Positions 1-64,000 of a DNA stretch of 64,000 bases are shown here, piece after piece. The DNA comes from a virus. Position numbers and translations under genes: made by a program. How positions within the stretch are numbered: position 1 is the stretch's first letter; each line of letters opens with the position of its first letter. The DNA lies in IMG/VR virus record IMGVR_UViG_3300044996_000496, positions 1 through 64,000 of that record. One strand, given 5' to 3'. The notes beneath the pieces were generated by a model that had not been told where the DNA came from, did no database searches, and worked only from the letters and a program-made list of their open reading frames with translations.

Positions 1-236
1 ACCCCCCCCCATGCTAACATTTGTTTCATGTTTAAAGCTTTAAAAATCAACCTGGGTTGGTCATCTAAAAAAATTTCCCCCTCTTTTCCTGTTTCATTTT
101 TTATCCATCCAGCCCGCTTCAATTCCAAAAATCCTCTCATAACTCCATTACACCTTTCTTTCTTCCCTCCTTTTGTTCTGGCCCCAGGCCCCTCAACCCC
201 TTCTCGCCGCTTATCTTAACTTTCCCTTTCTTTCCC

Positions 237-264
237 TTGACAGACAATCCCTTCCTATTATAGA
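237..264 (+). promoter_or_regulatory. Sigma-70-like promoter candidate
   Basis: A perfect TTGACA (237-242) is followed after 16 bases by TATAGA (259-264), close to the bacterial consensus. It points rightward into the early gene array, and would leave a leader of about 335 bases before the first gene at 607. The call rests on sequence match only. Confidence 0.4.
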
Positions 265-463
265 ACCTACTCCCCCCGTTTCTGCTAATTGGCGTTTTCA
301 AACTTAAAATCAAAAAATCTTTCATCCTAAAAAAATTTCGGGGACTATTTTTTGTTTCTTGATTTATATTAACAGTTAACTAGAGTTAAATTAAGTCGTG
401 CTCAGTAGGCAGTTTATCGAGGTGGAGACCGTCCATTTGGCTTCTGGAGGTCAAACTCAAGAG

Positions 464-477
464 TTGATCTAGATCAA
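464..477. promoter_or_regulatory. 14-bp perfect palindrome, possible operator
   Basis: TTGATCTAGATCAA is a perfect inverted repeat. It overlaps by three bases a second dyad, AACTC-AA-GAGTT at 455-466. Dyads of this size between a promoter-like site and the first gene are typical repressor or activator sites, but no regulator is identified and the function is inferred. Confidence 0.3.
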
Positions 478-606
478 GTATCAGTAACCAACAAAAAAAA
501 GAAGTGGAAAAAAAATCTGGTAGCAGTATAGAGTCTTCTCTTCTATCTCTCTCCTTGGCCCTCTCCTCCCTACTGACTAACAATAGAACGGTGGGGAGGA
601 TAAATT

Positions 607-1284
607 ATGAGTGTCAAGATTAAGGAGATCGGAATGAGTAGCCATTGGTCAAAGCGTCTTATATCTTTTGGCGTCCCAGAGGAGATTGTTGAATGGGCGC
701 AGGCTCAACCGGATTTTGCGACTGCGTGGCGTGAGTGTAAACGTGGAGATTGGATGTTATTGTTGATAGCGCACATAGATCAGTTTTTGGACGTCGATAG
801 ACTTCCTGTGCGAGCTAACGCCTTTGCCGATGCCGTTCATGATGCCGTTCTCGAAACCGACACTGCTCACACTATGACTCGCAACGAATGGCTTGCGCGT
901 CTTGCGGAAATCGTACGACAACATTTCTCAAATTTTGAGTTACCAAAAGAAAAAGTAATTGATGACGGATTGCGCGAAGCTCTTAAGAAAGCGAATTTCG
1001 AGTGTGTTAGCATGGTCGGGATGTTTTCTGAGGAATTCGACATTTTCGAGCGTCACATTCGGTGGTGGCATGGGCCGATTATCGATGAATTAGAAGATGA
1101 GATTACCTCTCTCCGCATTAAAATTGCTGAATACGAAGAATTGATGAATCTACAGCATGAACGCACTGCCGAAGCAGATAGATTATGGCAAAAAGAAAAT
1201 GGAAAAGAAAATGTTCTGCCTGACTTGGGGACTCTTATTGAATGGTTAATGAAACGAGCCGACCGGAGGACTGTTAATTCATGA
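607..1284 (+). CDS. Phage protein of unknown function with C-terminal coiled coil
   Basis: 225 residues, starting at an ATG behind a strong GGGGAGGA site. The N-terminal half contains a W-R-E-C-K-R-G-D-W-M-L pattern (about residues 42-52) that resembles a phage family I have seen but cannot name. The C-terminal part (residues about 155-200) is rich in E, K and L with heptad spacing and is probably a coiled coil. The segment EALKKANFEC (about residue 123) reappears as EALRRANYEC in the small gene at 2089, so the two share a module. First gene of the GC-rich early array; its stop overlaps the next start. Confidence 0.75.
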   Translation: MSVKIKEIGMSSHWSKRLISFGVPEEIVEWAQAQPDFATAWRECKRGDWMLLLIAHIDQFLDVDRLPVRANAFADAVHDAVLETDTAHTMTRNEWLARLAEIVRQHFSNFELPKEKVIDDGLREALKKANFECVSMVGMFSEEFDIFERHIRWWHGPIIDELEDEITSLRIKIAEYEELMNLQHERTAEADRLWQKENGKENVLPDLGTLIEWLMKRADRRTVNS

Positions 1285-1394
1285 AAAAAAGTACAAGAGA
1301 AACAATATTTAGTATTTTTGTTATTTTGAGTATTCTTTCTTTTGCGGGGCTGGCTGTCACTATTGTGAAAGAAATAGTTAAAAGTGTAAAATGA
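1281..1394 (+). CDS. Small single-pass membrane protein
   Basis: 37 residues. The ATG overlaps the end of the upstream gene, and the stop overlaps the next start as ATGA. A short basic N-terminus is followed by one hydrophobic segment (residues about 9-29) and a K-rich tail, so a single transmembrane helix is predicted. The tight coupling on both sides supports it as a real gene. Function unknown. Confidence 0.6.
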   Translation: MKKSTRETIFSIFVILSILSFAGLAVTIVKEIVKSVK

Positions 1395-1717
1395 AATACA
1401 CAAAAAAACAAATCAAGGTTATGCGTGCTCGCCTTCAGGAGTACGTGGACATCGGGTGGAACGCGGGGGTGGAGCCGCTTCAGGTGTGCCCGTTCTGCAA
1501 TCTGTTCGGCCCGAAACCTGGGAGTGGGTGCGGCTACTGTCCGGTGTATGGCGGGTGGGGCTGTAACGACTTCACCCCGATGGCTCGTCGCGAGCTGATC
1601 ATGGCCGCAGGCACGCGCTACGAGGAGGCGCATCGCGAGGCCGCTCGGGAGCATGCTCATTGGATGGTGCGTTGTTTCAACGTCGCCGACGAGGGCGGGG
1701 AATGGAGCATCGAATAA
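1391..1717 (+). CDS. Cysteine-rich zinc-binding-type phage protein, GC-rich copy
   Basis: 108 residues. Cysteines are arranged as CPFC (about 33-36), then CGYC (about 47-50), then a later single C, as in a structural zinc site. The C-terminus ends GGEWSIE. A clear paralog lies at 5183-5524, sharing LQEYVDIGWN near the N-terminus and the A-R-x-H-A-x-W-M/L ... GEWSIE C-terminus. This copy is visibly GC-rich and the other AT-rich, so the two have different compositional histories. Role unknown. Confidence 0.75.
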   Translation: MKYTKKQIKVMRARLQEYVDIGWNAGVEPLQVCPFCNLFGPKPGSGCGYCPVYGGWGCNDFTPMARRELIMAAGTRYEEAHREAAREHAHWMVRCFNVADEGGEWSIE

Positions 1718-1908
1718 AACTAAAATCGTGCCCGTTCTGCGGGAGCAGTGGAACGCTCAGTTACGAAGCGAGTGGTGAGAAAGGTGTCCGGGTCATCTGT
1801 AATGCGTGGAAAAGTTGTTGTGCCTAGGGTCCAATTGGGTTAACCGAAAAAGAAGCGGCATTGGCCTGGAACCGCCGGACGGGGAGTGGGGTGAAAAGCA
1901 ATGAATGA
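1702..1908 (+). pseudogene. Lar-family restriction-alleviation-like gene broken by an in-frame amber codon
   Basis: The frame from ATG 1702 reads a Lar-type pattern: SCPFCGSSG near the N-terminus, VICNAWKSCCA, then TAG at 1825-1827, then GPIGLTEKEAALAWNRRT and a stop at 1906-1908. Lar-type proteins have C-P-F-C-G, a second C-x2-C, x-G-P, then a T..EA...WN.R motif. Every element is present on both sides of the stop, so a single base change explains it. The family protects phage DNA from type I restriction in known cases (E. coli Rac Lar). It is a decayed gene unless the amber is suppressed. The start overlaps the upstream gene. Confidence 0.7.
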
Positions 1909-2092
1909 CGGCCAGGGAGATGCGACCAACACCTGTTCCTGCGGGTACGATCTCCGCGTGACTGTCCATTGTGGAACGTGCGGGAAAATCTACTCGCGAT
2001 GTCTTGGATGCTACCTCAAGACGCGCATGAACCGATGTCAATGCGAAGGGCAGATCAAGAAACACCCCGATTACGCGGAGGAGTGGGCATGA
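1901..2092 (+). CDS. Small double zinc-ribbon protein
   Basis: 63 residues with eight cysteines: CSC, CGTC, CLGC and CQC, consistent with one or two zinc sites. The start overlaps the end of the Lar-like frame and the stop overlaps the next gene as ATGA. Part of the GC-rich small-gene array. No enzyme motif; probably a small nucleic-acid or protein binding factor. Confidence 0.65.
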   Translation: MNDGQGDATNTCSCGYDLRVTVHCGTCGKIYSRCLGCYLKTRMNRCQCEGQIKKHPDYAEEWA

Positions 2093-2286
2093 GTGACGAA
2101 TTGTGCGAAGCGCTTAGGAGAGCGAACTACGAATGTAAAATTGCCTCTCTCCGCATTGAAATTGCTCATCTGCAAGAGATCGCAAGAAAAGCTATAAGCA
2201 AGAATTCCGAGGAAAGTATGGTGGAGTATGTTCTAAGTCTTCGCGCCGCTCTTCGCGAGATAGCGGGAGAGGGAAAACCACGATGA
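2089..2286 (+). CDS. Small coiled-coil protein sharing a module with the gene at 607
   Basis: 65 residues from the ATG that overlaps the previous stop; a longer in-frame start at 1969 would lie inside the upstream gene and was rejected. It begins MSDELCEALRRANYEC and continues with a charged helix rich in I, L and E. The EALRRANYEC segment matches EALKKANFEC in the 607 protein. Likely a helical accessory protein; function unknown. Confidence 0.6.
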   Translation: MSDELCEALRRANYECKIASLRIEIAHLQEIARKAISKNSEESMVEYVLSLRAALREIAGEGKPR

Positions 2287-2543
2287 ATTTGGCACAGAAA
2301 GCGGCCAAGTTAGACGAGGAAATAGAGTACATTGAGTATGAGTTTTCGTCGTACGAAATTGAACTTGCTAGACTTAATGCCATTCTCCGCGCTTTTCGAG
2401 AGGTGGCAAGAGAGGCATCAAGAAAGACGCTGCTACAACTCGTTCCAACTAATGACAACGTGATTGACCGCGTTCTCGCTGAAATGGAGTCGGAATCACC
2501 TTTTGCGATCTCCAGGGAGTTTGGTCTGGAACAAAAGCCATGA
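2283..2543 (+). CDS. Small coiled-coil protein
   Basis: 86 residues, overlapping the upstream stop by four bases. The sequence is dominated by charged heptad-like helices (EEIEYIEYEFSSYEIELARL). No catalytic motif. Part of the translationally coupled early array. Confidence 0.65.
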   Translation: MNLAQKAAKLDEEIEYIEYEFSSYEIELARLNAILRAFREVAREASRKTLLQLVPTNDNVIDRVLAEMESESPFAISREFGLEQKP

Positions 2544-2701
2544 TAGAAAAAGTGCTTTTTGTAGGGTTGATGCTTGCGACTTTGGTTTTGCTTATTGATG
2601 CGCTTGAGTCCAGAACTATTTTGGCTTTTGCGAAGTGTGTTTTAGGTATGTGTATTTGTATTTTTTTGGCTGGGGTTGTTGCGACAAAACTCTTACAGTA
2701 A
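2540..2701 (+). CDS. Small membrane protein with two predicted helices
   Basis: 53 residues. The ATG overlaps the previous stop. Two hydrophobic stretches, about residues 4-20 and 28-49, predict two transmembrane helices. Function unknown. Confidence 0.55.
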   Translation: MIEKVLFVGLMLATLVLLIDALESRTILAFAKCVLGMCICIFLAGVVATKLLQ

Positions 2702-2729
2702 ATGTTTGGAGCAGGTCGGAGCAGAATCC

Positions 2730-2972
2730 ATGAAAGATTTTCGCGTTATTGTAACTCTAGAATCACGCAACGGACTTTTGATATCATCGCTTGAGGAAAT
2801 TGACCGCGAGAAAAACAGAAAGATCTCTTCCAGTACGGCGAGTGCCTTGGCTCTAGTAAGGGCTTGTCGAAACAGCAAGGAAAAAACAATCCGGCTATTA
2901 CAACAAAAATGCCTAGATGACTTCTTGCATTATGAACGAGAGTTAGGCGAGGTCATGGAGGAGAAGCCATGA
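2730..2972 (+). CDS. Small charged helical protein
   Basis: 80 residues from ATG 2730. An upstream in-frame ATG at 2676 lies inside the previous gene, so the later start with GGAGCAG upstream is preferred. It is mostly charged helix with an alanine/leucine-rich centre. The stop overlaps the next start as ATGA. No recognised family. Confidence 0.6.
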   Translation: MKDFRVIVTLESRNGLLISSLEEIDREKNRKISSSTASALALVRACRNSKEKTIRLLQQKCLDDFLHYERELGEVMEEKP

Positions 2973-3148
2973 GGCGTAGATTCTGGGCTGTCGTCGAGAA
3001 GAGTACGGGGAGGGTGCGCATTGTAGCTCAACTGAATCTGCCCTCTGTTTACTGCACGAAAACGGATGCGCAATCGATGTGTCCTCCTGGCGGGGTGTAT
3101 GTTGTCCGAGAGGTCAATATCCTTGTCAAGAGAACTGGAAAGCCATGA
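2969..3148 (+). CDS. Small basic protein of unknown function
   Basis: 59 residues beginning MRRRFWAVVEKSTG, coupled by four-base overlaps on both sides. It looks like a compact beta-rich domain. No recognised family. Confidence 0.55.
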   Translation: MRRRFWAVVEKSTGRVRIVAQLNLPSVYCTKTDAQSMCPPGGVYVVREVNILVKRTGKP

Positions 3149-3315
3149 GTGCTTACATTGGGTACGTGATGCTCGTAGTTCTGCTTCTAGCTCTAATCCT
3201 GTCGGTGTGCCGTTCCGTTGGTGCAAGGCTGGCCGGGATCATGCTGGGTCTCGCGGTTGTCATTGTTGCGTGGTTTGTTGTGGCAGTCCGTTTGAGCATG
3301 GGGTCTAAACCATGA
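3145..3315 (+). CDS. Small membrane protein, tandem copy A
   Basis: 56 residues from the ATG that overlaps the previous stop. It begins MSAYIGYVMLVV and holds two hydrophobic segments. The next gene begins MSIFIGYVMLFL, so the two are tandem paralogs. A longer in-frame start at 3079 would lie inside the upstream gene. Function unknown. Confidence 0.6.
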   Translation: MSAYIGYVMLVVLLLALILSVCRSVGARLAGIMLGLAVVIVAWFVVAVRLSMGSKP

Positions 3316-3473
3316 GCATTTTCATTGGGTATGTGATGCTATTCCTCGCTCTCGTCGTGCCTCTTGTTTGGAGTTCATGGCGAGAAAGAAGCGGGAAGTT
3401 TATTTTCTGGTTTTTGGTTTTTTTGTCTATATGGGTTATGATCGCTGCGAGGCTTATCGAGGGGTTTAGATAA
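3312..3473 (+). CDS. Small membrane protein, tandem copy B
   Basis: 53 residues, overlapping copy A by four bases and sharing its N-terminal IGYVML motif. Two hydrophobic segments (about residues 2-20 and 30-47) are separated by a basic linker WRERSGK. The duplication suggests a small membrane complex or divergent alleles. Confidence 0.6.
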   Translation: MSIFIGYVMLFLALVVPLVWSSWRERSGKFIFWFLVFLSIWVMIAARLIEGFR

Positions 3474-3497
3474 GGCTCTGAGTGAAGGAAAAACCAA

Positions 3498-3818
3498 ATG
3501 TGTGAATGTTTGAAACGGGCCGATGGAACATGGCATGTTGATGAGTGTTGTGCTTGGCTTATGGACAACTGGCATGGTAAGGGACTTGAAGCCTATGAGG
3601 CTGGCTGGAAAGCTGCTTGTGAGGAATGCGCAAAAGCGTGTAGTACCGAAAAAGATATATTACAAGAACTACATGAGCGCGAGATAAAGACAGAACAGGG
3701 TACAATCTACTGCGAGGGCGCTTCAACCGGGGCTAAAATCTGTGCCGCGTTGTGCAACGCACTTGGAGAGCGTGGGTCGAAACAGGAGCCACAAACCGAT
3801 GCGAGTAATTACTTTTAA
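3498..3818 (+). CDS. Cysteine-rich phage protein
   Basis: 106 residues behind a GAAGGA site. Nine cysteines, with clusters near the N-terminus (MCEC, DECC) and in the middle (CEECAKAC), suggest metal binding. The tail is polar and probably disordered. It marks the end of the GC-richer block; genes after it are strongly AT-rich. Confidence 0.6.
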   Translation: MCECLKRADGTWHVDECCAWLMDNWHGKGLEAYEAGWKAACEECAKACSTEKDILQELHEREIKTEQGTIYCEGASTGAKICAALCNALGERGSKQEPQTDASNYF

Positions 3819-3836
3819 ATTAAAAGAAAGAATAAA

Positions 3837-4109
3837 ATGAGATATCTTAATATTTATCTTAACTCAGCAATTTGTCCACAGTGTGGAGAAAGAGTACCAG
3901 TTTTTAGTTCTTTTGGGGGTTATATATTTGTTAAACACTCTATACTTGCAGAAGAGGAAGTTAGTTCAATTGCATCTATAGAAAAATTTAAATTATGTGA
4001 ACCAGAGGATGGGGTAGAGCGGCGGTACATGAGCGATGAATTGGTTGATTTTATTATCTCGACGCTTGAAAACAATAATCCATTTATTGCAGATGTTCAA
4101 TATGACTAA
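3837..4109 (+). CDS. Small protein with N-terminal zinc-knuckle motif
   Basis: 90 residues with CPQCGE near residue 13, half of a zinc ribbon, followed by a charged C-terminal region. AT-rich, unlike the genes before 3.8 kb. No family recognised. Confidence 0.6.
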   Translation: MRYLNIYLNSAICPQCGERVPVFSSFGGYIFVKHSILAEEEVSSIASIEKFKLCEPEDGVERRYMSDELVDFIISTLENNNPFIADVQYD

Positions 4110-4170
4110 CGTTATTAAGTTTAACTGGGACAATATACAAAAAGAATACCTCAAAGGGCCGAGACCATGA
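4102..4170 (+). CDS. Possible 22-residue leader-type peptide
   Basis: The frame MTNVIKFNWDNIQKEYLKGP... starts inside the end of the preceding gene and its stop overlaps the next ATG as ATGA. It fills the otherwise unexplained gap of about 57 bases and may couple translation of its neighbours. Very short, so weakly supported. Confidence 0.25.
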   Translation: MTNVIKFNWDNIQKEYLKGPRP

Positions 4171-4625
4171 GTATGGAAAAGAAGTATTGTATAGCGTGTG
4201 TGCGTGGAATGGAATATCCCAAAGATCTTGTCTCTGCTACAACAAATGTAAAGAATATGCTTGATTCAATAGAAATAAGTATAAACATTTCCGATGGATT
4301 AACACTACTTATAAGTGGCTATATAAAAAATAACATAAACATGAAATATAAATGTGTTTTTGTTTATGAGTTTTCTAGTGTTAAATCTAAAAAAGATAAA
4401 AGGTTATCTACAGTTGAGAAACTATTAGTCGGATCATTTCATTTTGATGGATACGTAGATTTAGTAGACGATACAGATTTGTTGGAGAAAACTGTTCCAA
4501 GTCTTAAAAGTAAAGTAAAAGAAAAAGAAAAAGAATTTGCAAATCTAATGCAAAAAATTAAAATGCTATGTAGAGAACGCGATATTGATTTCAGAGAATA
4601 TTGCTCCCTACATTTTGGTGCTTAA
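4167..4625 (+). CDS. Phage protein of unknown function
   Basis: 152 residues. A short CIAC motif is near the N-terminus, a beta-rich middle follows, and a lysine/glutamate-rich helix lies at about 110-140. No known catalytic signature. Confidence 0.65.
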   Translation: MSMEKKYCIACVRGMEYPKDLVSATTNVKNMLDSIEISINISDGLTLLISGYIKNNINMKYKCVFVYEFSSVKSKKDKRLSTVEKLLVGSFHFDGYVDLVDDTDLLEKTVPSLKSKVKEKEKEFANLMQKIKMLCRERDIDFREYCSLHFGA

Positions 4626-4639
4626 GGAGTATAAACAAC

Positions 4640-4936
4640 ATGGTTCTCTGTAGAAATTGTAAGTTTTGGGAAAGAATAGATAAAAATGATGAAAATTATA
4701 TATTTTGGAACATGGAATTAGAGAAATTTATTGTCCCGAGTCATATTGGTCGTTGTTTGAATGAAAAGTTCATTTATGCCGGGGATCTTATGGACTGGTC
4801 TGACGTTGATCTGGACGGTTTTGGCTATATTGATACAGAAGGGCGTGATGCTTACTTCGGCACTGGTGGACTTTTTGGTTGTATCCATGGGGAGTTGCGC
4901 GATACCGCATTAGACATAAATGACTTCAACGAGTAG
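4640..4936 (+). CDS. Cys-His metal-binding phage protein (CRNCKFW type)
   Basis: 98 residues from ATG 4640, which has AAGGAG upstream; an earlier in-frame ATG at 4601 sits inside the previous gene. It begins MVLCRNCKFW and ends near FGTGGLFGCIHGE, with a central C. The CxxC near the start and CxH near the end suggest one zinc site, an arrangement common in small phage proteins. Role unknown. Confidence 0.7.
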   Translation: MVLCRNCKFWERIDKNDENYIFWNMELEKFIVPSHIGRCLNEKFIYAGDLMDWSDVDLDGFGYIDTEGRDAYFGTGGLFGCIHGELRDTALDINDFNE

Positions 4937-4945
4937 GTAAGGACA

Positions 4946-5182
4946 ATGTACAAACAATTTGGGGAATGGGGAAAAACACATTTTGTTGTAGATAGTTATT
5001 TTTTCTTAAAGGAAAAAAATGGAATTGAAGAAGAGGTTACCTATGCAATTGGAACACCCCATATACATATATCCATAGCCACAAATGGAGATTGGAACAA
5101 TTCTATTTGTTTGTTTTTGAGTTTGTTTGTTTGGCAGGTTCGCTTTACTTTATACTTACCGTCCAAACGAAGGAAAAGCTAA
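4946..5182 (+). CDS. Small protein of unknown function
   Basis: 78 residues behind a TAAGGACA site. The N-terminal half is polar and aromatic-rich. A hydrophobic stretch (residues about 53-70) may be a membrane segment, and the C-terminus is basic. It directly abuts the next gene. Confidence 0.5.
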   Translation: MYKQFGEWGKTHFVVDSYFFLKEKNGIEEEVTYAIGTPHIHISIATNGDWNNSICLFLSLFVWQVRFTLYLPSKRRKS

Positions 5183-5524
5183 ATGCGGTACTCAGACGAT
5201 CAAATTGCGGTTATGTTAGAAAGGCTTCAGGAATACGTCGATATTGGTTGGAACAATACACCAAGACAACTTGGCTTGTGTCTATTGTGCCAATATATGA
5301 AAAATAGATCTGGATTTGACTGTGAAAAATGTTTTCCGTGCCCATTGGCTTTAAAAAATGGTTCGCCAGGATGTATGGGCAAACATAGACTACGTAGATT
5401 GTCCATACGATATTCGGGTGAGTCAAATGACTCTGAGGCCAGAAAAGCTGCTCGTATTCATGCCCGTTGGCTCATGAAATGCTATAATGCTGCGGACGAG
5501 AATGGAGAATGGAGTATAGAATAA
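5183..5524 (+). CDS. Cysteine-rich zinc-binding-type phage protein, AT-rich copy
   Basis: 113 residues, a paralog of the gene at 1391-1717. Shared landmarks are LQEYVDIGWN near residue 16, a CxxC and further cysteines in the middle, and the A-R-x-H-A-R-W-L-M-K-C-Y-N-A-A-D-E-x-G-E-W-S-I-E C-terminus. It has an extra cysteine-rich stretch between these. Start ATG follows GAAGGAAAAG. Confidence 0.75.
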   Translation: MRYSDDQIAVMLERLQEYVDIGWNNTPRQLGLCLLCQYMKNRSGFDCEKCFPCPLALKNGSPGCMGKHRLRRLSIRYSGESNDSEARKAARIHARWLMKCYNAADENGEWSIE

Positions 5525-5571
5525 TATTTAAAAAATAACAAACTAAAATTACAACCTAAAAGGATAAAAAA

Positions 5572-6054
5572 ATGAAAGACAATACTGTAGTTTTCAACGA
5601 TGGCAAAGATGAAGATGCATATTATGATCCTACTGATTATTTTATTAGTGGATTTCGAGATGATCCTAGAAGAGCGTGTCATTTTCTTATATGCGTAATG
5701 ATAAAGTTGATGCATGAAAGCAACAGAAGTGCAATCAAGGTTACTAATGAGGATTTAGATCTTTTTTCTACTCGTAATATAGCTTGTGCAGGAAATGGAA
5801 AAGATTTTTCTATTATTATGCTTTTGGATGATAAGGATTTTGATGAGAACGATTGGGTCAATATGCATTTAATAAAAGAAAAACTTAAAGATGAATTAAC
5901 AAACAGTGACGTTGACGCTTTATTCGATCATTACGGAAGCCCGTTTGCCAGAAGAAGAAAAACGCCGCAAGAAATTGAGGAACAACGCCAAAAAGAGTTG
6001 TCTCAGTCTGGTTCTGATGACGGCAACGAGCAGAGGGGGCAGGGGGCTGACTAA
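5572..6054 (+). CDS. Phage protein, member of a small paralog family in this genome
   Basis: 160 residues behind AAAAGGA. The core (about residues 30-90) has a helix, then a V-x-x-E-D-L-x-x-F/I pattern, then a strand with AGNGKDFSIIMLLDD. The same arrangement occurs at 10258-10635 as AGNGTDSSIVAIPD. The C-terminal 40 residues are charged and low-complexity (RRRKTPQEIEEQRQKE). A third, weaker relative may be at 12685. Function unknown. Confidence 0.7.
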   Translation: MKDNTVVFNDGKDEDAYYDPTDYFISGFRDDPRRACHFLICVMIKLMHESNRSAIKVTNEDLDLFSTRNIACAGNGKDFSIIMLLDDKDFDENDWVNMHLIKEKLKDELTNSDVDALFDHYGSPFARRRKTPQEIEEQRQKELSQSGSDDGNEQRGQGAD

Positions 6055-6149
6055 CAAAGAAAAGCCTTTGCAAACAAAGTGGAACCACTTGACCATTGTG
6101 GGGTACAAGTGTCAGGGGGCGACAGTGGGCAGAAAGGTGTTATTGTAAA

Positions 6150-6842
6150 ATGAATGTTCTGTTAACGCAATACAAATCTGAGTATCATAAAATTCCAAGT
6201 ATATTCAAAAGAAATCTAGAAACTAAAAAGTTTATTTTTGGACAATTTACCTCTCCTGAGCTTGAATTTTTAGCGAATGCTGATATTTGGTATGCAACGG
6301 AAAAAATAGATGGAACAAACATAAGAATTATTTGTGACATATCGGATAAAACTGGCCCAGATAGCGTTAGCATACAGTTTCTTGGGCGACATGATAATGG
6401 CCAAATCCAGCAGCCGTTAATCGGTAGGCTAAGTCTATTATTTGCAAATAGGCAATTAGATTTTCTAAACAAGTTTAAATGTGGACATATTGTACTTTAC
6501 GGAGAAGGTTACGGGCATGGAATTCAAAAATACGGAGATTTGTATAAACAGAATGACGTCGGATTTATTTTATTTGATGTTAAAGTAGATGGCTGGTGGC
6601 TCAGGCGAAAAGATGTGATTAATATTGCTGAGTTTTTTGGAATTCCATATGTTCCCACTCTTTTTATTGGAACTCTTAATAGAATCGTGGATGAAATGGT
6701 TGCAACTAAAGCAGATCAGATTGAGTCCCTTGTGTCCGAGTGTCCTCGCCCAATTGAAGGATTGGTGATTCGCCCTAAAGAAGAGCTGTTTACTCGCGGG
6801 AAACATAGGATAATAACAAAGATCAAGTATTCAGATATTTAG
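6150..6842 (+). CDS. RNA ligase (nucleotidyltransferase superfamily)
   Basis: 230 residues. Motif I is EKIDGTN with the adenylated lysine at residue 52. Further motifs visible are LYGEGYG (motif III/IIIa region), FILFDVKVDG (IIIa), EGLVIRPK (IV) and the lysine-rich end ITKIKYSD (V). This matches the RNA_ligase/Rnl2-type catalytic core, which seals 3'-OH/5'-phosphate RNA ends using ATP. It is shorter than T4 Rnl2 and lacks the extra C-terminal domain. ATG 6150 with AGAAAGGTG upstream is preferred to the in-frame ATG at 6096. In phages such ligases repair tRNAs cut by host defence nucleases. Confidence 0.88.
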   Translation: MNVLLTQYKSEYHKIPSIFKRNLETKKFIFGQFTSPELEFLANADIWYATEKIDGTNIRIICDISDKTGPDSVSIQFLGRHDNGQIQQPLIGRLSLLFANRQLDFLNKFKCGHIVLYGEGYGHGIQKYGDLYKQNDVGFILFDVKVDGWWLRRKDVINIAEFFGIPYVPTLFIGTLNRIVDEMVATKADQIESLVSECPRPIEGLVIRPKEELFTRGKHRIITKIKYSDI

Positions 6843-6866
6843 ATAAAAACACAAAAAGAACAAGTT

Positions 6867-6961
6867 GTTGGGGAGGGGGCAAAAAAGTGAGTTGGGTCTT
6901 GGTTGCCGGGATCGCTTCTTCCGGCCCCTATTTTGCCAAGCCTAACGCCCCCCTCCCCGAC
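6867..6961 (+). ncRNA. Long nested GC-rich hairpin, possible structured RNA
   Basis: Three stacked helices can be drawn by eye. The outer pairs GTTGGGGAGGGGG (6867-6879) with CCCCCTCCCCGAC plus one bulge, ending at 6961. The middle pairs GTTGGGTCTTGG (6891-6902) with CCAAGCCTAAC (6936-6946), with one bulge. The inner pairs GCCGG (6905-6909) with CCGGC (6921-6925). It sits between the RNA ligase and the next gene, whose ribosome site follows directly. The GC content is far above the surroundings. It is not a standard terminator because no T-run follows. It could be a processed or cis-acting RNA, or a DNA cruciform. Confidence 0.45.
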
Positions 6962-6982
6962 TTTTGCGTTTAAGGAGAAAAA

Positions 6983-7288
6983 ATGAAAGTAGAGCTTGGT
7001 GAAGGGCTGTTTATAGTACAATGGAAGCATCGAAAACTTACAAAAGCAGAAGAGAGCGTCCACTGTAATAAAAATACAATTACTCATATAACAGAATGTG
7101 ATATTTTTGATGAAAGATATATTTTAATTGGTCATGGAGTTAGTCTCTGTTCTTCGGTTGACCAATTTAAAAAAAGTACAGGTAGAAAGATAAGTTTAAC
7201 AAGGGCTCTTAATGACGCCAATTTTTCAAGAGAACAAAGAACAGAGTTTTGGGACAGGTATATATGGCAAAACGGATGTAGAATTTAA
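6983..7288 (+). CDS. Conserved-type phage protein with a DQF-x-K-x-x-GRK motif
   Basis: 101 residues behind TAAGGAGAAAA. The C-terminal half reads LCSSVDQFKKSTGRK then LTRALNDANFSREQR, a pattern seen in small phage and plasmid proteins of unknown role. Its ribosome site lies 10 bases after the long hairpin, so its translation may be influenced by that structure. Confidence 0.65.
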   Translation: MKVELGEGLFIVQWKHRKLTKAEESVHCNKNTITHITECDIFDERYILIGHGVSLCSSVDQFKKSTGRKISLTRALNDANFSREQRTEFWDRYIWQNGCRI

Positions 7289-7340
7289 AACAACATGATT
7301 ATACTGATAGGTTGTTCTATCTGAAGTAAAAGGAGTTAAG

Positions 7341-7589
7341 GTGAAAAAGCTAGTATTTGGAAAGCTTCAAAAAATTAAGCGTGTGTTGTTTTTCTCAACT
7401 GGTAAATGTGAAGTTTATGGAATGAACGGTAAAAGAATTGTAAAACTGGAAGAATCGTGGGCAAATTTATTTTGTAAGAATGCAATTGAAAATGGGTATG
7501 ATCCAAGTAATACAGAGGTACAATTTGCTCTAAATAATGGAAAGAATATAGAATTCGTTAATCGTGGAGATAGGTGGGAGTGGGAATAG
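7341..7589 (+). CDS. Small phage protein of unknown function
   Basis: 82 residues, GTG start preceded by AAAGGAG at good spacing. The fold looks alpha/beta with a tryptophan-rich C-terminus (GDRWEWE). No family recognised. Confidence 0.6.
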   Translation: MKKLVFGKLQKIKRVLFFSTGKCEVYGMNGKRIVKLEESWANLFCKNAIENGYDPSNTEVQFALNNGKNIEFVNRGDRWEWE

Positions 7590-7636
7590 TACACTAAAAA
7601 ACAAAAACACAATTAATAATTGAAAGAGGTTTACCA

Positions 7637-8005
7637 ATGCGCTGGTGTTACTATCTTCACACAAATGGTTCTCTTATAGGGAAAAATCCGATTGTACTTA
7701 AAGATCCAGATTACTTTGATTCTCCATTTGTAAAAAAACACTGGATTATTGACACGGAGAATAGGGCTGAAGCTTGGGATCTTGTTCTTGAGGCTATCGC
7801 CTTAGGCGCAGATAAAGATCGCTTACGAGAACTAGTTGAAAAATGGGGTTTAACAAAAAAGGATTGTAAGGAATATATCATTAGAACTCCTAACCCTACT
7901 CCGACTCAAAAGGAAGGTCTTAAGCTTTTTTTTGAATATATTTTGGATGAAGATATTAATAATTTTTTTGATGACATTGCGAAAACAGCGAGCAAAGTAA
8001 AATGA
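7637..8005 (+). CDS. Phage protein beginning MRWCYYLHTNG
   Basis: 122 residues. The N-terminal W-C-Y-Y-L-H-T-N-G segment and central EAWDLVLEAIALGA helix recall a recurrent small phage family without assigned function. The end overlaps the start of the next gene by four bases. Start ATG follows GAAAGAGG. Confidence 0.65.
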   Translation: MRWCYYLHTNGSLIGKNPIVLKDPDYFDSPFVKKHWIIDTENRAEAWDLVLEAIALGADKDRLRELVEKWGLTKKDCKEYIIRTPNPTPTQKEGLKLFFEYILDEDINNFFDDIAKTASKVK

Positions 8006-8235
8006 TACCAAGAAATGCAAAAAAAGGTAGAGTTGATCTGCCAAATGGATATAGTCTTTACTGGAAAGATAACGGTGTAGGTGGGAGAATTTATTATTCC
8101 GATGAAGTAGGTGGTGGGGTATTTTATTGGGATACTTCATCGGTAGATTGGTCTACTTTACTAACTGCCATTTCTCAAGAGCAAATATTGAAAGCAAAAG
8201 AAAAACATAAAAGAGGAGCAAAAGATTGTGTCTGA
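8002..8235 (+). CDS. Small glycine/aromatic-rich phage protein
   Basis: 77 residues, ATGA-coupled to the upstream gene. The middle is rich in G, Y and W, probably beta strands, and the C-terminus is basic. Function unknown. Confidence 0.6.
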   Translation: MIPRNAKKGRVDLPNGYSLYWKDNGVGGRIYYSDEVGGGVFYWDTSSVDWSTLLTAISQEQILKAKEKHKRGAKDCV

Positions 8236-8539
8236 GTACAAGACGAGAGAATTTAGTAAGGAATTTCTGTTGAATGTTCTTTACGGTAATAACGATTCTG
8301 CCAAAAAAATATCTGATACAATTGTATCTCACGAAAGGTGGAGTGTAGGTTATAAACTTATTTTTAGTACAGTTGAAGATCCTATTCGTTATTATAGTGT
8401 TTTTTATTCTATTGGGGCCACGGAATCTCAAGATGAGTGTCCATTTGAATACGACAAAGATCCAATTTTGTGTTGTGAGGTTGTGCCAGTCAAAGAAGTG
8501 GTTACAGTATATAAGGAAGTACTAGAGGGTGATTCATGA
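8228..8539 (+). CDS. Phage protein of unknown function
   Basis: 103 residues, GTG start overlapping the previous gene by eight bases, with AGAGGAG upstream. The segment YYSVFYSIGATESQDECPFEYD followed by a conserved-looking strand resembles small recurrent phage proteins. No enzyme motif. Confidence 0.65.
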   Translation: MSEYKTREFSKEFLLNVLYGNNDSAKKISDTIVSHERWSVGYKLIFSTVEDPIRYYSVFYSIGATESQDECPFEYDKDPILCCEVVPVKEVVTVYKEVLEGDS

Positions 8540-8608
8540 TTTAGTTGAAACAGCAACCACTCTTAAGCCACTAGCCGTTATAAAAGGATAAAAAATTGGA
8601 GATAACTT

Positions 8609-8848
8609 ATGGAACAGCTTGAATGTAAGTATAGAATTGCCAAAAATGGAAATTTATATAGAATAGAAGAGTATAGGAGATCGCTTTTTGATTGGCGTAA
8701 AAAGTGGCGTGTGGTTTGGATTTCTGGGGTCGGTAGTATATTTCGTGATTTTTTTACAGTTTTAGGGTATTATGACAAGCTAGTAGCTCGATACGAGGAA
8801 AGACAACGCATATATAAAAAACATGGTGAGTGGAAAGAGATTGTATAG
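8609..8848 (+). CDS. Small basic phage protein
   Basis: 79 residues, strongly basic and aromatic-rich (RRSLFDWRKKWRVVW). Could bind nucleic acid. The start follows a weak GGAGA site. Function unknown. Confidence 0.55.
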   Translation: MEQLECKYRIAKNGNLYRIEEYRRSLFDWRKKWRVVWISGVGSIFRDFFTVLGYYDKLVARYEERQRIYKKHGEWKEIV

Positions 8849-8915
8849 TAGGTAGTTTTGTTCTGCAACACAAGTCTTGTTTGCGGGCAGACGCATCAGG
8901 TAGGAGTGTAGATTT

Positions 8916-9182
8916 ATGAGATGGAGTAAGAGAATTAATCATGAAGAATATTCTAATGGGACTGTTCGTTGTCGTAGAATTTTTTTGTGGTTTCCGTTAT
9001 CGTTCGACAACATTCACTACAGGTGGCTTGAGTACGCTTGGGTAATAGAGAAATATAGTGGTCCGTTCAATTATATGAAATGTGCTTTGAGTCCAGGCAT
9101 CCGGTATGTTTGGATTAAAACCCAATTTCATGATGGTGGAATGGTTCCAAGTATTTTAACTGACAAAGGAAGCGAAGAATGA
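8916..9182 (+). CDS. Small tryptophan-rich phage protein
   Basis: 88 residues, starting at an ATG after TAGGAG. Rich in W, Y and R. The stop overlaps the next ATG. No family recognised. Confidence 0.6.
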   Translation: MRWSKRINHEEYSNGTVRCRRIFLWFPLSFDNIHYRWLEYAWVIEKYSGPFNYMKCALSPGIRYVWIKTQFHDGGMVPSILTDKGSEE

Positions 9183-9646
9183 TTCGTTATAATGTTTTAA
9201 CGGATTCAAAACTTGAAAAACTTGTTAAAATGGGAATAGATGCTAGAGCAGAACTTAGTAAACGTAAAGATATTTTCGTCTCTAGGGATGGTAAAAAAAG
9301 CGTTGGAAAGGCTTATGTATATTATAATTCTTCTAATTACGGCTATGAGCATACTATTGGAATATGGCCAATTTATTTCTATGTTCTTAATGCAGATGAA
9401 GAAGGTTTGATTTGCTTAAGGTTTGAAAACAATTTTGCACAATATGATGGAAAAATTAAATTTAGTGAAAGTTATTTTTCTATTAGAAAATATGATTTTA
9501 GTACATTTGGAGATACTGATTACAAAGAAATAACCAAAGAAGTATTTTTGAATGCTTGGGAAAAGTTTATAGAGCAATTAGGGAACGATAGAACAAAAAA
9601 ATCAAAACAAAAAAACACGTTGGAGGGGGATAGTGGAAAAATGTAA
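9179..9646 (+). CDS. Phage protein of unknown function
   Basis: 155 residues, coupled to its upstream neighbour by a four-base overlap. The beta-rich middle (YYNSSNYGYEHTIGIWPIYFY) is followed by a lysine-rich tail. No motif recognised. Confidence 0.6.
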   Translation: MIRYNVLTDSKLEKLVKMGIDARAELSKRKDIFVSRDGKKSVGKAYVYYNSSNYGYEHTIGIWPIYFYVLNADEEGLICLRFENNFAQYDGKIKFSESYFSIRKYDFSTFGDTDYKEITKEVFLNAWEKFIEQLGNDRTKKSKQKNTLEGDSGKM

Positions 9647-9905
9647 TGCTATTTTAGATATTGGATGGGGTACGTTAAATTGTGAATTGGAACATAATCA
9701 CGATGGTCCCCATAGAACAATGAGTCCAATCAATCATTGTGAATCCTTTATGTGGTATAAAAAATATGAGAAATGGGTCTATACCGTTGGATCAACGTGC
9801 CAATATTGCGGCAAAGAGTCAAAGAGCAGTGGATATATTAAAGTTTTTGAAAGTGATAATTATCCATTAACTATTGAGGAAAGTGTGAATGTTATTACAA
9901 AATGA
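9633..9905 (+). CDS. Small Cys/His metal-binding protein
   Basis: 90 residues, GTG start behind TTGGAGGGG and overlapping the previous gene. The N-terminus has C, then C-E-L-E-H-N-H-D-G-P-H, a motif common in small phage proteins. CQYCG is near residue 55. Probably a zinc-binding protein. Confidence 0.65.
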   Translation: MEKCNAILDIGWGTLNCELEHNHDGPHRTMSPINHCESFMWYKKYEKWVYTVGSTCQYCGKESKSSGYIKVFESDNYPLTIEESVNVITK

Positions 9906-10197
9906 TTGTTTAACTGTTTCATTTAAAGAAAATGATGATGCAGAGGTTGAGACTGCACATGTTATTGTTCACGGAGTGACGGCATCGTTGTTATTATTGC
10001 CAGCAAGAAATGATAAAGAATATCATAGTATTGTAATTGCCTGTGTTAAAAATAGAAATCGTCCAGCAGTCTATAGTCCAATTGAAACAGCTAGATTTAT
10101 TTCTTTTGATGAGACATGTTTTATTAGAAAAGAATTTAGTGATTTTCTTGACAGTGTTGTTAGCGCTGTTGTCGGAAAAGAGGTGGCCGTTAGTTAG
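9889..10197 (+). CDS. Phage protein of unknown function
   Basis: 102 residues, ATG overlapping the upstream gene, preceded by GAGGAAAG. Alternating hydrophobic strands suggest a small beta domain. No known motif. Confidence 0.6.
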   Translation: MLLQNDCLTVSFKENDDAEVETAHVIVHGVTASLLLLPARNDKEYHSIVIACVKNRNRPAVYSPIETARFISFDETCFIRKEFSDFLDSVVSAVVGKEVAVS

Positions 10198-10257
10198 AAC
10201 AACAAGCTTGTATAACTATATGACAAAGTTGGTTTGGTTTTTATACAAAGGACATTT

Positions 10258-10635
10258 ATGTGGACAAGTAGCTACACAGAGGACAACGACAAGTTTCCAG
10301 AGGCAGCAGCAGTGGCCAGATTTTTTGATAAAAATCCAGTCAAGGCTCTTCAGTTTGTTATTAATGTTGTAAAAGTTATTATGGTCAGATATGGAACTAA
10401 TGTAGAAAGTATTGATGTGAAAGATTTGGCCGAAATATGTTCTGAACATAATATTATCATAGCTGGTAACGGAACTGATAGTTCAATAGTAGCTATTCCA
10501 GATCATGAGGAAACGGCACTGGTAATGTATAAAAACAATTTACAAAAAGGAAACAGCGTTCCGCATGATGCAACAAAAGAATTGTTAAAACATCTTATTG
10601 CAGAAAAGGAGAAAAGGTTAAATGAGGGTTATTAG
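10258..10635 (+). CDS. Paralog of the 5572 protein
   Basis: 125 residues from ATG 10258, which has AAAGGA upstream; a TTG at 10234 in the same frame is less likely. It shares the helix, the V-x-x-x-D-L pattern and the AGNGTDSSIVAIPD strand with the 5572 protein. The two lack similarity in their tails. It overlaps the following lipoprotein gene by 14 bases. Confidence 0.65.
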   Translation: MWTSSYTEDNDKFPEAAAVARFFDKNPVKALQFVINVVKVIMVRYGTNVESIDVKDLAEICSEHNIIIAGNGTDSSIVAIPDHEETALVMYKNNLQKGNSVPHDATKELLKHLIAEKEKRLNEGY

Positions 10636-11437
10636 TGTTATTTTTATTTTTTGTTTGATTGTTTTATCTGGTTGCGATAGAACATGTGAAATTAATGATT
10701 GTGTTATGTTTGATGAATATGCGCTCATTAACAATATGTGGGGAATTTATAGAATAGAGCCTGGAGCAATATATAAACAATGCATAATGCATAATGATTA
10801 TAATCTTCCGGTCGGATGGAGATGGAATTGCACATCAACAATAAATAATGTTAAAGGATTCCCTCAAATTTTGTATGGGAAGAATCCGTTTTCTGGTATA
10901 CAAACAAAATGCGCATTACCTATACAATTAAAAAATATAAAAAATTTACGAGTTGTGCTCAACCAAACCTCTAGTTCAAATGGAATTTATAATCTTGCAT
11001 TTGATATGTGGATATCCTCTTCTCCAGATGATTTAGTTGCCACTCTAACGCATGAAATTATGATATGGATAGATGGAAATATGTTTCCGATTGGAGTTGA
11101 CCAAGGCGCTTATTACACTGATTGTACTATTGATAACAATGAGTACTCTGTATATCGTATACCAAAAAACTCAAATGGGGATTTTCTTATAATTTTTATT
11201 TTAAGTGATCTTATATCTAAGGATAAATACTCGTACCCAAGCCCATATGTATCAAATGTAACGTTGTGGCCATTGGATCTCAATTCCTTCTTCAAGTTTT
11301 TATACTCTGAAAAAATGCTTTCTGATGATTTGTACTTGGATGCCGTAGAACTTGGGACTGAGATATGGTGGGGAAATGGTGGAATAAAGATAAATAAATA
11401 TGACGTTGTACTTATTGAAGATATTGGATTGCCGTAG
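10622..11437 (+). CDS. Lipoprotein resembling glycoside hydrolase family 12 endoglucanase
   Basis: 271 residues. The N-terminus is a lipoprotein signal with lipobox LSGC (Cys18). The mature part shows GH12 landmarks: INNMWG (about 37-41), KGFPQILYGKNPF (78-90), LAFDMWIS (125-132), EIMIWID with candidate nucleophile Glu145, and ELGTEIWWG with candidate acid/base Glu247. GH12 enzymes cleave beta-1,4-glucans or xyloglucan by a retaining mechanism. The lipobox predicts membrane anchoring in the infected cell. A glucanase on the host envelope is unusual for a phage. It precedes the endolysin gene, which fits a lysis, release or nutrient role. Confidence 0.78.
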   Translation: MRVISVIFIFCLIVLSGCDRTCEINDCVMFDEYALINNMWGIYRIEPGAIYKQCIMHNDYNLPVGWRWNCTSTINNVKGFPQILYGKNPFSGIQTKCALPIQLKNIKNLRVVLNQTSSSNGIYNLAFDMWISSSPDDLVATLTHEIMIWIDGNMFPIGVDQGAYYTDCTIDNNEYSVYRIPKNSNGDFLIIFILSDLISKDKYSYPSPYVSNVTLWPLDLNSFFKFLYSEKMLSDDLYLDAVELGTEIWWGNGGIKINKYDVVLIEDIGLP

Positions 11438-11461
11438 GCTGTCGCACAAATGGAGTAGCGT

Positions 11462-11923
11462 ATGGAAATTACTGCATTTGATATTGCGCAACGTTTCATC
11501 GGAATTAAAGAGATGGGCGGTAATATGAATAATCCGCAGATCATGGCCATGCTTCAGCTGGATAACGGTTGGCCAAAAAATGATGAGGTGCCATGGTGCT
11601 CTGCGTTTGTGAATTATATTTGCTGGCTGTTGAGGCTTCCTAGGTCGAAGAGCCTAGCGGCTAGGTCGTGGCTTGGCGTTGGACAAAAAGTAAGAACCCC
11701 AATTGATGCTGTGGCTGGATTTGACATTGTTGTTCTTAGCAGGGGGGGTGGCGAACAACCGGGGCCTGAGGTTCTAGATGCCCCTGGGCACGTTGGGTTT
11801 TTTGCCGGATATTCAGGGAGCAACAGCCGCATTATTGATGTTTTAGGCGGCAACCAGAATGACTCTGTTAATGTGTCCAAATTTGATACATCTAGAATTT
11901 TAGATATTAGAAGACTTGCCTAA
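11462..11923 (+). CDS. Endolysin, TIGR02594-like CHAP/NlpC-fold peptidase
   Basis: 153 residues. Landmarks are VPWCSAFVN with candidate catalytic Cys46, AARSWLGVG (67-74), DIVVLSRGG, GHVGFFAG with His110, and LGGNQNDSV near 128-136. These match the TIGR02594 family, small cysteine amidases or endopeptidases that cut peptidoglycan. No signal peptide is visible, so release to the wall would need a holin. It lies directly after the GH12-like gene and before a strong terminator. Confidence 0.85.
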   Translation: MEITAFDIAQRFIGIKEMGGNMNNPQIMAMLQLDNGWPKNDEVPWCSAFVNYICWLLRLPRSKSLAARSWLGVGQKVRTPIDAVAGFDIVVLSRGGGEQPGPEVLDAPGHVGFFAGYSGSNSRIIDVLGGNQNDSVNVSKFDTSRILDIRRLA

Positions 11924-11938
11924 AAAATAGTATATACT

Positions 11939-11970
11939 AAAAGGCCGGGGAGAAAACTCCCCGGCCTTTT
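11939..11970. terminator. Perfect bidirectional rho-independent terminator
   Basis: AAAAGGCCGGGGAG (11939-11952), an AAAA loop, and CTCCCCGGCCTTTT (11957-11970) form a perfect 14-bp stem. The A-run and T-run flank the stem on both strands, so it can stop transcription from the left (endolysin operon) and from the right (the leftward gene at 11989-12435). It sits exactly between these convergent genes. Confidence 0.93.
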
Positions 11971-11988
11971 ATTTTTAGCTGCTCTACT

Positions 11989-12435
11989 CTACCACTTCAA
12001 ACCAACCGACAGGTTAGTTGGCGGCTGTCCGTCCGCGTTATCAGAGTAAAGCTGGAACACTTCGAATGTAGCTGGACCTATCTTTGTCCCAACACCTGCC
12101 AGCGTGCTCCAATCCCCAAGTAGCGAGGAGGAAAACACTGTTCTAGGGTTTCCAAAATCAATATCATCAGTTGGCTTATTGATTCCGGCTGCTGCATCGA
12201 CATGCAGATATAAATCAATTGCCCTAACCCCGAAATACGTATAAGATTCGTAGTTAATTTCATTCAAAAGAGTCGCATTACTCCCGTAATGTACAAAATT
12301 AAGCCAGTTGTCCTGATGGACTCTATAATCACCAACTGTAAACGATGCCGCTTCTGACTTGTTGCATGTAATCCAAAGCAAGAAAATCACAACAATTGCT
12401 GCAATAATAATCATTCCTACTGTTCTCTTGTTCAC
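11989..12435 (-). CDS. Exported or membrane-anchored protein of unknown function
   Basis: 148 residues, GTG start with GAAAGGAAATG upstream. A hydrophobic N-terminal segment (about 8-22), followed by SEAASF, is a signal peptide or anchor. The mature part is aromatic and beta-rich and ends NLSVGLKW. The terminal aromatic residue after alternating residues recalls outer-membrane beta-barrels, but the protein is short. It stands alone on the minus strand and ends at the shared terminator. Confidence 0.65.
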   Translation of the reverse strand: MNKRTVGMIIIAAIVVIFLLWITCNKSEAASFTVGDYRVHQDNWLNFVHYGSNATLLNEINYESYTYFGVRAIDLYLHVDAAAGINKPTDDIDFGNPRTVFSSSLLGDWSTLAGVGTKIGPATFEVFQLYSDNADGQPPTNLSVGLKW

Positions 12436-12684
12436 TTCATTTCCTTTCTTTAGTTAGTATTATTGTTTATTAATTCATAATTATTATCACATTTGTCACC
12501 TCCGTGGTTGCTGCGCTATGTGTTAAAATAATGCTGGCGCAGGTCTATAGAATAGTACACCTCAAGTATAGGGCAGGTTCCACAGACTTGGAACAGTTAA
12601 TTGGCTTTGGGGTGTAAAGTATGTTGTAAAATATGCTGCAAGGAGTTAATATACCATTGCAGGCCACTGCGAAAGGGGTAAAAT
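12436..12684. other. Divergent intergenic region, about 250 bases
   Basis: It separates the leftward exported-protein gene from the rightward regulatory operon, so it should hold promoters for both directions. I see the ribosome site of each gene but no clear -35/-10 pair with correct spacing. A phage sigma factor with a different consensus could be used here. No open frame is convincing. Confidence 0.4.
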
Positions 12685-13074
12685 ATGGGCGAGGAAAACG
12701 GGGCGGCCAACAGTCACAGCAACGACGAGCAGGGCAAAGAGAAGCCAATTAAAGACTTAATGGTGGATCCTTCTGCGTTGTCAGAGGTGCATCCACTAGT
12801 ATCACAAATTTTAGTTATGTGCAATGGAAGTATTACGATTGCCATTTTGACATTATATCATATGGTTTTGACTTCACTAACGGATGCAGGATATGATAAT
12901 TTTTCTTTTGATAAGAAGAAAATGGAGAATGCATTTAAGAGAAGAGCAATAATGTATGTTGATAATGGCATATTAAATGTAAAATTCTTAGATAGTGCAA
13001 AAAAAATAATATTAGCTGGTGGCGGCACGAGTATTGACGATATTAAAAAAATACAAGCAAATTCTAGGGAGTGA
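12685..13074 (+). CDS. Phage protein of unknown function, first gene of the sigma/GroES operon
   Basis: 129 residues behind GAAAGGGG. The polar low-complexity N-terminus (about 1-30) is followed by a helical, hydrophobic middle and a basic tail. It may be a distant relative of the 5572/10258 pair by its helix-strand layout, but this is weak. The next gene starts at an overlapping GTGA. Confidence 0.6.
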   Translation: MGEENGAANSHSNDEQGKEKPIKDLMVDPSALSEVHPLVSQILVMCNGSITIAILTLYHMVLTSLTDAGYDNFSFDKKKMENAFKRRAIMYVDNGILNVKFLDSAKKIILAGGGTSIDDIKKIQANSRE

Positions 13075-13400
13075 ATAACTTGGGTAAATGGAAATTAGTT
13101 GCAGTAAGTCGTGACGAAGTTTTAGATATGTCAATTCTTGGAAAAATTTTGTCATCTATTTGGAAAACTTCTATGACTAATCCAAATGAAGGGTTCGTTA
13201 AAATTATCAGTATTGGGGTTAGTAGGAACATTGTCTCGTTCTGTTCGTGTGATTTTGACGGTAAGGCTTATGGACAAATATATACGCAAAATTTATCAGT
13301 GTTTTTGGATTGGCATTATTTATTAGTTAAAAACAGCAATGTTAGTCGAGATAATTCAATCATAACTGATAATGATGGATTTGCTACAGGGGATGCATAA
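13071..13400 (+). CDS. Phage protein of unknown function
   Basis: 109 residues, GTG start overlapping the previous stop with TAGGGAG upstream. Mostly beta-type sequence. Its last base is shared with the start of the sigma factor gene, so translation is coupled. Confidence 0.6.
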   Translation: MNNLGKWKLVAVSRDEVLDMSILGKILSSIWKTSMTNPNEGFVKIISIGVSRNIVSFCSCDFDGKAYGQIYTQNLSVFLDWHYLLVKNSNVSRDNSIITDNDGFATGDA

Positions 13401-14038
13401 TGTCTAGCTTTAAAGTTAATGATACGATTCCAGATGTTTTAGACAAATATCTTAAAAACAGAAAGATAAAATACAGAAATATTTTAGTTGAATTTTATGA
13501 ACCATATGTTAGAAAGATTATATTTACTGTTACTAAATGTAATACACAATATAGTGATGATTTGTATGGCGCTGGATGTATAGCTCTAATTAGTGCCATA
13601 GAAAAATTTGATGATAATAAAGGAATGTCTTTAAAGTCTTGGATATTTATAAAAGTAAGAAATAAGATAATTGACGAAATAAGAGCAATAACAAAAAACA
13701 GAAAACAAGAAGAAAGAACATTTGTTGATATTAATCTTATTAGAAATTCGGAAATAGAAAACTTATACCTTATGGATATTAATACAATTAATAGAATTGA
13801 CGATATTGATAATATGATATCATATGATAGATTAGTTCATTTTGTTAATAATGCATTATTTCTAAGTGACAAGGAAAAGATATTGTTTAATCTTATATAT
13901 GTTAAAAAACTTAGTTACGGAGAAGCGGCAAAGAGGGTCGGGTATAAGAACGAAGGGTGCGCGTACACTGCCGTAAATTTAATAAGAAGAAAAATAAGAA
14001 AATCAATTAATTGTATCCCAATGGAGAATGCGGCATGA
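13400..14038 (+). CDS. Phage sigma-70-family sigma factor A
   Basis: 212 residues. Region 2 is visible at about 50-98: SDDLYGAGCIALISAIEKFDD, then SLKSWIFIKVRNKIIDEIR, covering core binding and -10 recognition. The C-terminal part (about 150-205) has LSDKEKILFNLIYVKKLSYGEAAKRVGY and a second helix, as in a region 4 helix-turn-helix. It should redirect host RNA polymerase to phage promoters. The stop overlaps the GroES-like start as ATGA. A second sigma factor lies at 16030-16644 on the other strand. Confidence 0.85.
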   Translation: MSSFKVNDTIPDVLDKYLKNRKIKYRNILVEFYEPYVRKIIFTVTKCNTQYSDDLYGAGCIALISAIEKFDDNKGMSLKSWIFIKVRNKIIDEIRAITKNRKQEERTFVDINLIRNSEIENLYLMDINTINRIDDIDNMISYDRLVHFVNNALFLSDKEKILFNLIYVKKLSYGEAAKRVGYKNEGCAYTAVNLIRRKIRKSINCIPMENAA

Positions 14039-14406
14039 ACATTAAAATGCTTGGTGATTATGTAATGATAAAAAGAATTAATGTGTATAAAACTACGGGA
14101 GGTCTTCATCTTCCGAATGAGTGGGTTGACGAAAGGCCGAAGGGAATTGTTGTTGCAATAGGCCCAGGTAAATTTAATCGTGACGGTGATTTTATTTCAA
14201 CATCTGTACAAATTAATGATATAGTTGTTTTTCATAAATTTGATGGATCAATCATCGGAATAGACGGTCAAAAATACTATATACTACACGAACATGAAAT
14301 ATTGGTTATATTAGAAAATTATGAATACGAAAAAAACCATGATATACAAGATGATATATTAAATTCCACAGGTTTGGAGGTGAGCATGGATGGCAATTGC
14401 ATTTAA
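14035..14406 (+). CDS. GroES-like co-chaperonin (Cpn10 family)
   Basis: 123 residues from ATG 14035. The first 95 residues follow Cpn10: LGDYVMIKR at the start, a mobile-loop-like YKTTGGLHLPNEW (18-30), GIVVAIGPGKFNRDG, INDIVVF, and DGQKYYILHEHEILVILE. About 25 extra residues follow. Cpn10 caps GroEL and helps fold substrates; T4 gp31 is the known phage parallel, needed for capsid protein folding. No GroEL gene is in the window, so it presumably pairs with the host chaperonin. Confidence 0.9.
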   Translation: MNIKMLGDYVMIKRINVYKTTGGLHLPNEWVDERPKGIVVAIGPGKFNRDGDFISTSVQINDIVVFHKFDGSIIGIDGQKYYILHEHEILVILENYEYEKNHDIQDDILNSTGLEVSMDGNCI

Positions 14407-14653
14407 AGTTCAGGATATATTTGAAATCATCGGACTTGTTATTAGAATTTGCGCCGAAAAGGGGGCAGAATTAATCAAGTTACCAGATAACGAGTCAAGA
14501 ACAGAGCGAATTATGGAATATATAGTTAATCCAATCGATAATTTATTTGATTTTCCGCCAATAATTGAAAATATTGACGACGATATCATAAAGATAGCTC
14601 TTAAACCAATAATTAAAAACTTTTTAGATGATTACGTCTGGAAAGTAGCCTAG
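14390..14653 (+). CDS. Small acidic helical protein
   Basis: 87 residues starting inside the end of the GroES-like gene behind GGAGGTGAG. Isoleucine-rich and acidic, probably helical. Function unknown. Confidence 0.6.
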   Translation: MAIAFKVQDIFEIIGLVIRICAEKGAELIKLPDNESRTERIMEYIVNPIDNLFDFPPIIENIDDDIIKIALKPIIKNFLDDYVWKVA

Positions 14654-14678
14654 TACATTTGTGGAGGATAAAGCGCTG

Positions 14679-15062
14679 GTGAAAATATTCAGTGCCATAG
14701 TGTTAATTATTATGTTTTCTAGCGGTGTTTTTGCCGATATTAGAACTTTCTACTTTACCGAACCATTTGACAATAGTTATGGCCCGATAAATGGACCAGT
14801 TGCATCAATAATAGCGAAATGGTCATATACAAATCCCTCCACAATGTCAGATGGTATTTGGTGGAACAGTGCGAACTTAGTTGCTGGAATTATAACAAGA
14901 GCAGCGCCTGGGGGCACTAGTTTACTTAAGTGCTCGGCCTATCCGTCCTCGTACATTATGCTCATGGTTTGTGATGAGGCAAACAATTGTACGTATTCAA
15001 ATGGTTGCTATGTTTCACCAACTGTTTGCACTGTTCCACACTATCTCGGTAACACAAAATGA
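14679..15062 (+). CDS. Small secreted cysteine-containing protein
   Basis: 127 residues from GTG 14679, which lies 10 bases after GGAGGA; the in-frame GTG at 14661 precedes that site. The signal peptide ends SSGVFA-D (about residue 20). The mature part is rich in S, T, W and aromatics, with six cysteines in the second half, possibly disulfide-bonded. No family recognised. It is one of several exported proteins in this phage. Confidence 0.6.
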   Translation: MKIFSAIVLIIMFSSGVFADIRTFYFTEPFDNSYGPINGPVASIIAKWSYTNPSTMSDGIWWNSANLVAGIITRAAPGGTSLLKCSAYPSSYIMLMVCDEANNCTYSNGCYVSPTVCTVPHYLGNTK

Positions 15063-15397
15063 AAAAAATTGCAGTAGTTTTTACAAGAGGATTTGATGAC
15101 ACAGATCTTGTCGAATTTACTCTTAAACAGTATGTTCCCTTTGTGTTAATAACTCATCATGTAAAAAATTTCATTAATCCAGCAGTTGAGTTTGCTAACA
15201 AAAATCGCATGCCGTGTAAGATATGTTATGCATTTTCTGACAAGTATGGAAGAAGGGCGATGTCTGTCCGCAACAATAAAATTGTTAATGACTCTGATGA
15301 GATCGTTGCGTTTTGGGATGGGGAGTCCGAGGATGTTGATAAAATAGTAAAATTAGCTCAATTAAAAATGAAAAAGATATTTATAGTTGAGTATTAG
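15059..15397 (+). CDS. YAcAr/SLOG-like (DUF2493-type) nucleotide-binding protein
   Basis: 112 residues. The N-terminus VVFTRGFDDTDLVE matches the strand-loop of the family (usual form GSRxFxD). The middle PCKICYAFSDKYGRRAMSVRNNKIV parallels GKRAGPxRNxxM, and DEIVAFWDGESEDVDKIVKLA parallels the VIAFWDGxSxGTxxxI motif. The family has a Rossmann-like SLOG fold and is proposed to sense or process nucleotide-derived ligands. It directly precedes the cREC-like gene. Confidence 0.72.
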   Translation: MKKIAVVFTRGFDDTDLVEFTLKQYVPFVLITHHVKNFINPAVEFANKNRMPCKICYAFSDKYGRRAMSVRNNKIVNDSDEIVAFWDGESEDVDKIVKLAQLKMKKIFIVEY

Positions 15398-15405
15398 GAG
15401 TGGTG

Positions 15406-15942
15406 ATGCATTATAATGTATTTATTTTAGATGATAGAAATGATAGAATTGTTGAGTTTATGAATAGATTTAATGAAATTGATAGTAGATTGTTTACTAT
15501 ATTTCATGCAAATAGTTTATGTACTGCAAAATCGATTTTTCTTGGCCCAAATAGTTTTGACGGAGTGTTTGATATAGCGTTTCTTGATCACGATCTTACT
15601 GACACGCCGTACATGGATTGCAGTATGAAAGAAACCGGAAGTGAGTTTGTTAGATGGATTTTAATGAATGGTTTGATTAGTAAGCTATCTTCTGGTGGTG
15701 TTTTTATTCATTCGTTTAATTCTATTGGTGCTAATTACATGAGGGACTTATTGCTGGCGAATTATGTGTTTTCAACTGGTAATAGGTCAGTATTTTGTTT
15801 TCCGGCAATATGGGAGCGTAAAAATTTTCATATGACATTACATTTTGGAGAAGACTGTATTGATTTTTATAATCGTGATGTTTATTATAAGGGATTGTTG
15901 ACGCTATCTAATTTTCACTCTTCTTGTTTGAGTAGTCATTAG
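15406..15942 (+). CDS. cREC-like receiver-domain protein
   Basis: 178 residues from ATG 15406 with TTAGGAG upstream. The N-terminus YNVFILDDRNDRIVEF has the acidic pair of a receiver fold. IAFLDHDLTD (about 62-71) has the family D-H-D-L, METG-type SEFVRWIL follows, and IHSFNSIGANYM is the cREC S-N signature. This group (cyclic-phosphate-processing receiver, by published prediction) is linked to RNA 2',3'-cyclic phosphate or NAD-derived substrates rather than phosphorelay. Its last 35 bases overlap a convergent gene. Confidence 0.7.
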   Translation: MHYNVFILDDRNDRIVEFMNRFNEIDSRLFTIFHANSLCTAKSIFLGPNSFDGVFDIAFLDHDLTDTPYMDCSMKETGSEFVRWILMNGLISKLSSGGVFIHSFNSIGANYMRDLLLANYVFSTGNRSVFCFPAIWERKNFHMTLHFGEDCIDFYNRDVYYKGLLTLSNFHSSCLSSH

Positions 15943-16102
15943 CATAAAATCCGGCTCCTTTTAATATCATGAGTCCACCCCACGATGGAACTCTTGACAA
16001 TTTTTCGCCGCATTTACAAAAATATTCTTTTACATCATTGATATTGTGTGAGATTTCTTGCTCAGATTCGCATTTGTTACATCTGTAGATGTAGGTTGGC
16101 AT
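15908..16102 (-). CDS. FmdB-type small zinc-ribbon protein
   Basis: 64 residues starting MPTYIYRCNKCESEQE, the hallmark of the FmdB/CxxC_CxxC regulatory zinc-ribbon family, with the second pair CKCG about 22 residues later. Start chosen at 16102 with GAGGA upstream. It overlaps the sigma factor B gene by 73 bases and the convergent cREC-like gene by 35 bases. Probably a small nucleic-acid or transcription-linked protein. Confidence 0.75.
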   Translation of the reverse strand: MPTYIYRCNKCESEQEISHNINDVKEYFCKCGEKLSRVPSWGGLMILKGAGFYANDYSNKKSEN

Positions 16103-16644
16103 TTTGCATTTATCCTCATTTTTCTGCGTAATTTTTTTATAGCCTGCTGGTGGAGTGCGCGAATCCATTGTCCACTGCAATTTTTTTGTTTTGCTATTTC
16201 GTCAAATGATAATCCATCATAATATTTTAGTTTTACTATTTCTTTGAGTTGAGGATTTAGCTTTTCGATGGCTTCGCGAATTATGGTTGTATCATGTATA
16301 TCCATTGTATCGTTCGGTATTCCAAAAGTTAATTTATCCATGTCTATTTTGGTGCTCATTTCATCAATTGATATAATTATTGGTTTATATCTTTGTTTAT
16401 TTTTTTGATAGACTTTTCTTCCGTCTTTGTATTTAATGTATGCGTAAATTCTTTTTCTAATTTGAACCCATGCCCAATTTGTAAATGACCCCTTTGACTC
16501 ATCGTATGATCTGGACGCTTCCCACAATCCTATTTCAGATTCTTGCAATATGTCATCACTTTCATGCATTGTTCCAGTTCTTTTCATTATTCTGAATGCA
16601 TACATATGTGCTAATTTCTTATAATCTTTTATGTCTATTTCCAT
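16030..16644 (-). CDS. Phage sigma-70-family sigma factor B
   Basis: 204 residues. Region 2 at about 27-72: SDDILQESEIGLWEASRSYDESKG then FTNWAWVQIRKRIYAYIKY. Region 4 at about 125-172: LNPQLKEIVKLKYYDGLSFDEIAKQ then a recognition helix WIRALHQQAIKKLRR. The two-domain layout matches small phage sigma factors. It lies on the minus strand, opposite sigma factor A, together with a small zinc-ribbon gene. AGGAG lies 12 bases before the ATG. Two sigma factors imply a staged transcription programme. Confidence 0.87.
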   Translation of the reverse strand: MEIDIKDYKKLAHMYAFRIMKRTGTMHESDDILQESEIGLWEASRSYDESKGSFTNWAWVQIRKRIYAYIKYKDGRKVYQKNKQRYKPIIISIDEMSTKIDMDKLTFGIPNDTMDIHDTTIIREAIEKLNPQLKEIVKLKYYDGLSFDEIAKQKNCSGQWIRALHQQAIKKLRRKMRINAKCQPTSTDVTNANLSKKSHTISMM

Positions 16645-16843
16645 GTTGTACCGTTGCTCCTATTTTATCTTTGTGTTGTGTACAATTTGTGTTGTCTGTA
16701 CGCGAGCAGTTGGCTACACCTCAGGCAAGGGGCGACTGTGGTCTTACTTCTTATGCTGTTATACCCTACAGGGGCCAGAGTGGTTCCAGTTTATTTTGGA
16801 GGGTTTTGTGCAAACTGAAAGTCTTTTTAAGACAAATCAAAAA

Positions 16844-17758
16844 ATGAATCCAGAACCGGATATCGTTGTTTATCATGGTGATCAAGATGGGTTTTGTGGT
16901 GCATGGCTTTTGCATCACGTTTTCCCTAATGCGGAGTATGTTAAAGCCAGTTATGGTGATAGAAATTTGTTTGATTTTATTGTGGGGATTTCTAGTAATA
17001 AGATTGTATTTTTTGTTGATTTTACTTTTTCATTGTTACGGGAAAATTATGATATAGCTAAAATAGCAAAACATGTTGTAATAATGGATCATCATAAAAC
17101 AGCAATTGAAAAACTAAATAATCTTGAGTGTAACAATGTAACAAAAATTTTGGATAACAGCAGATCTGGATGTAAAATGGTTTATGATTGGTTAATTGAA
17201 AATGATCCATATGTACCTTTACCATGTAATGCTTCCAGTATAGTCTCTACTGTATGTGATTATGATTTATGGACTTTCAAACTAGCCGGAACACAAAACA
17301 TCTTTGCAGCTATAGCAAGTTACCCGATGACATTTGATTCTTGGAATCGTATGTGTCTTATGTCAAATGGTGCTCTTTATGCAGAAGGTGCCATAATAGA
17401 GCGTTATAGAGCAACATTAGTTGATTCTATTATAAAGGATAACATAGTAATGTTAGATCTTAATGATGAAATTAGGATTTTTGCTGTAAATACTCAAAAT
17501 GAATTTGCCGTAGCTGGTAGCAAATTATCCAAACTTAATTTCAATAAACACAAAATTGGTGCAACATTTTATTTTAACTATGATGGCATGATAGTGTCTT
17601 TGCGGTCGCCGGATGACGGTCCAGATGTTAGCGATATTGCGAAAAAATTTGGTGGTGGTGGCCATGCTCATGCTGCAGGATTTCAGGTAAAATATTGTGA
17701 CATATTAATGTTAAGTAATGGAAAAACCGGGTCAATAAGGATAACTAGAGAACAATGA
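16844..17758 (+). CDS. DHH/DHHA1 phosphoesterase (NrnA-like)
   Basis: 304 residues from ATG 16844. Motif I is HGDQDGFCGAW (His11, Asp13, Asp15), motif II is the VDFTF region, and motif III is MDHHKTA (82-84). The DHHA1 signature GGGGHAHAAGF is near residue 280. These enzymes use manganese to degrade short oligonucleotides or pAp. In a phage it could recycle nanoRNA or remove signalling nucleotides. The open frame extends to 16631, but that part lacks conserved sequence. The stop overlaps thyX. Confidence 0.85.
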   Translation: MNPEPDIVVYHGDQDGFCGAWLLHHVFPNAEYVKASYGDRNLFDFIVGISSNKIVFFVDFTFSLLRENYDIAKIAKHVVIMDHHKTAIEKLNNLECNNVTKILDNSRSGCKMVYDWLIENDPYVPLPCNASSIVSTVCDYDLWTFKLAGTQNIFAAIASYPMTFDSWNRMCLMSNGALYAEGAIIERYRATLVDSIIKDNIVMLDLNDEIRIFAVNTQNEFAVAGSKLSKLNFNKHKIGATFYFNYDGMIVSLRSPDDGPDVSDIAKKFGGGGHAHAAGFQVKYCDILMLSNGKTGSIRITREQ

Positions 17759-18516
17759 ACAAAATCAATAATAAGCGATTTAATGTATTAGACCGAGGAT
17801 TTATTGAGCTTATTGACATGATGGGTAGTGACAACAGAATTGTCTCATCGGCCAGAGTGTCTTATGGAGAAAAAACAAAAGGCGAAGAATCTGATAAAAA
17901 ATTAATTTATTACCTTCTTAGCAATAAGCACGAAACCCCATTTGAACATGTAGTTTTTACATTCAAAATCAAGTGTCCTATTTTTGTCATGAGACAATGG
18001 ATTCGCCACAGGATAGCATCTGTAAATGAAATTTCTGGGAGATACACAAAGTTTAATGAAGTCGAATATTATGTTCCAGAGTTAGCTCGCGAACAAGATA
18101 AAAAAAATAAACAATCATCCAATATTGCAAAATGGTCTCCAACAGAACATGAGCTATTCAAGAAAATTGTAAGAAGCTCAACCGAGCGATCTGTGCAGGT
18201 TTACAAACAATTGTTGCAATATGGAATCGCCAAAGAAATTGCAAGAATAGTATTGCCAGTAAATATGTATACAGAATTTTACTGGACAATAAATATGCGT
18301 TCGCTTATTAATTTTATCAAATTACGTTGTTCTGATGATGCTCAATTTGAAATACGAGAATATGCTAAAATAATTAGAGATATTGCATTTACTAGATTAC
18401 CCTGGACGGCTGAAGCAATTATAAAATTACAAGAAAAACCAATAAAACAAAAAACAGAACCCGAGTTGATCATAAATAATGACAAGGAGTCCTGCGCCCA
18501 GCAGTCCGCTGTATAG
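17755..18516 (+). CDS. thyX: FAD-dependent thymidylate synthase ThyX
   Basis: 253 residues. The ThyX signature RHRIASVNEISGRY (84-97) is intact, preceded by ETPFEHVVFTF (60-70) and followed by a helix with ARIVLPVNMYTEFYWTINMRSL, the substrate and flavin region. It makes dTMP from dUMP using FAD and methylene-tetrahydrofolate. The dUTPase gene nearby supplies dUMP. Coupled to the DHH gene by a four-base overlap. Confidence 0.95.
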   Translation: MNKINNKRFNVLDRGFIELIDMMGSDNRIVSSARVSYGEKTKGEESDKKLIYYLLSNKHETPFEHVVFTFKIKCPIFVMRQWIRHRIASVNEISGRYTKFNEVEYYVPELAREQDKKNKQSSNIAKWSPTEHELFKKIVRSSTERSVQVYKQLLQYGIAKEIARIVLPVNMYTEFYWTINMRSLINFIKLRCSDDAQFEIREYAKIIRDIAFTRLPWTAEAIIKLQEKPIKQKTEPELIINNDKESCAQQSAV

Positions 18517-18530
18517 TATAATATATATAA

Positions 18531-18630
18531 TAACTCTAAGTAATAAACTCTATAGAGTTAACTCTTAAGAGATAACTCTGAAGAGGATCCTATCAAGATT
18601 AAGGTGAAGAACTCTAAATAAGAGGACTCT
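18531..18630. repeat. Tandem 14-bp AACTCT repeats (iteron-like)
   Basis: ACTCT occurs at 18533, 18547, 18561 and 18575, exactly 14 bases apart, then at 18611 and 18626. The four in-phase units read approximately TAACTCTnAAGAGn. Two units contain palindromes: AACTCTATAGAGTT (18546-18559) and CTCTTAAGAG (18562-18571). They occupy the only gap between thyX and the next gene. The layout resembles iterons or repeated operator sites. An inverted TAACTCTA copy lies at 381-388 in the left leader. Confidence 0.8.
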
Positions 18631-18646
18631 AAGTTAGGAGAGGGGT

Positions 18647-19132
18647 ATGATATTTAGATCTAGACTTTCTGGTTATTTATACTGGATTATGGGGCGTAGA
18701 ATTCCGGCGTGGTGTAGTGAGGTATCGGTTAATGATGATGCTGATACTATATCGTTTTCGTGTGATTATAATCAATGCAAAAATGAGTTTACGATTTCCG
18801 CAAGCGATGTTGATAAAGTTTTGCGGCTTCCGAATTTGTATACTATGAAGTGCATAAAGGTTATGAAGCTTGAAAAAGACTTTACTAATGGCGATATAGA
18901 ACCGTGGAGAATATTTACTAGTCCTTATCCGCTAAAAAGAGACGTTGTGAATCCGCAAGGTTCGATATGGTTATCGACGACTAGGTTGTTTAAGATAATT
19001 TATGTGTATGATTTTGAATATTTATCAGATATTAAGTATTCTTCTAGACCTGATATGTCATTATTTAATGGTTTATTGTGGGCTGGCCCAATTCCAGTTG
19101 GCGAGTTGCAAGAAGTTGTTTTTAACCGTTAG
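18647..19132 (+). CDS. Phage protein of unknown function
   Basis: 161 residues with a strong AGGAGAGGGG site directly before the ATG and just after the repeat cluster. Basic and aromatic N-terminus, one C-x5-C pair near 38-44. No family recognised. It sits between ThyX and dUTPase, so a nucleotide-related role is possible but unproven. Confidence 0.6.
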   Translation: MIFRSRLSGYLYWIMGRRIPAWCSEVSVNDDADTISFSCDYNQCKNEFTISASDVDKVLRLPNLYTMKCIKVMKLEKDFTNGDIEPWRIFTSPYPLKRDVVNPQGSIWLSTTRLFKIIYVYDFEYLSDIKYSSRPDMSLFNGLLWAGPIPVGELQEVVFNR

Positions 19133-19147
19133 GTGAGGGGGTGCCGC

Positions 19148-19666
19148 TTGAGAATTTTGCTTCGTAAGCCAAGAATAAAGTATTATATTGGTAAAGATGC
19201 GTTGTCTCATGGAATACGTATGCGTGCTCCGCAAAAAGGAGATGTTGGTTACGATTTGTATAGCAGTAGAAGTGTTGATTTCTATCATTCAAGAGGTACT
19301 AGATACATTCCGGTCGTAGCGGTTCATACAGATATTTATGTAGCAATACCAAAAGGCTATGTTGGTAAGATATTTGATAGAAGCTCTGTGGCTTTAGACA
19401 AAAATCTTATTGTTTTGGCTGGAGTTATAGATCCTTCGTATCGCGGCGAATTGCTAATAGTTTTTGCTGACATTAGCTTTGGTCACAAGTGTACAACGAA
19501 TATAGAGTTACCCATAAGAACGATCCCAGCAAAGATAAAAATCGCTCAGATGATTGTTTTTGGCAGTGGTGGACTAATTACAAGTGAGCCTGAGATTGTA
19601 GACTCAATAGAGGACCTTGGGACGACAAATAGGGGCAATAAGGGGTTTGGATCTACCGGAAGGTAG
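19148..19666 (+). CDS. dut: dUTPase (deoxyuridine triphosphatase)
   Basis: 172 residues from TTG 19148, seven bases after GAGGGG; an in-frame GTG at 19133 lacks a site. All five trimeric dUTPase motifs are readable: KGDVGYDLYS (I), GKIFDRSSVA (II), GVIDPSYRGEL (III, with the catalytic Asp), AKIKIAQMIV (IV), and the C-terminal RGNKGFGSTG (V). It converts dUTP to dUMP, keeping uracil out of DNA and feeding ThyX. An insertion before motif II makes it somewhat longer than usual. Confidence 0.93.
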   Translation: MRILLRKPRIKYYIGKDALSHGIRMRAPQKGDVGYDLYSSRSVDFYHSRGTRYIPVVAVHTDIYVAIPKGYVGKIFDRSSVALDKNLIVLAGVIDPSYRGELLIVFADISFGHKCTTNIELPIRTIPAKIKIAQMIVFGSGGLITSEPEIVDSIEDLGTTNRGNKGFGSTGR

Positions 19667-19681
19667 TAGGAGGAAAATGTC

Positions 19682-20074
19682 ATGAGACGACTATTGATCG
19701 CTATGATTTTAATGTTAACACCATTAATGGCTTTCCCGGTGCAGTATGATAAAGATGGCGTGATTCCGTTTGGGGTTGATTTAACATGTAAAACTCCAGG
19801 TAGAACAATGACTGCATTTGAGGTAAAGCCGGTTATACAGCGTGTTTCTGGAGTTTCGGACACTCTGTCTGTGGCTCGTGTAACTGTAAGCAATACGGCA
19901 ACATCTGGTGATTACAGCATAACCATTGCAAGAGGGGAGAGGGTCGCAATAGCATCTAGAATAATTGAAACAGTTGGAGCTATTGAAATTGTTGGAGATT
20001 GGACTCAGTTTTCTGAGTTTGTAGAATATGTTGTGCCAAGTTCTGGCTGCTCGAAGCCGTGGTATAAGGGTTAA
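19682..20074 (+). CDS. Small secreted protein of unknown function
   Basis: 130 residues behind TAGGAGGAAAA. The signal peptide MRRLLIAMILMLTPLMA is clear, with cleavage near residue 17. The mature part is beta-rich with a threonine-rich middle and two cysteines. No family recognised. Confidence 0.6.
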   Translation: MRRLLIAMILMLTPLMAFPVQYDKDGVIPFGVDLTCKTPGRTMTAFEVKPVIQRVSGVSDTLSVARVTVSNTATSGDYSITIARGERVAIASRIIETVGAIEIVGDWTQFSEFVEYVVPSSGCSKPWYKG

Positions 20075-20076
20075 TC

Positions 20077-20352
20077 ATGTCTAAGAAGTATTATAGGTTC
20101 AATTGGTCGAGAGTTGTTGAAGATTTTGATAATTTTCCATTTATTTATGATGTTTGTGGTGATTGTAGAAGTATAGTAATATCATCTGATGATAAAAATG
20201 CATTTATGAATGAGTTAATGGATAACATAAAAACATTCATAGAAGATGAGGCAATGGAAGAGCTTTCTGATGGTTCCGTAGGACGCAGTAATGGCGGGGC
20301 TTTAGATGATGACGATGATGATGCGAATGGTGAATTTGAATCATCATATTAG
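20077..20352 (+). CDS. Small protein with acidic C-terminal tail
   Basis: 91 residues. The last 25 residues contain a run of aspartates (LDDDDDDA). A C-x2-C pair lies at about 27-30. The acidic tail suggests electrostatic interaction or DNA mimicry, but nothing specific is visible. Confidence 0.55.
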   Translation: MSKKYYRFNWSRVVEDFDNFPFIYDVCGDCRSIVISSDDKNAFMNELMDNIKTFIEDEAMEELSDGSVGRSNGGALDDDDDDANGEFESSY

Positions 20353-20365
20353 GAGAGGTGATTAA

Positions 20366-21313
20366 ATGCGAGTTTCTGGTTTAATGTGTGTGTGGAATTG
20401 TGTTGAATTTGTCGAGCAAGCAATTTTAGGTATTATTGATAAAGTTGATGAACTTGTTGTAGTTGATGGTTCATGGAATCTGGACAACAAAAAAGGCTCC
20501 ACTGACGGCACAGAAGAAAAAATAAAGAAGCTTGCCAAACAGTTTGACAAAAAGATTTTTTTTCTGCAATATACTCCAACTCATCCAGAAGAATATCAGC
20601 ATTACTACAATGATGAGCACAAAGAGCATGTTCTTGGGCATTTTAACAAGCATAAAAATCCGTTCTACAAGCCAGGAAGGTTATCGCAACAACAGCTTGG
20701 AAGGGATTTTGGATTAAATTTTATACGAAGCAGATACTGCGACGACCCGGACGGTCATTGGCTACTTATTGTTGATAGTGATGAATTTTATCCAGAATGG
20801 CAGTTTGTAAATGGTAAGACATTTCATGATATTATAGAGGAATCAGTGGCCGACGCTACAAAAGTAGCCTTTCATGAGCCTACGCTACTGGCCATAGAAG
20901 CCATGAACTTTTACTTTGATAGTAGACATTTTGCTAATGAGAGATTTAACAGAATATTTAGACTAAGGCGCGATTCTTGGTTTGTTGATTCTAATACGAT
21001 AACTGGTTGTATGGATTATAGATATAATATACCAAAGATACAGTGCATGTTTTTTCATTATAGTTATATTGGTTCTGCTTTCAGAATGGAGTCGAAACTA
21101 GACCGTTGGGATGACTCAATTGTAAAGCCTTGGATAGAAAGGGTTTATAATGAGCCAAACTTTTATCAAAAGATGAGGAACAACGGAGGGGGCATCCATT
21201 TGTTAGGCAGCGTACACCCAGGTTACCGTCGTTACATGCTCATGGAGTACGGGGGCGAGCATCCAGCCCTGGCCTCTTTGGCCTTAGGAAAAATTGTAAA
21301 TGAAAATACATGA
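20366..21313 (+). CDS. Glycosyltransferase, GT2-like (GT-A fold)
   Basis: 315 residues, first gene of the sugar cluster, behind AGGAGAGGTG. The N-terminus MRVSGLMCVWNCVEFVEQAI then VDELVVVDGSW is the GT-A nucleotide-binding start. LLIVDSDEFYPEW (about 130) supplies a D-x-D-E metal motif. It has the general form of family 2-type transferases acting on surface glycans. The end overlaps the next glycosyltransferase by 14 bases. Confidence 0.78.
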   Translation: MRVSGLMCVWNCVEFVEQAILGIIDKVDELVVVDGSWNLDNKKGSTDGTEEKIKKLAKQFDKKIFFLQYTPTHPEEYQHYYNDEHKEHVLGHFNKHKNPFYKPGRLSQQQLGRDFGLNFIRSRYCDDPDGHWLLIVDSDEFYPEWQFVNGKTFHDIIEESVADATKVAFHEPTLLAIEAMNFYFDSRHFANERFNRIFRLRRDSWFVDSNTITGCMDYRYNIPKIQCMFFHYSYIGSAFRMESKLDRWDDSIVKPWIERVYNEPNFYQKMRNNGGGIHLLGSVHPGYRRYMLMEYGGEHPALASLALGKIVNENT

Positions 21314-22163
21314 ATTACATAAAGGTTTTACAATAGGATTTCCAACTTGGAATAGATTAAATTATGTAAAAGCATGTGTTGAAAGTATTATTAAAAATAG
21401 TGCTTTTGAGCATGAGATTATTGTTCATATTAACGGTTGTACAGACGGAACTGTTGAGTGGGCAACCGATATGAAAAATAAGTATAGTTTTTTTGATTAT
21501 ACATATTCTGATAAAAATCTTGGTGTTGTTTTGGGCCACAATATTGCAATCAATAAAGGAACTAAAGATGTAGTATTAATTTCTGATAATGATATTTTAT
21601 TTTTTCCAGGTTGGGATATTGAGTTAGTAAATTTTGCTGAAAATAATGATGCTGATAAAAAATGGTGGATTAACTCTACTCCAATTGAGCCTCGCGGCGA
21701 CAGTCCATCATGTATTGCCCCTATGAATTACGGCACAACGATTGAAGAATTTAATTGGGATGCTGTTTTGCTTGATATAAATTATTTGCGTGGATTTAAA
21801 AAGTCAGTAAATTCCAATGTGTGCCCTGCGCTACTGTGGAGAGATAGTTTTGATAGCATTAACGGTCTAAATGAAGAGCTTGGGCTTGGGCTTGGCGCAG
21901 AGGATGATTTTGCTTTTAGAATGTGGAAGCATGTTGGTTGCAGAAATTTTGTTACAGTTCCGAATAGTCTAGTTTATCACTTTGCAGCAGGATTGAGCGG
22001 CGTGCAATCTTGGCCAGATAGGCAGAGTCACATGAATTTTCGTGATAATTATTTTATACAGAAATATGCTATGTGCAAAGAAGAGTTTATTTTTAATATT
22101 TTACGTAGAGGTAAACCTTGGACAAAAGATGGAATGGTTAGTTATGAGCAATATAAAAAATAG
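21300..22163 (+). CDS. Glycosyltransferase family 2
   Basis: 287 residues. FTIGFPTWNRLNYVKACVESI (10-30), EIIVHINGCTDGT (39-51), then LISDNDILFFPGW (about 97-109) with the D-x-D motif, and LGAEDDFAFRMW (about 200) as the catalytic acidic region. This is a classic GT2 inverting layout. Overlaps both neighbours, so translation is coupled. Confidence 0.85.
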   Translation: MKIHELHKGFTIGFPTWNRLNYVKACVESIIKNSAFEHEIIVHINGCTDGTVEWATDMKNKYSFFDYTYSDKNLGVVLGHNIAINKGTKDVVLISDNDILFFPGWDIELVNFAENNDADKKWWINSTPIEPRGDSPSCIAPMNYGTTIEEFNWDAVLLDINYLRGFKKSVNSNVCPALLWRDSFDSINGLNEELGLGLGAEDDFAFRMWKHVGCRNFVTVPNSLVYHFAAGLSGVQSWPDRQSHMNFRDNYFIQKYAMCKEEFIFNILRRGKPWTKDGMVSYEQYKK

Positions 22164-23307
22164 AATTTTATCTCTCGGTAATCAACCTATTGCTAATGGA
22201 TTTTTGGAAAAGCAGCATTATGCTACTGAATTTAGATACGATCTTTCTGTATATTTTGACAATAAAACTAAAATGTTAAAATTATGCAACACTGTTGCAA
22301 AAGAGCGTTTGTTTAATGCCGAATATGCATACAAAACTTCACACTCAAAAACAATGAGGGATCATTTTTATGATCTGGCTTTGATGTACAATTCTGCTAA
22401 AGTTATTGAAATAGGCAGTAACGACGGTGCGTTTATAGGTAATTTTGCTGGTGGTAAGAGCGTGGCGGTTGAGCCATGTGACAATATGGCAGAAATTACT
22501 AGAAAATTAGGAATATTGACATATAATAAATTTTGGGATATTGATTTAGCTGATGATATATTAACAGATTTTGGTAGTAAATTTGATTTGGTGTTTTCTG
22601 CAAATACAATGTGTCATATTGATGATTTAGATGGTGCATTTAGTGCCGTAAGTCACATTCTTGATGACGATGGAGTATTTATTTTTGAAGATCCGACTGC
22701 TTATAATATGATTTTAAATACTTCGTATGATCAAATATATGATGAGCATGTTTATGTGTTTAATTTGCATGGACTTTACGATATTTTGGCAAGAAATGGA
22801 TTGTATGTGTATGATGTTCTTGCATTGCCAAATATACACGGTGGTTCATTAAGGATAATATGCAAAAAACGTAAATATGATATTGATATACCGTGGTTCA
22901 GAAAAGAGGGACTTATTTTTGCAGATTCTGAAATTGGGTATCATATGTTTGCTCGTAATGTTTATGCATCTAGAGATAATCTTATATATTTATTGGAAAC
23001 ATTAAAAAATGATCACAAAAAAATTATAGCATATGGTGCGACATCTAAATCTACTGTTATATTTAATTTTTGTAATATTGGTGTTGATTTAATAGATTAT
23101 ATTATTGACACAACTCCAAGTAAAATAGGCAAGTTTTCTCCAGGTATGCATATTCCAATAGTAAATTTAGAAACTATACCAGATGATGTGGATTATGTAT
23201 TTTTATCTGCATGGAATTATGAAAAGGAAATATTATGTAAAGAGCGTGATTTTATTAAGAGAGGTGGAAAGTTTATTTCCCACGTTCCAATGATAAGGCT
23301 GATATGA
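22144..23307 (+). CDS. Sugar C-methyltransferase, NovU/TylCIII/TcaB9-like
   Basis: 387 residues. An N-terminal GNQPIANGFL segment, an S-adenosylmethionine site VIEIGSNDGAF (about 83-93), and the active-site DEHVYVFNL (about 200) equivalent to the Glu-His pair of TcaB9-type enzymes, then the C-terminal Methyltransf_14-type domain with IAYGATSKSTVI. These enzymes add a methyl group to C3 of a dTDP-keto-sugar. The usual N-terminal zinc cysteines are mostly missing. ATG 22144 chosen; a start at 22129 is also possible. Confidence 0.85.
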   Translation: MSNIKNRILSLGNQPIANGFLEKQHYATEFRYDLSVYFDNKTKMLKLCNTVAKERLFNAEYAYKTSHSKTMRDHFYDLALMYNSAKVIEIGSNDGAFIGNFAGGKSVAVEPCDNMAEITRKLGILTYNKFWDIDLADDILTDFGSKFDLVFSANTMCHIDDLDGAFSAVSHILDDDGVFIFEDPTAYNMILNTSYDQIYDEHVYVFNLHGLYDILARNGLYVYDVLALPNIHGGSLRIICKKRKYDIDIPWFRKEGLIFADSEIGYHMFARNVYASRDNLIYLLETLKNDHKKIIAYGATSKSTVIFNFCNIGVDLIDYIIDTTPSKIGKFSPGMHIPIVNLETIPDDVDYVFLSAWNYEKEILCKERDFIKRGGKFISHVPMIRLI

Positions 23308-23735
23308 GGACTACTTGTACAAATACATCCATAGATGATGTTGTTGAATTTAATTTTAAAAATTTTCCAGATAATAGTGGAATACTTGTTCCAGTAGAAT
23401 TTAAATTAGATGTTCCGTTTTATGTTGAAAGAGTATTTTATGTTTATGACTTTGCTAAGGATTGTGTTAGGGCAAAGCATGCTCATATAGAATCATTGCA
23501 GATAATTGTTTGTTTATTTGGGGAAGTTGAACTTAAGGTTAATGATTGTACTAGAGAAAAAAAGATATTATTAAATAGACCATTTAAGGCTGTTTATATT
23601 CCAAGAATGATTTGGGTTGAGATGACATCCATGCAAAATAACTCAATAATTTTATGTTTAACAAATACTCATTATGATAAGCTTGATTATATTATAAATT
23701 ATGAGGAGTTTGTATCATGCAAAAGAAAGTACTGA
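23304..23735 (+). CDS. dTDP-sugar 3,4-ketoisomerase, FdtA/QdtA/WxcM-like cupin
   Basis: 143 residues, single cupin. RAKHAHIESLQIIVCLFGEVEL (57-78) corresponds to the RGxHAH...Q motif of FdtA/QdtA, with candidate catalytic His59 and His61. AVYIPRMIWVEM is the second cupin strand. The family turns dTDP-4-keto-6-deoxyglucose into the 3-keto isomer, feeding a DegT aminotransferase. It lies between the C-methyltransferase and the epimerase. Confidence 0.85.
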   Translation: MRTTCTNTSIDDVVEFNFKNFPDNSGILVPVEFKLDVPFYVERVFYVYDFAKDCVRAKHAHIESLQIIVCLFGEVELKVNDCTREKKILLNRPFKAVYIPRMIWVEMTSMQNNSIILCLTNTHYDKLDYIINYEEFVSCKRKY

Positions 23736-24643
23736 TTACTGGCGGTCTTGGTCACATTGGTTCATATTTAATTCATAACTGGAATAAGAATGATCAAATT
23801 ATTGTAATTGATAATCTGTTAACGCAAAGATATTGTTCTTTGTTTTATTTGCCAGAAAATGTAAGATTTATTGAAAAAGATGTAAAACATATTAGTGATG
23901 AAGATTTAAACGGAGTTACACATATTATTCATTTGGCCGCTATAGTTGATGCTGCAAATAGTTTTTCCGATCCGTCTACAATAATGAGTGTTAACTGTGA
24001 GTATACGATAAAACTTTTAGAACTTTCAGAAAAATGCAAATCACTTGAATTTTTTATTTTTCCGTCAACAACTAGTGTTTACGGTTCAGGCACACCAAAA
24101 CAGATCTTTACCGAAGATAATAGTACACTTCTTAACCCGCAGAGTCCGTATGCAGAGTCCAAAGTACTGGCAGAGCGTGCTATAATGAAATCTAGTGTTC
24201 CTTTTCTAATATTAAGATTTGGCACAATATTTGGGCGTAGTATAGGAATGAGGTTTCAGACAGCGGTCAACAAATTATGTTTTCAGGCGGCATTTAATCA
24301 AAAATTAACAGTATGGAAAAAAAATATAGAATACTTTAGACCGTATTTAGGACTACATGATTGCTATAATCTTATCAATGGGTTGGTTTCTGGTAGGCAG
24401 TGCTTGAAATCTAGAAGTACATATAATGTTATAAGTTGCAATGAAAAACTTTCTAATATATTGAATATTATATGTTTCTATGTCGGTAAATTAGCTATTG
24501 ATTATGTTGATTCTCCGCTATTGAATCAAAATAATTATTTTGTTTCTGATGAAAAGATAAGAGAGTTTGGGTTTATTCCAGGCGACATGTTGGAGAATGG
24601 AATTTTTGAAACACTGTCTTATTTAGGTGTTAATAAAGTATGA
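23717..24643 (+). CDS. NAD-dependent sugar-nucleotide epimerase/reductase (extended SDR)
   Basis: 308 residues. ITGGLGHIGSYLI (7-19) is the NAD-binding G-x-x-G-x-x-G. FPSTTSVYG is the S/T active-site strand and YAESKVLAERAI is the catalytic Y-x-x-x-K. The active site has STTS rather than the T-D-E of RmlB-type 4,6-dehydratases, so epimerase or C4-reductase action is more likely. Overlaps the ketoisomerase gene by 19 bases. Confidence 0.85.
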   Translation: MQKKVLITGGLGHIGSYLIHNWNKNDQIIVIDNLLTQRYCSLFYLPENVRFIEKDVKHISDEDLNGVTHIIHLAAIVDAANSFSDPSTIMSVNCEYTIKLLELSEKCKSLEFFIFPSTTSVYGSGTPKQIFTEDNSTLLNPQSPYAESKVLAERAIMKSSVPFLILRFGTIFGRSIGMRFQTAVNKLCFQAAFNQKLTVWKKNIEYFRPYLGLHDCYNLINGLVSGRQCLKSRSTYNVISCNEKLSNILNIICFYVGKLAIDYVDSPLLNQNNYFVSDEKIREFGFIPGDMLENGIFETLSYLGVNKV

Positions 24644-25302
24644 AAAATATCGTATTTTTTGGTGGTTCTGGACAAGCAATTGTAATGCGCGGTATTGCTG
24701 AAGATTGTGGATTTGGGATTATTGCTATTTTGGATGAGTTTTTAAGTACAAAAAGAGTTTTTGATGATATACCATTTTTTTGTGGACCTTCGTGTATTGA
24801 TGAGTTTGTGGGTTCTGGAGAACTTACCAAAAACGGAGATATTTATTGTGCTGTTACGATAGGCAATCCAAATGGATTTAGACGTATTGAATTATACAAT
24901 AAACTTAAAAATGAATTTGGTTTCTTGCATACTAGTTTAATAGATAAAACAGCGATCTTGCGTTCACCATATTTGATTGGTGCAGGGGTTCAGATTCATC
25001 CTGGTGTTGTTGTTATGCCTAGATCTATGGTTGGGTCTTTTGTTATATTAAATACAAAATCACTGGTAGAGCATGAATGTATTTTAGAGGATGGAGTTGA
25101 GCTTGGCCCAGGGGCAATATTGTGCGGGTGTGTTACGGTGGGGAAGTGTAGTTGGATAGGTGCCGGGGCAGTTGTCAGACAGCGTATTACAATAGGCGAT
25201 AATTCTATTGTTGGAGCCGGGGCCGTGGTCGTTAAGGACGTCCCGAGTAATGTTATTGTTGTTGGTAATCCTGCTAGAATATTGAAGTATAACAAACAAT
25301 AG
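24640..25302 (+). CDS. Sugar O/N-acyltransferase, NeuD/FdtC-like left-handed beta helix
   Basis: 220 residues. The N-terminal NIVFFGGSGQA is the small Rossmann-like domain of the NeuD family. From about residue 100 the hexapeptide repeats begin (LIGAGVQIHPGVVVMPR...), with a candidate catalytic His in SLVEHECILEDG and a terminal VVVGNPARIL. It would transfer an acetyl group from acetyl-CoA to an amino sugar, the last step of Fuc3NAc or Qui3NAc synthesis. Confidence 0.88.
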   Translation: MKNIVFFGGSGQAIVMRGIAEDCGFGIIAILDEFLSTKRVFDDIPFFCGPSCIDEFVGSGELTKNGDIYCAVTIGNPNGFRRIELYNKLKNEFGFLHTSLIDKTAILRSPYLIGAGVQIHPGVVVMPRSMVGSFVILNTKSLVEHECILEDGVELGPGAILCGCVTVGKCSWIGAGAVVRQRITIGDNSIVGAGAVVVKDVPSNVIVVGNPARILKYNKQ

Positions 25303-25314
25303 AGGGATAGTATT

Positions 25315-25992
25315 ATGACAAAAAATGAATTTTGTGCTATTTTCAATTCTTTTGACACAACGAAAGTTACGTGTTCTGAGTGTTCGCATTATTCATTATG
25401 TTATTATAAACATTTTTCAGAATTATTAAATTCACAAAAGGTAATAAAAATTCTAGAATTCGGAGTTGATAAGGGGCAATCTCTGCTTATGTGGAATAGA
25501 TTATTCGCCAATTCAGAAGTGGTTGGTGTTGATAACAAAGAAGATAGGGTTGCGAATGCTGGTTTAATTTGTGCAGATATGGATATTACTGTTGTTTGTG
25601 GGGATCAGTCTAATATTTCGTTTTTGTCTGATTTGATAGATAATTTTGGGAAATTTGATATAATTATTGATGACGCTAGTCACATAAGTACTCAACAAAT
25701 AACATGTTTTGAGTATATGTTTGAGCACGGTCTTCTCGATTCTGGGCTTTATGTTATAGAAGATCTTGGCACATCTTATTGGTCGGACTGGTGTGACGGG
25801 GAAACGACAATGATAAAATATTTGCAAAAACTGGTTGACTCTGTGAATCATAGATTTTGGAAGCATGGGCGAATAAATGTAAAGCAATTGCCAGGAACTC
25901 GCGTTGACGGAGCATCCTATCTTGAGGAAAATGTAACCAGTATATGTTTTCACAGAGGAATATGTTTTGTTCAAAAAGGTAATAATTTTTAA
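25315..25992 (+). CDS. Class I SAM-dependent methyltransferase (sugar O-methyltransferase-like)
   Basis: 225 residues behind AGAGGGATAG. ILEFGVDKGQSLLMW (about 43-57) is the SAM-binding loop, VVGVDN the second strand, VVCGDQSN the third, and IIIDDASHISTQQ (about 119-131) a metal-type D-D-x-S-H motif as in macrocin/rhamnosyl O-methyltransferases. An N-terminal cluster CSECSHYSLC may bind metal. Likely methylates a hydroxyl of the sugar or glycan built by this cluster. Confidence 0.78.
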   Translation: MTKNEFCAIFNSFDTTKVTCSECSHYSLCYYKHFSELLNSQKVIKILEFGVDKGQSLLMWNRLFANSEVVGVDNKEDRVANAGLICADMDITVVCGDQSNISFLSDLIDNFGKFDIIIDDASHISTQQITCFEYMFEHGLLDSGLYVIEDLGTSYWSDWCDGETTMIKYLQKLVDSVNHRFWKHGRINVKQLPGTRVDGASYLEENVTSICFHRGICFVQKGNNF

Positions 25993-26012
25993 TTTTTTAT
26001 GGAGTGGTTTTT

Positions 26013-27116
26013 ATGTTTAATTTAATGGATTTTGCCGCTGGTCCAAGTATGACGAGCTTAGAAGAATCGTATGTTTTAGACGCCATGAAGAACTGGTACG
26101 GCAAGGACGCATATAAATATTGTGAAATGTTCCAGAAGCAGTTTGCGGATTATCATGGCAGAAAGTACGGTGTTATGACTACTAATTGCACATCGGCAAT
26201 ACACTTAGCTTTGATAGCTGCCGGGGTTCGTCCAGGTGATGAGGTTATTGTTCCAGAGCTTACTTGGACTGCCACTGCAGAGCCTATTGTCTGGCTTGGT
26301 GCTAAACCAGTTTTTTGTGATGTTGAGTATAGATCTTGGTGTATTAGTCCACGTTCTATTATAAATAAAATAACAAGAAAAACTAAAGCAATAATAGCAG
26401 TTGATCTTTATGGCAATATGCCGGATTTTAATGAAATTGTTGATATTTGTAATGATTATCATTTATCTTTAATAGAAGATTCTGCCGAGGCGCTGGGATC
26501 TAAATATATGGGTAGATTGGCTGGTACATTTGGAGAATCGTCTGTTTTTAGTTTTCATAGAACGAAAACGTTGGTGTGCGGAGAAGGTGGAATATTGTTG
26601 ACTGATGATAAAAAAATATATGATTGTGCTATGTATTTTCGAGATCATTGTAGAGATAAAAATAGAATGTACTATAATTTAAATATTGGATATAAATACA
26701 TGCCTTTTAATGTTCAGGCGGCTATTGCATATGGGCAATTGCAGAGAATAGATGAGTTAATTTCTATTAAGAGAAGACATCTTGATTTGTATAGGACTAG
26801 ATTGGAGAAAATTGGAATGTTAAATATAGATAATGATAATGTGTATAATGGTGCGTGGATAACTTGTTTTATGCCTGAAAAGCGTCTTTATAAAGAGACT
26901 GTTGCTGAGACGGCAGCTAAATTTAATATACCAATAAGACCATTTTATTATCCGTTGTCTTCTTTGCCGGCTTATGGTGAATTTGCTAATAAATGTAAGT
27001 TAAATGAATCGTCATACTATTATAGTCAATATGGAATCAATCTTCCTGGTGCAATGATTTTAAGTGATGATATGATTATGTATATTTGTGATATTTTGGA
27101 GAAATGTTATGATTAA
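26013..27116 (+). CDS. DegT/DnrJ/EryC1/StrS-family PLP aminotransferase
   Basis: 367 residues from ATG 26013 with ATGGAGTGG upstream. TTNCTSAIHLALIAAGVRPGDEVIVP (55-80), LIEDSAEALGSKY with PLP-binding Asp156, and VFSFHRTKTLVCGEGG with Schiff-base Lys185. It transfers an amino group from glutamate to a keto-sugar nucleotide, as FdtB does after FdtA. The end overlaps a second, diverged member of the family. Confidence 0.92.
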   Translation: MFNLMDFAAGPSMTSLEESYVLDAMKNWYGKDAYKYCEMFQKQFADYHGRKYGVMTTNCTSAIHLALIAAGVRPGDEVIVPELTWTATAEPIVWLGAKPVFCDVEYRSWCISPRSIINKITRKTKAIIAVDLYGNMPDFNEIVDICNDYHLSLIEDSAEALGSKYMGRLAGTFGESSVFSFHRTKTLVCGEGGILLTDDKKIYDCAMYFRDHCRDKNRMYYNLNIGYKYMPFNVQAAIAYGQLQRIDELISIKRRHLDLYRTRLEKIGMLNIDNDNVYNGAWITCFMPEKRLYKETVAETAAKFNIPIRPFYYPLSSLPAYGEFANKCKLNESSYYYSQYGINLPGAMILSDDMIMYICDILEKCYD

Positions 27117-28068
27117 GTTATTTAATATTGGAAATTTTGAGATAAATACGTCTAGGTTTGATAATTTGTTGCATGGAAAAGTTGTTTTTGAGTTTGAGCG
27201 TAAATTTTCCGAGTATGTTGGCGCGAAGTATGCGTGTTCTTTTTCAAGTGCGAGTATGGCAATTTTTGCCATTTTTAAGTTATTTGATGATTTGCGTAGT
27301 ATTATAAATATACCAACAATGATACCACATGTTGTTGTTAACTCAATATATAACGCAGGATACAAAATCAATTTTGTTGATAATAACCAGTGGGTGGGCA
27401 ATTGCTACTTATTGCATACATTTCGAGATGGGGTTAAGATATTTGATTCTGCTCAACAGGTTGAACGTTTTCAATATAAAAATATGTGTAATGACAATGA
27501 TATTATGATATTTAGTTTTTATCCAACTAAACCTATTGGTAGTTGCGATGGAGGGATGGTTGTTTCAAATGATATGGATGTAATTAAAAGATTAAGAGAA
27601 TTTTCAATTAATGGAACTGCATTTAGTACAAACAGTTGGGATAGGGTAATTACCATGTGTGGCGGCTGGAAAGTGTATATGAACTCAGTGCAGGCATACA
27701 TGGCCAGTTGTAATTTAGATAATTTTGAGAATAAAATTGAAAAGTTAAATCAAATTAGAAAAATATATAATAAATTTATTGGAGAGATTTCTGTTACAAA
27801 TAATAGTAATCATTTATATAGAATAAGAGTAAGCAATAATAAAGAATTTTGTGCAAAAATGCTTAAAGCTGGAATTATGTGTGGAATACACTATGAAACA
27901 CTTCATAATCATGACAAGTATAGAGATATCTGCGTCAATGATGTTGGTTGTGATTTTGTTAAATCTATATTTGATTCCAAAACAGTGGCAAGCATACCAT
28001 TTCACGATAATATGAGTTATAGCGAAGCAGAGTATGTCGTTAAAAGCGCTATTGCATTAAGTAATTGA
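27109..28068 (+). CDS. Second, diverged DegT-family PLP aminotransferase-like protein
   Basis: 319 residues from ATG 27109. YACSFSSASMAIFAIF, VKIFDSAQQVE with Asp113 and IFSFYPTKPIGSCDGGM with Lys141 mark PLP-binding positions, so it may be active although it is shorter and diverged. It follows the canonical copy directly. The pair could make two different amino sugars or form a heterodimer. It overlaps a convergent gene by 12 bases at its end. Confidence 0.8.
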   Translation: MIKLFNIGNFEINTSRFDNLLHGKVVFEFERKFSEYVGAKYACSFSSASMAIFAIFKLFDDLRSIINIPTMIPHVVVNSIYNAGYKINFVDNNQWVGNCYLLHTFRDGVKIFDSAQQVERFQYKNMCNDNDIMIFSFYPTKPIGSCDGGMVVSNDMDVIKRLREFSINGTAFSTNSWDRVITMCGGWKVYMNSVQAYMASCNLDNFENKIEKLNQIRKIYNKFIGEISVTNNSNHLYRIRVSNNKEFCAKMLKAGIMCGIHYETLHNHDKYRDICVNDVGCDFVKSIFDSKTVASIPFHDNMSYSEAEYVVKSAIALSN

Positions 28069-28932
28069 TTTTGATATTTCAATTATTTTTTTTGCCCAGT
28101 TGTTTCTGCTATATTTTTGAACCCCAATAAATCCATTATATCTTATTCTATTTCTTTCATCTGTATTTTTTAAGTAATATTGTATTTTTTCATTTAGATC
28201 ACTTATGGAGTCGAATATGACCAAGTGTTCTTTATCAATAAATATGTCAGATCTTCCGAGCCAATCATTTGTTAGTAGAAATCCTCCAGCGGCCAATATT
28301 TTGTATACCCTATCCGACATACAGTTAGCTGTACACATATTGAGATTGATTTTACTTCTGCTAACAACGTTTGCATGCTCCTTGGCAAATGCGTTCTGGA
28401 ATACCTGTATTTTTGTTGTTACAGAATTTATAAGATCTGCTCTGTAGCCGTATATACTCCCAATAAATGAAACATCTATGTCCTGTTCAGTGCAATGTCT
28501 TGGCCTGTCAATGTCCTGGTCGAAGCCCTCTGGAACTAAAAAGGTATTTTTGTTGAGCCTGTATGCATCTTGATATACTTGTGGTTTGTCACAGCATACA
28601 AATGAGCAGTAGAGGGCTTTTGTTCTAGCCTCGGCGTCCCAATTTGGTGTTGCATCCATAAACCATAGGCATGTTTTTGAATATTTATTGCACTCATGAA
28701 TTACTCGTATGTTTACAAGATTTCCTTTGCTGAAGATAACTAAGTCTGGAAGTTCGGTTTTGCATACTTCAATTATTTCTAGGTCTCTTTTTTCCCTGCT
28801 GCCAAGCTCGTCTGCGCGTACCCTAAAATTGTATTTTATTACCTCTGCTCCGCTGTGTTCTAGTCCCCTGGCCTGCGAATTGTTCGTTGACTTGTTAAGT
28901 TCGTCAAATACTGCAATAAATAATATTTTCAT
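28057..28932 (-). CDS. Glycosyltransferase, GT-B fold, CgeB-like
   Basis: 291 residues. LFIAVFDELNKSTNN at the start, LVPEGFDQDI in the middle, and SKINLNMCT...DRVYKILAAGGFLLTND (about 197-225), the donor-binding signature of CgeB/Glyco_trans_1_2 proteins. First of the leftward arm to be met from the left, but last in its operon. Probably adds a sugar to a phage or host acceptor. Confidence 0.75.
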   Translation of the reverse strand: MKILFIAVFDELNKSTNNSQARGLEHSGAEVIKYNFRVRADELGSREKRDLEIIEVCKTELPDLVIFSKGNLVNIRVIHECNKYSKTCLWFMDATPNWDAEARTKALYCSFVCCDKPQVYQDAYRLNKNTFLVPEGFDQDIDRPRHCTEQDIDVSFIGSIYGYRADLINSVTTKIQVFQNAFAKEHANVVSRSKINLNMCTANCMSDRVYKILAAGGFLLTNDWLGRSDIFIDKEHLVIFDSISDLNEKIQYYLKNTDERNRIRYNGFIGVQKYSRNNWAKKIIEISKSIT

Positions 28933-29297
28933 TTATTTTGGTATCCTTCATAAAATTTAATATCTTCTTCGGATATTTGTTTGTGATGATTTTTATCTAT
29001 ATGGGCATCAAGATAAACATTTATTGCTTTTAATAATTTTGGGCGTTTTATTCTGCATATAAAGTCTATTTTTCTTTTTATTTTTTTGATTTTATATGCA
29101 TCACTAGTTGCCGATACCTCGTCTTCCATTTTCCAGAGTCTTATGTGCAATATTATTAGTTTTTCTAGCATTTCAGCAAAATTATCACTAAACTCAAGAT
29201 CAAGATCGGACAGTGGCTCTTTGTAAAATCTTTGTGCAATTTCTTGTAATATTAAATCTGCTGCTTGTTCTATGTTTGGTTGTTTTCCGTTTGACAT
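28929..29297 (-). CDS. Small helical protein of unknown function
   Basis: 122 residues starting MSNGKQPNIEQAADLIL; upstream in-frame codons lie within the neighbouring gene. Mostly amphipathic helix, with a basic centre (KIKKIKRKIDF). It overlaps the CgeB-like gene by four bases. May be an accessory to the glycosyltransferases. Confidence 0.6.
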   Translation of the reverse strand: MSNGKQPNIEQAADLILQEIAQRFYKEPLSDLDLEFSDNFAEMLEKLIILHIRLWKMEDEVSATSDAYKIKKIKRKIDFICRIKRPKLLKAINVYLDAHIDKNHHKQISEEDIKFYEGYQNK

Positions 29298-29298
29298 T

Positions 29299-30231
29299 TT
29301 ATTGATTTTCCAAGATTTCGTTGATTTTTGAGTATACACTATTAGGCTGCGGCTGTCTGCCGATTTCTTGAACTATTTTGATTTTTACATTGAAAGGGTT
29401 CCAGTCTCTGGTGTATCTGTTCAGATACTCTTCTATTCCGATAACAAGAACTCGCGGACATGAACACAGGGCGGCTAGATTGATTGGCCCGCTCGGACAT
29501 CCGATCATACATTTTGCATTGTTTAACATGTATATTTCATTTTCTAGATTAATTCCTCGCATGTCTTCTATCCCAGGTAATGATAGTGACCCATGTATAT
29601 CTCCAATGGTGCATATTGATAGATTTTTGTGTTTTGATTTTTTTATTATATCAATTAGAGATAGCCAATTACCAACGTGCCAATTTTTGTTGGCGGAATT
29701 TCCTTTTGTAGTTGATCGTGCGTGTATTATTATATCAAATGTCTTTTGATTGTCCATTTTTATATTATATGGTATGAATGATTGATTAATTTCGTAAAAT
29801 TGATTTTGGGGATTATTTTGATTAGACCAAAACATTGAATTATAGTTAATAACCTCTTCATTCGGAGGTATCCATATATACTCTTTTTTGTCGGTGCTGC
29901 AGAATGATAAAACGTAGTATTGTCCGCAGTTTAAGGGTGTATTTAGTACAGTAAACTTGGTTTTTATTGGTATATGGGAATTTATTGTGTCTAAAACACT
30001 TTGGTGCATGTGGTCAAATCCCCACATGCGAGACATTGATGTGTCTCCGTACATATATGTTTGATATGGTATAAATTTTTCAGCGAAGTCTTTGTATAAT
30101 ATTTTATGGTTTGGATTATCAACTACTGTTATTTCATATCCAATTTTTGATAGGTATCTAAGGTGGGCCTGCCAGCAGAATAGCTTCCACCCAAACTCTC
30201 CGACAAATGGGCCAGCTATTATTTTTTGCAT
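29299..30231 (-). CDS. Glycosyltransferase-like protein, GT9/heptosyltransferase-type
   Basis: 310 residues. N-terminal GPFVGEFGWKLFCWQAHLRYL, central IIHARSTTKGNSANKNW, and C-terminal CMIGCPSGPINLAALCSCPRVLVIG, equivalent to the G-x-D/S-S-G-x-x-H-L-A nucleotide-sugar loop of GT9-type enzymes. The acidic residue usually before the SGP is absent, so donor choice may differ. Confidence 0.68.
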   Translation of the reverse strand: MQKIIAGPFVGEFGWKLFCWQAHLRYLSKIGYEITVVDNPNHKILYKDFAEKFIPYQTYMYGDTSMSRMWGFDHMHQSVLDTINSHIPIKTKFTVLNTPLNCGQYYVLSFCSTDKKEYIWIPPNEEVINYNSMFWSNQNNPQNQFYEINQSFIPYNIKMDNQKTFDIIIHARSTTKGNSANKNWHVGNWLSLIDIIKKSKHKNLSICTIGDIHGSLSLPGIEDMRGINLENEIYMLNNAKCMIGCPSGPINLAALCSCPRVLVIGIEEYLNRYTRDWNPFNVKIKIVQEIGRQPQPNSVYSKINEILENQ

Positions 30232-30232
30232 G

Positions 30233-30766
30233 TTAAATTATTTTGTCTATAAACCCGAGCTTGAGTGCTCTTACTGGTGATAAATAAATATCATTGCCCT
30301 CTCTGAGCATTTTGTCTAATGTATTATAGTGCAGTTTGGTGTTGCTTGATATGATTTTGCAGTATATTTTGTGTATTCTGTTGAACTCTTTAAGCATTTC
30401 CTCCATTGCACGCAGGTTCGAGTCTGATATTTCAGTTTCTTTTATTCCATGCATCATTATTGTGCTTTGCTTAAACGCATGTCTGTTTCCGATTGTTCCG
30501 GCAACAAGCGGTAGGACAGCTGCCGATGCTGCTATCCCGAGACAATATGTATTTATTTGACATTTTGCATTTTTTATTAGTTCATATATTCCTATTGAGT
30601 AGTATACATCCCCACCGTCGGATGATATAATTATATCTATTGGATCTGCTTTTTTATCCATAAAATCGAAATCATAAAATTGTTTTGATATTTCCGAGCA
30701 CGTTGATGAGTCTATTATTTTGCCAAAAAATATTTCTCGTTTTTTACGTGGTAATTTTTTTGTCAC
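30233..30766 (-). CDS. ClpP-like serine protease
   Basis: 177 residues from a GTG with AGGGGGG upstream; the open frame extends 12 codons further. Catalytic triad positions: LGIAASAAV with Ser81, IMMHG with His106, and DIYLSPVRALKLGFID with Asp159. IISSDGGDVYYSIGIYE matches the ClpP I-N-S-x-G-G region. It may replace or partner with the host ClpP, or process a phage protein. A separate capsid protease candidate exists at 42596. First gene of the leftward operon. Confidence 0.87.
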   Translation of the reverse strand: MTKKLPRKKREIFFGKIIDSSTCSEISKQFYDFDFMDKKADPIDIIISSDGGDVYYSIGIYELIKNAKCQINTYCLGIAASAAVLPLVAGTIGNRHAFKQSTIMMHGIKETEISDSNLRAMEEMLKEFNRIHKIYCKIISSNTKLHYNTLDKMLREGNDIYLSPVRALKLGFIDKII

Positions 30767-30855
30767 ATACCACCCCCCTTTATTACATAGATACATTATC
30801 AATTGCGTAATTTGTTATTATTCACTATATTATGTTGTGAACCGTTGGAGGGGGT

Positions 30856-31260
30856 ATGGATAAAAAATGTTCTTGCTGTGGGCATGAGATAAAAAAAATA
30901 CACAAATGTGATCTTTGTGGGGAGGATGTGTGTAATAATTGTCTTATTGAGTGGACAGTTGCGCCTGGGTACATAAACAATAATAACTGTTTTGAGTTTA
31001 CGTGTGTATTTGATGCCACCGCAAATGAATATAACAGTGGGGTCGATGGGATGGGGTCTGTCTTCGGTTTGTGCCACATGTGTTATGCGGCCAATCAGGA
31101 TTTGTTTGTAGGATTTTGGAGAGATGCAACTAAAACAATAGTTAGTATATTGAATAAATTTATTGCAGATAATAAAGAGAAGATGAAAGAAGAAATTTTT
31201 AGGAGGGATGAGAGATTAAGTCAGATGGAGAGAAGTCTAAAGAGGGCGGCAGAGGATTAA
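30856..31260 (+). CDS. Cys-rich zinc-binding protein with helical tail
   Basis: 134 residues behind TTGGAGGGG. CSCCGHE, CDLCGE, CNNC and CHMC give at least two zinc sites in the first 75 residues, and a charged coiled-coil helix follows (about 100-130). It begins the rightward transcription unit that leads into the packaging genes. Confidence 0.68.
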   Translation: MDKKCSCCGHEIKKIHKCDLCGEDVCNNCLIEWTVAPGYINNNNCFEFTCVFDATANEYNSGVDGMGSVFGLCHMCYAANQDLFVGFWRDATKTIVSILNKFIADNKEKMKEEIFRRDERLSQMERSLKRAAED

Positions 31261-31580
31261 TTGAAAAAGATAAAATACCAAGCAATATCGGGAAAAAACT
31301 GGGTTGCTTGGCAGATGTTTTACTATGTGATGAAGTAATTGATTTTGTTTCACAGGATTCATTTGAAAAGTTGAAATCTAAAGTAATTGCAAATCTTAGA
31401 AAACTGTATATTGATAACAAAATAGATTTGTCTAATGTTGACGATGATTTAGGCAGCGTTTCAGTTGCCGACAGAGAAAAAAGAATATTAAAAAACAAAA
31501 CTAAAACAGAGCTTTTGAGGAAGGGAAATGCAGGGAAACGAGTTAACACTGGACAGAGGGGCACAGCGAGGATTTATTAG
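31260..31580 (+). CDS. Small helical protein with uncertain non-AUG start
   Basis: About 106 residues if read from ATT 31260, or 90 if from TTG 31308. No ATG or GTG is available; the frame is open back to 31212. The N-terminal peptide IEKDKIPSNIGKKLGCLADVLL looks coding, which argues for initiation near 31260, coupled to the upstream stop, or by frameshift. The rest is charged helix with a basic tail. It overlaps the next gene by 53 bases. Confidence 0.5.
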   Translation: MEKDKIPSNIGKKLGCLADVLLCDEVIDFVSQDSFEKLKSKVIANLRKLYIDNKIDLSNVDDDLGSVSVADREKRILKNKTKTELLRKGNAGKRVNTGQRGTARIY

Positions 31581-31998
31581 AGATGAGATGATTAGATTCC
31601 AAAATTTGCTTGGGTCAATTACTGAGTCTGTATATGAGGCAGAAGTTGCATACAAAAGACAAGAATTGTTTTGCAAAATTTTGGAGAGGGCGTTATTGGT
31701 TGAGGTGTTTGAGTCCGAAGAGGCGAAGTCTAAAAATTGGTCAGTAGATATGAAAAAGGCCAATGCGTTTCTTGCATCAATATCTAGGGAAAAACTTCTC
31801 AGTCGCCATGGAATAGATAAAATAATCCCGCCAGACAGGGCAACCTTTTCATTGTCAGAGGAAAAAGCGGTAGAGTTAGAGCTTGAGGCTTTGTGGAATC
31901 GTCTTAGAAACCGCATGGCGGCTATAAATGTTACAATAGATGTAGCTAGGAGCGGACTTTCATACGATAAGTCGGAGGCTGAAAACTATGCCAAGTAA
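31528..31998 (+). CDS. Helical phage protein of unknown function
   Basis: 156 residues from an ATG behind GAGGAAGGGAA, inside the end of the previous gene. Mostly long amphipathic helices rich in E and R. No motif recognised. It overlaps the following gene by 11 bases. Confidence 0.62.
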   Translation: MQGNELTLDRGAQRGFIRDEMIRFQNLLGSITESVYEAEVAYKRQELFCKILERALLVEVFESEEAKSKNWSVDMKKANAFLASISREKLLSRHGIDKIIPPDRATFSLSEEKAVELELEALWNRLRNRMAAINVTIDVARSGLSYDKSEAENYAK

Positions 31999-32305
31999 TA
32001 GGGGTGAGTTGAATTTATCCGCATATGAGGAGATTATTACAGAGGCTCGTAAGCTGGCTGAGGAAAAGTATAAGGGTTATGGTCCTGATAATATAGGGGC
32101 TTTTGCTGATTTTGGATGTTTAGTCAGGGCAAATGATAAAATACAAAGAATGAAAACAATTTATTTGCGTCGCTTTAATTCAGGAGTATCTGAAGATAAA
32201 GCGTTGGTTGGGGCCGTTCCAGACGAAAAGATAGATGATGATATTAAGGATGCTATTAATTATTTAGTTTATATGTTGATGTGTCGGAGGGGACAGTGGA
32301 TGTAA
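31988..32305 (+). CDS. DUF1599/Nmad1-like nucleotide-related protein
   Basis: 105 residues. The pattern KYKGYGPDNIGAFADFGCLVRANDKIQRMKTIYLRR then DEKIDDDIKDAINYLVYMLM follows a family of all-helical proteins linked to nucleotide pools or base modification (K..dYG...., R..DK..R, D...D..NY). The exact reaction is not established from sequence. Confidence 0.65.
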   Translation: MPSNRGELNLSAYEEIITEARKLAEEKYKGYGPDNIGAFADFGCLVRANDKIQRMKTIYLRRFNSGVSEDKALVGAVPDEKIDDDIKDAINYLVYMLMCRRGQWM

Positions 32306-33573
32306 ATGTAAGTAGTGTAAAGAATAATAAAATATGTAGAATAATACGCAATTGTTATCTTGAGAAGAATTTGTCTTGTGATATTTTTGTTGCCGGAGAA
32401 TATCTTGTTGGGCAGCTAATTGGAGATAATAAATTAAATGAAATAAAAATAGTTTTTGATGGGTCATTACCTGATGATAAGATTAGACGATTTGTCGAAT
32501 ATGTAATATCTTCGTTGGGATGGGTACATAAGTTTGATGATCATGATTTGTTAAATTTGATGTATTTTGACAAATATTCTGATAATAATGTATTGTTTAG
32601 ATTTGTTGTTGATATTGAAAATGTTGTTTTTATTTTTTATGTTTATAAGAGTTGTAATTTGTTAAATGATGTATACGATAGAGTTGCCGGGGGATTAAGC
32701 AATGATCTAATTTGTTATGATGTTAAATTAGACGTTGGCGTTGGGGTGGCCAGAAGTTGGGAACAGAACATAATTTCTCCAAAGGGCGATTATATATCGT
32801 GGATTAGGGATGATTTTAGTAGAATTATGAAAGTGTTTCGTTATGCTTGTGATTATAATTGTGATTTGTCGTATATGCTAACTGGATTTATTGGACAACT
32901 CGTTGACTCAAAAGATTCTGAGTTTATTAACTATTTTAAGTTTGATAATTTTGCTGCGTATAGGGCAGAATTTATAAAATGCATTATGTCGGACAATGCT
33001 AGTAAAATTTTCACTAGATTGCATGATTGTGGAGTTTTAAAGTATATTCTTCCGCAGGTTTCCATTCTATCAACAATTAAACAAAATAAACCAACAGCAA
33101 ATAATGCATTTATTCACACAATGCAGGTTTTAAAGTTGTGTCCTAGAGATCTTGGGCTTAGAATAGCTGCAATTTTTCATGATGTCGGGAAGTATGAAAC
33201 CAATTCGGCTGTTGATGATAGATTTTATAGACATGAGGTGATTAGCTCAAATAAAGTAATCAAATGGTTTAAATGTACTGGGTTTGGATCGCAAATTATT
33301 GATGGTAATGTTGAGTTTGTTGTTCCAGTTGTTCCAATATTAATTTCTAATCATATGCATATAGGTGGTTTGGTCAAATCTGGTGTAATTACATCAAATG
33401 CGGTCTCAAGACTTCATACTAGGTGCAGAGGTGAGCATTTAAGATCTGTACTGTTAGCAATGTATGATAGACTATGTAGCGTTAAAGAAGAAAATAGGGT
33501 TAATGAGTCAATAGAATATTATAGGTTAATTTTTGAGCTTAACAAAAGGGAGCTTGAGCTTAAACATGGATGA
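32296..33573 (+). CDS. CCA-adding-enzyme-like protein with HD domain and decayed nucleotidyltransferase site
   Basis: 425 residues from GTG 32296, five bases after GGAGGGG. The N-terminus AGEYLVGQLIGDNKLNEIKIVF aligns with the G-G-x-V-R-D...DxD start of class II tRNA nucleotidyltransferases, but the DxD reads E-I-K. A middle SRIMKVFRYACDYNCDL matches the R-x-x-R-x-x-R-F-A segment. The C-terminal HD domain is intact: AIFHDVGKYETN and YRHEVISS. It is therefore likely a phosphohydrolase rather than a CCA adder. The E. coli enzyme HD domain has 2',3'-cyclic phosphodiesterase activity, which could serve RNA repair. Confidence 0.75.
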   Translation: MDVNVSSVKNNKICRIIRNCYLEKNLSCDIFVAGEYLVGQLIGDNKLNEIKIVFDGSLPDDKIRRFVEYVISSLGWVHKFDDHDLLNLMYFDKYSDNNVLFRFVVDIENVVFIFYVYKSCNLLNDVYDRVAGGLSNDLICYDVKLDVGVGVARSWEQNIISPKGDYISWIRDDFSRIMKVFRYACDYNCDLSYMLTGFIGQLVDSKDSEFINYFKFDNFAAYRAEFIKCIMSDNASKIFTRLHDCGVLKYILPQVSILSTIKQNKPTANNAFIHTMQVLKLCPRDLGLRIAAIFHDVGKYETNSAVDDRFYRHEVISSNKVIKWFKCTGFGSQIIDGNVEFVVPVVPILISNHMHIGGLVKSGVITSNAVSRLHTRCRGEHLRSVLLAMYDRLCSVKEENRVNESIEYYRLIFELNKRELELKHG

Positions 33574-33736
33574 TGATATTGTTGATGGCGATTCTGAGTT
33601 TATTGATGCCATAAGTGGGCCATGCATCAATCGTATAAAACGAAAAATGAAAAAGATAAAAAAGAAAAAATTATGGCCGGGGAGGAAGCAAATTATTGAC
33701 AATGAAGAAGAGGGACAAGAAGGAGCCGATAAGTAA
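33566..33736 (+). CDS. Small charged protein
   Basis: 56 residues from ATG 33566, overlapping the end of the HD protein gene. Acidic start, then a strongly basic stretch RIKRKMKKIKKKK, then an acidic tail. Possibly a nucleic-acid-binding peptide. It overlaps the next gene. Confidence 0.45.
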   Translation: MDDDIVDGDSEFIDAISGPCINRIKRKMKKIKKKKLWPGRKQIIDNEEEGQEGADK

Positions 33737-34154
33737 ATCTAAGGGGCATATTATTGTTGGTGAGATTTTAAAGAATATGTTCCCTATCAGTAAAATTTAT
33801 GAAGAATATAAATATAATAGATTGTTATTAATGTTTTATAAGAAAAATTCATTTGTGGTTAGGGATAATGCATTAATAGCAAAAGCTGGTCGCCTAAGGG
33901 CTGATTGGGTGGTTTTGGATAAAAGGTTGATAGTTGAAATTCAGGGTGATCAGCATTACGGTCCAGTTAGGTTTGGTGGAAGTGTCGATAGTTCTGAAAT
34001 GAGATATTATGATCAAAAAATAAATGACAATACAAAAAGAATTATAGCAAATGAGATGAATTGGTTGTTGGTTGAGATTCCATATATACATGGAGTTAGT
34101 TTGAATGAAAATTATGTGAGGGGGATAATAACAAATACCTTGTTGTCTTCATAG
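33702..34154 (+). CDS. PD-(D/E)XK-type nuclease-like protein
   Basis: 150 residues. LRADWVVLDKRLIVEIQGDQHYGPVRFGG (about 65-93) fits the D-x(n)-E-x-Q core seen in Vsr-like and DUF559-type nucleases, and a preceding SKGHIIVGEIL helix carries the usual N-terminal Glu. QKINDNTKRIIANEMNWLLVEI matches the later D..K....N...L..I strand. Probably a DNA endonuclease, perhaps aiding packaging or mobility. ATG 33702 chosen. Confidence 0.7.
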   Translation: MKKRDKKEPISKSKGHIIVGEILKNMFPISKIYEEYKYNRLLLMFYKKNSFVVRDNALIAKAGRLRADWVVLDKRLIVEIQGDQHYGPVRFGGSVDSSEMRYYDQKINDNTKRIIANEMNWLLVEIPYIHGVSLNENYVRGIITNTLLSS

Positions 34155-34162
34155 GTGTAGAA

Positions 34163-34579
34163 ATGCAGAAAGGTATTGTAACTTCTAATATTCTGGAAGG
34201 CACAGATAGACTGGTTGTGCCTCCTGCGTTTTTTATTGCAAATTTTAAATCCAGGGAAGCCGAACCATTTCCAGTTTTGTATTATCAGTACTTACAAAAA
34301 CCATATCACATAAGAGCCTTGTGTCGTTGCAAATGTTGTAAAACGTATATGTGTGAAAAAGTGCTGGAATATGGTCAGTACATTGGAAAGTATCAAACCA
34401 AATTTGGTTATTTGTCTCCTGGGATGTATGAGGGGATTGAGTTGATAACCATACCATTGAAAGAGTATCCCGGCTCTGTTGGTAGATTGTATAAACGAGT
34501 AGTTAGAATAGAAAATGTAATTGACATGTACGATGGGAGGTTTTTTGCGCACATAAGGGAACTAGGTGATATAAAATGA
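34163..34579 (+). CDS. Cysteine-containing phage protein of unknown function
   Basis: 138 residues. CRCKCCKTYMC (about 53-63) is a dense cysteine cluster likely to bind metal. The rest is beta-rich. It lies directly upstream of the putative small terminase and overlaps it by four bases. Confidence 0.6.
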   Translation: MQKGIVTSNILEGTDRLVVPPAFFIANFKSREAEPFPVLYYQYLQKPYHIRALCRCKCCKTYMCEKVLEYGQYIGKYQTKFGYLSPGMYEGIELITIPLKEYPGSVGRLYKRVVRIENVIDMYDGRFFAHIRELGDIK

Positions 34580-35337
34580 TAGAAAAAAAACTAAAAGTTA
34601 GTCAAAGTGAAATTGATGAGGTTAGAGATAAATTAATTGGTGCCAAGATTGAAAATGATATGACTGAAAATGAAAAAAAAGAAATAATGAATGAAATTGA
34701 TGTAAAAATACAAAGAGCGATAGATGGATGGAATACTGCTCCAAAAGAATTTAAGATGAGATGTATGATTTTGTTTGGTGTTGATGAGAGTTGGCTTCCA
34801 AGGAACAGAAGAACTCATGATCAAACAGAGGTTGATGATATAGATACAAGTTATGATAGGGAAATGTTGTCTGGGCTTACAAATAGGGAAAAGCGTATAT
34901 TTAAACAAAGAGTTGAATCTTATAAAAAGGAATTTGATTTAAATGACTCATCTGATTATGCCATGATACTGCAAATAGTTGCGGATGAAGTTTTGCAGAG
35001 AAGATATATTAGAGACATACTTTTAGAAAAGAAAAATGATGTCAGTAAGTTAATTGATTTATTAAATAAGCGATTATCTTCTAACTTGGAGACTCTTGGT
35101 ATTACTAGAAGTAAGCGTAAAGAACTTCAAGAAGAGCAGGAGGGGCACGTTGCTCAAATATCTGACTCTCTTGACGAGAAGTTAAGAAGCATAGCGAAAA
35201 TTCATAAAGAACATATGGAAGAAGAAGATATGTATATGAAAATGAAAAACAGTAGATCTGGTCCTGTTAATGTTATTCCGTCTATGCAAGAACTTCAGGA
35301 AACAGCTGAAGAGTTTGGGTACGAGGCGAAAAGCTAG
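34576..35337 (+). CDS. Probable terminase small subunit
   Basis: 253 residues, directly before the large terminase with one base between stop and start. All-helical and highly charged. LTNREKRIFKQRVESYKKEFDLNDSSDYAMILQIVADEVLQRR (about 95-140) is typical of small terminase central domains, followed by a coiled coil. The call rests on position and architecture; no diagnostic motif is visible. Confidence 0.6.
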   Translation: MIEKKLKVSQSEIDEVRDKLIGAKIENDMTENEKKEIMNEIDVKIQRAIDGWNTAPKEFKMRCMILFGVDESWLPRNRRTHDQTEVDDIDTSYDREMLSGLTNREKRIFKQRVESYKKEFDLNDSSDYAMILQIVADEVLQRRYIRDILLEKKNDVSKLIDLLNKRLSSNLETLGITRSKRKELQEEQEGHVAQISDSLDEKLRSIAKIHKEHMEEEDMYMKMKNSRSGPVNVIPSMQELQETAEEFGYEAKS

Positions 35338-35338
35338 A

Positions 35339-36946
35339 ATGGCAGATAATAGTATAAAATTAATGAAACATGAAAGATATTATTTGACCAACAGTGAGCA
35401 ACTTATTGATTTATATAGAGCGGATCCCGTTATGGCTGCTCATGATTTATTGGGTATTCGTTTAATTTGGTTACAACGTATTGCATTGAGGACAATGTGG
35501 TTTAAGTTGTATGTTGCTTTAAACTGGGGGCGCGGAACCTCAAAAACATTTATTTTGGCATTGTTTTGTGTATTAAAGGCGATGCTGTACCCAGGTATGC
35601 GTATAGGTGTTTTTGCCCCAAGTTTTAGACAGCAGGGATTTATTTTTGATGAAATAGAACGTATGATGTCAAATAGCCCATTTTTGCGTATGTGTGTTAA
35701 GGGCGGGAAAATATCTAGGGGCCAAGGAAGAATTTACATGCAGATAGGAAAGTCTATGATCGAAGCTTTGCCGACCGGACATGACGGCGGGAAGGCCAGG
35801 GGTAGACGTTATGGTGTTGTGGTATGTGATGAGTATGCGCAAATTCTTCCAGATATAATTAAACTTGTTATAAGACCGATGTTGAACATTAAAATTGGTG
35901 GAGTTTCTAACCAGTTTATAGTTGCCTCGTCTGCATTTTATAAATGGAATCATTTTTATGGATTATGGTGTCATTATAAAGTTATGGAGGAGAAGTTTCC
36001 AGAGCAGTATGGTGTTCTTGATTTTGATTATAGAGATATATTAATGACTAAGAATTCTCCGTTTGAAGTTGATACATCGATTATAGATGCACAAAAAAGT
36101 GACATGCCACATGAGCTTTTTTTGATGGAAAATTTGTCTGTGTTTCCAGATGAAAGTGTTGGATACTTCCCAGCAAAGCTTTTGGAGGAGGCCACACCGA
36201 AAAGAACTCCTATTGCAATAGAGCCAAATAAAGGGGATCACGACGGTATTTATACTCTTGGGATTGATTGTGCTCGAACAAAGGGCGGGGACAATTTCTC
36301 TGTTGCTGTTTCTAAGGTAGTCGGTGGCAAAATACACTTGGTTAGGCTTGAGTCAATGAACGGCAAACCATTTCAGGAGATGGTATATCTAATTAGAGTG
36401 CTGCTACGTGATTACCCGATGGCGCGTATATATAATGATTATGGTGGTGGAGGTCAGGCAATAACCGATTTGCTTAATGAGCCGTGGGCCGACTATTCTA
36501 GTGGGAGAAGAGTGGATTATCCGCCAATTTTAGATATAGATGAATATGACGAGTATTCATCATATGAGGGTAATAGGATTCTTAAGCAGTTTAAATTTAG
36601 TAATGATAGTAAATCTGCTATATTTTCATCCTTTAAGGCAGATTTGGAAAATGGTGTGTTTAAGTTTCCACTCGGTGTTTTTAAAGATGATGATCCAGAT
36701 GTAGAGAGAATTGGTCTTGAGATTAAATGTGCAAAATCCGAGTTTATGGTTGTAATGACTGAGCCGACTAGTCATGGATATAGATTTGTTACTCCAGAAA
36801 ATATGAGAGATGATAGGGCGACTTCCATTATTTTATCTCATGCTGCTGCAAGAGATATTATGAAAATAGAGAGAGAGACTGGTGAAGTTGAAGATGTTCC
36901 AATGCCGTCGGTTGGTGTTTGGGTTGGGGATAGAAGTACATTGTAA
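35339..36946 (+). CDS. terL: Terminase large subunit
   Basis: 535 residues from ATG 35339. ATPase: Walker A GRGTSKT (64-70), Walker B VVVCDEYA (Asp164, Glu165), and a coupling motif near VASSAFYKW. RNase H-like nuclease: LGIDCARTKGGDNFS (Asp310), RIYNDYGGGG (Asp367) and EMRDDRATS near the end (Asp). It packages DNA into the prohead through the portal and cuts concatemers. Longer in-frame starts lie inside the upstream gene. Confidence 0.96.
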   Translation: MADNSIKLMKHERYYLTNSEQLIDLYRADPVMAAHDLLGIRLIWLQRIALRTMWFKLYVALNWGRGTSKTFILALFCVLKAMLYPGMRIGVFAPSFRQQGFIFDEIERMMSNSPFLRMCVKGGKISRGQGRIYMQIGKSMIEALPTGHDGGKARGRRYGVVVCDEYAQILPDIIKLVIRPMLNIKIGGVSNQFIVASSAFYKWNHFYGLWCHYKVMEEKFPEQYGVLDFDYRDILMTKNSPFEVDTSIIDAQKSDMPHELFLMENLSVFPDESVGYFPAKLLEEATPKRTPIAIEPNKGDHDGIYTLGIDCARTKGGDNFSVAVSKVVGGKIHLVRLESMNGKPFQEMVYLIRVLLRDYPMARIYNDYGGGGQAITDLLNEPWADYSSGRRVDYPPILDIDEYDEYSSYEGNRILKQFKFSNDSKSAIFSSFKADLENGVFKFPLGVFKDDDPDVERIGLEIKCAKSEFMVVMTEPTSHGYRFVTPENMRDDRATSIILSHAAARDIMKIERETGEVEDVPMPSVGVWVGDRSTL

Positions 36947-36960
36947 TTTCGGGTGGTATT

Positions 36961-38637
36961 ATGGAGAGTAAAGTTGGCGCTCGTCCTGACAGTAACCAGG
37001 TTTGCGTTGATAGGCGTAAGCGTGAGGTTAAGTTTGTAGAACAGGTTACTGGACAAAAGGTTGAATATGGTATGAATAGCAGGGACGAGCTTGGTGGTCC
37101 TGTTATTGTTTATTATTCTGGTGATGGTCAAAAACTCGGCTCCAGCAGAGATATGCACGATTCTTCAAAATCGCATGGTGATATTGATCCTGTTGTTGGA
37201 TTTGTAGTTCCAAGAAAACAACAAACTGCTATTAAGTATTTAGACGAGGCTAGGGAGTATAATGATCAAAATGCAACAATAAATAAACAAATGGAATTAT
37301 CCAATAAATTATATTTAAATGAGGGAGTTATAGGAACTGCAATAGATATTTTGGTTGAGTTTGCTGTTACTGAACCATATTGGGAGAATGTAGATAACCA
37401 AAACGCTCTTGAAATATTAAATCAGTGGAAAGATTATTTAAATTACGGGAAACCGAATATAGTTCAGGGAATAGAGGGGTTGAGTCGCGAAATGGCTTTA
37501 GATTGGTTTATTTGTGGCAATGTTTTTCCGTTTGTATCTTGGAGTTCTAAGGCTGGAAGGCAATTTAAGTTAAGAAGAGACAATGTGTCTCTTCCAGATT
37601 CTATATCGCTTTTAAATCCTCTTGCTGTAGAGATTCCAGATGGACCAGTTGAGTTTGGGCAAAAAGTAATTTTTCTTAAATTAAGTGATAAAGTTAGGGA
37701 TGCAATTAAATATAAAGGAAACGATGATATTGAATTAAAAATTATTAGGGATAATATGAGTCAGGAATTGATAAATAGTATAATTAAATCAAAAGATGAT
37801 AAATTGTTTATTCCAATTGATCCAAGATATGTTTGTCACCTAAGGAGAAAGGGAAGAAGCTATCAGCCATATGGCGTTCCGTACTTGACGAGATCATTTG
37901 GCGCAGTTGCCCATAAAAGAAAACTGAAAGCTTTGGACGATGCTACTACAGACGGTTTGATAAATAAAATTACTGTTTTTAAGATTGGTGATAAGGACAA
38001 TCCTAAAACATGGAAGCCAGAGCGTATACGTGCATTTGCTCGCTTGTTATCTAGCCCGACCGCTACAATGTACCTAGTATGGGCGTATGATATTGATAAA
38101 ATAGAGGTTGGGCCTAGTGGAGATGTGCTAAATTTTGACAAGAAATATGAGAACGCAAACAGGGATATCCTTGAGGCGCTCGGGGTGCCGACCACACTTA
38201 TTCTTGGGGCGCAAGGCGGAAACCTGCAGGACATTTGGGTTACTGTTTTGGCACTTCTTGAACGTCTTGAAGATTTTAGAAAAAATGCTGCTATATATTT
38301 TAGCAATATTGGTAGAGAAATTATGATAAATAATGGATTTGGTAATATTTATCCAAAGCTAGAATATGGTCCGGTAATGCTTAGAAATGAAGAAAAGGTT
38401 AAAGATCTTATACTTAAGCTTTATGATAGAGGGTTGTTATCGTTTAAGACAGCCATACGTGATGCTGGTTACAGTTATGAGAAGGAACTAAAGATAAGGA
38501 GAGAAGAGGCCAAAGAAGAGCTTGATAAAGTTTTTATGCGCAGAGATCTGCCATATTCTCCTGCAAAAAATAAACAAGAATTAAATAGCCCAGAAGATGG
38601 GAGACCTAGCGATTCGAGTGATGATGGCGTAAAGTGA
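36961..38637 (+). CDS. Portal protein
   Basis: 558 residues, 15 bases after terL. Features of portal proteins: a long helical wing, LFIPIDPRYVCHLRRKGRSYQPYGVPYLTRSF (about 280-312), a clip/stem region with RIRAFARLLSSPTATMYLVW, and GVPTTLILGAQGGNLQD (about 405-421). It forms the dodecameric ring at one head vertex where DNA enters and the tail attaches. Acidic low-complexity C-terminus. Confidence 0.9.
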   Translation: MESKVGARPDSNQVCVDRRKREVKFVEQVTGQKVEYGMNSRDELGGPVIVYYSGDGQKLGSSRDMHDSSKSHGDIDPVVGFVVPRKQQTAIKYLDEAREYNDQNATINKQMELSNKLYLNEGVIGTAIDILVEFAVTEPYWENVDNQNALEILNQWKDYLNYGKPNIVQGIEGLSREMALDWFICGNVFPFVSWSSKAGRQFKLRRDNVSLPDSISLLNPLAVEIPDGPVEFGQKVIFLKLSDKVRDAIKYKGNDDIELKIIRDNMSQELINSIIKSKDDKLFIPIDPRYVCHLRRKGRSYQPYGVPYLTRSFGAVAHKRKLKALDDATTDGLINKITVFKIGDKDNPKTWKPERIRAFARLLSSPTATMYLVWAYDIDKIEVGPSGDVLNFDKKYENANRDILEALGVPTTLILGAQGGNLQDIWVTVLALLERLEDFRKNAAIYFSNIGREIMINNGFGNIYPKLEYGPVMLRNEEKVKDLILKLYDRGLLSFKTAIRDAGYSYEKELKIRREEAKEELDKVFMRRDLPYSPAKNKQELNSPEDGRPSDSSDDGVK

Positions 38638-38664
38638 TACATTAAAACTTAGGGGGTTAAACTG

Positions 38665-39042
38665 GTGGAGCGTACAGAAAATAAAAATGATAGTAATGGT
38701 AGATCATTTAGCATTATTGCCGTTATTACAATGTTAGTTGGATTTGCAACTATATGGAATGTGATGAACGCACAAATAAATTCACTTAAGAGTACCATTG
38801 ATGCAATTGGTGTTAAGGCCGAGGCCCACTCATTTGTTGATAGTCACCCAGGTACTAGTGAAAGACTTGGCAGACTGGAAGAAAGATTATCAGCAACGGA
38901 GGCGTCAATTTGTCACACTCAAGATGTAGCCAATGTTAGACACCAGGAGATACAGATTGACACGCAAATGTTATGGAAAAAGGTTTTTGGTATCGATTAT
39001 CCGTCCAGGGAGTATTGGCCGTTTAAAGGGGGATCAAAATGA
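38665..39042 (+). CDS. Membrane-anchored coiled-coil protein
   Basis: 125 residues, GTG start. A hydrophobic segment at about 16-34 predicts one transmembrane helix, followed by a heptad-rich region (SERLGRLEERLSATEA). It overlaps the next tiny gene by four bases. May be part of lysis or of the exported-protein group that follows. Confidence 0.62.
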   Translation: MERTENKNDSNGRSFSIIAVITMLVGFATIWNVMNAQINSLKSTIDAIGVKAEAHSFVDSHPGTSERLGRLEERLSATEASICHTQDVANVRHQEIQIDTQMLWKKVFGIDYPSREYWPFKGGSK

Positions 39043-39146
39043 TTTTGTCATTTGTGTTGGTAGCGTTGGCGATTTTGTTTGCGTTTGAACCCAGGCTCGT
39101 TACCAACCATTTATATCATTTGGCTGATCGAATTTTTGGTAAGTAA
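39039..39146 (+). CDS. 35-residue membrane peptide
   Basis: MILSFVLVALAILFAFEP followed by a short polar tail. One transmembrane helix. The ATG overlaps the previous stop. Its small size and position before exported-protein genes suggest a holin-like or accessory peptide, but this is unproven. Confidence 0.5.
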   Translation: MILSFVLVALAILFAFEPRLVTNHLYHLADRIFGK

Positions 39147-39171
39147 TACTTATTTTCTTTAAGGAGGAAAT

Positions 39172-39966
39172 ATGTTTAAGAGAGTTGCTATAGCTATTAT
39201 TTTATGTTTTGTTATGAGTTCTAATGTTTTTGCGGACGCTCTTTCAAACTATTATTTGCAACTTATTTATGAAGAGTTAAATGGAACTGCTCCATTGGGG
39301 CGCGGTGAAGCTGTAACTGACTCTATGCTCCTAGAGTGGATTCTTGATTCTTTGGAGGTTATAACTGTCCAAGATTCTACTCAAATTTCTCTATATAATA
39401 CTTTATTTGAGATTAAGGATTCTTTAGTATCTAAGTTAGATTCGGTAATTTCGTGTAATTTGATTTTGGCGGATAAGCAGGACTCATCTTTAGGCTGGCT
39501 TGGTTCTATAGATTCAACGGCCAATGATATGGAGGTTACTTTGAATGCAATACAGGCTTCTATCGATGATAGTGTTATTGCCAAACTGAATCTTATCTTT
39601 AGGGAACTTGAACCCTCTGATACGATGGCGATATTCCAATATCCAAGTGCATCTCTTGAATTGAACGATTCTTTTACTGTTATTTTAGCGAATACGGATA
39701 GTAGCGTGTATTATCCTTCAAAGTTTTGGGGATATGATCTAGTAAAATATGGAACAAATGATGGACCAATTAGGGCCATTTTACATTTTACAAGTGGTCA
39801 TATTGATACTTTGGATATTCCATTTACTGGCCTGAGTCTTGGTGCGCAGGGGAGTTTTCTTCCTTCTGCCGTTTTTTACCCAATGGAATTGGATTCGATT
39901 CGTATTAAGTGTACGGAGGCACTTGATTACTTGTCTATATTTTGGTTTGCTAAACATACTCAGTAA
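39172..39966 (+). CDS. Exported protein, paralog A of a flanking pair
   Basis: 264 residues behind AAGGAGG. The signal peptide MFKRVAIAIILCFVMSSNVFA is followed by DALSNYYLQ. The mature part has aspartate-serine-rich helices (DSTANDMEVTLNAIQASIDDSV) and a C-terminal beta region with YGTNDGPIRAILHFTSGHIDTLDIPFTGL and an end FWFAKHTQ. The gene at 41756 repeats these landmarks. It lies inside the head module, which is unexpected for a Sec substrate. Confidence 0.7.
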   Translation: MFKRVAIAIILCFVMSSNVFADALSNYYLQLIYEELNGTAPLGRGEAVTDSMLLEWILDSLEVITVQDSTQISLYNTLFEIKDSLVSKLDSVISCNLILADKQDSSLGWLGSIDSTANDMEVTLNAIQASIDDSVIAKLNLIFRELEPSDTMAIFQYPSASLELNDSFTVILANTDSSVYYPSKFWGYDLVKYGTNDGPIRAILHFTSGHIDTLDIPFTGLSLGAQGSFLPSAVFYPMELDSIRIKCTEALDYLSIFWFAKHTQ

Positions 39967-39972
39967 TGGAGT

Positions 39973-40089
39973 GTGAAAGTGGGCGACGACGAAGGTTGGG
40001 ACATTTTCACCGTATGTTTTAGAAATTTTGTTATTTTTGTTGTTTGTATTTTTATTGCCGTTGTCGTTATTTCTTATGTTTGTAAATAA
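39973..40089 (+). CDS. 38-residue membrane peptide
   Basis: GTG start (39973, or 39979 in frame) after GGAG. The polar N-terminus is followed by a long hydrophobic segment (about 16-36) ending in CK. A single transmembrane helix is predicted. It occupies the gap between two exported-protein genes. Confidence 0.45.
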   Translation: MKVGDDEGWDIFTVCFRNFVIFVVCIFIAVVVISYVCK

Positions 40090-40102
40090 GGAGTGGTTTG
40101 AC

Positions 40103-40948
40103 ATGAGGGTTTTGAGTTTATTTTTAATTTTATTGTTTAGTTCTTTAAGTTTTGCCGATACGGCTCGACCTTTGATAAGCACGAGTTTTGAAGATGGTTT
40201 TGCCGGATTGGCCGGATTAGGGGCTGATACGTTAGAGTGGGGTATAGTGTTATACAATGGGGACGGCGCGAGCTGTTATATTGATTCAACGGTTTCTTAT
40301 TTGGGTTCTAAATCTTTAGCGGTTACTGGAGATTCTGGAGCAGCTGGCATAAGGTGCTGGGCTGAGATTTTCTTTCCTATGAGCAAATGGTTACACGTTA
40401 GGTATATGGCTCGTTATGATCGGCCATTTGTTGGTCTTGGAGAGCATCCATCTGGATTGATACACTATTGGAATGACGTTAAAGATAACCCAATTGGTGA
40501 TGGTAAAAAAATGTGCAGAATTGGTTTACAATCCTCAAGTGTAACCCTTATGTCGTGCGGACTGGAAGACACACTTCGAGTGTTGCCGTCAGATTCGTTG
40601 GCGCTTTATTTTGTTACACGCGATGATACATGTGGTTTGAATTCGCAGTTACCGACTAGGTGTTATGGAATTATCAAAAGGGATGAATGGCATCGTTATG
40701 ACATAATAATGAAAAATGAGTCAAGTGGATATATTAAGCGTTATGTTGATGGCAAATTGGTTTATTCTGAATCAGCAGTATTGGATACATCTGCGGCGAA
40801 TTATTTGCATCTTGGAATTTGGAATTCTTTTGGTACTCAGATTGGTGAAGGTTCTTATTATTATGATTGTTTATTAGTTGATACTTCATATAGTATTCCG
40901 TGTCGTGCGGCAGAGTTGGGGCTTGATTCGCTTCCGATGAGAAGGTAG
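40103..40948 (+). CDS. Exported ConA-like lectin/lyase-fold protein
   Basis: 281 residues from ATG 40103 with AAGGAG upstream. Signal peptide MRVLSLFLILLFSSLSFA. The mature part has EWHRYDIIMKNESSGYIKRYVDGKLVYSES (about 197-226), typical of concanavalin-like polysaccharide-binding or lyase domains, and starts with a STSFEDGF strand. Six cysteines suggest disulfides. Could bind or cut a surface glycan. Confidence 0.65.
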   Translation: MRVLSLFLILLFSSLSFADTARPLISTSFEDGFAGLAGLGADTLEWGIVLYNGDGASCYIDSTVSYLGSKSLAVTGDSGAAGIRCWAEIFFPMSKWLHVRYMARYDRPFVGLGEHPSGLIHYWNDVKDNPIGDGKKMCRIGLQSSSVTLMSCGLEDTLRVLPSDSLALYFVTRDDTCGLNSQLPTRCYGIIKRDEWHRYDIIMKNESSGYIKRYVDGKLVYSESAVLDTSAANYLHLGIWNSFGTQIGEGSYYYDCLLVDTSYSIPCRAAELGLDSLPMRR

Positions 40949-40956
40949 GTGTTGAT

Positions 40957-41739
40957 GTGAAGAAAATTATTGTTGGGATTATATGTTTAACTTTTATTTC
41001 AAGTTTAGTTTTTCCGTCCTCTCGGATTTTTTATGCTGGCATGGAAACTGGAGATTTTAGTGAATTTTCTAGCACAAGAACGAACGGGACTGCAACATTA
41101 ACAAATACTGGGGTATATCAGTTTTGCGGAACAAAGAGTGCAATGTCATCTGTCTCATCTGGTGTTAGTAGTAGAGCATTTGCAAACAAAGGAATTACGT
41201 CATCCAGTTATTTGCATATCAAGACAAGATTTTGCAATCAGTGGGATTCTGGTGGCTCAAACCCTAAAACAATTTTTGGATGTTTTAAAGTTAGTGACGG
41301 AACAAATTCAAGATTGACGGTTCGTTTAAAAGATGCAACTCCGAGTAATTATAATAGTAACTTTACATTCAATGTTGCGGTAAAAGATTCTGCGGCTCAT
41401 GCAAATATTTCGACCGACATTGCTACTCCATTGGTTACTGACAGTGTATGGTTTGATTTTGATGTTTTTATTTCAAAGGGTGTATCAGATGGAGAAATTT
41501 CTCTTTGGGTAAACGGAGTTTTACTGCTATCGCTTGATACACTACATACAAGTGGTGCCATGCCAGATAGTATTTCTTGGGGATGCATAGCAGGTTGGAC
41601 CACTGGAGATATTGGTACTGTTTGTTTTGATGAAATTGTTATGGACACGATGAGTTGTGGCCCTCCGTGTGGTTTGGTTTTTAGAAATGGAATTAGACAG
41701 GTTTGGTCTGGGATGAAGAGTTGGTTTTCATGGCTATAG
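40957..41739 (+). CDS. Exported ConA-like fold protein
   Basis: 260 residues, GTG start. Signal peptide MKKIIVGIICLTFISSLVFP. Mature part: RIFYAGMETGDFSEF at the start, SSYLHIKTRFCNQWDSG, and SDGEISLWVNGVLLLSLDT (about 182-200), the jelly-roll pattern of LamG/ConA-like domains. It ends with a hydrophobic W-rich segment. Sits between the ConA-like 40103 gene and paralog B of the flanking pair. Confidence 0.63.
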   Translation: MKKIIVGIICLTFISSLVFPSSRIFYAGMETGDFSEFSSTRTNGTATLTNTGVYQFCGTKSAMSSVSSGVSSRAFANKGITSSSYLHIKTRFCNQWDSGGSNPKTIFGCFKVSDGTNSRLTVRLKDATPSNYNSNFTFNVAVKDSAAHANISTDIATPLVTDSVWFDFDVFISKGVSDGEISLWVNGVLLLSLDTLHTSGAMPDSISWGCIAGWTTGDIGTVCFDEIVMDTMSCGPPCGLVFRNGIRQVWSGMKSWFSWL

Positions 41740-41755
41740 ATTGGGGGAGTGTTTC

Positions 41756-42526
41756 TTGAAAAAATTATTTAGTGTTCTATTTTTCTTACTTGTTGTTTTT
41801 CAATCGTTTGGATTCTGCGATCAGGATTTTGATGCAATTTCTAATTATTATTTAAATGAAATTCACAAAATATATATGGGAACAGGAGTGGCGAGGACAG
41901 ATTCTCTACTGTATGAGCTGATCCGCAGTGAATTGGGAAAACAGAAGCTTCAGGATACAACACAAATTAAGGTTTATGATTTAGCCGATACAATATTAAC
42001 TATATTTGTAACAAAAGCGGACTCTATGATTTTGTGTAATCTTGATTATGGTATATTACAAGACAGTATAAACGCTAAATTATACGGAATTGATGGATCT
42101 TTTACTGCAGCAGAGGAAACACTAAATTTTATTCAAAATGTAATTGATGACAGTGTTTCTTCAAAACTTAATTTAATTGAGTATAACATTGCTCCGAAAG
42201 ATACGTGTCTTATAAGGCTTTTCTCTTCTCTTGCTGCGGATTCTACGTTTCTTATTTATTACCCAGGATATCCGTCTTTTCGGTGGAGTTATAATTTTGT
42301 GAGATATACCACAAATGATGGTCCAATTAGGTTTTTGCTATATTTTACTAGTGGGCGTGCCGATACTTTAGACGCTCCGTTTACTGCCCTAAATATTGGT
42401 GCTTTGGGTGGATTTTTACCACAACCCGTTGTTTTTTCGATGGAGCTTGATTCTATTCGAGTTACTGCTACTGGGGCGTTGAGTTACTTGGAGGTTATTT
42501 GGTACGCGAAACATACTTTGCAATAA
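41756..42526 (+). CDS. Exported protein, paralog B of a flanking pair
   Basis: 256 residues from TTG 41756 with GGGGGAG upstream. Signal peptide MKKLFSVLFFLLVVFQSFGFC. The mature part repeats the landmarks of the 39172 protein: DAISNYYLNEI, IDDSVSSKLNLIEY, TNDGPIRFLLYFTSGRADTLDAPFTAL and an end WYAKHTLQ. The two paralogs flank the two ConA-like genes, so the block looks like a functional cassette. Confidence 0.7.
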   Translation: MKKLFSVLFFLLVVFQSFGFCDQDFDAISNYYLNEIHKIYMGTGVARTDSLLYELIRSELGKQKLQDTTQIKVYDLADTILTIFVTKADSMILCNLDYGILQDSINAKLYGIDGSFTAAEETLNFIQNVIDDSVSSKLNLIEYNIAPKDTCLIRLFSSLAADSTFLIYYPGYPSFRWSYNFVRYTTNDGPIRFLLYFTSGRADTLDAPFTALNIGALGGFLPQPVVFSMELDSIRVTATGALSYLEVIWYAKHTLQ

Positions 42527-42595
42527 TTTATTAGCACAATAGTTGTTGATTTTATTGTTATTAATGTATATAGTTTATGAAAGGAGTTTTATACA

Positions 42596-44389
42596 GTGGA
42601 AAACAGTTTGTCCGTAGGCACAGTAAGCGCACTTGACGGCACACTAGTTGTTGATGATTTAATTATTGCGTATGTTAAGAAAACTCCCAATAAAAATGAA
42701 TGGTGTATTTATTCAAAAAGCGGAAAAAAGATGGGATGTTATAAAACTAAGGATGAGGCTGTTGAGAGACTTAGACAAATAGAATATTTTAAACATAATA
42801 AAGCAAATGAATTTATTGATGTTGATGATGTTATTGCGTCATTTGTAATTTATAATTTAGTTTTAAATGGTAGTGAAATTGATGTTTGTGATTATTTTGA
42901 TGAATATTTGTGTGGATGTGATGAGTTAGCAGAGGGTGTTGATGTTACCGAGAATTATTTGCGTTTTAGGCAAACGGAACCAGATAAATATGATTCTTTC
43001 AGAATTATTAACATAAGTGTTAAACAAGGTATTAAAGCCGTTTTGGGGATAATTAATGGACCACCAAAAAAAACAGAAATACAATCTTATTTGTTTGATA
43101 AGAGTAAGTGGACGACCAAGGATGCGACAAAGTGGATTAAAGATCATGGCAAGAAAGCATCAGCGTCAGCTAATTCCAATATGTTAAGAATAAAGTTTAA
43201 TGTATCTGATGTGAAAATTGAACAGCCTGATGCTGTGGCGATTGCTAACATAGACTCATTTTTTGATGAAATTGATAAAAATAGACAAAAAGATTTAATG
43301 TATATAGCATTTAAGCTTGTTCACGAGGGCACGAATGCAAATTTAGATCATTTTTTGTATGATGAGTTAAAGTCTGCGCAAAAAACGCCTATAAATAAAC
43401 CATTGAATTGGCTGCATTGGGAACCAAATATTGGTGTTATTTATGACGCGACTTTAGTTGACGCTACTGATATTGAAGGGGCATATATTGAGGCCCATGC
43501 AGTAGTTTGGAAGTATAAGTATCGCGATTATGCTATGGAAATCGAAAACCGTCATAGCGAGGGAGAGCTTTTCTTTAGCATGGAAGTATGGTATTCGCAG
43601 TCAGAGTGCCCAATTTGTAAGAAAACATACAGTGCTAGGGAAGAAGCTGCTGGCAAAACCTGTGAACATTTGGCTAGTAGATTTTACGAAAGAGCGGAAG
43701 ACCCTAACATGGCAACATGTTACCGCATACTTCGAGGTCTTACATTTGGAGGTGCTGCTGTAGTTGATCTCCCGGCTGATAAGGGAGCGGAGGCTTTGGC
43801 GGTTGCCTCCAAAAACAAAGCTGATAGTGATAAGGAGGTGTTTGATGCTATGAAGCGACTTGATGATGGGACGTTAGTTTATACTGAAGCAGAGATAGAA
43901 GAGCTTAAGGATAAGGTTAGAGCAAGCGTCCGCGAGGAATTGAGTAACGAGGGTGCCCATGCTAAGGAGTTGGAGGATCGCGATAAACAGATAGCTGATC
44001 TGCAAAAGACAATTGAGGGCTTAAACACAGAGTTAGCCGAGGCACAGAAGAAGCTGGATGAAACAATAAAAGAATTTGATGAGCATAAGTCTAGTATAGA
44101 GAAAGAAAAGCTTGTAGCGAAAAGAACGGCTAGTTTGATAGAGGCAGGATATCAGTTTAGTCAAGATGAAAAGGAAAAAGAAGCTGTTATTGCCTCGTTT
44201 GTTGCTATGGATGAGAATGCATTTGAATTTGTATTAAAGACAATTAAGGATAAGAATGAGGAAGTGGCAGCAGCTACTGCAAGTAGAAAAACTGGTGGAG
44301 TTCCAGTTGGTTCTACGGTAACTTCCTCGGGCGGAACAACGCTTGGGCAAAAGATGAGCAAGATTAAGGATTTATTGACAAAGGTTTAA
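42596..44389 (+). CDS. Prohead protease/scaffold-type fusion protein
   Basis: 597 residues, GTG start behind AAAGGAG. N-terminal EWCIYSKSGKKMGCYKTKDEAVERLRQI recalls an Xkdf-like module. WTTKDATKWIKDHGKK follows, then IDRNRQ...KPLNWLHWEPNIGVIYDATLVD and EAHAVVWKYKYRDYAMEI, as in capsid maturation proteases. A four-cysteine site (CPICKK...C) is inserted. The C-terminal third is a long coiled coil typical of scaffolds. Position upstream of the capsid gene supports this. The catalytic residues are not clear to me. Confidence 0.65.
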   Translation: MENSLSVGTVSALDGTLVVDDLIIAYVKKTPNKNEWCIYSKSGKKMGCYKTKDEAVERLRQIEYFKHNKANEFIDVDDVIASFVIYNLVLNGSEIDVCDYFDEYLCGCDELAEGVDVTENYLRFRQTEPDKYDSFRIINISVKQGIKAVLGIINGPPKKTEIQSYLFDKSKWTTKDATKWIKDHGKKASASANSNMLRIKFNVSDVKIEQPDAVAIANIDSFFDEIDKNRQKDLMYIAFKLVHEGTNANLDHFLYDELKSAQKTPINKPLNWLHWEPNIGVIYDATLVDATDIEGAYIEAHAVVWKYKYRDYAMEIENRHSEGELFFSMEVWYSQSECPICKKTYSAREEAAGKTCEHLASRFYERAEDPNMATCYRILRGLTFGGAAVVDLPADKGAEALAVASKNKADSDKEVFDAMKRLDDGTLVYTEAEIEELKDKVRASVREELSNEGAHAKELEDRDKQIADLQKTIEGLNTELAEAQKKLDETIKEFDEHKSSIEKEKLVAKRTASLIEAGYQFSQDEKEKEAVIASFVAMDENAFEFVLKTIKDKNEEVAAATASRKTGGVPVGSTVTSSGGTTLGQKMSKIKDLLTKV

Positions 44390-44428
44390 TTTAATTGTTT
44401 TACATTGCACTGCAGGGGGGTGAGATAG

Positions 44429-45079
44429 TTGATAAGTGTAAAGGTTCATGGATTGAATGATTTTGCGTATGCTGGTGAGGCGTTGACGAAAGGTAGATTT
44501 GTTTATTTTGCTGGATTTTTTGCCGCTGGTGACGCCGCAAAAGCAACTCCTGGGTATTCTTCAAATGGAGATAGAAAAGTTTTGGTTGCTAATGGATTCA
44601 CTCTTCATGGAATTCCGTCTATTATGTTTACCGCTGGTGCTCCGACGCTTTCCGGCGGCATGGCCGCTCCAAAGGACGTATACCCGTGCAATAAGCTAGA
44701 GTATACAATTGAGGACTCAGATTATGAGCTAGATGCTATTGCATCAGGGGAGTCGTGCTTGTTCTATCGTTCTGGTCAATATCAGACCGACCAGTGGTCA
44801 CAGGGTGACGCAACTACAACTGACATGACTGCAGCAGAGTTTGGGGCATTGTTGTATCTTGATAATCTTGGTAGGCTAACTCGTTCAACTGGATACACAA
44901 TCAGTGGTTTCGTTGTAGCAAGATTTATTAATTTGACAGCAGAGCCTTCTGCAACTGGCGCTGGTGTTGCGTATCCAAACTGGCAGTACAGTTTTTATAC
45001 CTTGGTAAATCATGCACAGACTGGTACAGCCTCTAACTCGGCTAGATTATTGTGGTTTGATCTAATTTCCGCTGCTTAG
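44429..45079 (+). CDS. Probable capsid decoration or head-associated protein
   Basis: 216 residues, TTG start behind GGGGGGTGAGATA. Rich in G, A, T, S and aromatics, with no charged coiled coils, as in virion surface proteins. It lies between the protease/scaffold and the major capsid protein, the usual place of decoration proteins, and is followed by a strong hairpin. Assignment is by position and composition. Confidence 0.6.
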   Translation: MISVKVHGLNDFAYAGEALTKGRFVYFAGFFAAGDAAKATPGYSSNGDRKVLVANGFTLHGIPSIMFTAGAPTLSGGMAAPKDVYPCNKLEYTIEDSDYELDAIASGESCLFYRSGQYQTDQWSQGDATTTDMTAAEFGALLYLDNLGRLTRSTGYTISGFVVARFINLTAEPSATGAGVAYPNWQYSFYTLVNHAQTGTASNSARLLWFDLISAA

Positions 45080-45083
45080 TAAA

Positions 45084-45115
45084 CCTTCAGGGGGGGGCAA
45101 TACCCCCTCCTGAGG
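45084..45115 (+). terminator. GC-rich hairpin after the decoration-type gene, no T-run
   Basis: CCTTCAGGGGGGGG (45084-45097) pairs with CCCCCTCCTGAGG (45103-45115) with one bulge and one wobble, loop CAATA. No T-run follows, so it may be a weak terminator or an mRNA-stabilising hairpin separating this gene from the capsid gene. Confidence 0.6.
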
Positions 45116-45146
45116 CAAATAGTTAGTTTTAAGGGGGTGAAATAGG

Positions 45147-46064
45147 GTGGATATAGAAAAATTAACTTACAGAGAAATTGATATTGAATTACAAAAGGCA
45201 TTGGCGTCTATAAACTGGAGGGATCCGCAAGAACGTTCGGCATTTGCTGAGACTATTGTGGAGGTTGTTAAGTATGATGTTGAAAGAGACAATCTAATAG
45301 ATTTGTTTGCCGAACAGGAGGTTATTCCAGTTGGAGCCTCGAAAGAATGGGTTGTTCGTAAGGGCATAAAAGCTTACATTCATGAGCCTGGTTCATATGC
45401 TCCAAGATCAACGATTACTAACATTACCAACACAATCCAGTCTGAAATGGCATCGGTCCATCCTCAGATGGAGCTTGGCCAGCTAGAGTCCGGTCGCTAT
45501 GGAACCGTTGCTGATATACGAAAAATGTGCAAGGATGAGCTTTTGGGAATGAAGTATGGCACAATTTGGAACGTTATGATAGCGTCAATTGCTTCTAGTG
45601 ATAGCAACTATCAAACGTATTCTGCAACAAATGATAATTTGGTTACAAAGAAAAACGTACTGGTTTCTGGTTTGAAGTGGGTAAATGATATAGGTCAAGG
45701 GGCTAAGGCCATAGTTGGTAGATATTCCCTTGTTTCTGACATTACTGAATTTGATGGATATTCAGAAACGTGGAAAGAGCAGGTAGACAGAGAGGGATTC
45801 CTTGGTGCATTTAGAGGAGTTCCTATTTTGTCACTTAAGCAATACACCAATGGTGATGGCATTAGGATGATTAATGCTGATAACGTATTTATTTCTTCAA
45901 ATGGAACGGCCAAAATTGCAGTAACCCAGGAATTGCGCGTTGAGGAAGATAAGGATATTGATACATTGTTCTGGCATATGCATATGTACGAGAAGTACGG
46001 ATGTGCAGTGTTCTTCCCTGAGCGAAATTACAGAATTGCTGTTACAAGCAGTCCTTGGGGTTAG
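45147..46064 (+). CDS. Major capsid protein (HK97 fold)
   Basis: 305 residues, GTG start behind AAGGGGGTGAAATA. Landmarks of an HK97-type capsid: an N-terminal helical arm, a long helix ALASINWRDPQERSAFAETIVEVV, a beta-rich E-loop region, GAKAIVGRYSLVSDITEF, and RGVPILSLKQYTNGDG followed by INADNVFISSNGTAKIAV. It is shorter than many such proteins, since the scaffold is a separate gene. Flanked by hairpins on both sides. Confidence 0.85.
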   Translation: MDIEKLTYREIDIELQKALASINWRDPQERSAFAETIVEVVKYDVERDNLIDLFAEQEVIPVGASKEWVVRKGIKAYIHEPGSYAPRSTITNITNTIQSEMASVHPQMELGQLESGRYGTVADIRKMCKDELLGMKYGTIWNVMIASIASSDSNYQTYSATNDNLVTKKNVLVSGLKWVNDIGQGAKAIVGRYSLVSDITEFDGYSETWKEQVDREGFLGAFRGVPILSLKQYTNGDGIRMINADNVFISSNGTAKIAVTQELRVEEDKDIDTLFWHMHMYEKYGCAVFFPERNYRIAVTSSPWG

Positions 46065-46082
46065 TATTCGGCAAGTAAGCCG

Positions 46083-46102
46083 GGGCGAGATTTTTCTCGC
46101 CC
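46083..46102 (+). terminator. Hairpin after the major capsid gene
   Basis: GGGCGAGA (46083-46090), loop TTTT, TCTCGCCC (46095-46102): a perfect 8-bp stem. A smaller stem CCCTC/GAGGG follows directly. There is no T-run, so attenuation or mRNA protection is more likely than full termination. Confidence 0.6.
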
Positions 46103-46126
46103 TCAGTTCGAGGGAAGGAGAGGGTG

Positions 46127-48520
46127 ATGAATGGTCAAATTGAATTTAACAAGGATCTTATAACGCTTCTTTGGTATGGAGATTCTCCGTGTGTATCAAC
46201 TGGATTTGGCATAGTCAGTCAGAGTGTATTGTTTAGATTATGGCAAACTGGTAAATATAGAATAGTTGCCGTTGGAATTAATGATCGAGGCGAAGACCAC
46301 CCATTAAAAAAGCTCCCAAATTTCCATGTTATGCCCTGTCCTTATCTTGACAGGGATCCATATGGTTATCAAGTGTTGCCGGAAGCGATTAAGCGATTTA
46401 AACCAGATGTCATTTTTGCTTTAAATGACATTTGGTTACTTGCTGGCGATAGTGGTAAGGGGAATCTAAATTGGTGGGAGAGTTTGTTGCGCCAGCATGC
46501 CCCAGGTGTGCCGTGGGCAATATACTTCCCAATTGATGGTCGTCCTCTTGCTAAGGAGTGGGGGCGCGTTATGCGCTCCTCGTGGTCGCCTGTTGTATAC
46601 AGTAAATACGGATATGATGTTATTAAAGATGAAATACCTGATGTTAATCCTGAGTTGATTTATCATGGAGTTGATCTTGAGACGTTTAGGCCGATAGGTG
46701 ATAAAGAAAAAATACTTTTTGTTAGAAGACATTTGGGTATTCCAGAAGATCATAAACTTATTGGTGTAGTTGGCAGAAATCAGCCAAGAAAGAACATACC
46801 GCTTGCTCTTAGGATATTTAAGTATTTTAAGGATGGGTATAAAAAATGTAAAAATTGTGGTGGATATGCATCATTACATGAAAGATCGTGTGAGTTGTGT
46901 GGTATGAGTGATTTTGATAAAGTATATGATGGATTTAACAAAGTTTCTATGTATTTGCATATGAACTTAAGAGATGGATTTGGATTTAACATTCCTAAGG
47001 TAATAGCTGATGAGAAGGTAAGTGGAATATCTTTTAATCCCGATCATCATATTGCTCATGGCGTTCCGGCTGAGGTTTTGAATTTACTATATAATTCTTT
47101 TGATGTTATGTTTTTGCCAACTATGAGTGAAGGATTTTGTCTTCCAATTTTGGAGTCAATGGCCGCTGGTACACCAGTGATAGCAACAGCCGGAACTGCC
47201 CAAAAAGAATTACTTGTGGATGGTGGCGGAATTCCAATTATTCCACAAGATTATATTATTTTAACCGATGCTGCAAATGTAAGACGACATATTATGCGTA
47301 TACCGGACGCAGTAAATGCTCTTGAAAAGATTCTAACTGATCAAAAATATCATGATGAGTTGGCAATAAAAGGGCTTAGATACGCAGCCTCTCGCGGGTG
47401 GGATGTGTCGGCTCAGCAGTTTGATGAGTTAGTTACTAAAATGTTGAATAAGCGTATATCAGTTGTTGATTCTTTCAATGAAACTAAAGAACCAAAAATT
47501 TTATTCTATAGACCAATAGGTTCTGCTGGAGATATATTAATTACAACCCCAGTAATACACGCTGTTCGTGAATTGTATAAGGATTCAGATATAGTGTATG
47601 CTGTTCCTGAAAAATATATAGAGTTATTAGATGGGAACGATGATATAAATAAAGTTATTCCATGTGATTTTATGTGGGATGGCAGTAGAAGAAAGGGCGC
47701 TGCACAGTCAACCAAAATAGCTAAAGTTGATTTATTTGGAGTCGAGGATAGAATAGAGTCTGCTTTAGCTCCAAATGTTATTTTTAGTAGACAAGAGATT
47801 TATTCTAATCATTGCAAGGTAAAGCCAGAGAGTATGAAGTCGGTGTACAATATTTCTGCACAAGAAAAAGAGTGGGCAGATGCTCTAATTCCGCAGAACG
47901 GTGAGTACAAAATAGGTATAAAGGTTGACACCGAAGAGCCGTATTTGGCTATTAGTGCTGGAGAATGGATAAAATTAATTGAGTTTTTCGTAAAACGTAA
48001 TGATGAGAAAATTTATATTTTCGTACAAGATAGAGCGCATTTCCCAGTTGATGAGTGGATGAGGCTTGTTCCAGATGGAGTTACTGTTTTTTGTTTTGAT
48101 AAAGAAGAAAAACCATACAGAAAAATGATAGCAGCAATGAATAATATGAATATGATCGTTTCTTGTGATGGAAGTTTTATTCACTTTGCTGGGATGCTTG
48201 GGAAACCGCTTGTTGCAATTTATGGACCAAATGATTGGCGACAAAAGTTAAAACATTATAAGAATGTGTTTCCGGTATTTAACTCAATGTGTCAAATGAT
48301 GCCTTGCTGGAGAAATCAGAATTCTCCATGTAGATTAACTGGTCAACAAGAGAGTGTGTGTTTAAGGGAAATGAAGGCCGGGATGATAGTATCCGCTATA
48401 ATTAAGGCAAAAAAAGAATCGCTAATATCTGAAAATAAATCAGTAGCAAAAACACAAGAAGAGATTCAAAGAAAAACAATATTAAGGGAAAAAAGAAAGC
48501 AAAGAAGGAACAGAAGATAA
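46127..48520 (+). CDS. Two-module glycosyltransferase (GT4-type plus GT9-type) with zinc-ribbon insert
   Basis: 797 residues from ATG 46127 with AAGGAGAGGG upstream. Module 1 (about 1-440) is a GT-B transferase: VYSKYGYDVIKDEIP, IYHGVDLETFRP, VVGRNQPRKNIPLALRIFK, then MFLPTMSEGFCLPILESMAAGTPVIAT, the E-x7-E donor motif of GT4. A CKNCG...CELCG zinc ribbon is inserted near 240. Module 2 (about 455-740) starts ILFYRPIGSAGDILITTPVI and has CDGSFIHFAGMLGKPLVAIYG, the GT9 layout. The tail is a basic helix. Placed between capsid and neck genes. Confidence 0.85.
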   Translation: MNGQIEFNKDLITLLWYGDSPCVSTGFGIVSQSVLFRLWQTGKYRIVAVGINDRGEDHPLKKLPNFHVMPCPYLDRDPYGYQVLPEAIKRFKPDVIFALNDIWLLAGDSGKGNLNWWESLLRQHAPGVPWAIYFPIDGRPLAKEWGRVMRSSWSPVVYSKYGYDVIKDEIPDVNPELIYHGVDLETFRPIGDKEKILFVRRHLGIPEDHKLIGVVGRNQPRKNIPLALRIFKYFKDGYKKCKNCGGYASLHERSCELCGMSDFDKVYDGFNKVSMYLHMNLRDGFGFNIPKVIADEKVSGISFNPDHHIAHGVPAEVLNLLYNSFDVMFLPTMSEGFCLPILESMAAGTPVIATAGTAQKELLVDGGGIPIIPQDYIILTDAANVRRHIMRIPDAVNALEKILTDQKYHDELAIKGLRYAASRGWDVSAQQFDELVTKMLNKRISVVDSFNETKEPKILFYRPIGSAGDILITTPVIHAVRELYKDSDIVYAVPEKYIELLDGNDDINKVIPCDFMWDGSRRKGAAQSTKIAKVDLFGVEDRIESALAPNVIFSRQEIYSNHCKVKPESMKSVYNISAQEKEWADALIPQNGEYKIGIKVDTEEPYLAISAGEWIKLIEFFVKRNDEKIYIFVQDRAHFPVDEWMRLVPDGVTVFCFDKEEKPYRKMIAAMNNMNMIVSCDGSFIHFAGMLGKPLVAIYGPNDWRQKLKHYKNVFPVFNSMCQMMPCWRNQNSPCRLTGQQESVCLREMKAGMIVSAIIKAKKESLISENKSVAKTQEEIQRKTILREKRKQRRNRR

Positions 48521-49629
48521 TGAAAAAGCTAAATGTATTTTTCCCAGTGCCAAGAATTTATGGTCCATCGTTGCACGAGACAAAGAATAAGTTATTTGAA
48601 TACGGTAAAGATTTTGCAAAAGAGGCTGACGATTGGATAGATGCTGATGTTATAGTTTTACAATTAATAGGAGACCCGGACAGAAAAAATTTAGTTCATC
48701 CGTCTGAGGTAGTTTTTAGTGATTTAATTAAAGTAATTATGGATAATATGAATCATATTCCAACTATTGTTTTTCCGTTGTGCAATATAAACAATACCAG
48801 CAATTGGAGATATTTATTTGAAAATGCTTCTATGATTTACAGTTATTTAGATGTTGATTATCAAATTAAGCACGTTGATGGGCAATTATTACCATTTGTG
48901 TTTAATAAGTCAGTTGTTGTGCGAGAGCCTCTTGGGGTGGAACCTGGAGATTTTTTTAGAGAAGACGATATGCAAAAACAATATTTAATTTATACATTTG
49001 GATTTGATAAAGAGACAGAATCAATAGACATAATTTTTGATGCAACAGTATTATTTAACTCAACCAGAGAAAATTTGGGTCTTCCGATATTGAAGATGTT
49101 GCATAGCGGGAGGGACTTTGGTTTTGATAGTAAGTATTATCAATTTGAGACGCCTGCTCCACAAAATCAAAAGGGTATAGTTAGAGCTAGGTACAATAGT
49201 TCTTACTTTGCCAATGCGCTTAGAGCAGACGCTTGGGTTGAGGGTGGATTTGAGATGGCTAACATAGAGGCTCCGTTGTGTGGATGTCAACCTATAACTT
49301 ATAATTTTGAGTGTTATCAGCATTGGTTTAAGGGTATTTCGGAATTTGTTAATGTTCCACTAAACACAGACCCAAGAAGTTTATCTAATAGAAAACACGT
49401 TGTTGAGCAATTGGTTAATATTTTTAATCGTGGAACTAATGGAAGAGATAAAATCTATAAGTATACTGTTTCAGTTAATGATAGTGATGATGAAGATGAA
49501 AAAACTAAAGAAATTGGAAGTAAATTAGATTTGTTTGACGATAAAAGAAACATGATTTATGAAAGATTTTTGTGGGAAAATGTTGCAAGTACATTTTGGA
49601 AAGAGGTGTTGAATAAATGTGCAAAATAA
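48520..49629 (+). CDS. Glycosyltransferase-like protein (GT-B fold)
   Basis: 369 residues, sharing one base with the preceding stop. VLQLIGDPDRKN is followed by a donor-side segment with RARYNSSYFANALRADAWVEGGFEMANIEAPLCGCQPI (about 222-260), where an acidic residue precedes a C/G loop as in GT-B enzymes. A charged C-terminal domain follows. Acts with the flanking transferases. Confidence 0.65.
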   Translation: MKKLNVFFPVPRIYGPSLHETKNKLFEYGKDFAKEADDWIDADVIVLQLIGDPDRKNLVHPSEVVFSDLIKVIMDNMNHIPTIVFPLCNINNTSNWRYLFENASMIYSYLDVDYQIKHVDGQLLPFVFNKSVVVREPLGVEPGDFFREDDMQKQYLIYTFGFDKETESIDIIFDATVLFNSTRENLGLPILKMLHSGRDFGFDSKYYQFETPAPQNQKGIVRARYNSSYFANALRADAWVEGGFEMANIEAPLCGCQPITYNFECYQHWFKGISEFVNVPLNTDPRSLSNRKHVVEQLVNIFNRGTNGRDKIYKYTVSVNDSDDEDEKTKEIGSKLDLFDDKRNMIYERFLWENVASTFWKEVLNKCAK

Positions 49630-50354
49630 GTATTGTTACTGTTTTAAGAAATTCAGCTCATATATTTGATAAGTTTATTGATTGTATTGCCAGTAACATG
49701 GGTTTAGATTACGAATTAATCTTAGTTGATAATCATAGTAGAAAAGATTGTGCTAGTTTTTATGATTATGTGTTGTGTAAGCATTCATTGCAAGATAATG
49801 TTTTATTTATTAATAATGATAAAAATTTAATGTTTACAAGAGCCGTAAACCAAGGATTGGAAAAATCCAGTGGACAATACATATGGTTGTTAAATCCAGA
49901 TGTATATATCGAAAAGGATGTTGATAAAAAATCTGTTGATTTTTTTGTTAATCATTTAAATATTGGTATTGCTGGATATAAACTTGTTAAAGTTGATGGA
50001 TTTATTGAGCATGCCGGAATATGGGAAGAGGGTGGCGATCATAGGGGGCGTGGAGAGTTAGACGGTGCCGATAAGTATAATACTCCAGAGTGTTGTAGGT
50101 GGGTTACCTTTGGCGCTGCCATGTTTACTCGTGATCTGTATATTAAGTTAGGAACATTGGATGATAAAATATATCCACATTTTGGATCAGACAGAGAGTA
50201 TTGTGATAGGGCTAAAAAAAGTGGATACGATGTGTGGTATTTGCCGTATAAGTTAATACATGTTTATGGTAACTCTTGTAGACCTTATGTTTTTGATGAT
50301 TTACCTGATTATCTTATGGAAAACGGGAAACCAGCAAGAAAAATATGGAAGTAG
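49617..50354 (+). CDS. Glycosyltransferase family 2 (rhamnosyltransferase-like)
   Basis: 245 residues. ISIVTVLRNSAHIFDKFIDCI, DYELILVDNHSRKD, VNQGLEKSSGQYIWLLNPDVYI (with the D-x-D equivalent N-P-D-V) and YPHFGSDREYCDRAKKSGYDVWYLP. Complete for a GT-A catalytic domain. Third transferase in the block between capsid and neck genes; overlaps the previous gene by 13 bases. Confidence 0.85.
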   Translation: MCKISIVTVLRNSAHIFDKFIDCIASNMGLDYELILVDNHSRKDCASFYDYVLCKHSLQDNVLFINNDKNLMFTRAVNQGLEKSSGQYIWLLNPDVYIEKDVDKKSVDFFVNHLNIGIAGYKLVKVDGFIEHAGIWEEGGDHRGRGELDGADKYNTPECCRWVTFGAAMFTRDLYIKLGTLDDKIYPHFGSDREYCDRAKKSGYDVWYLPYKLIHVYGNSCRPYVFDDLPDYLMENGKPARKIWK

Positions 50355-50369
50355 GATGGTGGATCTTTT

Positions 50370-51431
50370 ATGTCTTATTCTGATATAACAATTACTTTTG
50401 ATGCTATAGCTGAGGCAGAGTCTATAAACATTTGTAAGGCTGATACTGAAGGCGGGGTATATGCTGTTATAGCGAATGTTGCCGCAGACTCAACAAGTTA
50501 TGTGGATAAATTTGGAACAATAGGAAGTTGGTACGCAGTAGCCCCTGTTATTAGTGGATTTGAGTATGGCTCTTTGAGAAACTGGCAAATGGGGTTTGGC
50601 CGCGATATAGATTTAATGGCGGATCAGGTAAGAAGATTATTGCCAGATCCCAAATCTACGTTTTCCCCGCAGACTCGCGAGGAGCTTGGCACTGCAAGTG
50701 GATCACTAGCATCTCCCACAGATGAGGAATTTGAGGTTGACTATTTGCCGATGGCTGCTTATGGCGTTTTTCTTTGGGTTGACCGATATCCATACGAATT
50801 AATTATTCATTCTGGATTTTTGGACTCTAATCGCAATCAGGCTATTTTGAGCAGGGAGAATGGTACGTTTGTTGTTCCGTATTGTAAACATTCTGGAACG
50901 GTATACGCTAACTATATTTGGGAAGAGCCTAAAGCATATAAATTTTCCGATTATGAGATAAGGCTGTTCTTAAAGGACTCGGTTCCAGAAATCAATAGTA
51001 TGTTTGGATGTTCGATAGCAACCAGTGGACTTGGTGACGATTTAACATTTACGTCAACCCTTACACCAACTCAATCGCAGGCTCTTGTTCTTATGGCTAC
51101 AATATCGGCCAAGCAGGCGCTGAAGTCAACTGGTACTCTTGACGCAATTTACATAAAAGATGGAGACACGGTAATTGATACATCTAGAGCACTAAAGACA
51201 GCAAGAGATGAAATTAGCGACTTACGGCATAGATTGCAGCAATTATTGGAAAATAGTTACATGTATGATCAGGTTGCAGAGTCAGCTGGATATTGGGTTG
51301 GATACCGTATAGACAATTATTCAACCGCCGTAGACGATACTCAAACTGGTTTGATTTCAATAGGGGCATATATGGAGTTGAATAACATAAGCGAAGGGAA
51401 GGCGCTTATGCAAGGATACGATAATTCATAA
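50370..51431 (+). CDS. Virion structural protein, probable neck/head-tail connector
   Basis: 353 residues behind TAGGATGG. The N-terminus ITFDAIAEAESINICKADTEGGVYAVIA... looks like an Ig/fibronectin-like domain. The middle has FGRDIDLMADQVRRLLPD, common in connector proteins, and the C-terminus is helical. Assigned by position after the capsid genes. Confidence 0.55.
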   Translation: MSYSDITITFDAIAEAESINICKADTEGGVYAVIANVAADSTSYVDKFGTIGSWYAVAPVISGFEYGSLRNWQMGFGRDIDLMADQVRRLLPDPKSTFSPQTREELGTASGSLASPTDEEFEVDYLPMAAYGVFLWVDRYPYELIIHSGFLDSNRNQAILSRENGTFVVPYCKHSGTVYANYIWEEPKAYKFSDYEIRLFLKDSVPEINSMFGCSIATSGLGDDLTFTSTLTPTQSQALVLMATISAKQALKSTGTLDAIYIKDGDTVIDTSRALKTARDEISDLRHRLQQLLENSYMYDQVAESAGYWVGYRIDNYSTAVDDTQTGLISIGAYMELNNISEGKALMQGYDNS

Positions 51432-51445
51432 ACAATGGAGGAAAC

Positions 51446-51691
51446 ATGTCACTGCAAGCTGCTAGTCAAGCAACTATTGGAGTAAGAAAAGTGTTTGCGT
51501 ACTGCGTGTGTATACTTAGCGTCACGCTTCTTGCATATTTTGATAAACCTATTCCAGAGCAGATTATATGGATTACTGGATTTTTCTTTGGCGCTAATTT
51601 AATTGGTCAACAAATTAGTAAATCATCCAATGGAGCCAATGGATCCAGTGTGAGTAATGGCAAAAGCGGAACAGCTGGTGGTGTTAGTTAA
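51446..51691 (+). CDS. Small membrane protein, possible holin
   Basis: 81 residues with a strong GGAGG site. Two hydrophobic segments (about 15-31 and 40-58) and a polar S/G/N-rich tail. This layout suits a holin, but no lysis gene lies next to it. Confidence 0.5.
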   Translation: MSLQAASQATIGVRKVFAYCVCILSVTLLAYFDKPIPEQIIWITGFFFGANLIGQQISKSSNGANGSSVSNGKSGTAGGVS

Positions 51692-51693
51692 TT

Positions 51694-52170
51694 ATGGGCG
51701 GTAAGTACGTTAAAGATCATCACGTAAAGTTGTTTCAAACAATTACAAGTCAAGTTCGCAGAGATCTTGGACGTACTATATATATTTATGTTGTTAATTC
51801 GGATCCGACAGTTACTACCGAAGATGGATATGATCCAATTAATAAGGAGCAGGTAAACCCGTCTGATACTCTGGAAAGAGATGAAACTGTGTATACTATA
51901 ACCGATGTTTCAATTAAGTACGGCCCAGAGTCTGAGCAATTTATTCTAACGCCAGGAGGTAGGCTCGAAGACGGCGAAGTAAGAGTAAAAATGGATTTAT
52001 CAAAAGTTCTTGTTGATCCGTCTGATGTCAATGGGGACACATTATTTGATAGTGCAAGAATTATAGTTGTTGATGGTAGAGATTATGTTTTAAAGGGTAA
52101 ACCAATCAAGGGGGGGCTTAGGGATCTATACTCTCTGGTAGCCAGACTTAAGCTGGCTGATGTGGATTAG
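51694..52170 (+). CDS. Probable head-closure or neck protein
   Basis: 158 residues. Beta-rich with strands such as TIYIYVVNSDPTVTTEDGYDPINKEQVNPSD, VRVKMDLSKVLVDPSDV and ARIIVVDGRDYVLKGKPIKG, consistent with small neck-ring proteins. Assignment is by position and fold impression. Confidence 0.5.
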   Translation: MGGKYVKDHHVKLFQTITSQVRRDLGRTIYIYVVNSDPTVTTEDGYDPINKEQVNPSDTLERDETVYTITDVSIKYGPESEQFILTPGGRLEDGEVRVKMDLSKVLVDPSDVNGDTLFDSARIIVVDGRDYVLKGKPIKGGLRDLYSLVARLKLADVD

Positions 52171-52178
52171 GAGACAAC

Positions 52179-52421
52179 ATGGAAAGAAATATTATAGAGG
52201 AAATAATTTTAGTTGATGATTCTGTTACTGGTGAGTTAAATATTGCTAAAAACTCTGCTATAAAGCATATCATGAGAGCGATTGAGTTAGTTATTCCAAG
52301 GGATCATCCAAAGAAAAGGGATATTAGAAGTATTGTTTTGGATGAGATAAATGCATATCATAGAATTGTTTGTAAGTTAATGAGTGATACCGCAAAGGAT
52401 GTAGATAAATGTGGGAGTTAG
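52179..52421 (+). CDS. Small helical protein in the neck module
   Basis: 80 residues behind TAGGAGACAAC. All-helical, charged. Overlaps the following gene by 11 bases. Function unknown. Confidence 0.55.
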   Translation: MERNIIEEIILVDDSVTGELNIAKNSAIKHIMRAIELVIPRDHPKKRDIRSIVLDEINAYHRIVCKLMSDTAKDVDKCGS

Positions 52422-53256
52422 AGCATTTGTTGATCCAGAAATAGAAAGTACTTACGCAATTTCTTGTACATTTGCTGTTTCTGAAGGATATATTAAAAAT
52501 CTTATGGACGCGGCTGATTATGTAAGTGCCGCGTTTGTTATTTTTAATAAATCACATGTTCGCAGGTTGTTTTCAGCAGGTGCTGCTGTTAATTTTTATA
52601 AACAAGCAAAATCTTTGTCTGATGGGTTGAAAAAGTTATCAAAAATATCAAATAACAATAGATCAAAAATAATGTTAAATAGAATTGCAAAGAGAATTTG
52701 GAGAAATATTGTTAATAGATATGATGCATATCCAGACAGAACCTCTCCAAAGGAAACTAATCCCCTCAGGGGGGCCGGGGCAATTAGCAGAGTGCTTAAG
52801 GATCCAAGCGTGATGATTAGTGAAGTTAAGGAGCTAAAGCGAGGTCAATCTACACAAGCTATTAATGTTGGAATAGGCAATATAAGTGCTTTGAATGAGT
52901 CTACAAATTGGATTTATAGAAGACCAAGGGGCGCTGGGAATGAAGATGCGGAAGCTCAAAAAATGCCGTTTAGATCTCTTTATCCTGATTACAGTACGAT
53001 ATTTAGTCAAAAGATTGTTGGAAATGTTGAGGGATGGTGGGAGTTTCAACAGACTGGACCATTCCCGCCACCAAATTTTCAATCAAAAAATAGAAAATTT
53101 ATGATTCTTGGAATGACTGGAAGACAGTTCAGTATCCACAGTGAGGATGTTGAGTTATTTGATAGTATTTCTGCTGATGTGTTGTATAATAATTTATTAT
53201 CGGAAGTAGTAAGAATTGCTAAAAAAGTTCATAAATATAAGCAGGCACAACAATGA
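52411..53256 (+). CDS. Virion-associated protein of the neck/tail junction
   Basis: 281 residues, GTG start. Contains helical and basic segments (KIMLNRIAKRIWRNIVNRYDAYPDRTSP) and a C-terminal beta part with WEFQQTGPFPPPNFQSKNRKFMI. No named family. Coupled to both neighbours. Confidence 0.55.
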   Translation: MGVRAFVDPEIESTYAISCTFAVSEGYIKNLMDAADYVSAAFVIFNKSHVRRLFSAGAAVNFYKQAKSLSDGLKKLSKISNNNRSKIMLNRIAKRIWRNIVNRYDAYPDRTSPKETNPLRGAGAISRVLKDPSVMISEVKELKRGQSTQAINVGIGNISALNESTNWIYRRPRGAGNEDAEAQKMPFRSLYPDYSTIFSQKIVGNVEGWWEFQQTGPFPPPNFQSKNRKFMILGMTGRQFSIHSEDVELFDSISADVLYNNLLSEVVRIAKKVHKYKQAQQ

Positions 53257-54602
53257 AGTCTATAGCAGTATATCCAAAATTTGAGACAAGTACTATTGTT
53301 GTTAATGGTTTACCTATTTTATATGGTTATTCTTTTGGGTATTTTATGGGATTCTCTAGAACATCTTATACTAGTTCTCGTTTGTTTGTTTATGATAATT
53401 CATTTGTTGATACTGATGGAATTGTGTTTGGTCAATCGCATACATATAATCCAAGACTTCCTGGTGGCATTAGGGATAATTGGTATGTTATGAGAGGGTT
53501 TGTAAAATTTGATACAAAATGTATAGGAAATCTGTTAACGTCTGGATATAGATTTGCAAGTTGTCAATTGGTAATTAATCCTAATTATGTGTATTATGAT
53601 AATGACTGGAATTTGGTTATTTATTTTGATTCTGGAAAACGCGGGAACAGTGTATCTATGATTGATGCTGGAATGACGAACAATATTTATTATGATCAAA
53701 ATAGTAATTATGCTATTTCTGGATATGATAATATAATTTTTTCTTGGAATGATGTTTTTATAGGCGAGACCGAGTTTGAGCCATATTTTCTTAAAAATTT
53801 ATTTTGGGATTATTTTGCTTCTTGTTTTGATCAAGTTGCTGCAACTGTTTCGGTTAGTGGAAATTTTAGTGCGGGGTTAAATACATTTATTCAAATCCCA
53901 TTATATTGTATTAATGTATCTGGATGTACTGAACTAAAATTTGTTAATGAAAACGAATTTAATCAATCAAGCCCAGGGGGCGCTGGTGAGACTACGGCAT
54001 CGGAGTATATTTCGTGCGGTACTGATGATTTATATTTAAAATTTTCATTGTTTCAGATGAAAACTTTGCGTTTGACTGATATGAGTGTAATATATACTAT
54101 TCAAGATATGTTTAATAATGCTGCATCTATTAGCGGGTATCTTGATAACTCTGTTTCTGATGGTTACCCGGAAACGCCAGATGGTTTGTCGTTACCGGAA
54201 GTTGTCGTTGAACATCTGGCAACTGCCGATGATTCTGTTCAAATAGCTGGAGATTACATGTATTATGTTAGAGATTTTGGTATAGAAATTTTTGCTAAAA
54301 ATTTTGGAGAATTAGATGATATAATAAATATATTGCATAGTGGATTTTCTGATACATTATGGTTTCCGATTTATGACTGGAATATGAGTCCAGATGGTCC
54401 TGCAGATATTTTACCGATAATTGGTTATTTTGAAATAACAGATATAAGGTCAGTGCCAATAAATGATAGAAGCGACCATGTTAATTTAAAAAATAGATCA
54501 TCTCTTATTATTAGCACAAGGTCGAAAATGCATAACTATAAATTTGATAATTTTTATTTAAATATTGGGTATTCAAATTGGTATGATATGGTGAGGGCAT
54601 AA
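53253..54602 (+). CDS. Large beta-rich virion protein
   Basis: 449 residues, rich in Y, N, S and D with few charges, as in tail or fibre-type proteins. No coiled coil or enzymatic motif. It lies between neck genes and the tail terminator candidate, so it may be a tail-associated or connector protein. Confidence 0.55.
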   Translation: MKSIAVYPKFETSTIVVNGLPILYGYSFGYFMGFSRTSYTSSRLFVYDNSFVDTDGIVFGQSHTYNPRLPGGIRDNWYVMRGFVKFDTKCIGNLLTSGYRFASCQLVINPNYVYYDNDWNLVIYFDSGKRGNSVSMIDAGMTNNIYYDQNSNYAISGYDNIIFSWNDVFIGETEFEPYFLKNLFWDYFASCFDQVAATVSVSGNFSAGLNTFIQIPLYCINVSGCTELKFVNENEFNQSSPGGAGETTASEYISCGTDDLYLKFSLFQMKTLRLTDMSVIYTIQDMFNNAASISGYLDNSVSDGYPETPDGLSLPEVVVEHLATADDSVQIAGDYMYYVRDFGIEIFAKNFGELDDIINILHSGFSDTLWFPIYDWNMSPDGPADILPIIGYFEITDIRSVPINDRSDHVNLKNRSSLIISTRSKMHNYKFDNFYLNIGYSNWYDMVRA

Positions 54603-54604
54603 CT

Positions 54605-55126
54605 ATGACGTACTTAATGTCTCCAATAAGGATGGCGAGCCAGTCCATGGTTTACTACACAGTTAGTGGACTTATAGACTCCATGTATTCGCCTAACTTG
54701 ATAGCATATGAAAACATAATAATATCATATCCAGAATTGCCGGATAAACTGTCTAATTCTACGGTTGCTGTTAATATTCATAGATTATCTGAGTATGATT
54801 TTCAGTTGGGAGATAAAAACTCTTTTCAGAGAGATTTTGATATTACTATTTTTGTAACCGCAGATGGTTATAGAGATGATGTTGGACAGGCGTTATTTGA
54901 TCATTTTAAAGAAGCTGAGATATATTTAAAAAATTATAATAATGGATTCCCTCAGCCGTTCGGCGATGCTGCAGAACCCGAGACAATAGGTATAATAGAG
55001 GTTCAAAAGGGTCTTAGTATGTTTCCTATCTATACATATTATTCCACAGGAAGCGCAATTTCTCAGAATTTGTTAAAACATGTTATGCGCATACAAGGTG
55101 TCGTGTGGATTACTTATGAAGTATAG
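54605..55126 (+). CDS. Probable tail terminator/completion protein
   Basis: 173 residues. The SYPELPDKLSNSTVAVNIHRLSEYDFQLG and DITIFVTADGYRDDVGQALFDHFKEAEIYLKNYN segments suit the small alpha/beta tail-terminator fold. Immediately upstream of the tail tube gene, the usual location. Confidence 0.58.
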   Translation: MTYLMSPIRMASQSMVYYTVSGLIDSMYSPNLIAYENIIISYPELPDKLSNSTVAVNIHRLSEYDFQLGDKNSFQRDFDITIFVTADGYRDDVGQALFDHFKEAEIYLKNYNNGFPQPFGDAAEPETIGIIEVQKGLSMFPIYTYYSTGSAISQNLLKHVMRIQGVVWITYEV

Positions 55127-55212
55127 TCCAAACTAAGTAGTTAAATTGTATATAAATGTAGAGAATTAGGGCACTTGTGTACCTTTAATTTGTTCAGGGG
55201 GTGAGATAAAAC

Positions 55213-56571
55213 TTGACAACTACAGCTAAACCAAAACGTGTACGTTATTCTGGTGTTGGCGTATTTGCTGATGGGACTCTACTAAGTAGAGTTCAATCAT
55301 TAAGTAGTGACACAGATCTTGCTACTGAAAATTTGAACGAGTTAACTAACGCCAACATCGTTGAAGTATCTGAGGGTTTGCCGACGATTTCTGTTTCAGT
55401 AGAGACAAATGAGTTTGGATCTTGTCAAAACTTATATGCTTTATGTGGAAGAAATCCAATTGGATATGTTGGCAATAATGCAGTAATTGATGAAACTAGC
55501 TTTGACGGAACATCTGTTGACTTTTCTATTTTGGTTGAGCAGGATAACGTTTTAAAGAGAAGTTCAATTATTGAAGGAGCATTTTGTTCTGCTGTTGCGT
55601 GGTCGTTTGATGTTGGTGGGGTCGCCACTGAGAACTACACGTTTGAGGCGGACAATAGAATATGGTATTTTAACCAGCGAAAAGAAACATATTCAGTTTA
55701 TGCATATAGAATTAATGATTTTGGTAGTGGGTATGTTCTCTTGATATCTGGAGTTAATGCTTCTTCGTGGGGTGCTGGTATAGCCGTCGGCGATTTGCAT
55801 GGTCACAATTTGATAAAAATTACTGAGGATAACGTAGATATTGTTTATAGCGGTGGAACATATGATAAGGGGAATGTTACATTTGTATATTCTAGCAGTT
55901 ATGAGGGACACCAAGGATTGCTAGTGTCTGGTTCAGATTGGGATGCAAATACATTTGCTTCTGATGGTTCTCGCTATAGAGTAATTTTTTCAGTAGATGC
56001 AATAGATAATAGTGTTACCAATACTAGAATTCCAACTACTGGATTTGGAACTATGTTCCCAGGATTGTCCAGTAGTGCAATTGGTGGTATACGTAAGGGT
56101 ATGATACAGATTCTACTTGCTTCAGGTGCTAATATGCTTACTCCTTATTCTGATTCTGATGAAATGCTTAGGTTGCAAACATGCTCCGTTGATGCTGATT
56201 TGTCAAGGGAGGCGCTGGAGGAGCTTGGTAACTACAAAGCCTTTGACCGCTCGTTGACGTTCCCGATTACTGTTACAGTTGGCTTCTCAGCACTTTCATC
56301 TGATCTTGAGGAATGGGCTAAATTTGCACATGTTGGTTTTACTACTGCCACCGATATCGATGTTACTGACTTCGTTCGTGCGGCTGGTGTAGTGATTTAT
56401 ATTTATGACGATAATGAAGGCGCTGCCTCTAGAAATTTGTTAAAGAAGATAGCGGTCGAGAATTTGCGTGTTACAAATGAGTCATTCTCTGTCGATCAGG
56501 GCGGGAATGCTACTCAAGAGTTTACGTGTACAAGTGATAACTTTGCGGTTTCTGGCGGTATTTACGCTTAG
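55213..56571 (+). CDS. Major tail tube protein with two related repeats
   Basis: 452 residues, TTG start behind CAGGGGGTGAGATA. Two regions share a pattern: SLSSDTDLATENLNELTNANIVEVSEGLPTISVSVET (about 29-65) and SVDADLSREALEELGNYKAFDRSLTFPITVTVGFS (about 330-364), indicating two tube-type domains. Position before the frameshifted chaperone and tape measure supports the call. It is followed by two GC-rich hairpins. Confidence 0.78.
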   Translation: MTTTAKPKRVRYSGVGVFADGTLLSRVQSLSSDTDLATENLNELTNANIVEVSEGLPTISVSVETNEFGSCQNLYALCGRNPIGYVGNNAVIDETSFDGTSVDFSILVEQDNVLKRSSIIEGAFCSAVAWSFDVGGVATENYTFEADNRIWYFNQRKETYSVYAYRINDFGSGYVLLISGVNASSWGAGIAVGDLHGHNLIKITEDNVDIVYSGGTYDKGNVTFVYSSSYEGHQGLLVSGSDWDANTFASDGSRYRVIFSVDAIDNSVTNTRIPTTGFGTMFPGLSSSAIGGIRKGMIQILLASGANMLTPYSDSDEMLRLQTCSVDADLSREALEELGNYKAFDRSLTFPITVTVGFSALSSDLEEWAKFAHVGFTTATDIDVTDFVRAAGVVIYIYDDNEGAASRNLLKKIAVENLRVTNESFSVDQGGNATQEFTCTSDNFAVSGGIYA

Positions 56572-56607
56572 GCGTTTGCCTAACGCTGCGGCGGTTTGTG
56601 CCGCCGC
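56568..56607 (+). terminator. Two adjacent hairpins after the tail tube gene
   Basis: TTAGGC (56568-56573)/GCCTAA (56578-56583) with a GTTT loop spans the stop codon. GCGGCGG (56588-56594)/CCGCCGC (56601-56607) follows with a TTTGTG loop. No T-run. They may tune read-through from the abundant tube gene into the chaperone gene. Confidence 0.55.
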
Positions 56608-56626
56608 TTAATTGGAGGTTTGGAAA

Positions 56627-57364
56627 GTGACGGAAAAGGCTGCTAAGAGGAATGTTGCTGCTAAAGATTTTACTGATCCCTCTACTGAAATGAATGTTTC
56701 CGATGAGGCGAAAGTGGAATCGGAAATTGTTTTGGGATACAGAAGAGTGGAAGTTAGCGAGTTTGCAAAGTTTGGTGGGAAGAAAGCTTCTGAAGATAAA
56801 GATAAAAAATATGTTAGAATACATAAAACAACCATAGGCCAGGAATCTACTTTAGATGCTTTTTATTCTGAACAATATTCAGAAATGTTAAAAAATTCTT
56901 CTATTTTAACCGAAGAAGAAACTGAGTGTATTTTGTTAAAACGTGGGATGAATCTAGCAGAATTGCGAGAACAGTTAGATGATTTGGATGAAGAGCAGAA
57001 AAACGTTATTAAGTCTTTGCAGGCGCTTAATGCAGAAAAAGCTAGTGAGAGCTTAATCGCAAAAGCAAAAAATCAAAGGGATGACTTGAAAAAGCAAAGA
57101 ATTGAATTGTGGGAAAAAATTAGAAATTGTTATAAAAATACAATAGAAAGACGTTGTGAAGAATATAGAACATTATGCAAGTTGCAATTATGCGTCAAGG
57201 ATGATAATGATAAATTATTGTGGAACTCTGTTGAAGAACTTAAAAACGAACCAGATGATGAATTTGTGGGGTCGATTTTAAGTAAGGCTCTTTATTTCTG
57301 GGTTGGTATAGACGAGACTTTTTTCGACAAATCGCTAGACGACCTCGCTGGTTTGACAGGATAG
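56627..57364 (+). CDS. Tail assembly chaperone, upstream frame
   Basis: 245 residues from GTG 56627, after TTGGAGG. N-terminal unstructured part, then a mixed domain, a coiled coil (LAELREQLDDLDEEQKNVIKSL) and a C-terminal helical part. Its place between tube and tape measure and the frameshift site at its end mark it as the G-like chaperone, which coats the tape measure during tail assembly. Confidence 0.75.
   Translation: MTEKAAKRNVAAKDFTDPSTEMNVSDEAKVESEIVLGYRRVEVSEFAKFGGKKASEDKDKKYVRIHKTTIGQESTLDAFYSEQYSEMLKNSSILTEEETECILLKRGMNLAELREQLDDLDEEQKNVIKSLQALNAEKASESLIAKAKNQRDDLKKQRIELWEKIRNCYKNTIERRCEEYRTLCKLQLCVKDDNDKLLWNSVEELKNEPDDEFVGSILSKALYFWVGIDETFFDKSLDDLAGLTG
57319..57325 (+). promoter_or_regulatory. 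Programmed -1 frameshift slippery site T_TTT_TTC
   Basis: In the chaperone frame the codons are ACT TTT TTC GAC, giving the heptamer T TTT TTC. A shift of -1 enters a frame that is open from 57286 to the stop ending at 57663 and has no ATG, GTG or TTG before 57472. A short stem CTCGC (57344-57348)/GCGAG (57367-57371) lies downstream. This is the standard tail-chaperone arrangement. Confidence 0.8.
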
Positions 57365-57663
57365 CTGCGAGTTCCGACGGCGGTCCTCAGATATTTAAAG
57401 GATCTATTTTAGATTGGACTAAAGAGCAGCTTGAGCTTTATAGATGGGCTGGTTTTTATTATAATTTAAGAATGATGCCCAATCGAGAGCGTCCGAGTAA
57501 TGAAATAATAGACAGTGATTACTTGTTAGATAAGTGGTTGATGGAAAGAAATCTTGAAGAGCAAAAAGAAGCGATGGGTCTTCGGTCTCAAAAAACCGTA
57601 GGGAAAGGCAAAGACAGGGAATCATATAGCGAGAATATAATAGGTTCTCACGGGACTTATTAG
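57326..57663 (+). CDS. Tail assembly chaperone, frameshift extension
   Basis: About 112 residues added in the -1 frame after the slippery site, making a fusion of about 345 residues. The sequence reads FFRQIARRPRWFDRIAAS, then SILDWTKEQLELYRWAGFY and DYLLDKWLMERN, clearly coding before the only ATG (57472). By analogy with lambda G-GT, this T domain contacts the tail tube protein. Expressed only by frameshifting. Confidence 0.75.
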
Positions 57664-57686
57664 CTTAGTTTGGATGGTGTTTAGGT

Positions 57687-60600
57687 TTGGCCAATAACAT
57701 AGAACTAGTTCTTAGTTCAAAACTTACAAATTTTTTGGCACAATTAGAAGTAGCTAGATCTGTATTTGGTAAACTAACATCTGAAATGAAAACAGATTTA
57801 GATGCTTTGTCGAAACGCTCCGCAGAACTTCTTAAAGCTATCTCTCAGGCAAAAAATACTCTTGCTAAAAAAGATCCAACTGGCGAAATGTCCAAGAGTA
57901 TGCAAAGGCAAAGTGAAAAATTTAAAGAACAACAAAGTCAATTAAAATTGATTTTACGGAGTTTGGATTCTTATGCTAAAAAAATGGAAAGGATTGCAAC
58001 GGCGGCAGGAAACGCATCAGCTGTGTTTAAAACAAATAAAAAAGTAGCTGGCGCAATGGGCAGACCTGAGGTGCAGGCCAGATTTACTGCCACCGATCCG
58101 AATTTGGTTCTAAAATTGAAAGACGCTTTTGAGGCATTTAATAGAGCGCTGCTTGCGGTTATTGATACAAGAAAAATATCCGTGCAAACATCTATTGAAC
58201 ACACAAAAGCATTAAAAGAAGAGCTTACCGCTCTTAATGTTCTTACAGGAAGGGCTAAAGTTGTAGCAAATGCAATAAATAACAAAAATAAAGCTACAAG
58301 AGATTCGGCCAAAGCTACACAATCAGCGTCAGTTGAGCAGAGAGATTTTGCAAATATGATGGGTGTTGCTATTGGCAAAATTATACGCTATAGAATTGCC
58401 TATATTGCATTGAGCAGAACTGTTGAAGCATTTAAGGAATCTGCAAATTTATTTATTAAGTTTGAATATGAGCTTGGCCAAATTCACAAGGTGCTTCCAG
58501 ACCTAAGGGCCGACATGGACGCACTAAGATCTTCCGCCACTGAGTTTTCTGCAAAATTTGGTGTTGACTTGCTTAAGGTAGTAGATATAATGAAAATTTG
58601 GGCACAACAGGGTTATGAAGTAAATGATCTAAACCAGTTAACGGAAATTACTTTACGCGCAGTTGTTGGCGCTGGTCTTGACACTACACAAGCTGTGGAA
58701 ATGTTAACCGCCACGATGAGACAGTACGGATTAAGCATAGAGGAAACGATTGGCGTTATTGACAAAATTACATATGTGCAGGCAAAACATGCAGTTACTA
58801 CACAGGACTTGGCCGACTCTATAAAAATCCTTGGAGCAACAGCGGCTGTTGTCGGAGTGTCCATTGATGAATTTCTTGGTCACGTTGCGGCAATGGGTGA
58901 GGTTACTCGTAAATCAGGTAATGCAGTTGCACAAAGCTTAAAAACAATTTATGCAAGAATTTATCGCCCAGAGGCAATTAAGCAGTTTCAAAATCTCGGT
59001 ATTGCAGTGCGATCATCGTTGACAGAGATCCGTCCGGTTAGCGATATTTTGTTTGATTTGAAGCAACAATGGGACGGGTTAACTCAGGCTCAAAAGCTTA
59101 ATATTGCTATGGCTGCTGGTGGCGTTCGTAGGTATGCTGATTTTATTGCTATGATGGAAACATATGACGTTGCTCTTAAAGCCGCTAGTGAGTCTGCTAC
59201 ATCAATTGGATATTCTCAGAGAATGATGTCTATTGAAATGGATTTACTTTATCGTAAAATGGAACAGGCCAAGGCGTCTGTTAAGGCATGGGGGCAAGAG
59301 TATGGTAAAAACTCTACAGCTAAACTCGTTGAATTTTTAGTTGCCTCTCAAAGAGCCGCTGATAATATGGGCTTGTTGTCCAAGGGTGCTGCAAAAGGTG
59401 CTGCATCGTTTTCTGTGTTTGCTGTTAAGGTTGCCGCTGGTTTTGGGGCCATGGCGGCAATGCGCGTTGGAATTAGAGAATTGAATAAGTTAATGATTAG
59501 ATCCGTTGCTTCTACTGGTGTATGGAATTTTGGTTTAGGATCTTTAGCTAAAGCGTATATTAATGTCGGAAAAAATGCTAAAGATATGGCCAGGAGTGCG
59601 AGGATAGCGGAACTTGATATTAGGGTTTTAAATGTTGGTATGAGCAGAGCCGAAATTGCTGCTCTTAAATTTGGAACTGCAATTAGAATTGCTTCAATAA
59701 ATGTTCTTGCTTTTGTGTCCAGGGTTGTCATTGCGGCTGGTGCATTGGTTGCGCTTGCTGCCAAATTTGCAGTATGGACACTGGTTGCTACAGGTGTGTC
59801 CTATGTTCTTGAAAAAATAATTAAAAAGTTTACTAAAGCAAAAGTAGAAATAAAAGAGTTTGACGATTCTGTTTTTGATACAATTGTTACTACAAAAGAT
59901 GCTATTGATGCATATGATAAACAGGCTAGCAGGGGCCAGATGTTAAGTAATCAGATTAAAAAAATGGCCGATTTATATGATGGGGTTAATGCTGGTTCAA
60001 ATGAGCATAAATATATATTGATTGAAATGATTGGAACAATTCAGAAATTAAATTCTGTTTTAGGAACGAATATTGAGTTTAACGGAGATACTAAAAAATT
60101 ATTAGATGACTTAAATAATGCAGAAAAGAAAAGAATAGATTATTTGAATGATAGAGTTGAAAAAGAAGAAAAGTTGTTGTTAATACAAATAAAAAATCAA
60201 AGAGCATCGTTAAGCGGTAAAATAACATCATATAGAAAGGCTGGTCAAGCTCTCGATGAATTGTATAATAAGGCCAGATTATTTGAGGTTAATGACACAA
60301 ATATTTTATCTAAGCTTAGAGGAGAATTAAAAGATCCAGATAAACTTGGTAGAGATTTATCCCAACAGCTTAATGAGGTTTTTAAAGGAACTGATATTAA
60401 ATTTGAATTTGAGCCATTTGCTTTCGGATATGATGAATTTAAAAATACAATTGCTGCCGCTGAAAAAGATTTGATTGATTATGGTATTGTTTCTGAGGAA
60501 ACAATGCATCGAATAGATAAAGCGTGGGAAGATTATTATACAAATGTGTTGCAATATGCCAGTGATGTGGACGCAGAAGCTATTATGGTAGCTCAGGAGA

Positions 60601-63479
60601 GAATGGACAGGCTTGCAGAATCTATAGACAAAATTGGTGAGAAACGAGCCACTCAATTTTTAGGCATGAGTGAAGATGAGTTCCAGGCATTTACTGATAA
60701 ATACGTTGAAGCTGGGGCCAAAATAGTAGAAAGCGCAAGAATACAAATTCGCGAAGCTGATAAATTAAGGGCCAGTTATGAAAGTTTTGGGTTAGGTTAC
60801 GACAAAGTTGGAAGATCTATAGAGACATACGAGAGTGCGGTTGAGGCTTTAATTTCTAAGCAAATTCAACTTAGAGCTGCGGAATATGCTTCAAATAAAT
60901 CAGCTGGAATTTATATGGAAACTATGGCTAAATTAAATAATAGAATGGGTGACGCTGCTAGCCGTGCAGAATTGTGGGAGGAAGTTTTAGAAAGAATAGA
61001 TCATGCATTTGGGACTGCAGTAGGGGCTGGTCCTGGTGGCACGAGGTTTGGCACAAGTTTTGGTTTACCAGAAGGTGGTTATGTTGAGGCGGACGGCAGA
61101 AGTCAGCTTGAAGTCCTTCAAAAACTTGAAGAAGAAAAGACAAAAGTATCTGGAGAAGCAAATAAAAAAAGAATTCAGGAGGAAATAGATAGGTTTAGAA
61201 CATTTATTTCTGAGGCTCATGCCTATTTATCATTTTATAATAATGTAGTTTCAAGAGCTTTAAATGATCCAAAAATGGCCGCGGAACTTAATCTTGATAA
61301 AATTATTCCAAGAATTGAGGCAATTAAAAAATCATATAGTGAACTTGGATTTACTGAGAGTGATCGAACAATGAAAGAAATTAATTTATTACAAGAAATG
61401 TTTTTTACGCTTAAAGTGCTTAAACCTCTTTATGAAGCTAACGTCAATAAGCAGCGTGAAACTGCTGCTACTTTGCGCGAGCAGTCTTATTTGTTTGATG
61501 AAGAACGCGCAAAAATGGAAGGAATAAATAAATTAGCAAGTCATTATGGCGGATCTCTCATTGGTACTTATAGAGAACGATTAAACGCAATCGATCAAAC
61601 ACTTGCTAAAGAAATTGAGGAAACTAATTTAAAGGAAGATTTAACAGATAGTCAAAAAACATATAATAATATGATATCAACGAGTAATGCATTGCACTCT
61701 AAGAGTGTTGCTTTACTTGAATATGAGTATGAAGTTAGGGAACGCAATCTTGCAAAAATTGAAAAATTGTTAAATAATATTAATAGTGCAGAATTGAGTA
61801 GTATTAAGATGCGCGGGAATATGCAGAAAGCATTTGCAATTACCGAGTCTCAAAGAGCAAAGCAAAAAATAAATGAAATTAATGAAGAAATAAGATTAAA
61901 TGATTATTTAACAAATCTTAAAGCTAGAGTTATAAAAAGTGCTGGATTTGATCCAGATGTTGAAGCTGAGTTGCTTAAAGATTTATACAAAGAGTCATAT
62001 TATACATTCGCTGATTATGAGAGAAAAAAGGCAGAGGTCGCTAACGAGGCCGCTGCTGCATATGTATCGGCTTGGTTAAAGGCTGCGGAAAGCGTTACTA
62101 GTGCTATTACTTCTATATTTGTTAATCTTCCAAGAAATAGATCAAGAATTTATGAATCTATTTATGACATGGAGGATAAGATATTTGAAAAAAGAAGAGA
62201 TATATTTGATCTTGAAAAACGACTTACTGAACAAGAGGAAAAATATGCTAACGCAAAAGATAAGACCGCAAGCGGAATAGCTATTGAAAATATTAATATG
62301 CAATTAGACGTTGAAAGACAAAGATTGGAAAGGTTAAATGATGAGATGTCTGATTTGCATGATTGGTGGAGGGCAATTTATAATACTGTTGGTGATGTTG
62401 CCACAAAAATAGCGGATATTTATGTAGAGTCAATTGCAGAGAATCTATCAAATGAAATGACGCAGTTGGTGAGCAGGGGCGCAAATGGTGGAATGATCGG
62501 GAAGATGGTTGAGGTTTTGGGAACTGTTGATAGGGCGCACTACGAGGCTCTGTCTACTCTTAAAACCGAAATGAGAAACGATAATTTTGAATTTCTTAAA
62601 CAAAAAAGAATGTGGGAACAGGAATACTTGAATAGGTTGCAATCCATTTATGCAGGTGCTCCAGGTGGAAGCAGGTCATATGCTGCTTCGATGCCGGGGA
62701 GTGGTGTAGTAATTGGAACCGGGGTTGGGGTTCGATCTCCTGGGTTTGCTAAAAAATATAACTATTCTAGCGATTTACCGTATGCCCCAGCCAACATAGC
62801 AAATGATTATAAAAGCATAATATCTGAAGGTGCAGAAAAAATTGGTGAACAAAAAATAGATCCCGATAAGGGAAAGTGGAAAGATGTTTTCGAGTATGCC
62901 GCGCAGCTTATGGCCGTTAGCATAGGGCAATCAATAGGTGGCGGGGGGCCTGGGGCTGGTACTGGTGCCGCCATAGGATCGGCGTTGGGAATGATGTCTC
63001 CGCTTGGCCCAGTTGGGTCTGTTTTGGGTGGTGGGCTTGGTGGCTGGTTGGGCGGGTTGTTTGATAAGTCAAATAAAAAAGATCCATTAAGAGATCCAAT
63101 TGTTGACAATACGGATGCAACTGATAAAAACACGGATGAGCTTTATAAAGTAAGTACAGCAATTAATGACTTAAGATCTGAAGTTATTAACGCTCCGTCT
63201 AGTTTTATTTTACCACCAGCTGCACGAATGCCGTTCTTTGCTAATGGTGGATATGTTTCTAGGGGTGGGGTTGGAGTTTTGCATAAAGGCGAAAGTGTTG
63301 TTCCAAGAGGCGTTGATATTGGCGGGATCCAAATTCACATTCATGGTAACGTAACAAATGATGTGATTGATCACGCCATAAAGAAAGCAAAAGATGAGTT
63401 TGGAAAAGTAAACATGTCTGATGATAGATTTTCAAATCAGAGAAGGCAGTCATCGGGTTCTAGGGCTAGAGTTTTGTAG
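57687..63479 (+). CDS. Tail tape measure protein (TP901-like)
   Basis: 1930 residues, TTG start. The N-terminal coiled coil (1-200) is followed by a TP901-type domain (about 250-540) with FEYELGQIHKVLPDLRADMDALRSSATEFS and YGLSIEETIGVIDKITYVQAKHAVTTQDLADSIKILG. Hydrophobic helices lie around 570-700, then long coiled coils, and a glycine-rich region near 1740-1790. With the usual 0.15 nm per residue the tail would be near 290 nm. It sets tail length and may aid DNA ejection. Confidence 0.93.
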   Translation: MANNIELVLSSKLTNFLAQLEVARSVFGKLTSEMKTDLDALSKRSAELLKAISQAKNTLAKKDPTGEMSKSMQRQSEKFKEQQSQLKLILRSLDSYAKKMERIATAAGNASAVFKTNKKVAGAMGRPEVQARFTATDPNLVLKLKDAFEAFNRALLAVIDTRKISVQTSIEHTKALKEELTALNVLTGRAKVVANAINNKNKATRDSAKATQSASVEQRDFANMMGVAIGKIIRYRIAYIALSRTVEAFKESANLFIKFEYELGQIHKVLPDLRADMDALRSSATEFSAKFGVDLLKVVDIMKIWAQQGYEVNDLNQLTEITLRAVVGAGLDTTQAVEMLTATMRQYGLSIEETIGVIDKITYVQAKHAVTTQDLADSIKILGATAAVVGVSIDEFLGHVAAMGEVTRKSGNAVAQSLKTIYARIYRPEAIKQFQNLGIAVRSSLTEIRPVSDILFDLKQQWDGLTQAQKLNIAMAAGGVRRYADFIAMMETYDVALKAASESATSIGYSQRMMSIEMDLLYRKMEQAKASVKAWGQEYGKNSTAKLVEFLVASQRAADNMGLLSKGAAKGAASFSVFAVKVAAGFGAMAAMRVGIRELNKLMIRSVASTGVWNFGLGSLAKAYINVGKNAKDMARSARIAELDIRVLNVGMSRAEIAALKFGTAIRIASINVLAFVSRVVIAAGALVALAAKFAVWTLVATGVSYVLEKIIKKFTKAKVEIKEFDDSVFDTIVTTKDAIDAYDKQASRGQMLSNQIKKMADLYDGVNAGSNEHKYILIEMIGTIQKLNSVLGTNIEFNGDTKKLLDDLNNAEKKRIDYLNDRVEKEEKLLLIQIKNQRASLSGKITSYRKAGQALDELYNKARLFEVNDTNILSKLRGELKDPDKLGRDLSQQLNEVFKGTDIKFEFEPFAFGYDEFKNTIAAAEKDLIDYGIVSEETMHRIDKAWEDYYTNVLQYASDVDAEAIMVAQERMDRLAESIDKIGEKRATQFLGMSEDEFQAFTDKYVEAGAKIVESARIQIREADKLRASYESFGLGYDKVGRSIETYESAVEALISKQIQLRAAEYASNKSAGIYMETMAKLNNRMGDAASRAELWEEVLERIDHAFGTAVGAGPGGTRFGTSFGLPEGGYVEADGRSQLEVLQKLEEEKTKVSGEANKKRIQEEIDRFRTFISEAHAYLSFYNNVVSRALNDPKMAAELNLDKIIPRIEAIKKSYSELGFTESDRTMKEINLLQEMFFTLKVLKPLYEANVNKQRETAATLREQSYLFDEERAKMEGINKLASHYGGSLIGTYRERLNAIDQTLAKEIEETNLKEDLTDSQKTYNNMISTSNALHSKSVALLEYEYEVRERNLAKIEKLLNNINSAELSSIKMRGNMQKAFAITESQRAKQKINEINEEIRLNDYLTNLKARVIKSAGFDPDVEAELLKDLYKESYYTFADYERKKAEVANEAAAAYVSAWLKAAESVTSAITSIFVNLPRNRSRIYESIYDMEDKIFEKRRDIFDLEKRLTEQEEKYANAKDKTASGIAIENINMQLDVERQRLERLNDEMSDLHDWWRAIYNTVGDVATKIADIYVESIAENLSNEMTQLVSRGANGGMIGKMVEVLGTVDRAHYEALSTLKTEMRNDNFEFLKQKRMWEQEYLNRLQSIYAGAPGGSRSYAASMPGSGVVIGTGVGVRSPGFAKKYNYSSDLPYAPANIANDYKSIISEGAEKIGEQKIDPDKGKWKDVFEYAAQLMAVSIGQSIGGGGPGAGTGAAIGSALGMMSPLGPVGSVLGGGLGGWLGGLFDKSNKKDPLRDPIVDNTDATDKNTDELYKVSTAINDLRSEVINAPSSFILPPAARMPFFANGGYVSRGGVGVLHKGESVVPRGVDIGGIQIHIHGNVTNDVIDHAIKKAKDEFGKVNMSDDRFSNQRRQSSGSRARVL

Positions 63480-63487
63480 GAGTACGT

Positions 63488-63922
63488 ATGTCAACAATAA
63501 ATCGTATGATGTTTCAGTATTATGATCCAGTTGCGGCACAGGTGTACTCGTTGACGTTGCCAATAAATCCAATTGAAGTTGATTTTGCCGAATCGTCAAA
63601 TTCAAACATTATTGATACAATAGATGGCGAGCCGATTGAGCAGTTGCCAGCTTTTGACTCAAGGCCAAGAACATTAACGTGGAACAATTTACCAAATAAA
63701 GATAAATATTTGGCAATGCTGCAATTTTTTAGAGATATGCAGGCTGTCGAGTCCGGTGGGCAAATGCAGAGACAGGATCTAGGAATTATTGTTGGCAATG
63801 TTTGGGAACCAATTAAAGTAATAGATGTTTCATATAGTTTAGGGAAAGGGCCTCCTTCAGCAAATAATTCTTTAAAATTTAATTCTTTGATTGTTAAATA
63901 CATAGTAAGGCAAAGCGAGTAA
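63488..63922 (+). CDS. Probable distal tail or tail-associated protein
   Basis: 144 residues behind TAGGAG. The pattern FQYYDPVAAQVYSLTLPINPIEVDF and IVGNVWEPIKVIDVSYSLGKGPPSANNSLKFNSLIVKY resembles small proteins that follow the tape measure in siphophages and contact the tail tip. No enzyme motif. Confidence 0.6.
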   Translation: MSTINRMMFQYYDPVAAQVYSLTLPINPIEVDFAESSNSNIIDTIDGEPIEQLPAFDSRPRTLTWNNLPNKDKYLAMLQFFRDMQAVESGGQMQRQDLGIIVGNVWEPIKVIDVSYSLGKGPPSANNSLKFNSLIVKYIVRQSE

Positions 63923-63934
63923 AGGATGGGTTAG

Positions 63935-64000
63935 ATGAAGTACGTAGCTTCGAGTGACGAAGTAAACAAAATACATGTTGCAAGAAGAAAGGTTCCTATT
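63935..64000 (+). CDS. Tail gene, truncated by the window end
   Basis: Starts at ATG 63935 after AAAGGATGGG; 22 residues are visible (MKYVASSDEVNKIHVARR...) and the frame is still open at the window edge. Position suggests a tail-tip or baseplate gene. Nothing further can be said. Confidence 0.5.
   Translation, partial: MKYVASSDEVNKIHVARRKVPI

Follow-up and report, generated by a model that had tools for sequence, protein, structure and literature searches.

A GH12-family glycoside hydrolase with a lipoprotein signal peptide encoded by a tailed phage

What use would a tailed phage have for an enzyme of glycoside hydrolase family 12 (GH12), a family that normally serves bacteria and fungi in cutting plant or cellulose-like glucans? 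The question is raised by an open reading frame (ORF) in a stretch of 64,000 nucleotides (hereafter the window) from an IMG/VR virus contig of 87,578 bases (record IMGVR_UViG_3300044996_000496), which an earlier note on this DNA had described as a GH12-like endoglucanase carried by a phage as a lipoprotein. We assign a probability of roughly 0.85 to the reading that the infected cell produces and exports the product, a retaining GH12 endo-β-1,4-glucanase, and that lipidation at Cys18 keeps it at the membrane, where it would cut β-1,4-glucan. The phage, in other words, probably plants a glucan cutter on the envelope of its host during infection (Table 1).

Table 1. Features of the GH12 locus, in window positions
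Feature	Position	Strand	Basis
Upstream ORF, no assigned family	10234..10635	+	ORF list; 14-base overlap with GH12 start
GH12 glycoside hydrolase gene, 271 amino acids, lipoprotein signal peptide	10622..11437	+	PF01670, phmmer to PDB, AlphaFold model
Signal peptide and lipobox (residues 1–18, LSGC), predicted lipidation at Cys18	10622..10675	+	Direct reading; lipobox rule
Glu145 codon, predicted nucleophile (THEIMIW)	11054..11056	+	Aligned column, E in 20/20 bacterial GH12s
Glu247 codon, predicted acid/base (GTEIWWG)	11360..11362	+	E in 18/20 bacterial GH12s
TIGR02594-family protein, endolysin / tail-lysozyme type	11462..11923	+	NCBIfam 85 bits, cut-off 70.55
Terminator-like hairpin, strong, 15 pairs (9 G-C), then T-rich tail	11938..11971	+	Sequence analysis

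Gene, fold and active site

The ORF begins with ATG and is intact, a strong ribosome-binding stretch lies ahead of it, and its GC3 is 0.269, compared with 0.287 ± 0.055 for the 45 long plus-strand ORFs of the window. It encodes a GH12-family protein with a GH12 fold. The Pfam profile PF01670, which represents the sole family matched, scores 54.7 bits (cut-off 27; E = 2e-14) and aligns over profile positions 2–202 of 207. The top phmmer matches in the PDB are 2jem (E = 2.6e-19) and 2jen, both of a GH12 xyloglucanase from Bacillus licheniformis, and the phage protein is 31% identical to the 2jem chain. A GH12 profile made from 20 bacterial sequences, with the phage protein left out, gives it 141.2 bits, whereas the highest score among 500 shuffled versions of it is 8.2 bits, which rules out a chance or artefactual match.

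The AlphaFold model, made with nine aligned sequences, has a mean pLDDT of 71.8 and a pTM of 0.74, and is poor at residues 200–213. Foldseek places 2jem first (E = 5.8e-19, TM 0.82 on the target), as does VIA (Z = 26.8, rmsd 2.4, 225 residues aligned), where the best 43 rows are all GH12 (Z = 21.2–26.8). GH11 xylanases rank below the GH12 rows (Z ≤ 19.3), and GH11 or another jelly-roll family is set aside on this ground and on that of the Pfam result. A tail-borne depolymerase is likewise rejected, as the viral structures of BFVD match poorly (TM on the query ≤ 0.34 among the 50 matches listed) and the gene lies about 24 kb away from the structural module. The earlier note had proposed a profile search and a structure prediction as checks on the GH12 identity; the profile score bears the identity out, and the predicted fold is the GH12 jelly roll.

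GH12 enzymes use a retaining mechanism with two glutamates (PMC7303141), and the two residues that had been put forward as catalytic, Glu145 in EIMIWID and Glu247 in GTEIWWG, indeed occupy the conserved catalytic columns of the bacterial GH12s. The Glu145 column holds glutamate in the genome relatives, glutamine in 2jem and alanine in 2jen; the two exceptions in the Glu247 column (loci L081 and L082) have methionine. In addition, N38, W40, P81, G86, P100, E145, M147 and G245 are identical in all 20 bacterial proteins, and W149 is conserved in 18 of them. The E-x-M-x-W spacing of the phage protein equals that of the nucleophile, Met119 and Trp121 of the GH12 enzyme NopAA (PMC7303141). Three tryptophans of the Bacillus xyloglucanase are replaced in the alignment, by Lys87, Cys70 and Phe90. 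Because these aromatic positions are changed, xyloglucan is not to be assumed as the substrate of the phage enzyme, which may act on a different glucan.

Export signal and gene neighbourhood

The N-terminus carries a lipoprotein signal that ends in a lipobox with a +1 cysteine, MRVISVIFIFCLIVLSGC. As the earlier note had claimed, the LSGC motif lies upstream of the catalytic residues; it ends at Cys18 and is preceded by a hydrophobic signal stretch. The lipobox rule, a PROSITE-like regular expression applied to ORFs of at least 60 amino acids, picks out the GH12 ORF and no other among the 197 such ORFs in the window, and finds no lipobox ORF in two long relative records. Export of the protein and lipidation at Cys18 are predicted on this sequence basis. 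The residue after Cys18 (+2) is aspartate, which in enterobacteria keeps lipoproteins at the inner membrane; that rule may not be this host's, and serves here as a hint only. Cys22 and Cys54 fall in the columns of a cysteine pair found in 4 of 20 relatives and missing from 16, always as both cysteines or neither; a smaller alignment puts Cys27 instead of Cys22 opposite the first cysteine of the pair. The all-or-none occurrence suggests a Cys22–Cys54 disulphide, and with it an oxidising compartment outside the cytoplasm.

The ORF upstream of the GH12 gene has no Pfam or PHROG match. The TIGR02594 ORF, which starts 24 bases downstream of the GH12 ORF, also matches PHROG 1259 (tail lysozyme; E = 1.8e-21), and could encode a tail lysozyme rather than an endolysin. 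The hairpin that follows it is the probable end of the transcript. Promoter-like matches around the GH12 gene number 21, against 20.0 in shuffles, and since there is no excess we claim no promoter. Phage genes on the same strand flank the GH12 gene, with an RNA ligase upstream and TIGR02594, sigma, GroES and ThyX genes downstream. The locus thus has the make-up of an auxiliary gene, a gene of metabolic type with virus genes on both sides, and the terminase–portal–capsid–tail module also lies downstream. Matches of neighbouring ORFs to Avl9 and PsaA_PsaB, both under the cut-off, were set aside.

Several other features of this region are recorded as side observations. Two separate sigma-70-like factors are encoded on opposite strands (13400–14038, plus; 16030–16644, minus) of the one phage. 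A GroES-like co-chaperonin, a DHH/DHHA1 phosphoesterase and ThyX occur in one gene run (14032–14406 and 16811–18516). Two small ORFs near the GH12 gene (11989–12435, minus; 14661–15062, plus) have N-terminal hydrophobic segments and are candidate envelope or exported proteins, with no family match above cut-off.

Carrier phage and distribution of GH12

The carrier, which the earlier note had called a phage, is a true tailed phage: the same window encodes a terminase, a portal, a major capsid protein of HK97 type and a tape-measure protein, together with a glycosyltransferase. The terminase is about 29% identical to that of a Slashvirus (Bacillus phage Stills) and about 28% to that of Microcystis phage MaeS, and the capsid protein is homologous to those of Stills and MaeS (Slashvirus-like capsid identity about 25%). 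Terminase relatives occur in 42 IMG/VR records, the best at 37–41% identity; they were found by alignment with the Stills and MaeS terminases, the terminase of the carrier alone having retrieved none. Two relatives (103 and 111 kb) have the terminase-to-tail module in common with the carrier (16 and 22 matches among 187 ORFs examined), and positions 1–20 kb of the window, the region of the GH12 gene, are almost unshared with them, the one match being ThyX in relative G008. The hints as to the host point two ways: the TIGR02594 kin are mostly found in phages of Gram-negative hosts (by organism names in 510 records), whereas the terminase and capsid kin belong to phages of Bacillus and Microcystis. 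A search for TIGR02594 in 12 related records, run without a positive control, gave no match. Shine–Dalgarno-like motifs precede 27 of 50 long ORFs, as against 16% of random sites.

Elsewhere in the window, a cassette of sugar-nucleotide and glycosyltransferase genes (21300–28932) comprises GT2, NAD epimerase, hexapeptide transferase, methyltransferases, DegT aminotransferase and a GT1-like gene; matching hexapeptide, DegT and GT ORFs are present in G008, and the cassette may serve host surface glycan remodelling or particle decoration. A 798-residue protein (46124–48520), encoded within the structural module right after the major capsid gene, has glycosyltransferase matches and possibly glycosylates the particle. 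Positions 1–4000 have a G+C content of 0.459, compared with 0.33–0.40 elsewhere in the window, and ORF 1391–1717 in this G+C-rich part appears by eye to be a paralogue of ORF 5183–5524 in the AT-rich part.

No GH12 gene was found in the other phage and virus records searched. The profile PF01670 has no match in the whole records of Stills, MaeS and three others, nor in any of the 42 terminase-related IMG/VR records, many of which are fragments, and the gene is missing from the two longest close relatives. Three tblastn queries, the phage protein and one GH12 each from Bacillus and Streptomyces, found none in 50,697 phage records. Pattern scans of IMG/VR, which cover pattern-bearing sequences only and may lack records close to the window's own, gave 1, 112, 107 and 63 candidate stretches with zero GH12 relatives, and a direct DNA pattern of the same scope gave three loci, none of them with GH12.

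The phage protein is 20–31% identical to bacterial GH12s (26–29% to eight genome loci), and no close bacterial copy was found in the genomes sampled, the best identity being 33%. Searched with the phage protein, 398 Pseudomonadota genomes yielded relatives in 6, and 398 Bacillota genomes likewise in 6, each count including the centre genome. From 33 ORF matches, 20 were kept and joined with the phage protein in a tree of 21 rows; left out were eight duplicates, the near-identical L014, two pieces of L073 with an in-frame stop, L070 (a second and weaker hit in the genome of L016) and the weak L076. The phage protein stands alone on a long branch of 1.84 changes per column, which adjoins a Bacillus–Streptomyces–Curtobacterium group with weak support (85/76), so that its placement is not firm. 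Because of this long lone branch, the rarity and distance of the relatives and the phage-like GC3, the GH12 gene does not look recently captured from any genome sampled.

Possible roles and known systems

In the mechanism that we propose, the GH12 protein would be made during infection and then exported, lipidation at Cys18 would hold it on the outer side of the infected-cell membrane, and there Glu145 as nucleophile and Glu247 as acid/base would cut a β-1,4-glucan chain. The glucanase activity, the exact glucan and the timing are inferred here. The earlier note had offered two roles, auxiliary metabolism and an attack on capsule glucan or a cellulose biofilm, and either may be right. As to purpose, we tentatively, and only slightly, prefer the clearing of β-glucan (cellulose or a comparable exopolysaccharide) from the envelope or matrix of the host itself, which could halt synthesis of the glucan, or could let the progeny escape while the adjacent endolysin-type gene is at work. 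The cutting might fall at the time of lysis, because the TIGR02594 gene adjoins, just before the strong terminator-like hairpin. Against host cellulose speaks the closest solved GH12, a xyloglucanase, whose namesake substrate comes from plants and is not a bacterial cellulose. The same relationship favours a different purpose for an unchanged enzyme and anchor, namely that of an auxiliary metabolic gene whose displayed product would free oligosaccharides from plant xyloglucan or mixed-linkage glucan and so fuel phage production. This is a real possibility, if one we hold with somewhat less conviction, and it gains from virus-borne hydrolases of plant polymers described in permafrost soils, one of which was tested as an endomannanase (PMC6786970); however, scans of part of the window's ORFs turned up neither a recognisable sugar transporter nor any other gene of sugar catabolism, and a moose-rumen study found no redirection of carbon metabolism by viral genes (PMC6784887).

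Two further explanations would remove the enzyme or the gene from the argument. Phage lipoproteins that block superinfection exist, and a protein that had lost catalysis might act at the cell surface as such an exclusion lipoprotein or as a lipid-anchored glucan binder; the long branch and the change of several subsite aromatics would fit this. We consider it improbable, as the protein retains its two catalytic glutamates and the invariant residues of the active site, for which a non-enzyme has no need. Less probable still, and very unlikely, is that bacterial DNA carrying GH12 was joined to the phage contig by misassembly or mispackaging, as the absence of GH12 from the other phage records searched and from the two longest close relatives might suggest. 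The 14-base overlap with the upstream ORF, the same-strand phage genes on both sides, the phage-like GC3 and the lack of a close bacterial copy all argue against it.

The depolymerases with which phages attack host polysaccharides generally belong to the particle and work from the outside, ahead of infection. That a lipoprotein is encoded at a distance from the structural genes implies that it acts while infection is under way, and from the very cell that is infected. Carried further, the preferred clearing of the host's own matrix leads to a speculative picture, which we think rather unlikely in its full form, of an infected cell that becomes matrix-cutting: the lipid-anchored GH12, at a periplasmic or outer face and expressed with the lysis gene, would cut nascent cellulose-like glucan in the manner of BcsZ, leaving the progeny untrapped from the biofilm. 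If host cellulose is cut, phages would be able to shut down matrix production from within; if plant glucan is cut, one more family would enter viral carbon cycling.

Viral glycoside hydrolases of other families are already known, and the novelty lies in GH12 as a phage-borne family and in its unusual membrane anchor. If the reading is true, the open-access literature, as far as it was searched, would hold no earlier phage GH12 and no earlier lipid-anchored glucanase from a phage. No GH12 was found there as a viral auxiliary gene or on viral contigs (a search of article texts), and GH12-like text matches in the viral literature either had to do with GH120, GH127 or bacteria or did not name GH12 itself; it may nevertheless have been reported before. 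Soil viromes have yielded a GH5 endomannanase (PMC6786970) and a GH75 chitosanase (PMC9485262), likewise phage-borne polysaccharide hydrolases and probable auxiliary genes, which belong to other families and have no lipid anchor noted in the available texts. A mangrove soil virome lists a viral endoglucanase under GH119 (PMC6460857), and GH12 is not named in the main text of that study or of PMC6786970. BcsZ, the envelope endoglucanase of the cellulose synthase operon, lowers cellulose production by its catalytic activity (PMC5070118); it is a host gene of family eight, likened here by function, with no kinship claimed. With the Bacillus licheniformis xyloglucanase (2jem, 2jen) and its Bacillus, Paenibacillus and Pectobacterium kin, the phage protein has in common the whole domain, the fold and both catalytic columns. 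These relatives are bacterial, and eight of their ORFs have no cysteine at the aligned lipobox position, whereas the phage protein lacks their GWHWTEGY stretch and has extra residues near 158–161 and 187–198.

Follow-up and report, generated by a model that had tools for sequence, protein, structure and literature searches.

Four predicted exported proteins encoded in a slot between the portal and protease genes of an uncultured tailed phage

An uncultured tailed phage carries, between its portal gene and its prohead protease/scaffold gene, four genes for proteins with predicted Sec-type signal peptides, here designated P1, P2, P3 and P4. The 64,000-base stretch of DNA that was analysed, hereafter the window, comes from an IMG/VR virus record of 87,578 bases. 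We tentatively propose that P1–P4 form a late, Sec-exported, glycan-interacting module that lies in a slot of the head operon and possibly acts on the cell surface of the dying host rather than as part of the virion. Contact with glycans outside the cytoplasm would be the type of function that fits the module best. Exported accessory proteins of phages are already known as a kind, of which the P1–P4 cassette would be a variant.

Gene order and operon structure

The portal gene (36961-38637) and the prohead protease/scaffold gene (42596-44389) form the left and right borders of the slot, and they and all genes between them lie on the plus strand. The portal was assigned by a tblastn match to annotated portal proteins (E 3e-4) and by 33-38% identity to the portals of related viral contigs. 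The protease/scaffold assignment draws on matches to PF05929 (E 0.005) and to head scaffold/maturation-protease PHROGs, all of them weak, together with synteny and 32-42% identity to the protease of relatives. P1 (39172-39966), P2 (40103-40948), P3 (40957-41739) and P4 (41756-42526) share an operon with three genes for small membrane proteins, which the preliminary description did not list, and the genes of this operon are spaced by 8-69 bases or overlap slightly. The first of the three encodes a protein of 125 aa (38665-39042; coding log-odds +0.36), for which a hydropathy scan indicates one N-terminal membrane helix followed by a coiled coil. This protein has a weak match to a holin (E 0.27), and it occupies the same position as the slot protein of a relative (L055 6145-6519) and resembles it in layout, with no significant homology between the two. 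The other two are putative membrane peptides, one of 35 aa with a single hydrophobic helix and weak coding support (39039-39146; +0.01) and one of 36 aa (39979-40089), an open reading frame with a coding log-odds of +0.31.

The in-frame codon log-odds of P1–P4 range from +0.27 to +0.36 per codon and those of the other frames are all negative, as in known phage genes. The codon use of the four genes is phage-like and resembles that of their neighbours. A Shine-Dalgarno-like stretch precedes each start. P2 most likely starts at the ATG at 40103 and not at the TTG at 40028 with which its open reading frame begins, and the most likely start of P4 is the TTG at 41756. Promoter-like and terminator-like sites in the slot operon do not exceed the number expected by chance, the promoter scan covering sites of the sigma-70 type.

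Predicted export signals

Virion genes of tailed phages normally encode cytoplasmic proteins. Signal peptides were predicted in P1, P2, P3 and P4 by rule-based scans, which look for a positive n-region, a hydrophobic core and small residues at positions -3 and -1 and are a heuristic rather than a trained predictor. In controls, the same rules recover Lom and Bor of lambda and the amidase that phage Stahl secretes. Within the structural modules of the control phages, just two genes on the coding strand are flagged, lambda lom and a lysis gene of crAss001, and no signal peptide is found in the tailspike and lectin genes of crAss001. Export of P1–P4 is likely on these signals, from which both translocation and cleavage are predicted. 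The preliminary description had placed four Sec signal-peptide proteins between portal and protease/scaffold and had called exported proteins unusual among capsid genes. All four open reading frames are present and coding and carry signal peptides in the scans, and the control phages bear out that it is unusual for head genes to include soluble exported proteins.

The inner and outer protein pairs

P2 matches PF14099 (Polysacc_lyase), a family of jelly-rolls of the heparinase I / PL20 glucuronan lyase type, with an E-value of 9e-7 and 29.4 bits (30.0 bits in a genome search), which places it at about the curated cut-off of 29.9; the match is confined to the C-terminal portion of this profile (positions 139-207 of 210). 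P3 reaches E 0.008 and 16.5 bits against the same profile, below the cut-off. The similarity between P2 and P3 is weak and non-random (z = 6, 0 of 300 shuffles), and a two-sequence BLASTP detects nothing between them. A structure model of P2 is all beta and of low confidence (pLDDT 37, pTM 0.41). Among its better Foldseek matches are X122, PL20 glucuronan lyase, legume lectins and alginate lyase, with TM-scores of only 0.2-0.3. The X122 structures 8q2a, 8q29 and 8q28 take five of the top seven positions, the model being too poor for an assignment to the X122 / Cip1 jelly-rolls, and a PL20 glucuronan lyase (2zzj) stands second in the list. X122 jelly-rolls are domains of large redox proteins from a shipworm symbiont, and neither a clear activity nor binding to plant glycans was found for them (PMC10916295). 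The fold matches of P2, which come from a low-confidence model, agree with its PF14099 match but are no proof.

P1 and P4 are 47% identical over 242 aa (E 1e-63; shuffle z = 74), and the motifs SNYYL, TNDGPIR, FTSG and AKHT are invariant between them. A structure model made from these two sequences has a pLDDT of 35; it would divide P1 into a signal helix, a middle part made of helices and a beta domain at the C-terminus, a fibre-like layout given by this low-confidence model only. The middle region of both proteins is probably helical and coiled-coil. The paralogy of the outer pair, proposed earlier from these landmarks, is thus confirmed, and the ConA-type jelly-roll proposed for the inner pair is probable for P2, where the profile match lies at about the cut-off, and tentative for P3.

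Searches with P1 and P4 gave no homolog among IMG/VR records, GTDB genomes, INPHARED phages or 14 other phage records, nor did a search of PLSDB plasmids with P4. P2 likewise had none in IMG/VR and INPHARED, and P3 had none in INPHARED and in six related records. Several candidate relationships were rejected. An origin of P1/P4 by fusion of the coiled-coil protein and the 120-150 aa beta-rich protein found in the slot of relatives (see below) gained no profile or shuffle support. Homology of P1/P4 to signal-peptide fibre-like proteins of relatives was not significant over the full length, the best piece giving z 3.8 for P1 and -0.3 for P4. P2 and P3 look like the C-terminal region of a relative's 1244 aa protein by eye, but z stays below 2. 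A similarity of P2 to the GH12 lipoprotein of the same phage (z 5.8; E 0.18) is confined to one short stretch and was set aside.

The slot in related phages

The terminase, the portal and the capsid protein led to relatives, with identities of about 32-42%. Portal and protease genes are 0.4-1.4 kb apart in these relatives. In Slash-like Bacillus phages and the Microcystis phage MaeS, which have the same terminase-portal-protease-capsid order and about 30% terminase identity, the two genes are only 12-20 bases apart and the slot is lacking; in one more distant group the gap is 43 bases. The slot of the relatives contains a membrane coiled-coil protein and usually a beta-rich protein of 120-150 aa. 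Several of the coiled-coil proteins begin with a signal or anchor and have a C-terminal helix rich in glycine. Profile and shuffle tests detect no homology between the slot proteins of the relatives and P1–P4. Because the gap is present in the clade and minimal in the outgroups, and because its contents differ, the interval between portal and protease is an insertion slot specific to the clade, with varying filling.

A four-gene cassette conserved in relatives, for which the preliminary description suggested a search, is not supported: homologs of P1–P4 were not found in the collections searched, so that the exact cassette is not conserved, and the slot of the relatives holds other genes. The IMG/VR and GTDB scans were seeded by short peptides and may miss distant relatives. 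A search for the host among GTDB prophages with a terminase profile found nothing, and a tRNA scan for a hint of the host found none.

Signal-peptide proteins in the structural modules of relatives

Of the four large records in the group, a small sample, three encode soluble signal-peptide proteins within their structural modules, by different genes at different places. In one relative (G009), proteins of 1157 aa and 691 aa (L069 8793-12266 and 12275-14350) are encoded between capsid and connector genes. In a second (G005; IMGVR_UViG_3300029891_000001), proteins of 1244 aa and 338 aa (L084 14018-17752 and 13012-14028, minus strand) are encoded among tail genes, and the pair is flanked by two paralogous genes with 46% identity (L084 12479-18281, minus strand). 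This layout, with paralogs around two exported genes, is that of P1–P4, the proteins themselves being unrelated. The structural module of another record (G001) showed no protein of this kind.

Homology links the 1157 aa protein to the 1244 aa protein (30% over 665 aa, E 3e-68), and their positions differ between the two phages. To the eye, both resemble a putative beta-helix joined to an SGNH-hydrolase-like domain, for which there was no Pfam match; the 1244 aa protein has no Pfam, PHROG or INPHARED match. The 338 aa protein contains a tail-fibre repeat (phrog_892, E 2e-9), and the 691 aa protein matches Disaggr_repeat just under the cut-off. None of these proteins is a homolog of P1–P4. The general idea that proteins of glycan type encoded among head and tail genes are exported is supported, and relatives show it in other forms. 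A broader generalization, to which we give little credence, is that the lineage exports fibre-like and glycan-degrading proteins via Sec, encodes them in its capsid and tail modules, and has them act from outside the cytoplasm, or even join the virion there, when the cell lyses or afterwards.

Proposed role and alternative explanations

In the module that we tentatively favour, P2 and P3 would be jelly-roll proteins that, once exported, bind or cleave a polysaccharide on the surface of the infected cell, and P1 and P4 would be exported fibre-like proteins made alongside them, with the jelly-roll proteins, the envelope or surface glycans as possible binding partners. In favour of this reading are the four adjacent signal-peptide genes packed closely between portal and protease, the PF14099 match of P2, the slot as a feature of the clade, the signal-peptide proteins of two relatives and a predicted exported GH12-type lipoprotein of the same phage (see below). 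Against it are the weak fold evidence for P3, the low confidence of both structure models, the X122 findings and the heuristic nature of the signal-peptide scan. The position of the four genes in the structural operon implies expression at the time of assembly, and the benefit would most likely fall at the end of the cycle. Surface glycans would be masked or stripped, so that the progeny could leave and escape capture by the dying cell and its debris. We infer the late timing and the benefit for release from gene position alone, and a glycan is the presumed target of P1–P4. The soluble exported proteins of the head operon and the different exported spike- or fibre-type proteins of two relatives suggest a lineage that alters glycans outside the cell during assembly. 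If so, virion production would be linked to release or to receptor destruction, and phage proteins that bind or cleave glycans would become newly available.

Superinfection exclusion or receptor blocking, in which the exported proteins would occupy or hide a receptor on the infected or lysogenised cell in the manner of a moron, is unlikely. Lambda Lom and Bor, which are morons, are likewise exported host-surface proteins encoded in a phage genome, and lom lies between tail genes much as P1–P4, exported proteins of surface type, lie within a structural block. Here, however, the head operon contains four consecutive genes for soluble exported proteins, their codon use is phage-like, and no homology was found. 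The slot is absent in the outgroups and occupied by other genes in close relatives. The promoter and terminator of its own and the distinct composition of a moron were not found for P1–P4. Exclusion would be more useful early in infection, but P1–P4 belong to a late head operon without such signals of their own. In addition, P1–P4 match no known exclusion or defence family, and a defence library gave nothing.

It is rather unlikely that P2 and P3 are auxiliary carbohydrate enzymes which, together with a GH12 lipoprotein of the same phage, help the infected cell to digest environmental polysaccharide. The PF14099 match of P2 would suit this role, as would the lipoprotein itself (10622-11437), which is of endoglucanase type (PF01670, E 2e-14), has a GH12 endo-beta-1,4-glucanase (2jem, E 3e-19) as its best solved relative and, by eye, contains both catalytic-type Glu motifs. 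Its gene directly precedes an endolysin-type gene (11462-11923; TIGR02594, E 5e-24), and this region (10622-11923) has no match in INPHARED phages or 11 related records. However, the GH12 gene lies far away from the head operon that encodes P2 and P3, and P1 and P4 are not enzyme-like. Moreover, no lyase catalytic residue can be assigned in P2 or P3, neither of which aligns reliably to a solved lyase.

Virion proteins are an improbable explanation, whether as head fibres or decorations whose hydrophobic N-terminal stretch is an uncleaved anchor or assembly element, or as exported proteins that are added to the particle once the cell has lysed. P1–P4 do lie between portal and protease, and crAss001 likewise encodes carbohydrate-type proteins between its portal and major capsid genes, namely head-fibre, tailspike and lectin-annotated proteins; one signal-peptide protein of a relative also has a tail-fibre repeat. 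However, P1–P4 have textbook signal peptides with cleavage-type motifs at their N-termini, whereas none of the portal-to-capsid proteins of crAss001 has a signal peptide, and no homology to P1–P4 was found in the phage collection. Furthermore, P1–P4 have no significant PHROG head or tail match (best E 0.11).

A lysis module, in which the membrane and exported proteins of the slot would help to disrupt the envelope, is still less probable: it would suit the 125 aa protein, with its membrane helix followed by a coiled coil, and the weak XhlA/hemolysin/holin matches of the slot membrane proteins of relatives, but those matches are coiled-coil driven, P1–P4 match no lysis family, no endolysin, holin or spanin was found in the cassette, and the endolysin-type gene lies elsewhere.

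Other genes of the phage

Three genes directly follow the major capsid gene (46124-50354). They encode a fused GT4 and GT9-like glycosyltransferase of 798 aa, a 369 aa protein without family matches and a GT2-like protein, and none of them has a blastp match in the relatives that were compared. Further glycosyltransferases are encoded at 28057-28932 on the minus strand and at L047 14774-15493. Small proteins with signal-peptide-like starts and no Pfam matches are also encoded outside the head module, at 14661-15062, 19682-20074 and 11989-12435 (minus strand). Downstream of the window lie genes for two giant proteins, one of 1982 aa with a PA14 domain at its start (L047 31-5979; record 64031-69979) and one of 2813 aa that starts with fibronectin type III (L047 6033-14474; record 70033-78474). 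A small protein encoded on the minus strand at L048 3537-3974 matches peptidase C39 (E 1e-7), which is unexpected in a phage.

Follow-up and report, generated by a model that had tools for sequence, protein, structure and literature searches.

Glycosylation of phage virions is documented in few phages in the literature found, mainly in mycobacteriophages. The virions of Che8, Corndog and Myrna are reported to be glycosylated by phage-encoded transferases (PMC12363180, PMC11256854), and the glycans are reported to shield mycobacteriophage particles from antibodies (PMC12363180). The original work, in which Che8 gp110 and Corndog gp38 figure, is that of Freeman et al. (2023), cited here through PMC12363180, PMC11256854 and PMC12619734. 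In chlorovirus PBCV-1, virus-encoded multi-domain transferases such as A064R build the glycan of the major capsid protein (PMC9614988).

The window analyzed here comprises 64,000 nucleotides, positions 1 to 64,000 of an 87,578-base (87.6-kb) IMG/VR record of a tailed phage. The genes surrounding the major capsid gene include terminase, portal and tape-measure-type genes, arranged as expected, and three overlapping plus-strand ORFs follow directly behind the capsid gene. The relevant features are:

21300 to 28932, strand unassigned: separate sugar cluster (family matches including NCBIfam)
45147 to 46064, plus strand: major capsid gene, HK97 fold, 305 aa (NF042927, 6wkk, PHROG 2522)
46068 to 46101, plus strand: a pair of neighbouring RNA hairpins that take up much of the 62 bases separating the capsid gene from the first transferase gene (RNA fold -24 kcal/mol, z -2.35)
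46127 to 48520, plus strand: 797-aa two-module protein, with a GT4 module (residues ~10-445), a GT9-like module (~456-760) and a basic helical tail
46847 to 46900, plus strand: CxxC...CxxC insert at residues 241-258 of the GT4 module, resembling a zinc knuckle (alignments)
48520 to 49629, plus strand: 369-aa ORF, candidate diverged GT-B, with one EGGFEM...E-type motif
49617 to 50354, plus strand: GT2 glycosyltransferase, 245 aa (PF00535, 3.5e-14)

As in the mycobacteriophage system, several phage-encoded transferases stand in a row, and in Corndogvirus Familton transferases and an O-methyltransferase are likewise sited in the head module, between the portal and the protease/capsid genes. The Che8 transferases, in contrast, lie at the right genome end, and glycosylation has been demonstrated experimentally in the mycobacteriophages whereas for the window it is a prediction. 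Since an HMM search with the GT4 profiles and the window proteins gave no match to Che8 gp108-110, the likeness would be convergent, and the locus would work like the mycobacteriophage system without being a member of it. With chlorovirus capsid glycosylation it shares virus-encoded multi-domain transferases, and the chlorovirus protein 3oy2 was among the top structural matches of the window GT4. Chloroviruses, however, are eukaryotic viruses with another capsid fold, and PMC9614988 questions whether the capsid is a target of the 3oy2 protein.

The original prediction described three glycosyltransferases in a coupled run between the major capsid gene and the neck genes. The coordinates and the coupling were confirmed, the three plus-strand ORFs overlapping at their starts and stops; for the first of them the gene caller begins one codon earlier, with a GTG at 46124, yielding 798 aa (46124-48520). 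The upstream gene is indeed the predicted major capsid gene, as it passes the NCBIfam model NF042927 'HK97-fold major capsid protein' with 86.4 bits (cut-off 80) and its family profile matches the solved structure 6wkk 'Gp27 major capsid protein' (3.7e-6); PHROG 2522, a major head protein family, was matched at 6.9e-5. The placement next to neck genes was upheld in part: the adjacent gene (50370-51431) gave no family match in Pfam, PHROGs or NCBIfam, and only genes further down match neck/tail-region genes, those of the related contig L016. The GC content of the two downstream ORFs is 0.33, that of the capsid gene 0.41. No terminator-like site was found on the plus strand from 44 to 51.5 kb. 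The hairpins in the capsid-transferase gap are not followed by a T-run, which rules them out as a classical terminator; possibly they act as an attenuator or a processing site. At the same junction of a sister contig (L021) a 13-bp stem was detected (z -3.48).

Pfam Glycos_transf_1 (PF00534) matched the N-terminal module of the 797-aa protein at 5.8e-15 with 55.7 bits (cut-off 26.4), and PHROG 2170, a glycosyltransferase family, at 2.3e-35. Its confident structure model aligns with GT4 enzymes (Z up to 34.9 over 343 residues, rmsd 3.5), and its structural neighbours include BshA, MshA and PimA (Z 31-35). Both glutamates of the GT4 EX7E motif are present (E335, E343), and R221, K222 and E343 are conserved. 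By sequence, modeled fold and motif, this module is thus assigned to GT4 with a predicted GT-B fold. The Cys4 insert, which may bind metal, is common to the window and the sister contig and missing from five other aligned phage relatives.

For the C-terminal module, Pfam GT9 (PF01075) was matched at 2.3e-4 with 21.0 bits, just below the 22-bit cut-off, the NCBIfam model TIGR02201 (heptosyltransferase III) at 3.2e-9, under its equivalog cut-off, and the solved GT9 structure 3tov at 5.4e-7. Because the Pfam and TIGR02201 scores fall below curated cut-offs, we refer to the module as GT9-like and do not file it as GT9, so that of the predicted fusion of GT4 and GT9 the first half was established and the second holds in this weaker form. 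Its structure model is of low confidence, and the fold-search matches listed concern the GT4 module only, which does not count against a GT9 assignment. The module carries the DxSxxH and C-terminal Cys motifs of LPS heptosyltransferases (GT9 of the WaaF/WaaC type, TIGR02201, 3tov); unlike these, it scores below the curated cut-offs and is fused to a GT4. Among the fetched loci a GT9-like module occurs only in L021, where the D-S-H motif is lost and the module may therefore be degenerate.

The 245-aa protein scores 53.5 bits against PF00535 (cut-off 23.3) and carries an LLNPDV motif, corresponding to the metal-binding D motif, by which it is assigned to GT2. The 369-aa ORF yielded no match in Pfam, PHROGs, NCBIfam, PDB sequences or phage records. 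One short GT4-like motif was detected in it (GT4 HMM, E 3e-4), an hhalign comparison with GT4 gave a probability of 2.8% over 25 columns only, and its structure model (pLDDT 39) was too low to use; possibly the ORF encodes a diverged GT-B. Two of the three predicted transferases, the 797-aa and 245-aa proteins, were therefore recovered, while the 369-aa ORF is without a family. Membrane segments were searched in all three proteins and none was found. Single-protein searches of IMG/VR with the 369-aa and capsid proteins returned no relative. The 797-aa protein as single query found none there either, whereas alignment queries did find relatives; an alignment of six GT4s proved too diverse to serve as query.

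The sister contig L021 has the same gene order, TerL-portal-protease-decoration-capsid-GT4/GT9, with 31-41% identity per protein. To place the locus in a wider frame, three GT4s were used as search seed, giving 80 viral loci, which together with other fetched loci and the query were reduced to 58 representatives at 80% identity. Neighbouring genes were called on the plus strand, capsid families were located in the locus records, and adjacency was taken to mean that a capsid gene on the strand of the GT4 ends less than 2.5 kb before it. Of the 34 dereplicated viral loci in which a capsid gene was detected, 24 show this adjacency, a count to be read with the bias that the seed GT4s are themselves capsid-adjacent and that the loci share ancestry. 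A 25th case is L065, in which the capsid abuts the GT4 and the ORF called for the GT4 extends into the capsid hit. Among records of at least 15 kb, adjacency was found in 14 of 22 (L065 counted) versus 1.9 expected under uniform placement; the nominal P of ~1e-10 presumes independent loci and is thus optimistic. In 24 of 56 related loci, a GT2 is located no more than 1.5 kb downstream of the GT4. Over the three gene positions preceding the GT4 (136 proteins), the most frequent PHROGs were major head, scaffolding, tail terminator and portal proteins, and behind it major tail proteins, glycosyltransferases, methyltransferases, epimerases and homing endonucleases were found.

Through capsid similarity alone, L016 and two contigs grouping with it were retrieved, and in these the GT4 lies three genes past the capsid. 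The layout is also seen in annotated genomes, namely in Pontimonas phiPsal1 (order capsid-GT4-MT-GT2-neck), Microcystis Mae-JY09 and Synechococcus S-CBS4. Counter-examples are S-EIVl, Tetrasphaera TJE1, where the GT4 lies upstream of TerL, and several contigs with larger capsid-GT4 distances. The PHROG 2170 transferases of phiPsal1, Mae-JY09, S-CBS4 and TJE1 share a homologous GT4 module with the window protein (24-28% identity), and the module is often capsid-adjacent with a GT2 and a methyltransferase; the GT9-like C-terminal module and the Cys4 insert, by contrast, belong to the window protein, and the function of these relatives is putative. Taken together, members of one GT4 family (PHROG 2170) are found downstream of differing capsid genes in many tailed phages and are frequently accompanied by a GT2, which strengthens the argument from position made in the original prediction. 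This recurring placement is a new result: no description of it was found in the literature on capsid-adjacent phage transferases, most subscription papers lying outside the search.

We consider it somewhat probable that the capsid-adjacent genes form a cassette, expressed late, by which the virion proteins of the phage itself are glycosylated. The soluble transferases would be expressed late, from an operon shared with virion proteins, and the GT4 module would add sugars in succession, probably together with the GT2 and the GT9-like module. A capsid, decoration or tail protein from the same operon would serve as acceptor; the Ser/Thr content of the capsid protein was scanned for an evident glycan-acceptor region and none stands out. 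Donors would be host nucleotide sugars and perhaps also products of the amino-sugar cluster at 21-29 kb. This cluster encodes a GT2, a C-methyltransferase, an FdtA-type isomerase, an epimerase/dehydratase, a NeuD/PglB-type acetyltransferase, a methyltransferase, two DegT-type aminotransferases and a minus-strand glycosyltransferase. As no NTP_transferase was found across the record, the cluster would depend on a nucleotide sugar supplied by the host; it may be linked to the capsid-adjacent transferases. For the virion glycosylation that the original prediction had put forward, the recurring position and the mycobacteriophage precedent speak in favour, and the 369-aa ORF is a candidate transferase. 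The counter-examples named above, the missing homology to the mycobacteriophage enzymes and the loss of the D-S-H motif in L021 speak against it.

The main rival, unlikely in our estimation, is that the enzymes modify host-surface glycans late in infection, for superinfection exclusion, receptor masking or release of progeny from debris, the late operon serving for timing only. GT4, GT9 and GT2 are surface polysaccharide families, the closest NCBIfam models are those of LPS, teichuronic and EPS enzymes, a host-surface role has been proposed for pelagimyophage glycosyltransferases (PMC7029224), and sugar-biosynthesis genes are also encoded by the phage. That the same enzyme families serve polysaccharide synthesis speaks against a virion role. 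On the other hand, the three proteins are soluble, GtrA (PF04138), matched in 7 of 14 controls, is absent from the record, and the GT4 recurs at the capsid junction and not beside receptor-binding genes; late action would moreover leave little time for rebuilding the surface. The more specific case of gtr-type O-antigen (serotype) conversion is unsupported, GtrA and membrane segments in the three ORFs being absent.

The junctions of more distant capsid relatives are consistent with arrival of the cassette by insertion: in Bacillus Stills, Microcystis MaeS and GX15bay, which carry the same capsid family, no transferase is annotated at the junction. This also fits an explanation that we rate as improbable, in which the capsid-neck junction is an insertion hot spot and the transferases are neutral passengers without a role in the virion; homing endonucleases among the downstream neighbours of the GT4 and the lower GC of the two downstream ORFs point the same way. 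The same GT4, often with a GT2, is nevertheless found at the junction repeatedly, a recurrence that a random cargo site would not predict. Finally, glycosylation of hypermodified bases in the phage DNA is very improbable: DNA-base glycosylation is known for phage transferases (PMC12619734, PMC12838424), but the site is the head module and not the replication genes, the companion thymidylate-synthase-type hydroxymethylase (PF00303, matched in 9 of 14 controls) is absent from the record, which makes DNA modification unlikely, and Tet_JBP (PF12851) gave no match in the record, the controls being silent too.

Decoration of virion proteins thus remains our preferred reading of the locus. As a tentative generalization, which we rate as less likely than not, a GT4-GT2 pair located just past the major capsid gene might be a module for capsid glycosylation that is widespread among tailed phages, so that virion glycosylation would be common well beyond the mycobacteriophages and predictable from gene order; in this lineage, the GT4/GT9-like fusion, with its insert resembling a zinc knuckle, would unite in one polypeptide the attachment of two consecutive sugars to a virion protein. 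If gene order does predict glycosylation, an isolated observation would become a directly testable general question, as several phages with this layout are cultured. The question concerned is how phages protect or target their particles, and it bears on the antibody recognition of therapy phages.

Further genes and elements of this phage and of other viral contigs were located as follows:

40028-41739, two consecutive polysaccharide lyase-like genes between portal and protease
45085-45115, 13-bp RNA stem in the decoration-capsid intergenic gap
10622-11437, glycosyl hydrolase family 12 gene, early region
13400-14038 (+) and 16030-16644 (-), genes for two sigma-70-like factors of the phage
G000:C1 78774-79493 on the whole record, beyond the window (L101:16774-17493), GT2 gene
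L105:63-2022 (stretch of sister contig L021), one sugar epimerase-like and one radical-SAM-like gene upstream of TerL
L028:5753-8443 and L095:9947-12634, other viral contigs, each with a GT4 relative roughly 900 aa long

Within the head region, the lyase-like pair matched PF14099 at 1.1e-6, just below the cut-off, and at 0.008. The stem resembles that found 3' of the capsid gene and possibly tunes expression between head genes. In the early region, the family 12 hydrolase (match 2e-14) is cargo unusual for a phage. The sigma-70-like factors could drive middle or late transcription.

The epimerase-like gene and the radical-SAM-like gene, which were read from translation, indicate that the cassette is accompanied by sugar genes in L021 too. 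For the GT4 relative in L028, the C-terminal part was found to be a weak match to the GT2 of the window. A second transferase may have been fused to the capsid-adjacent GT4 more than once.

The further GT2 gene outside the window (PF00535, 2.2e-12) lies directly 3' of a putative tail/receptor-binding gene of 2813 aa. Given this position, both the head and the tail modules of the phage are flanked by transferases.
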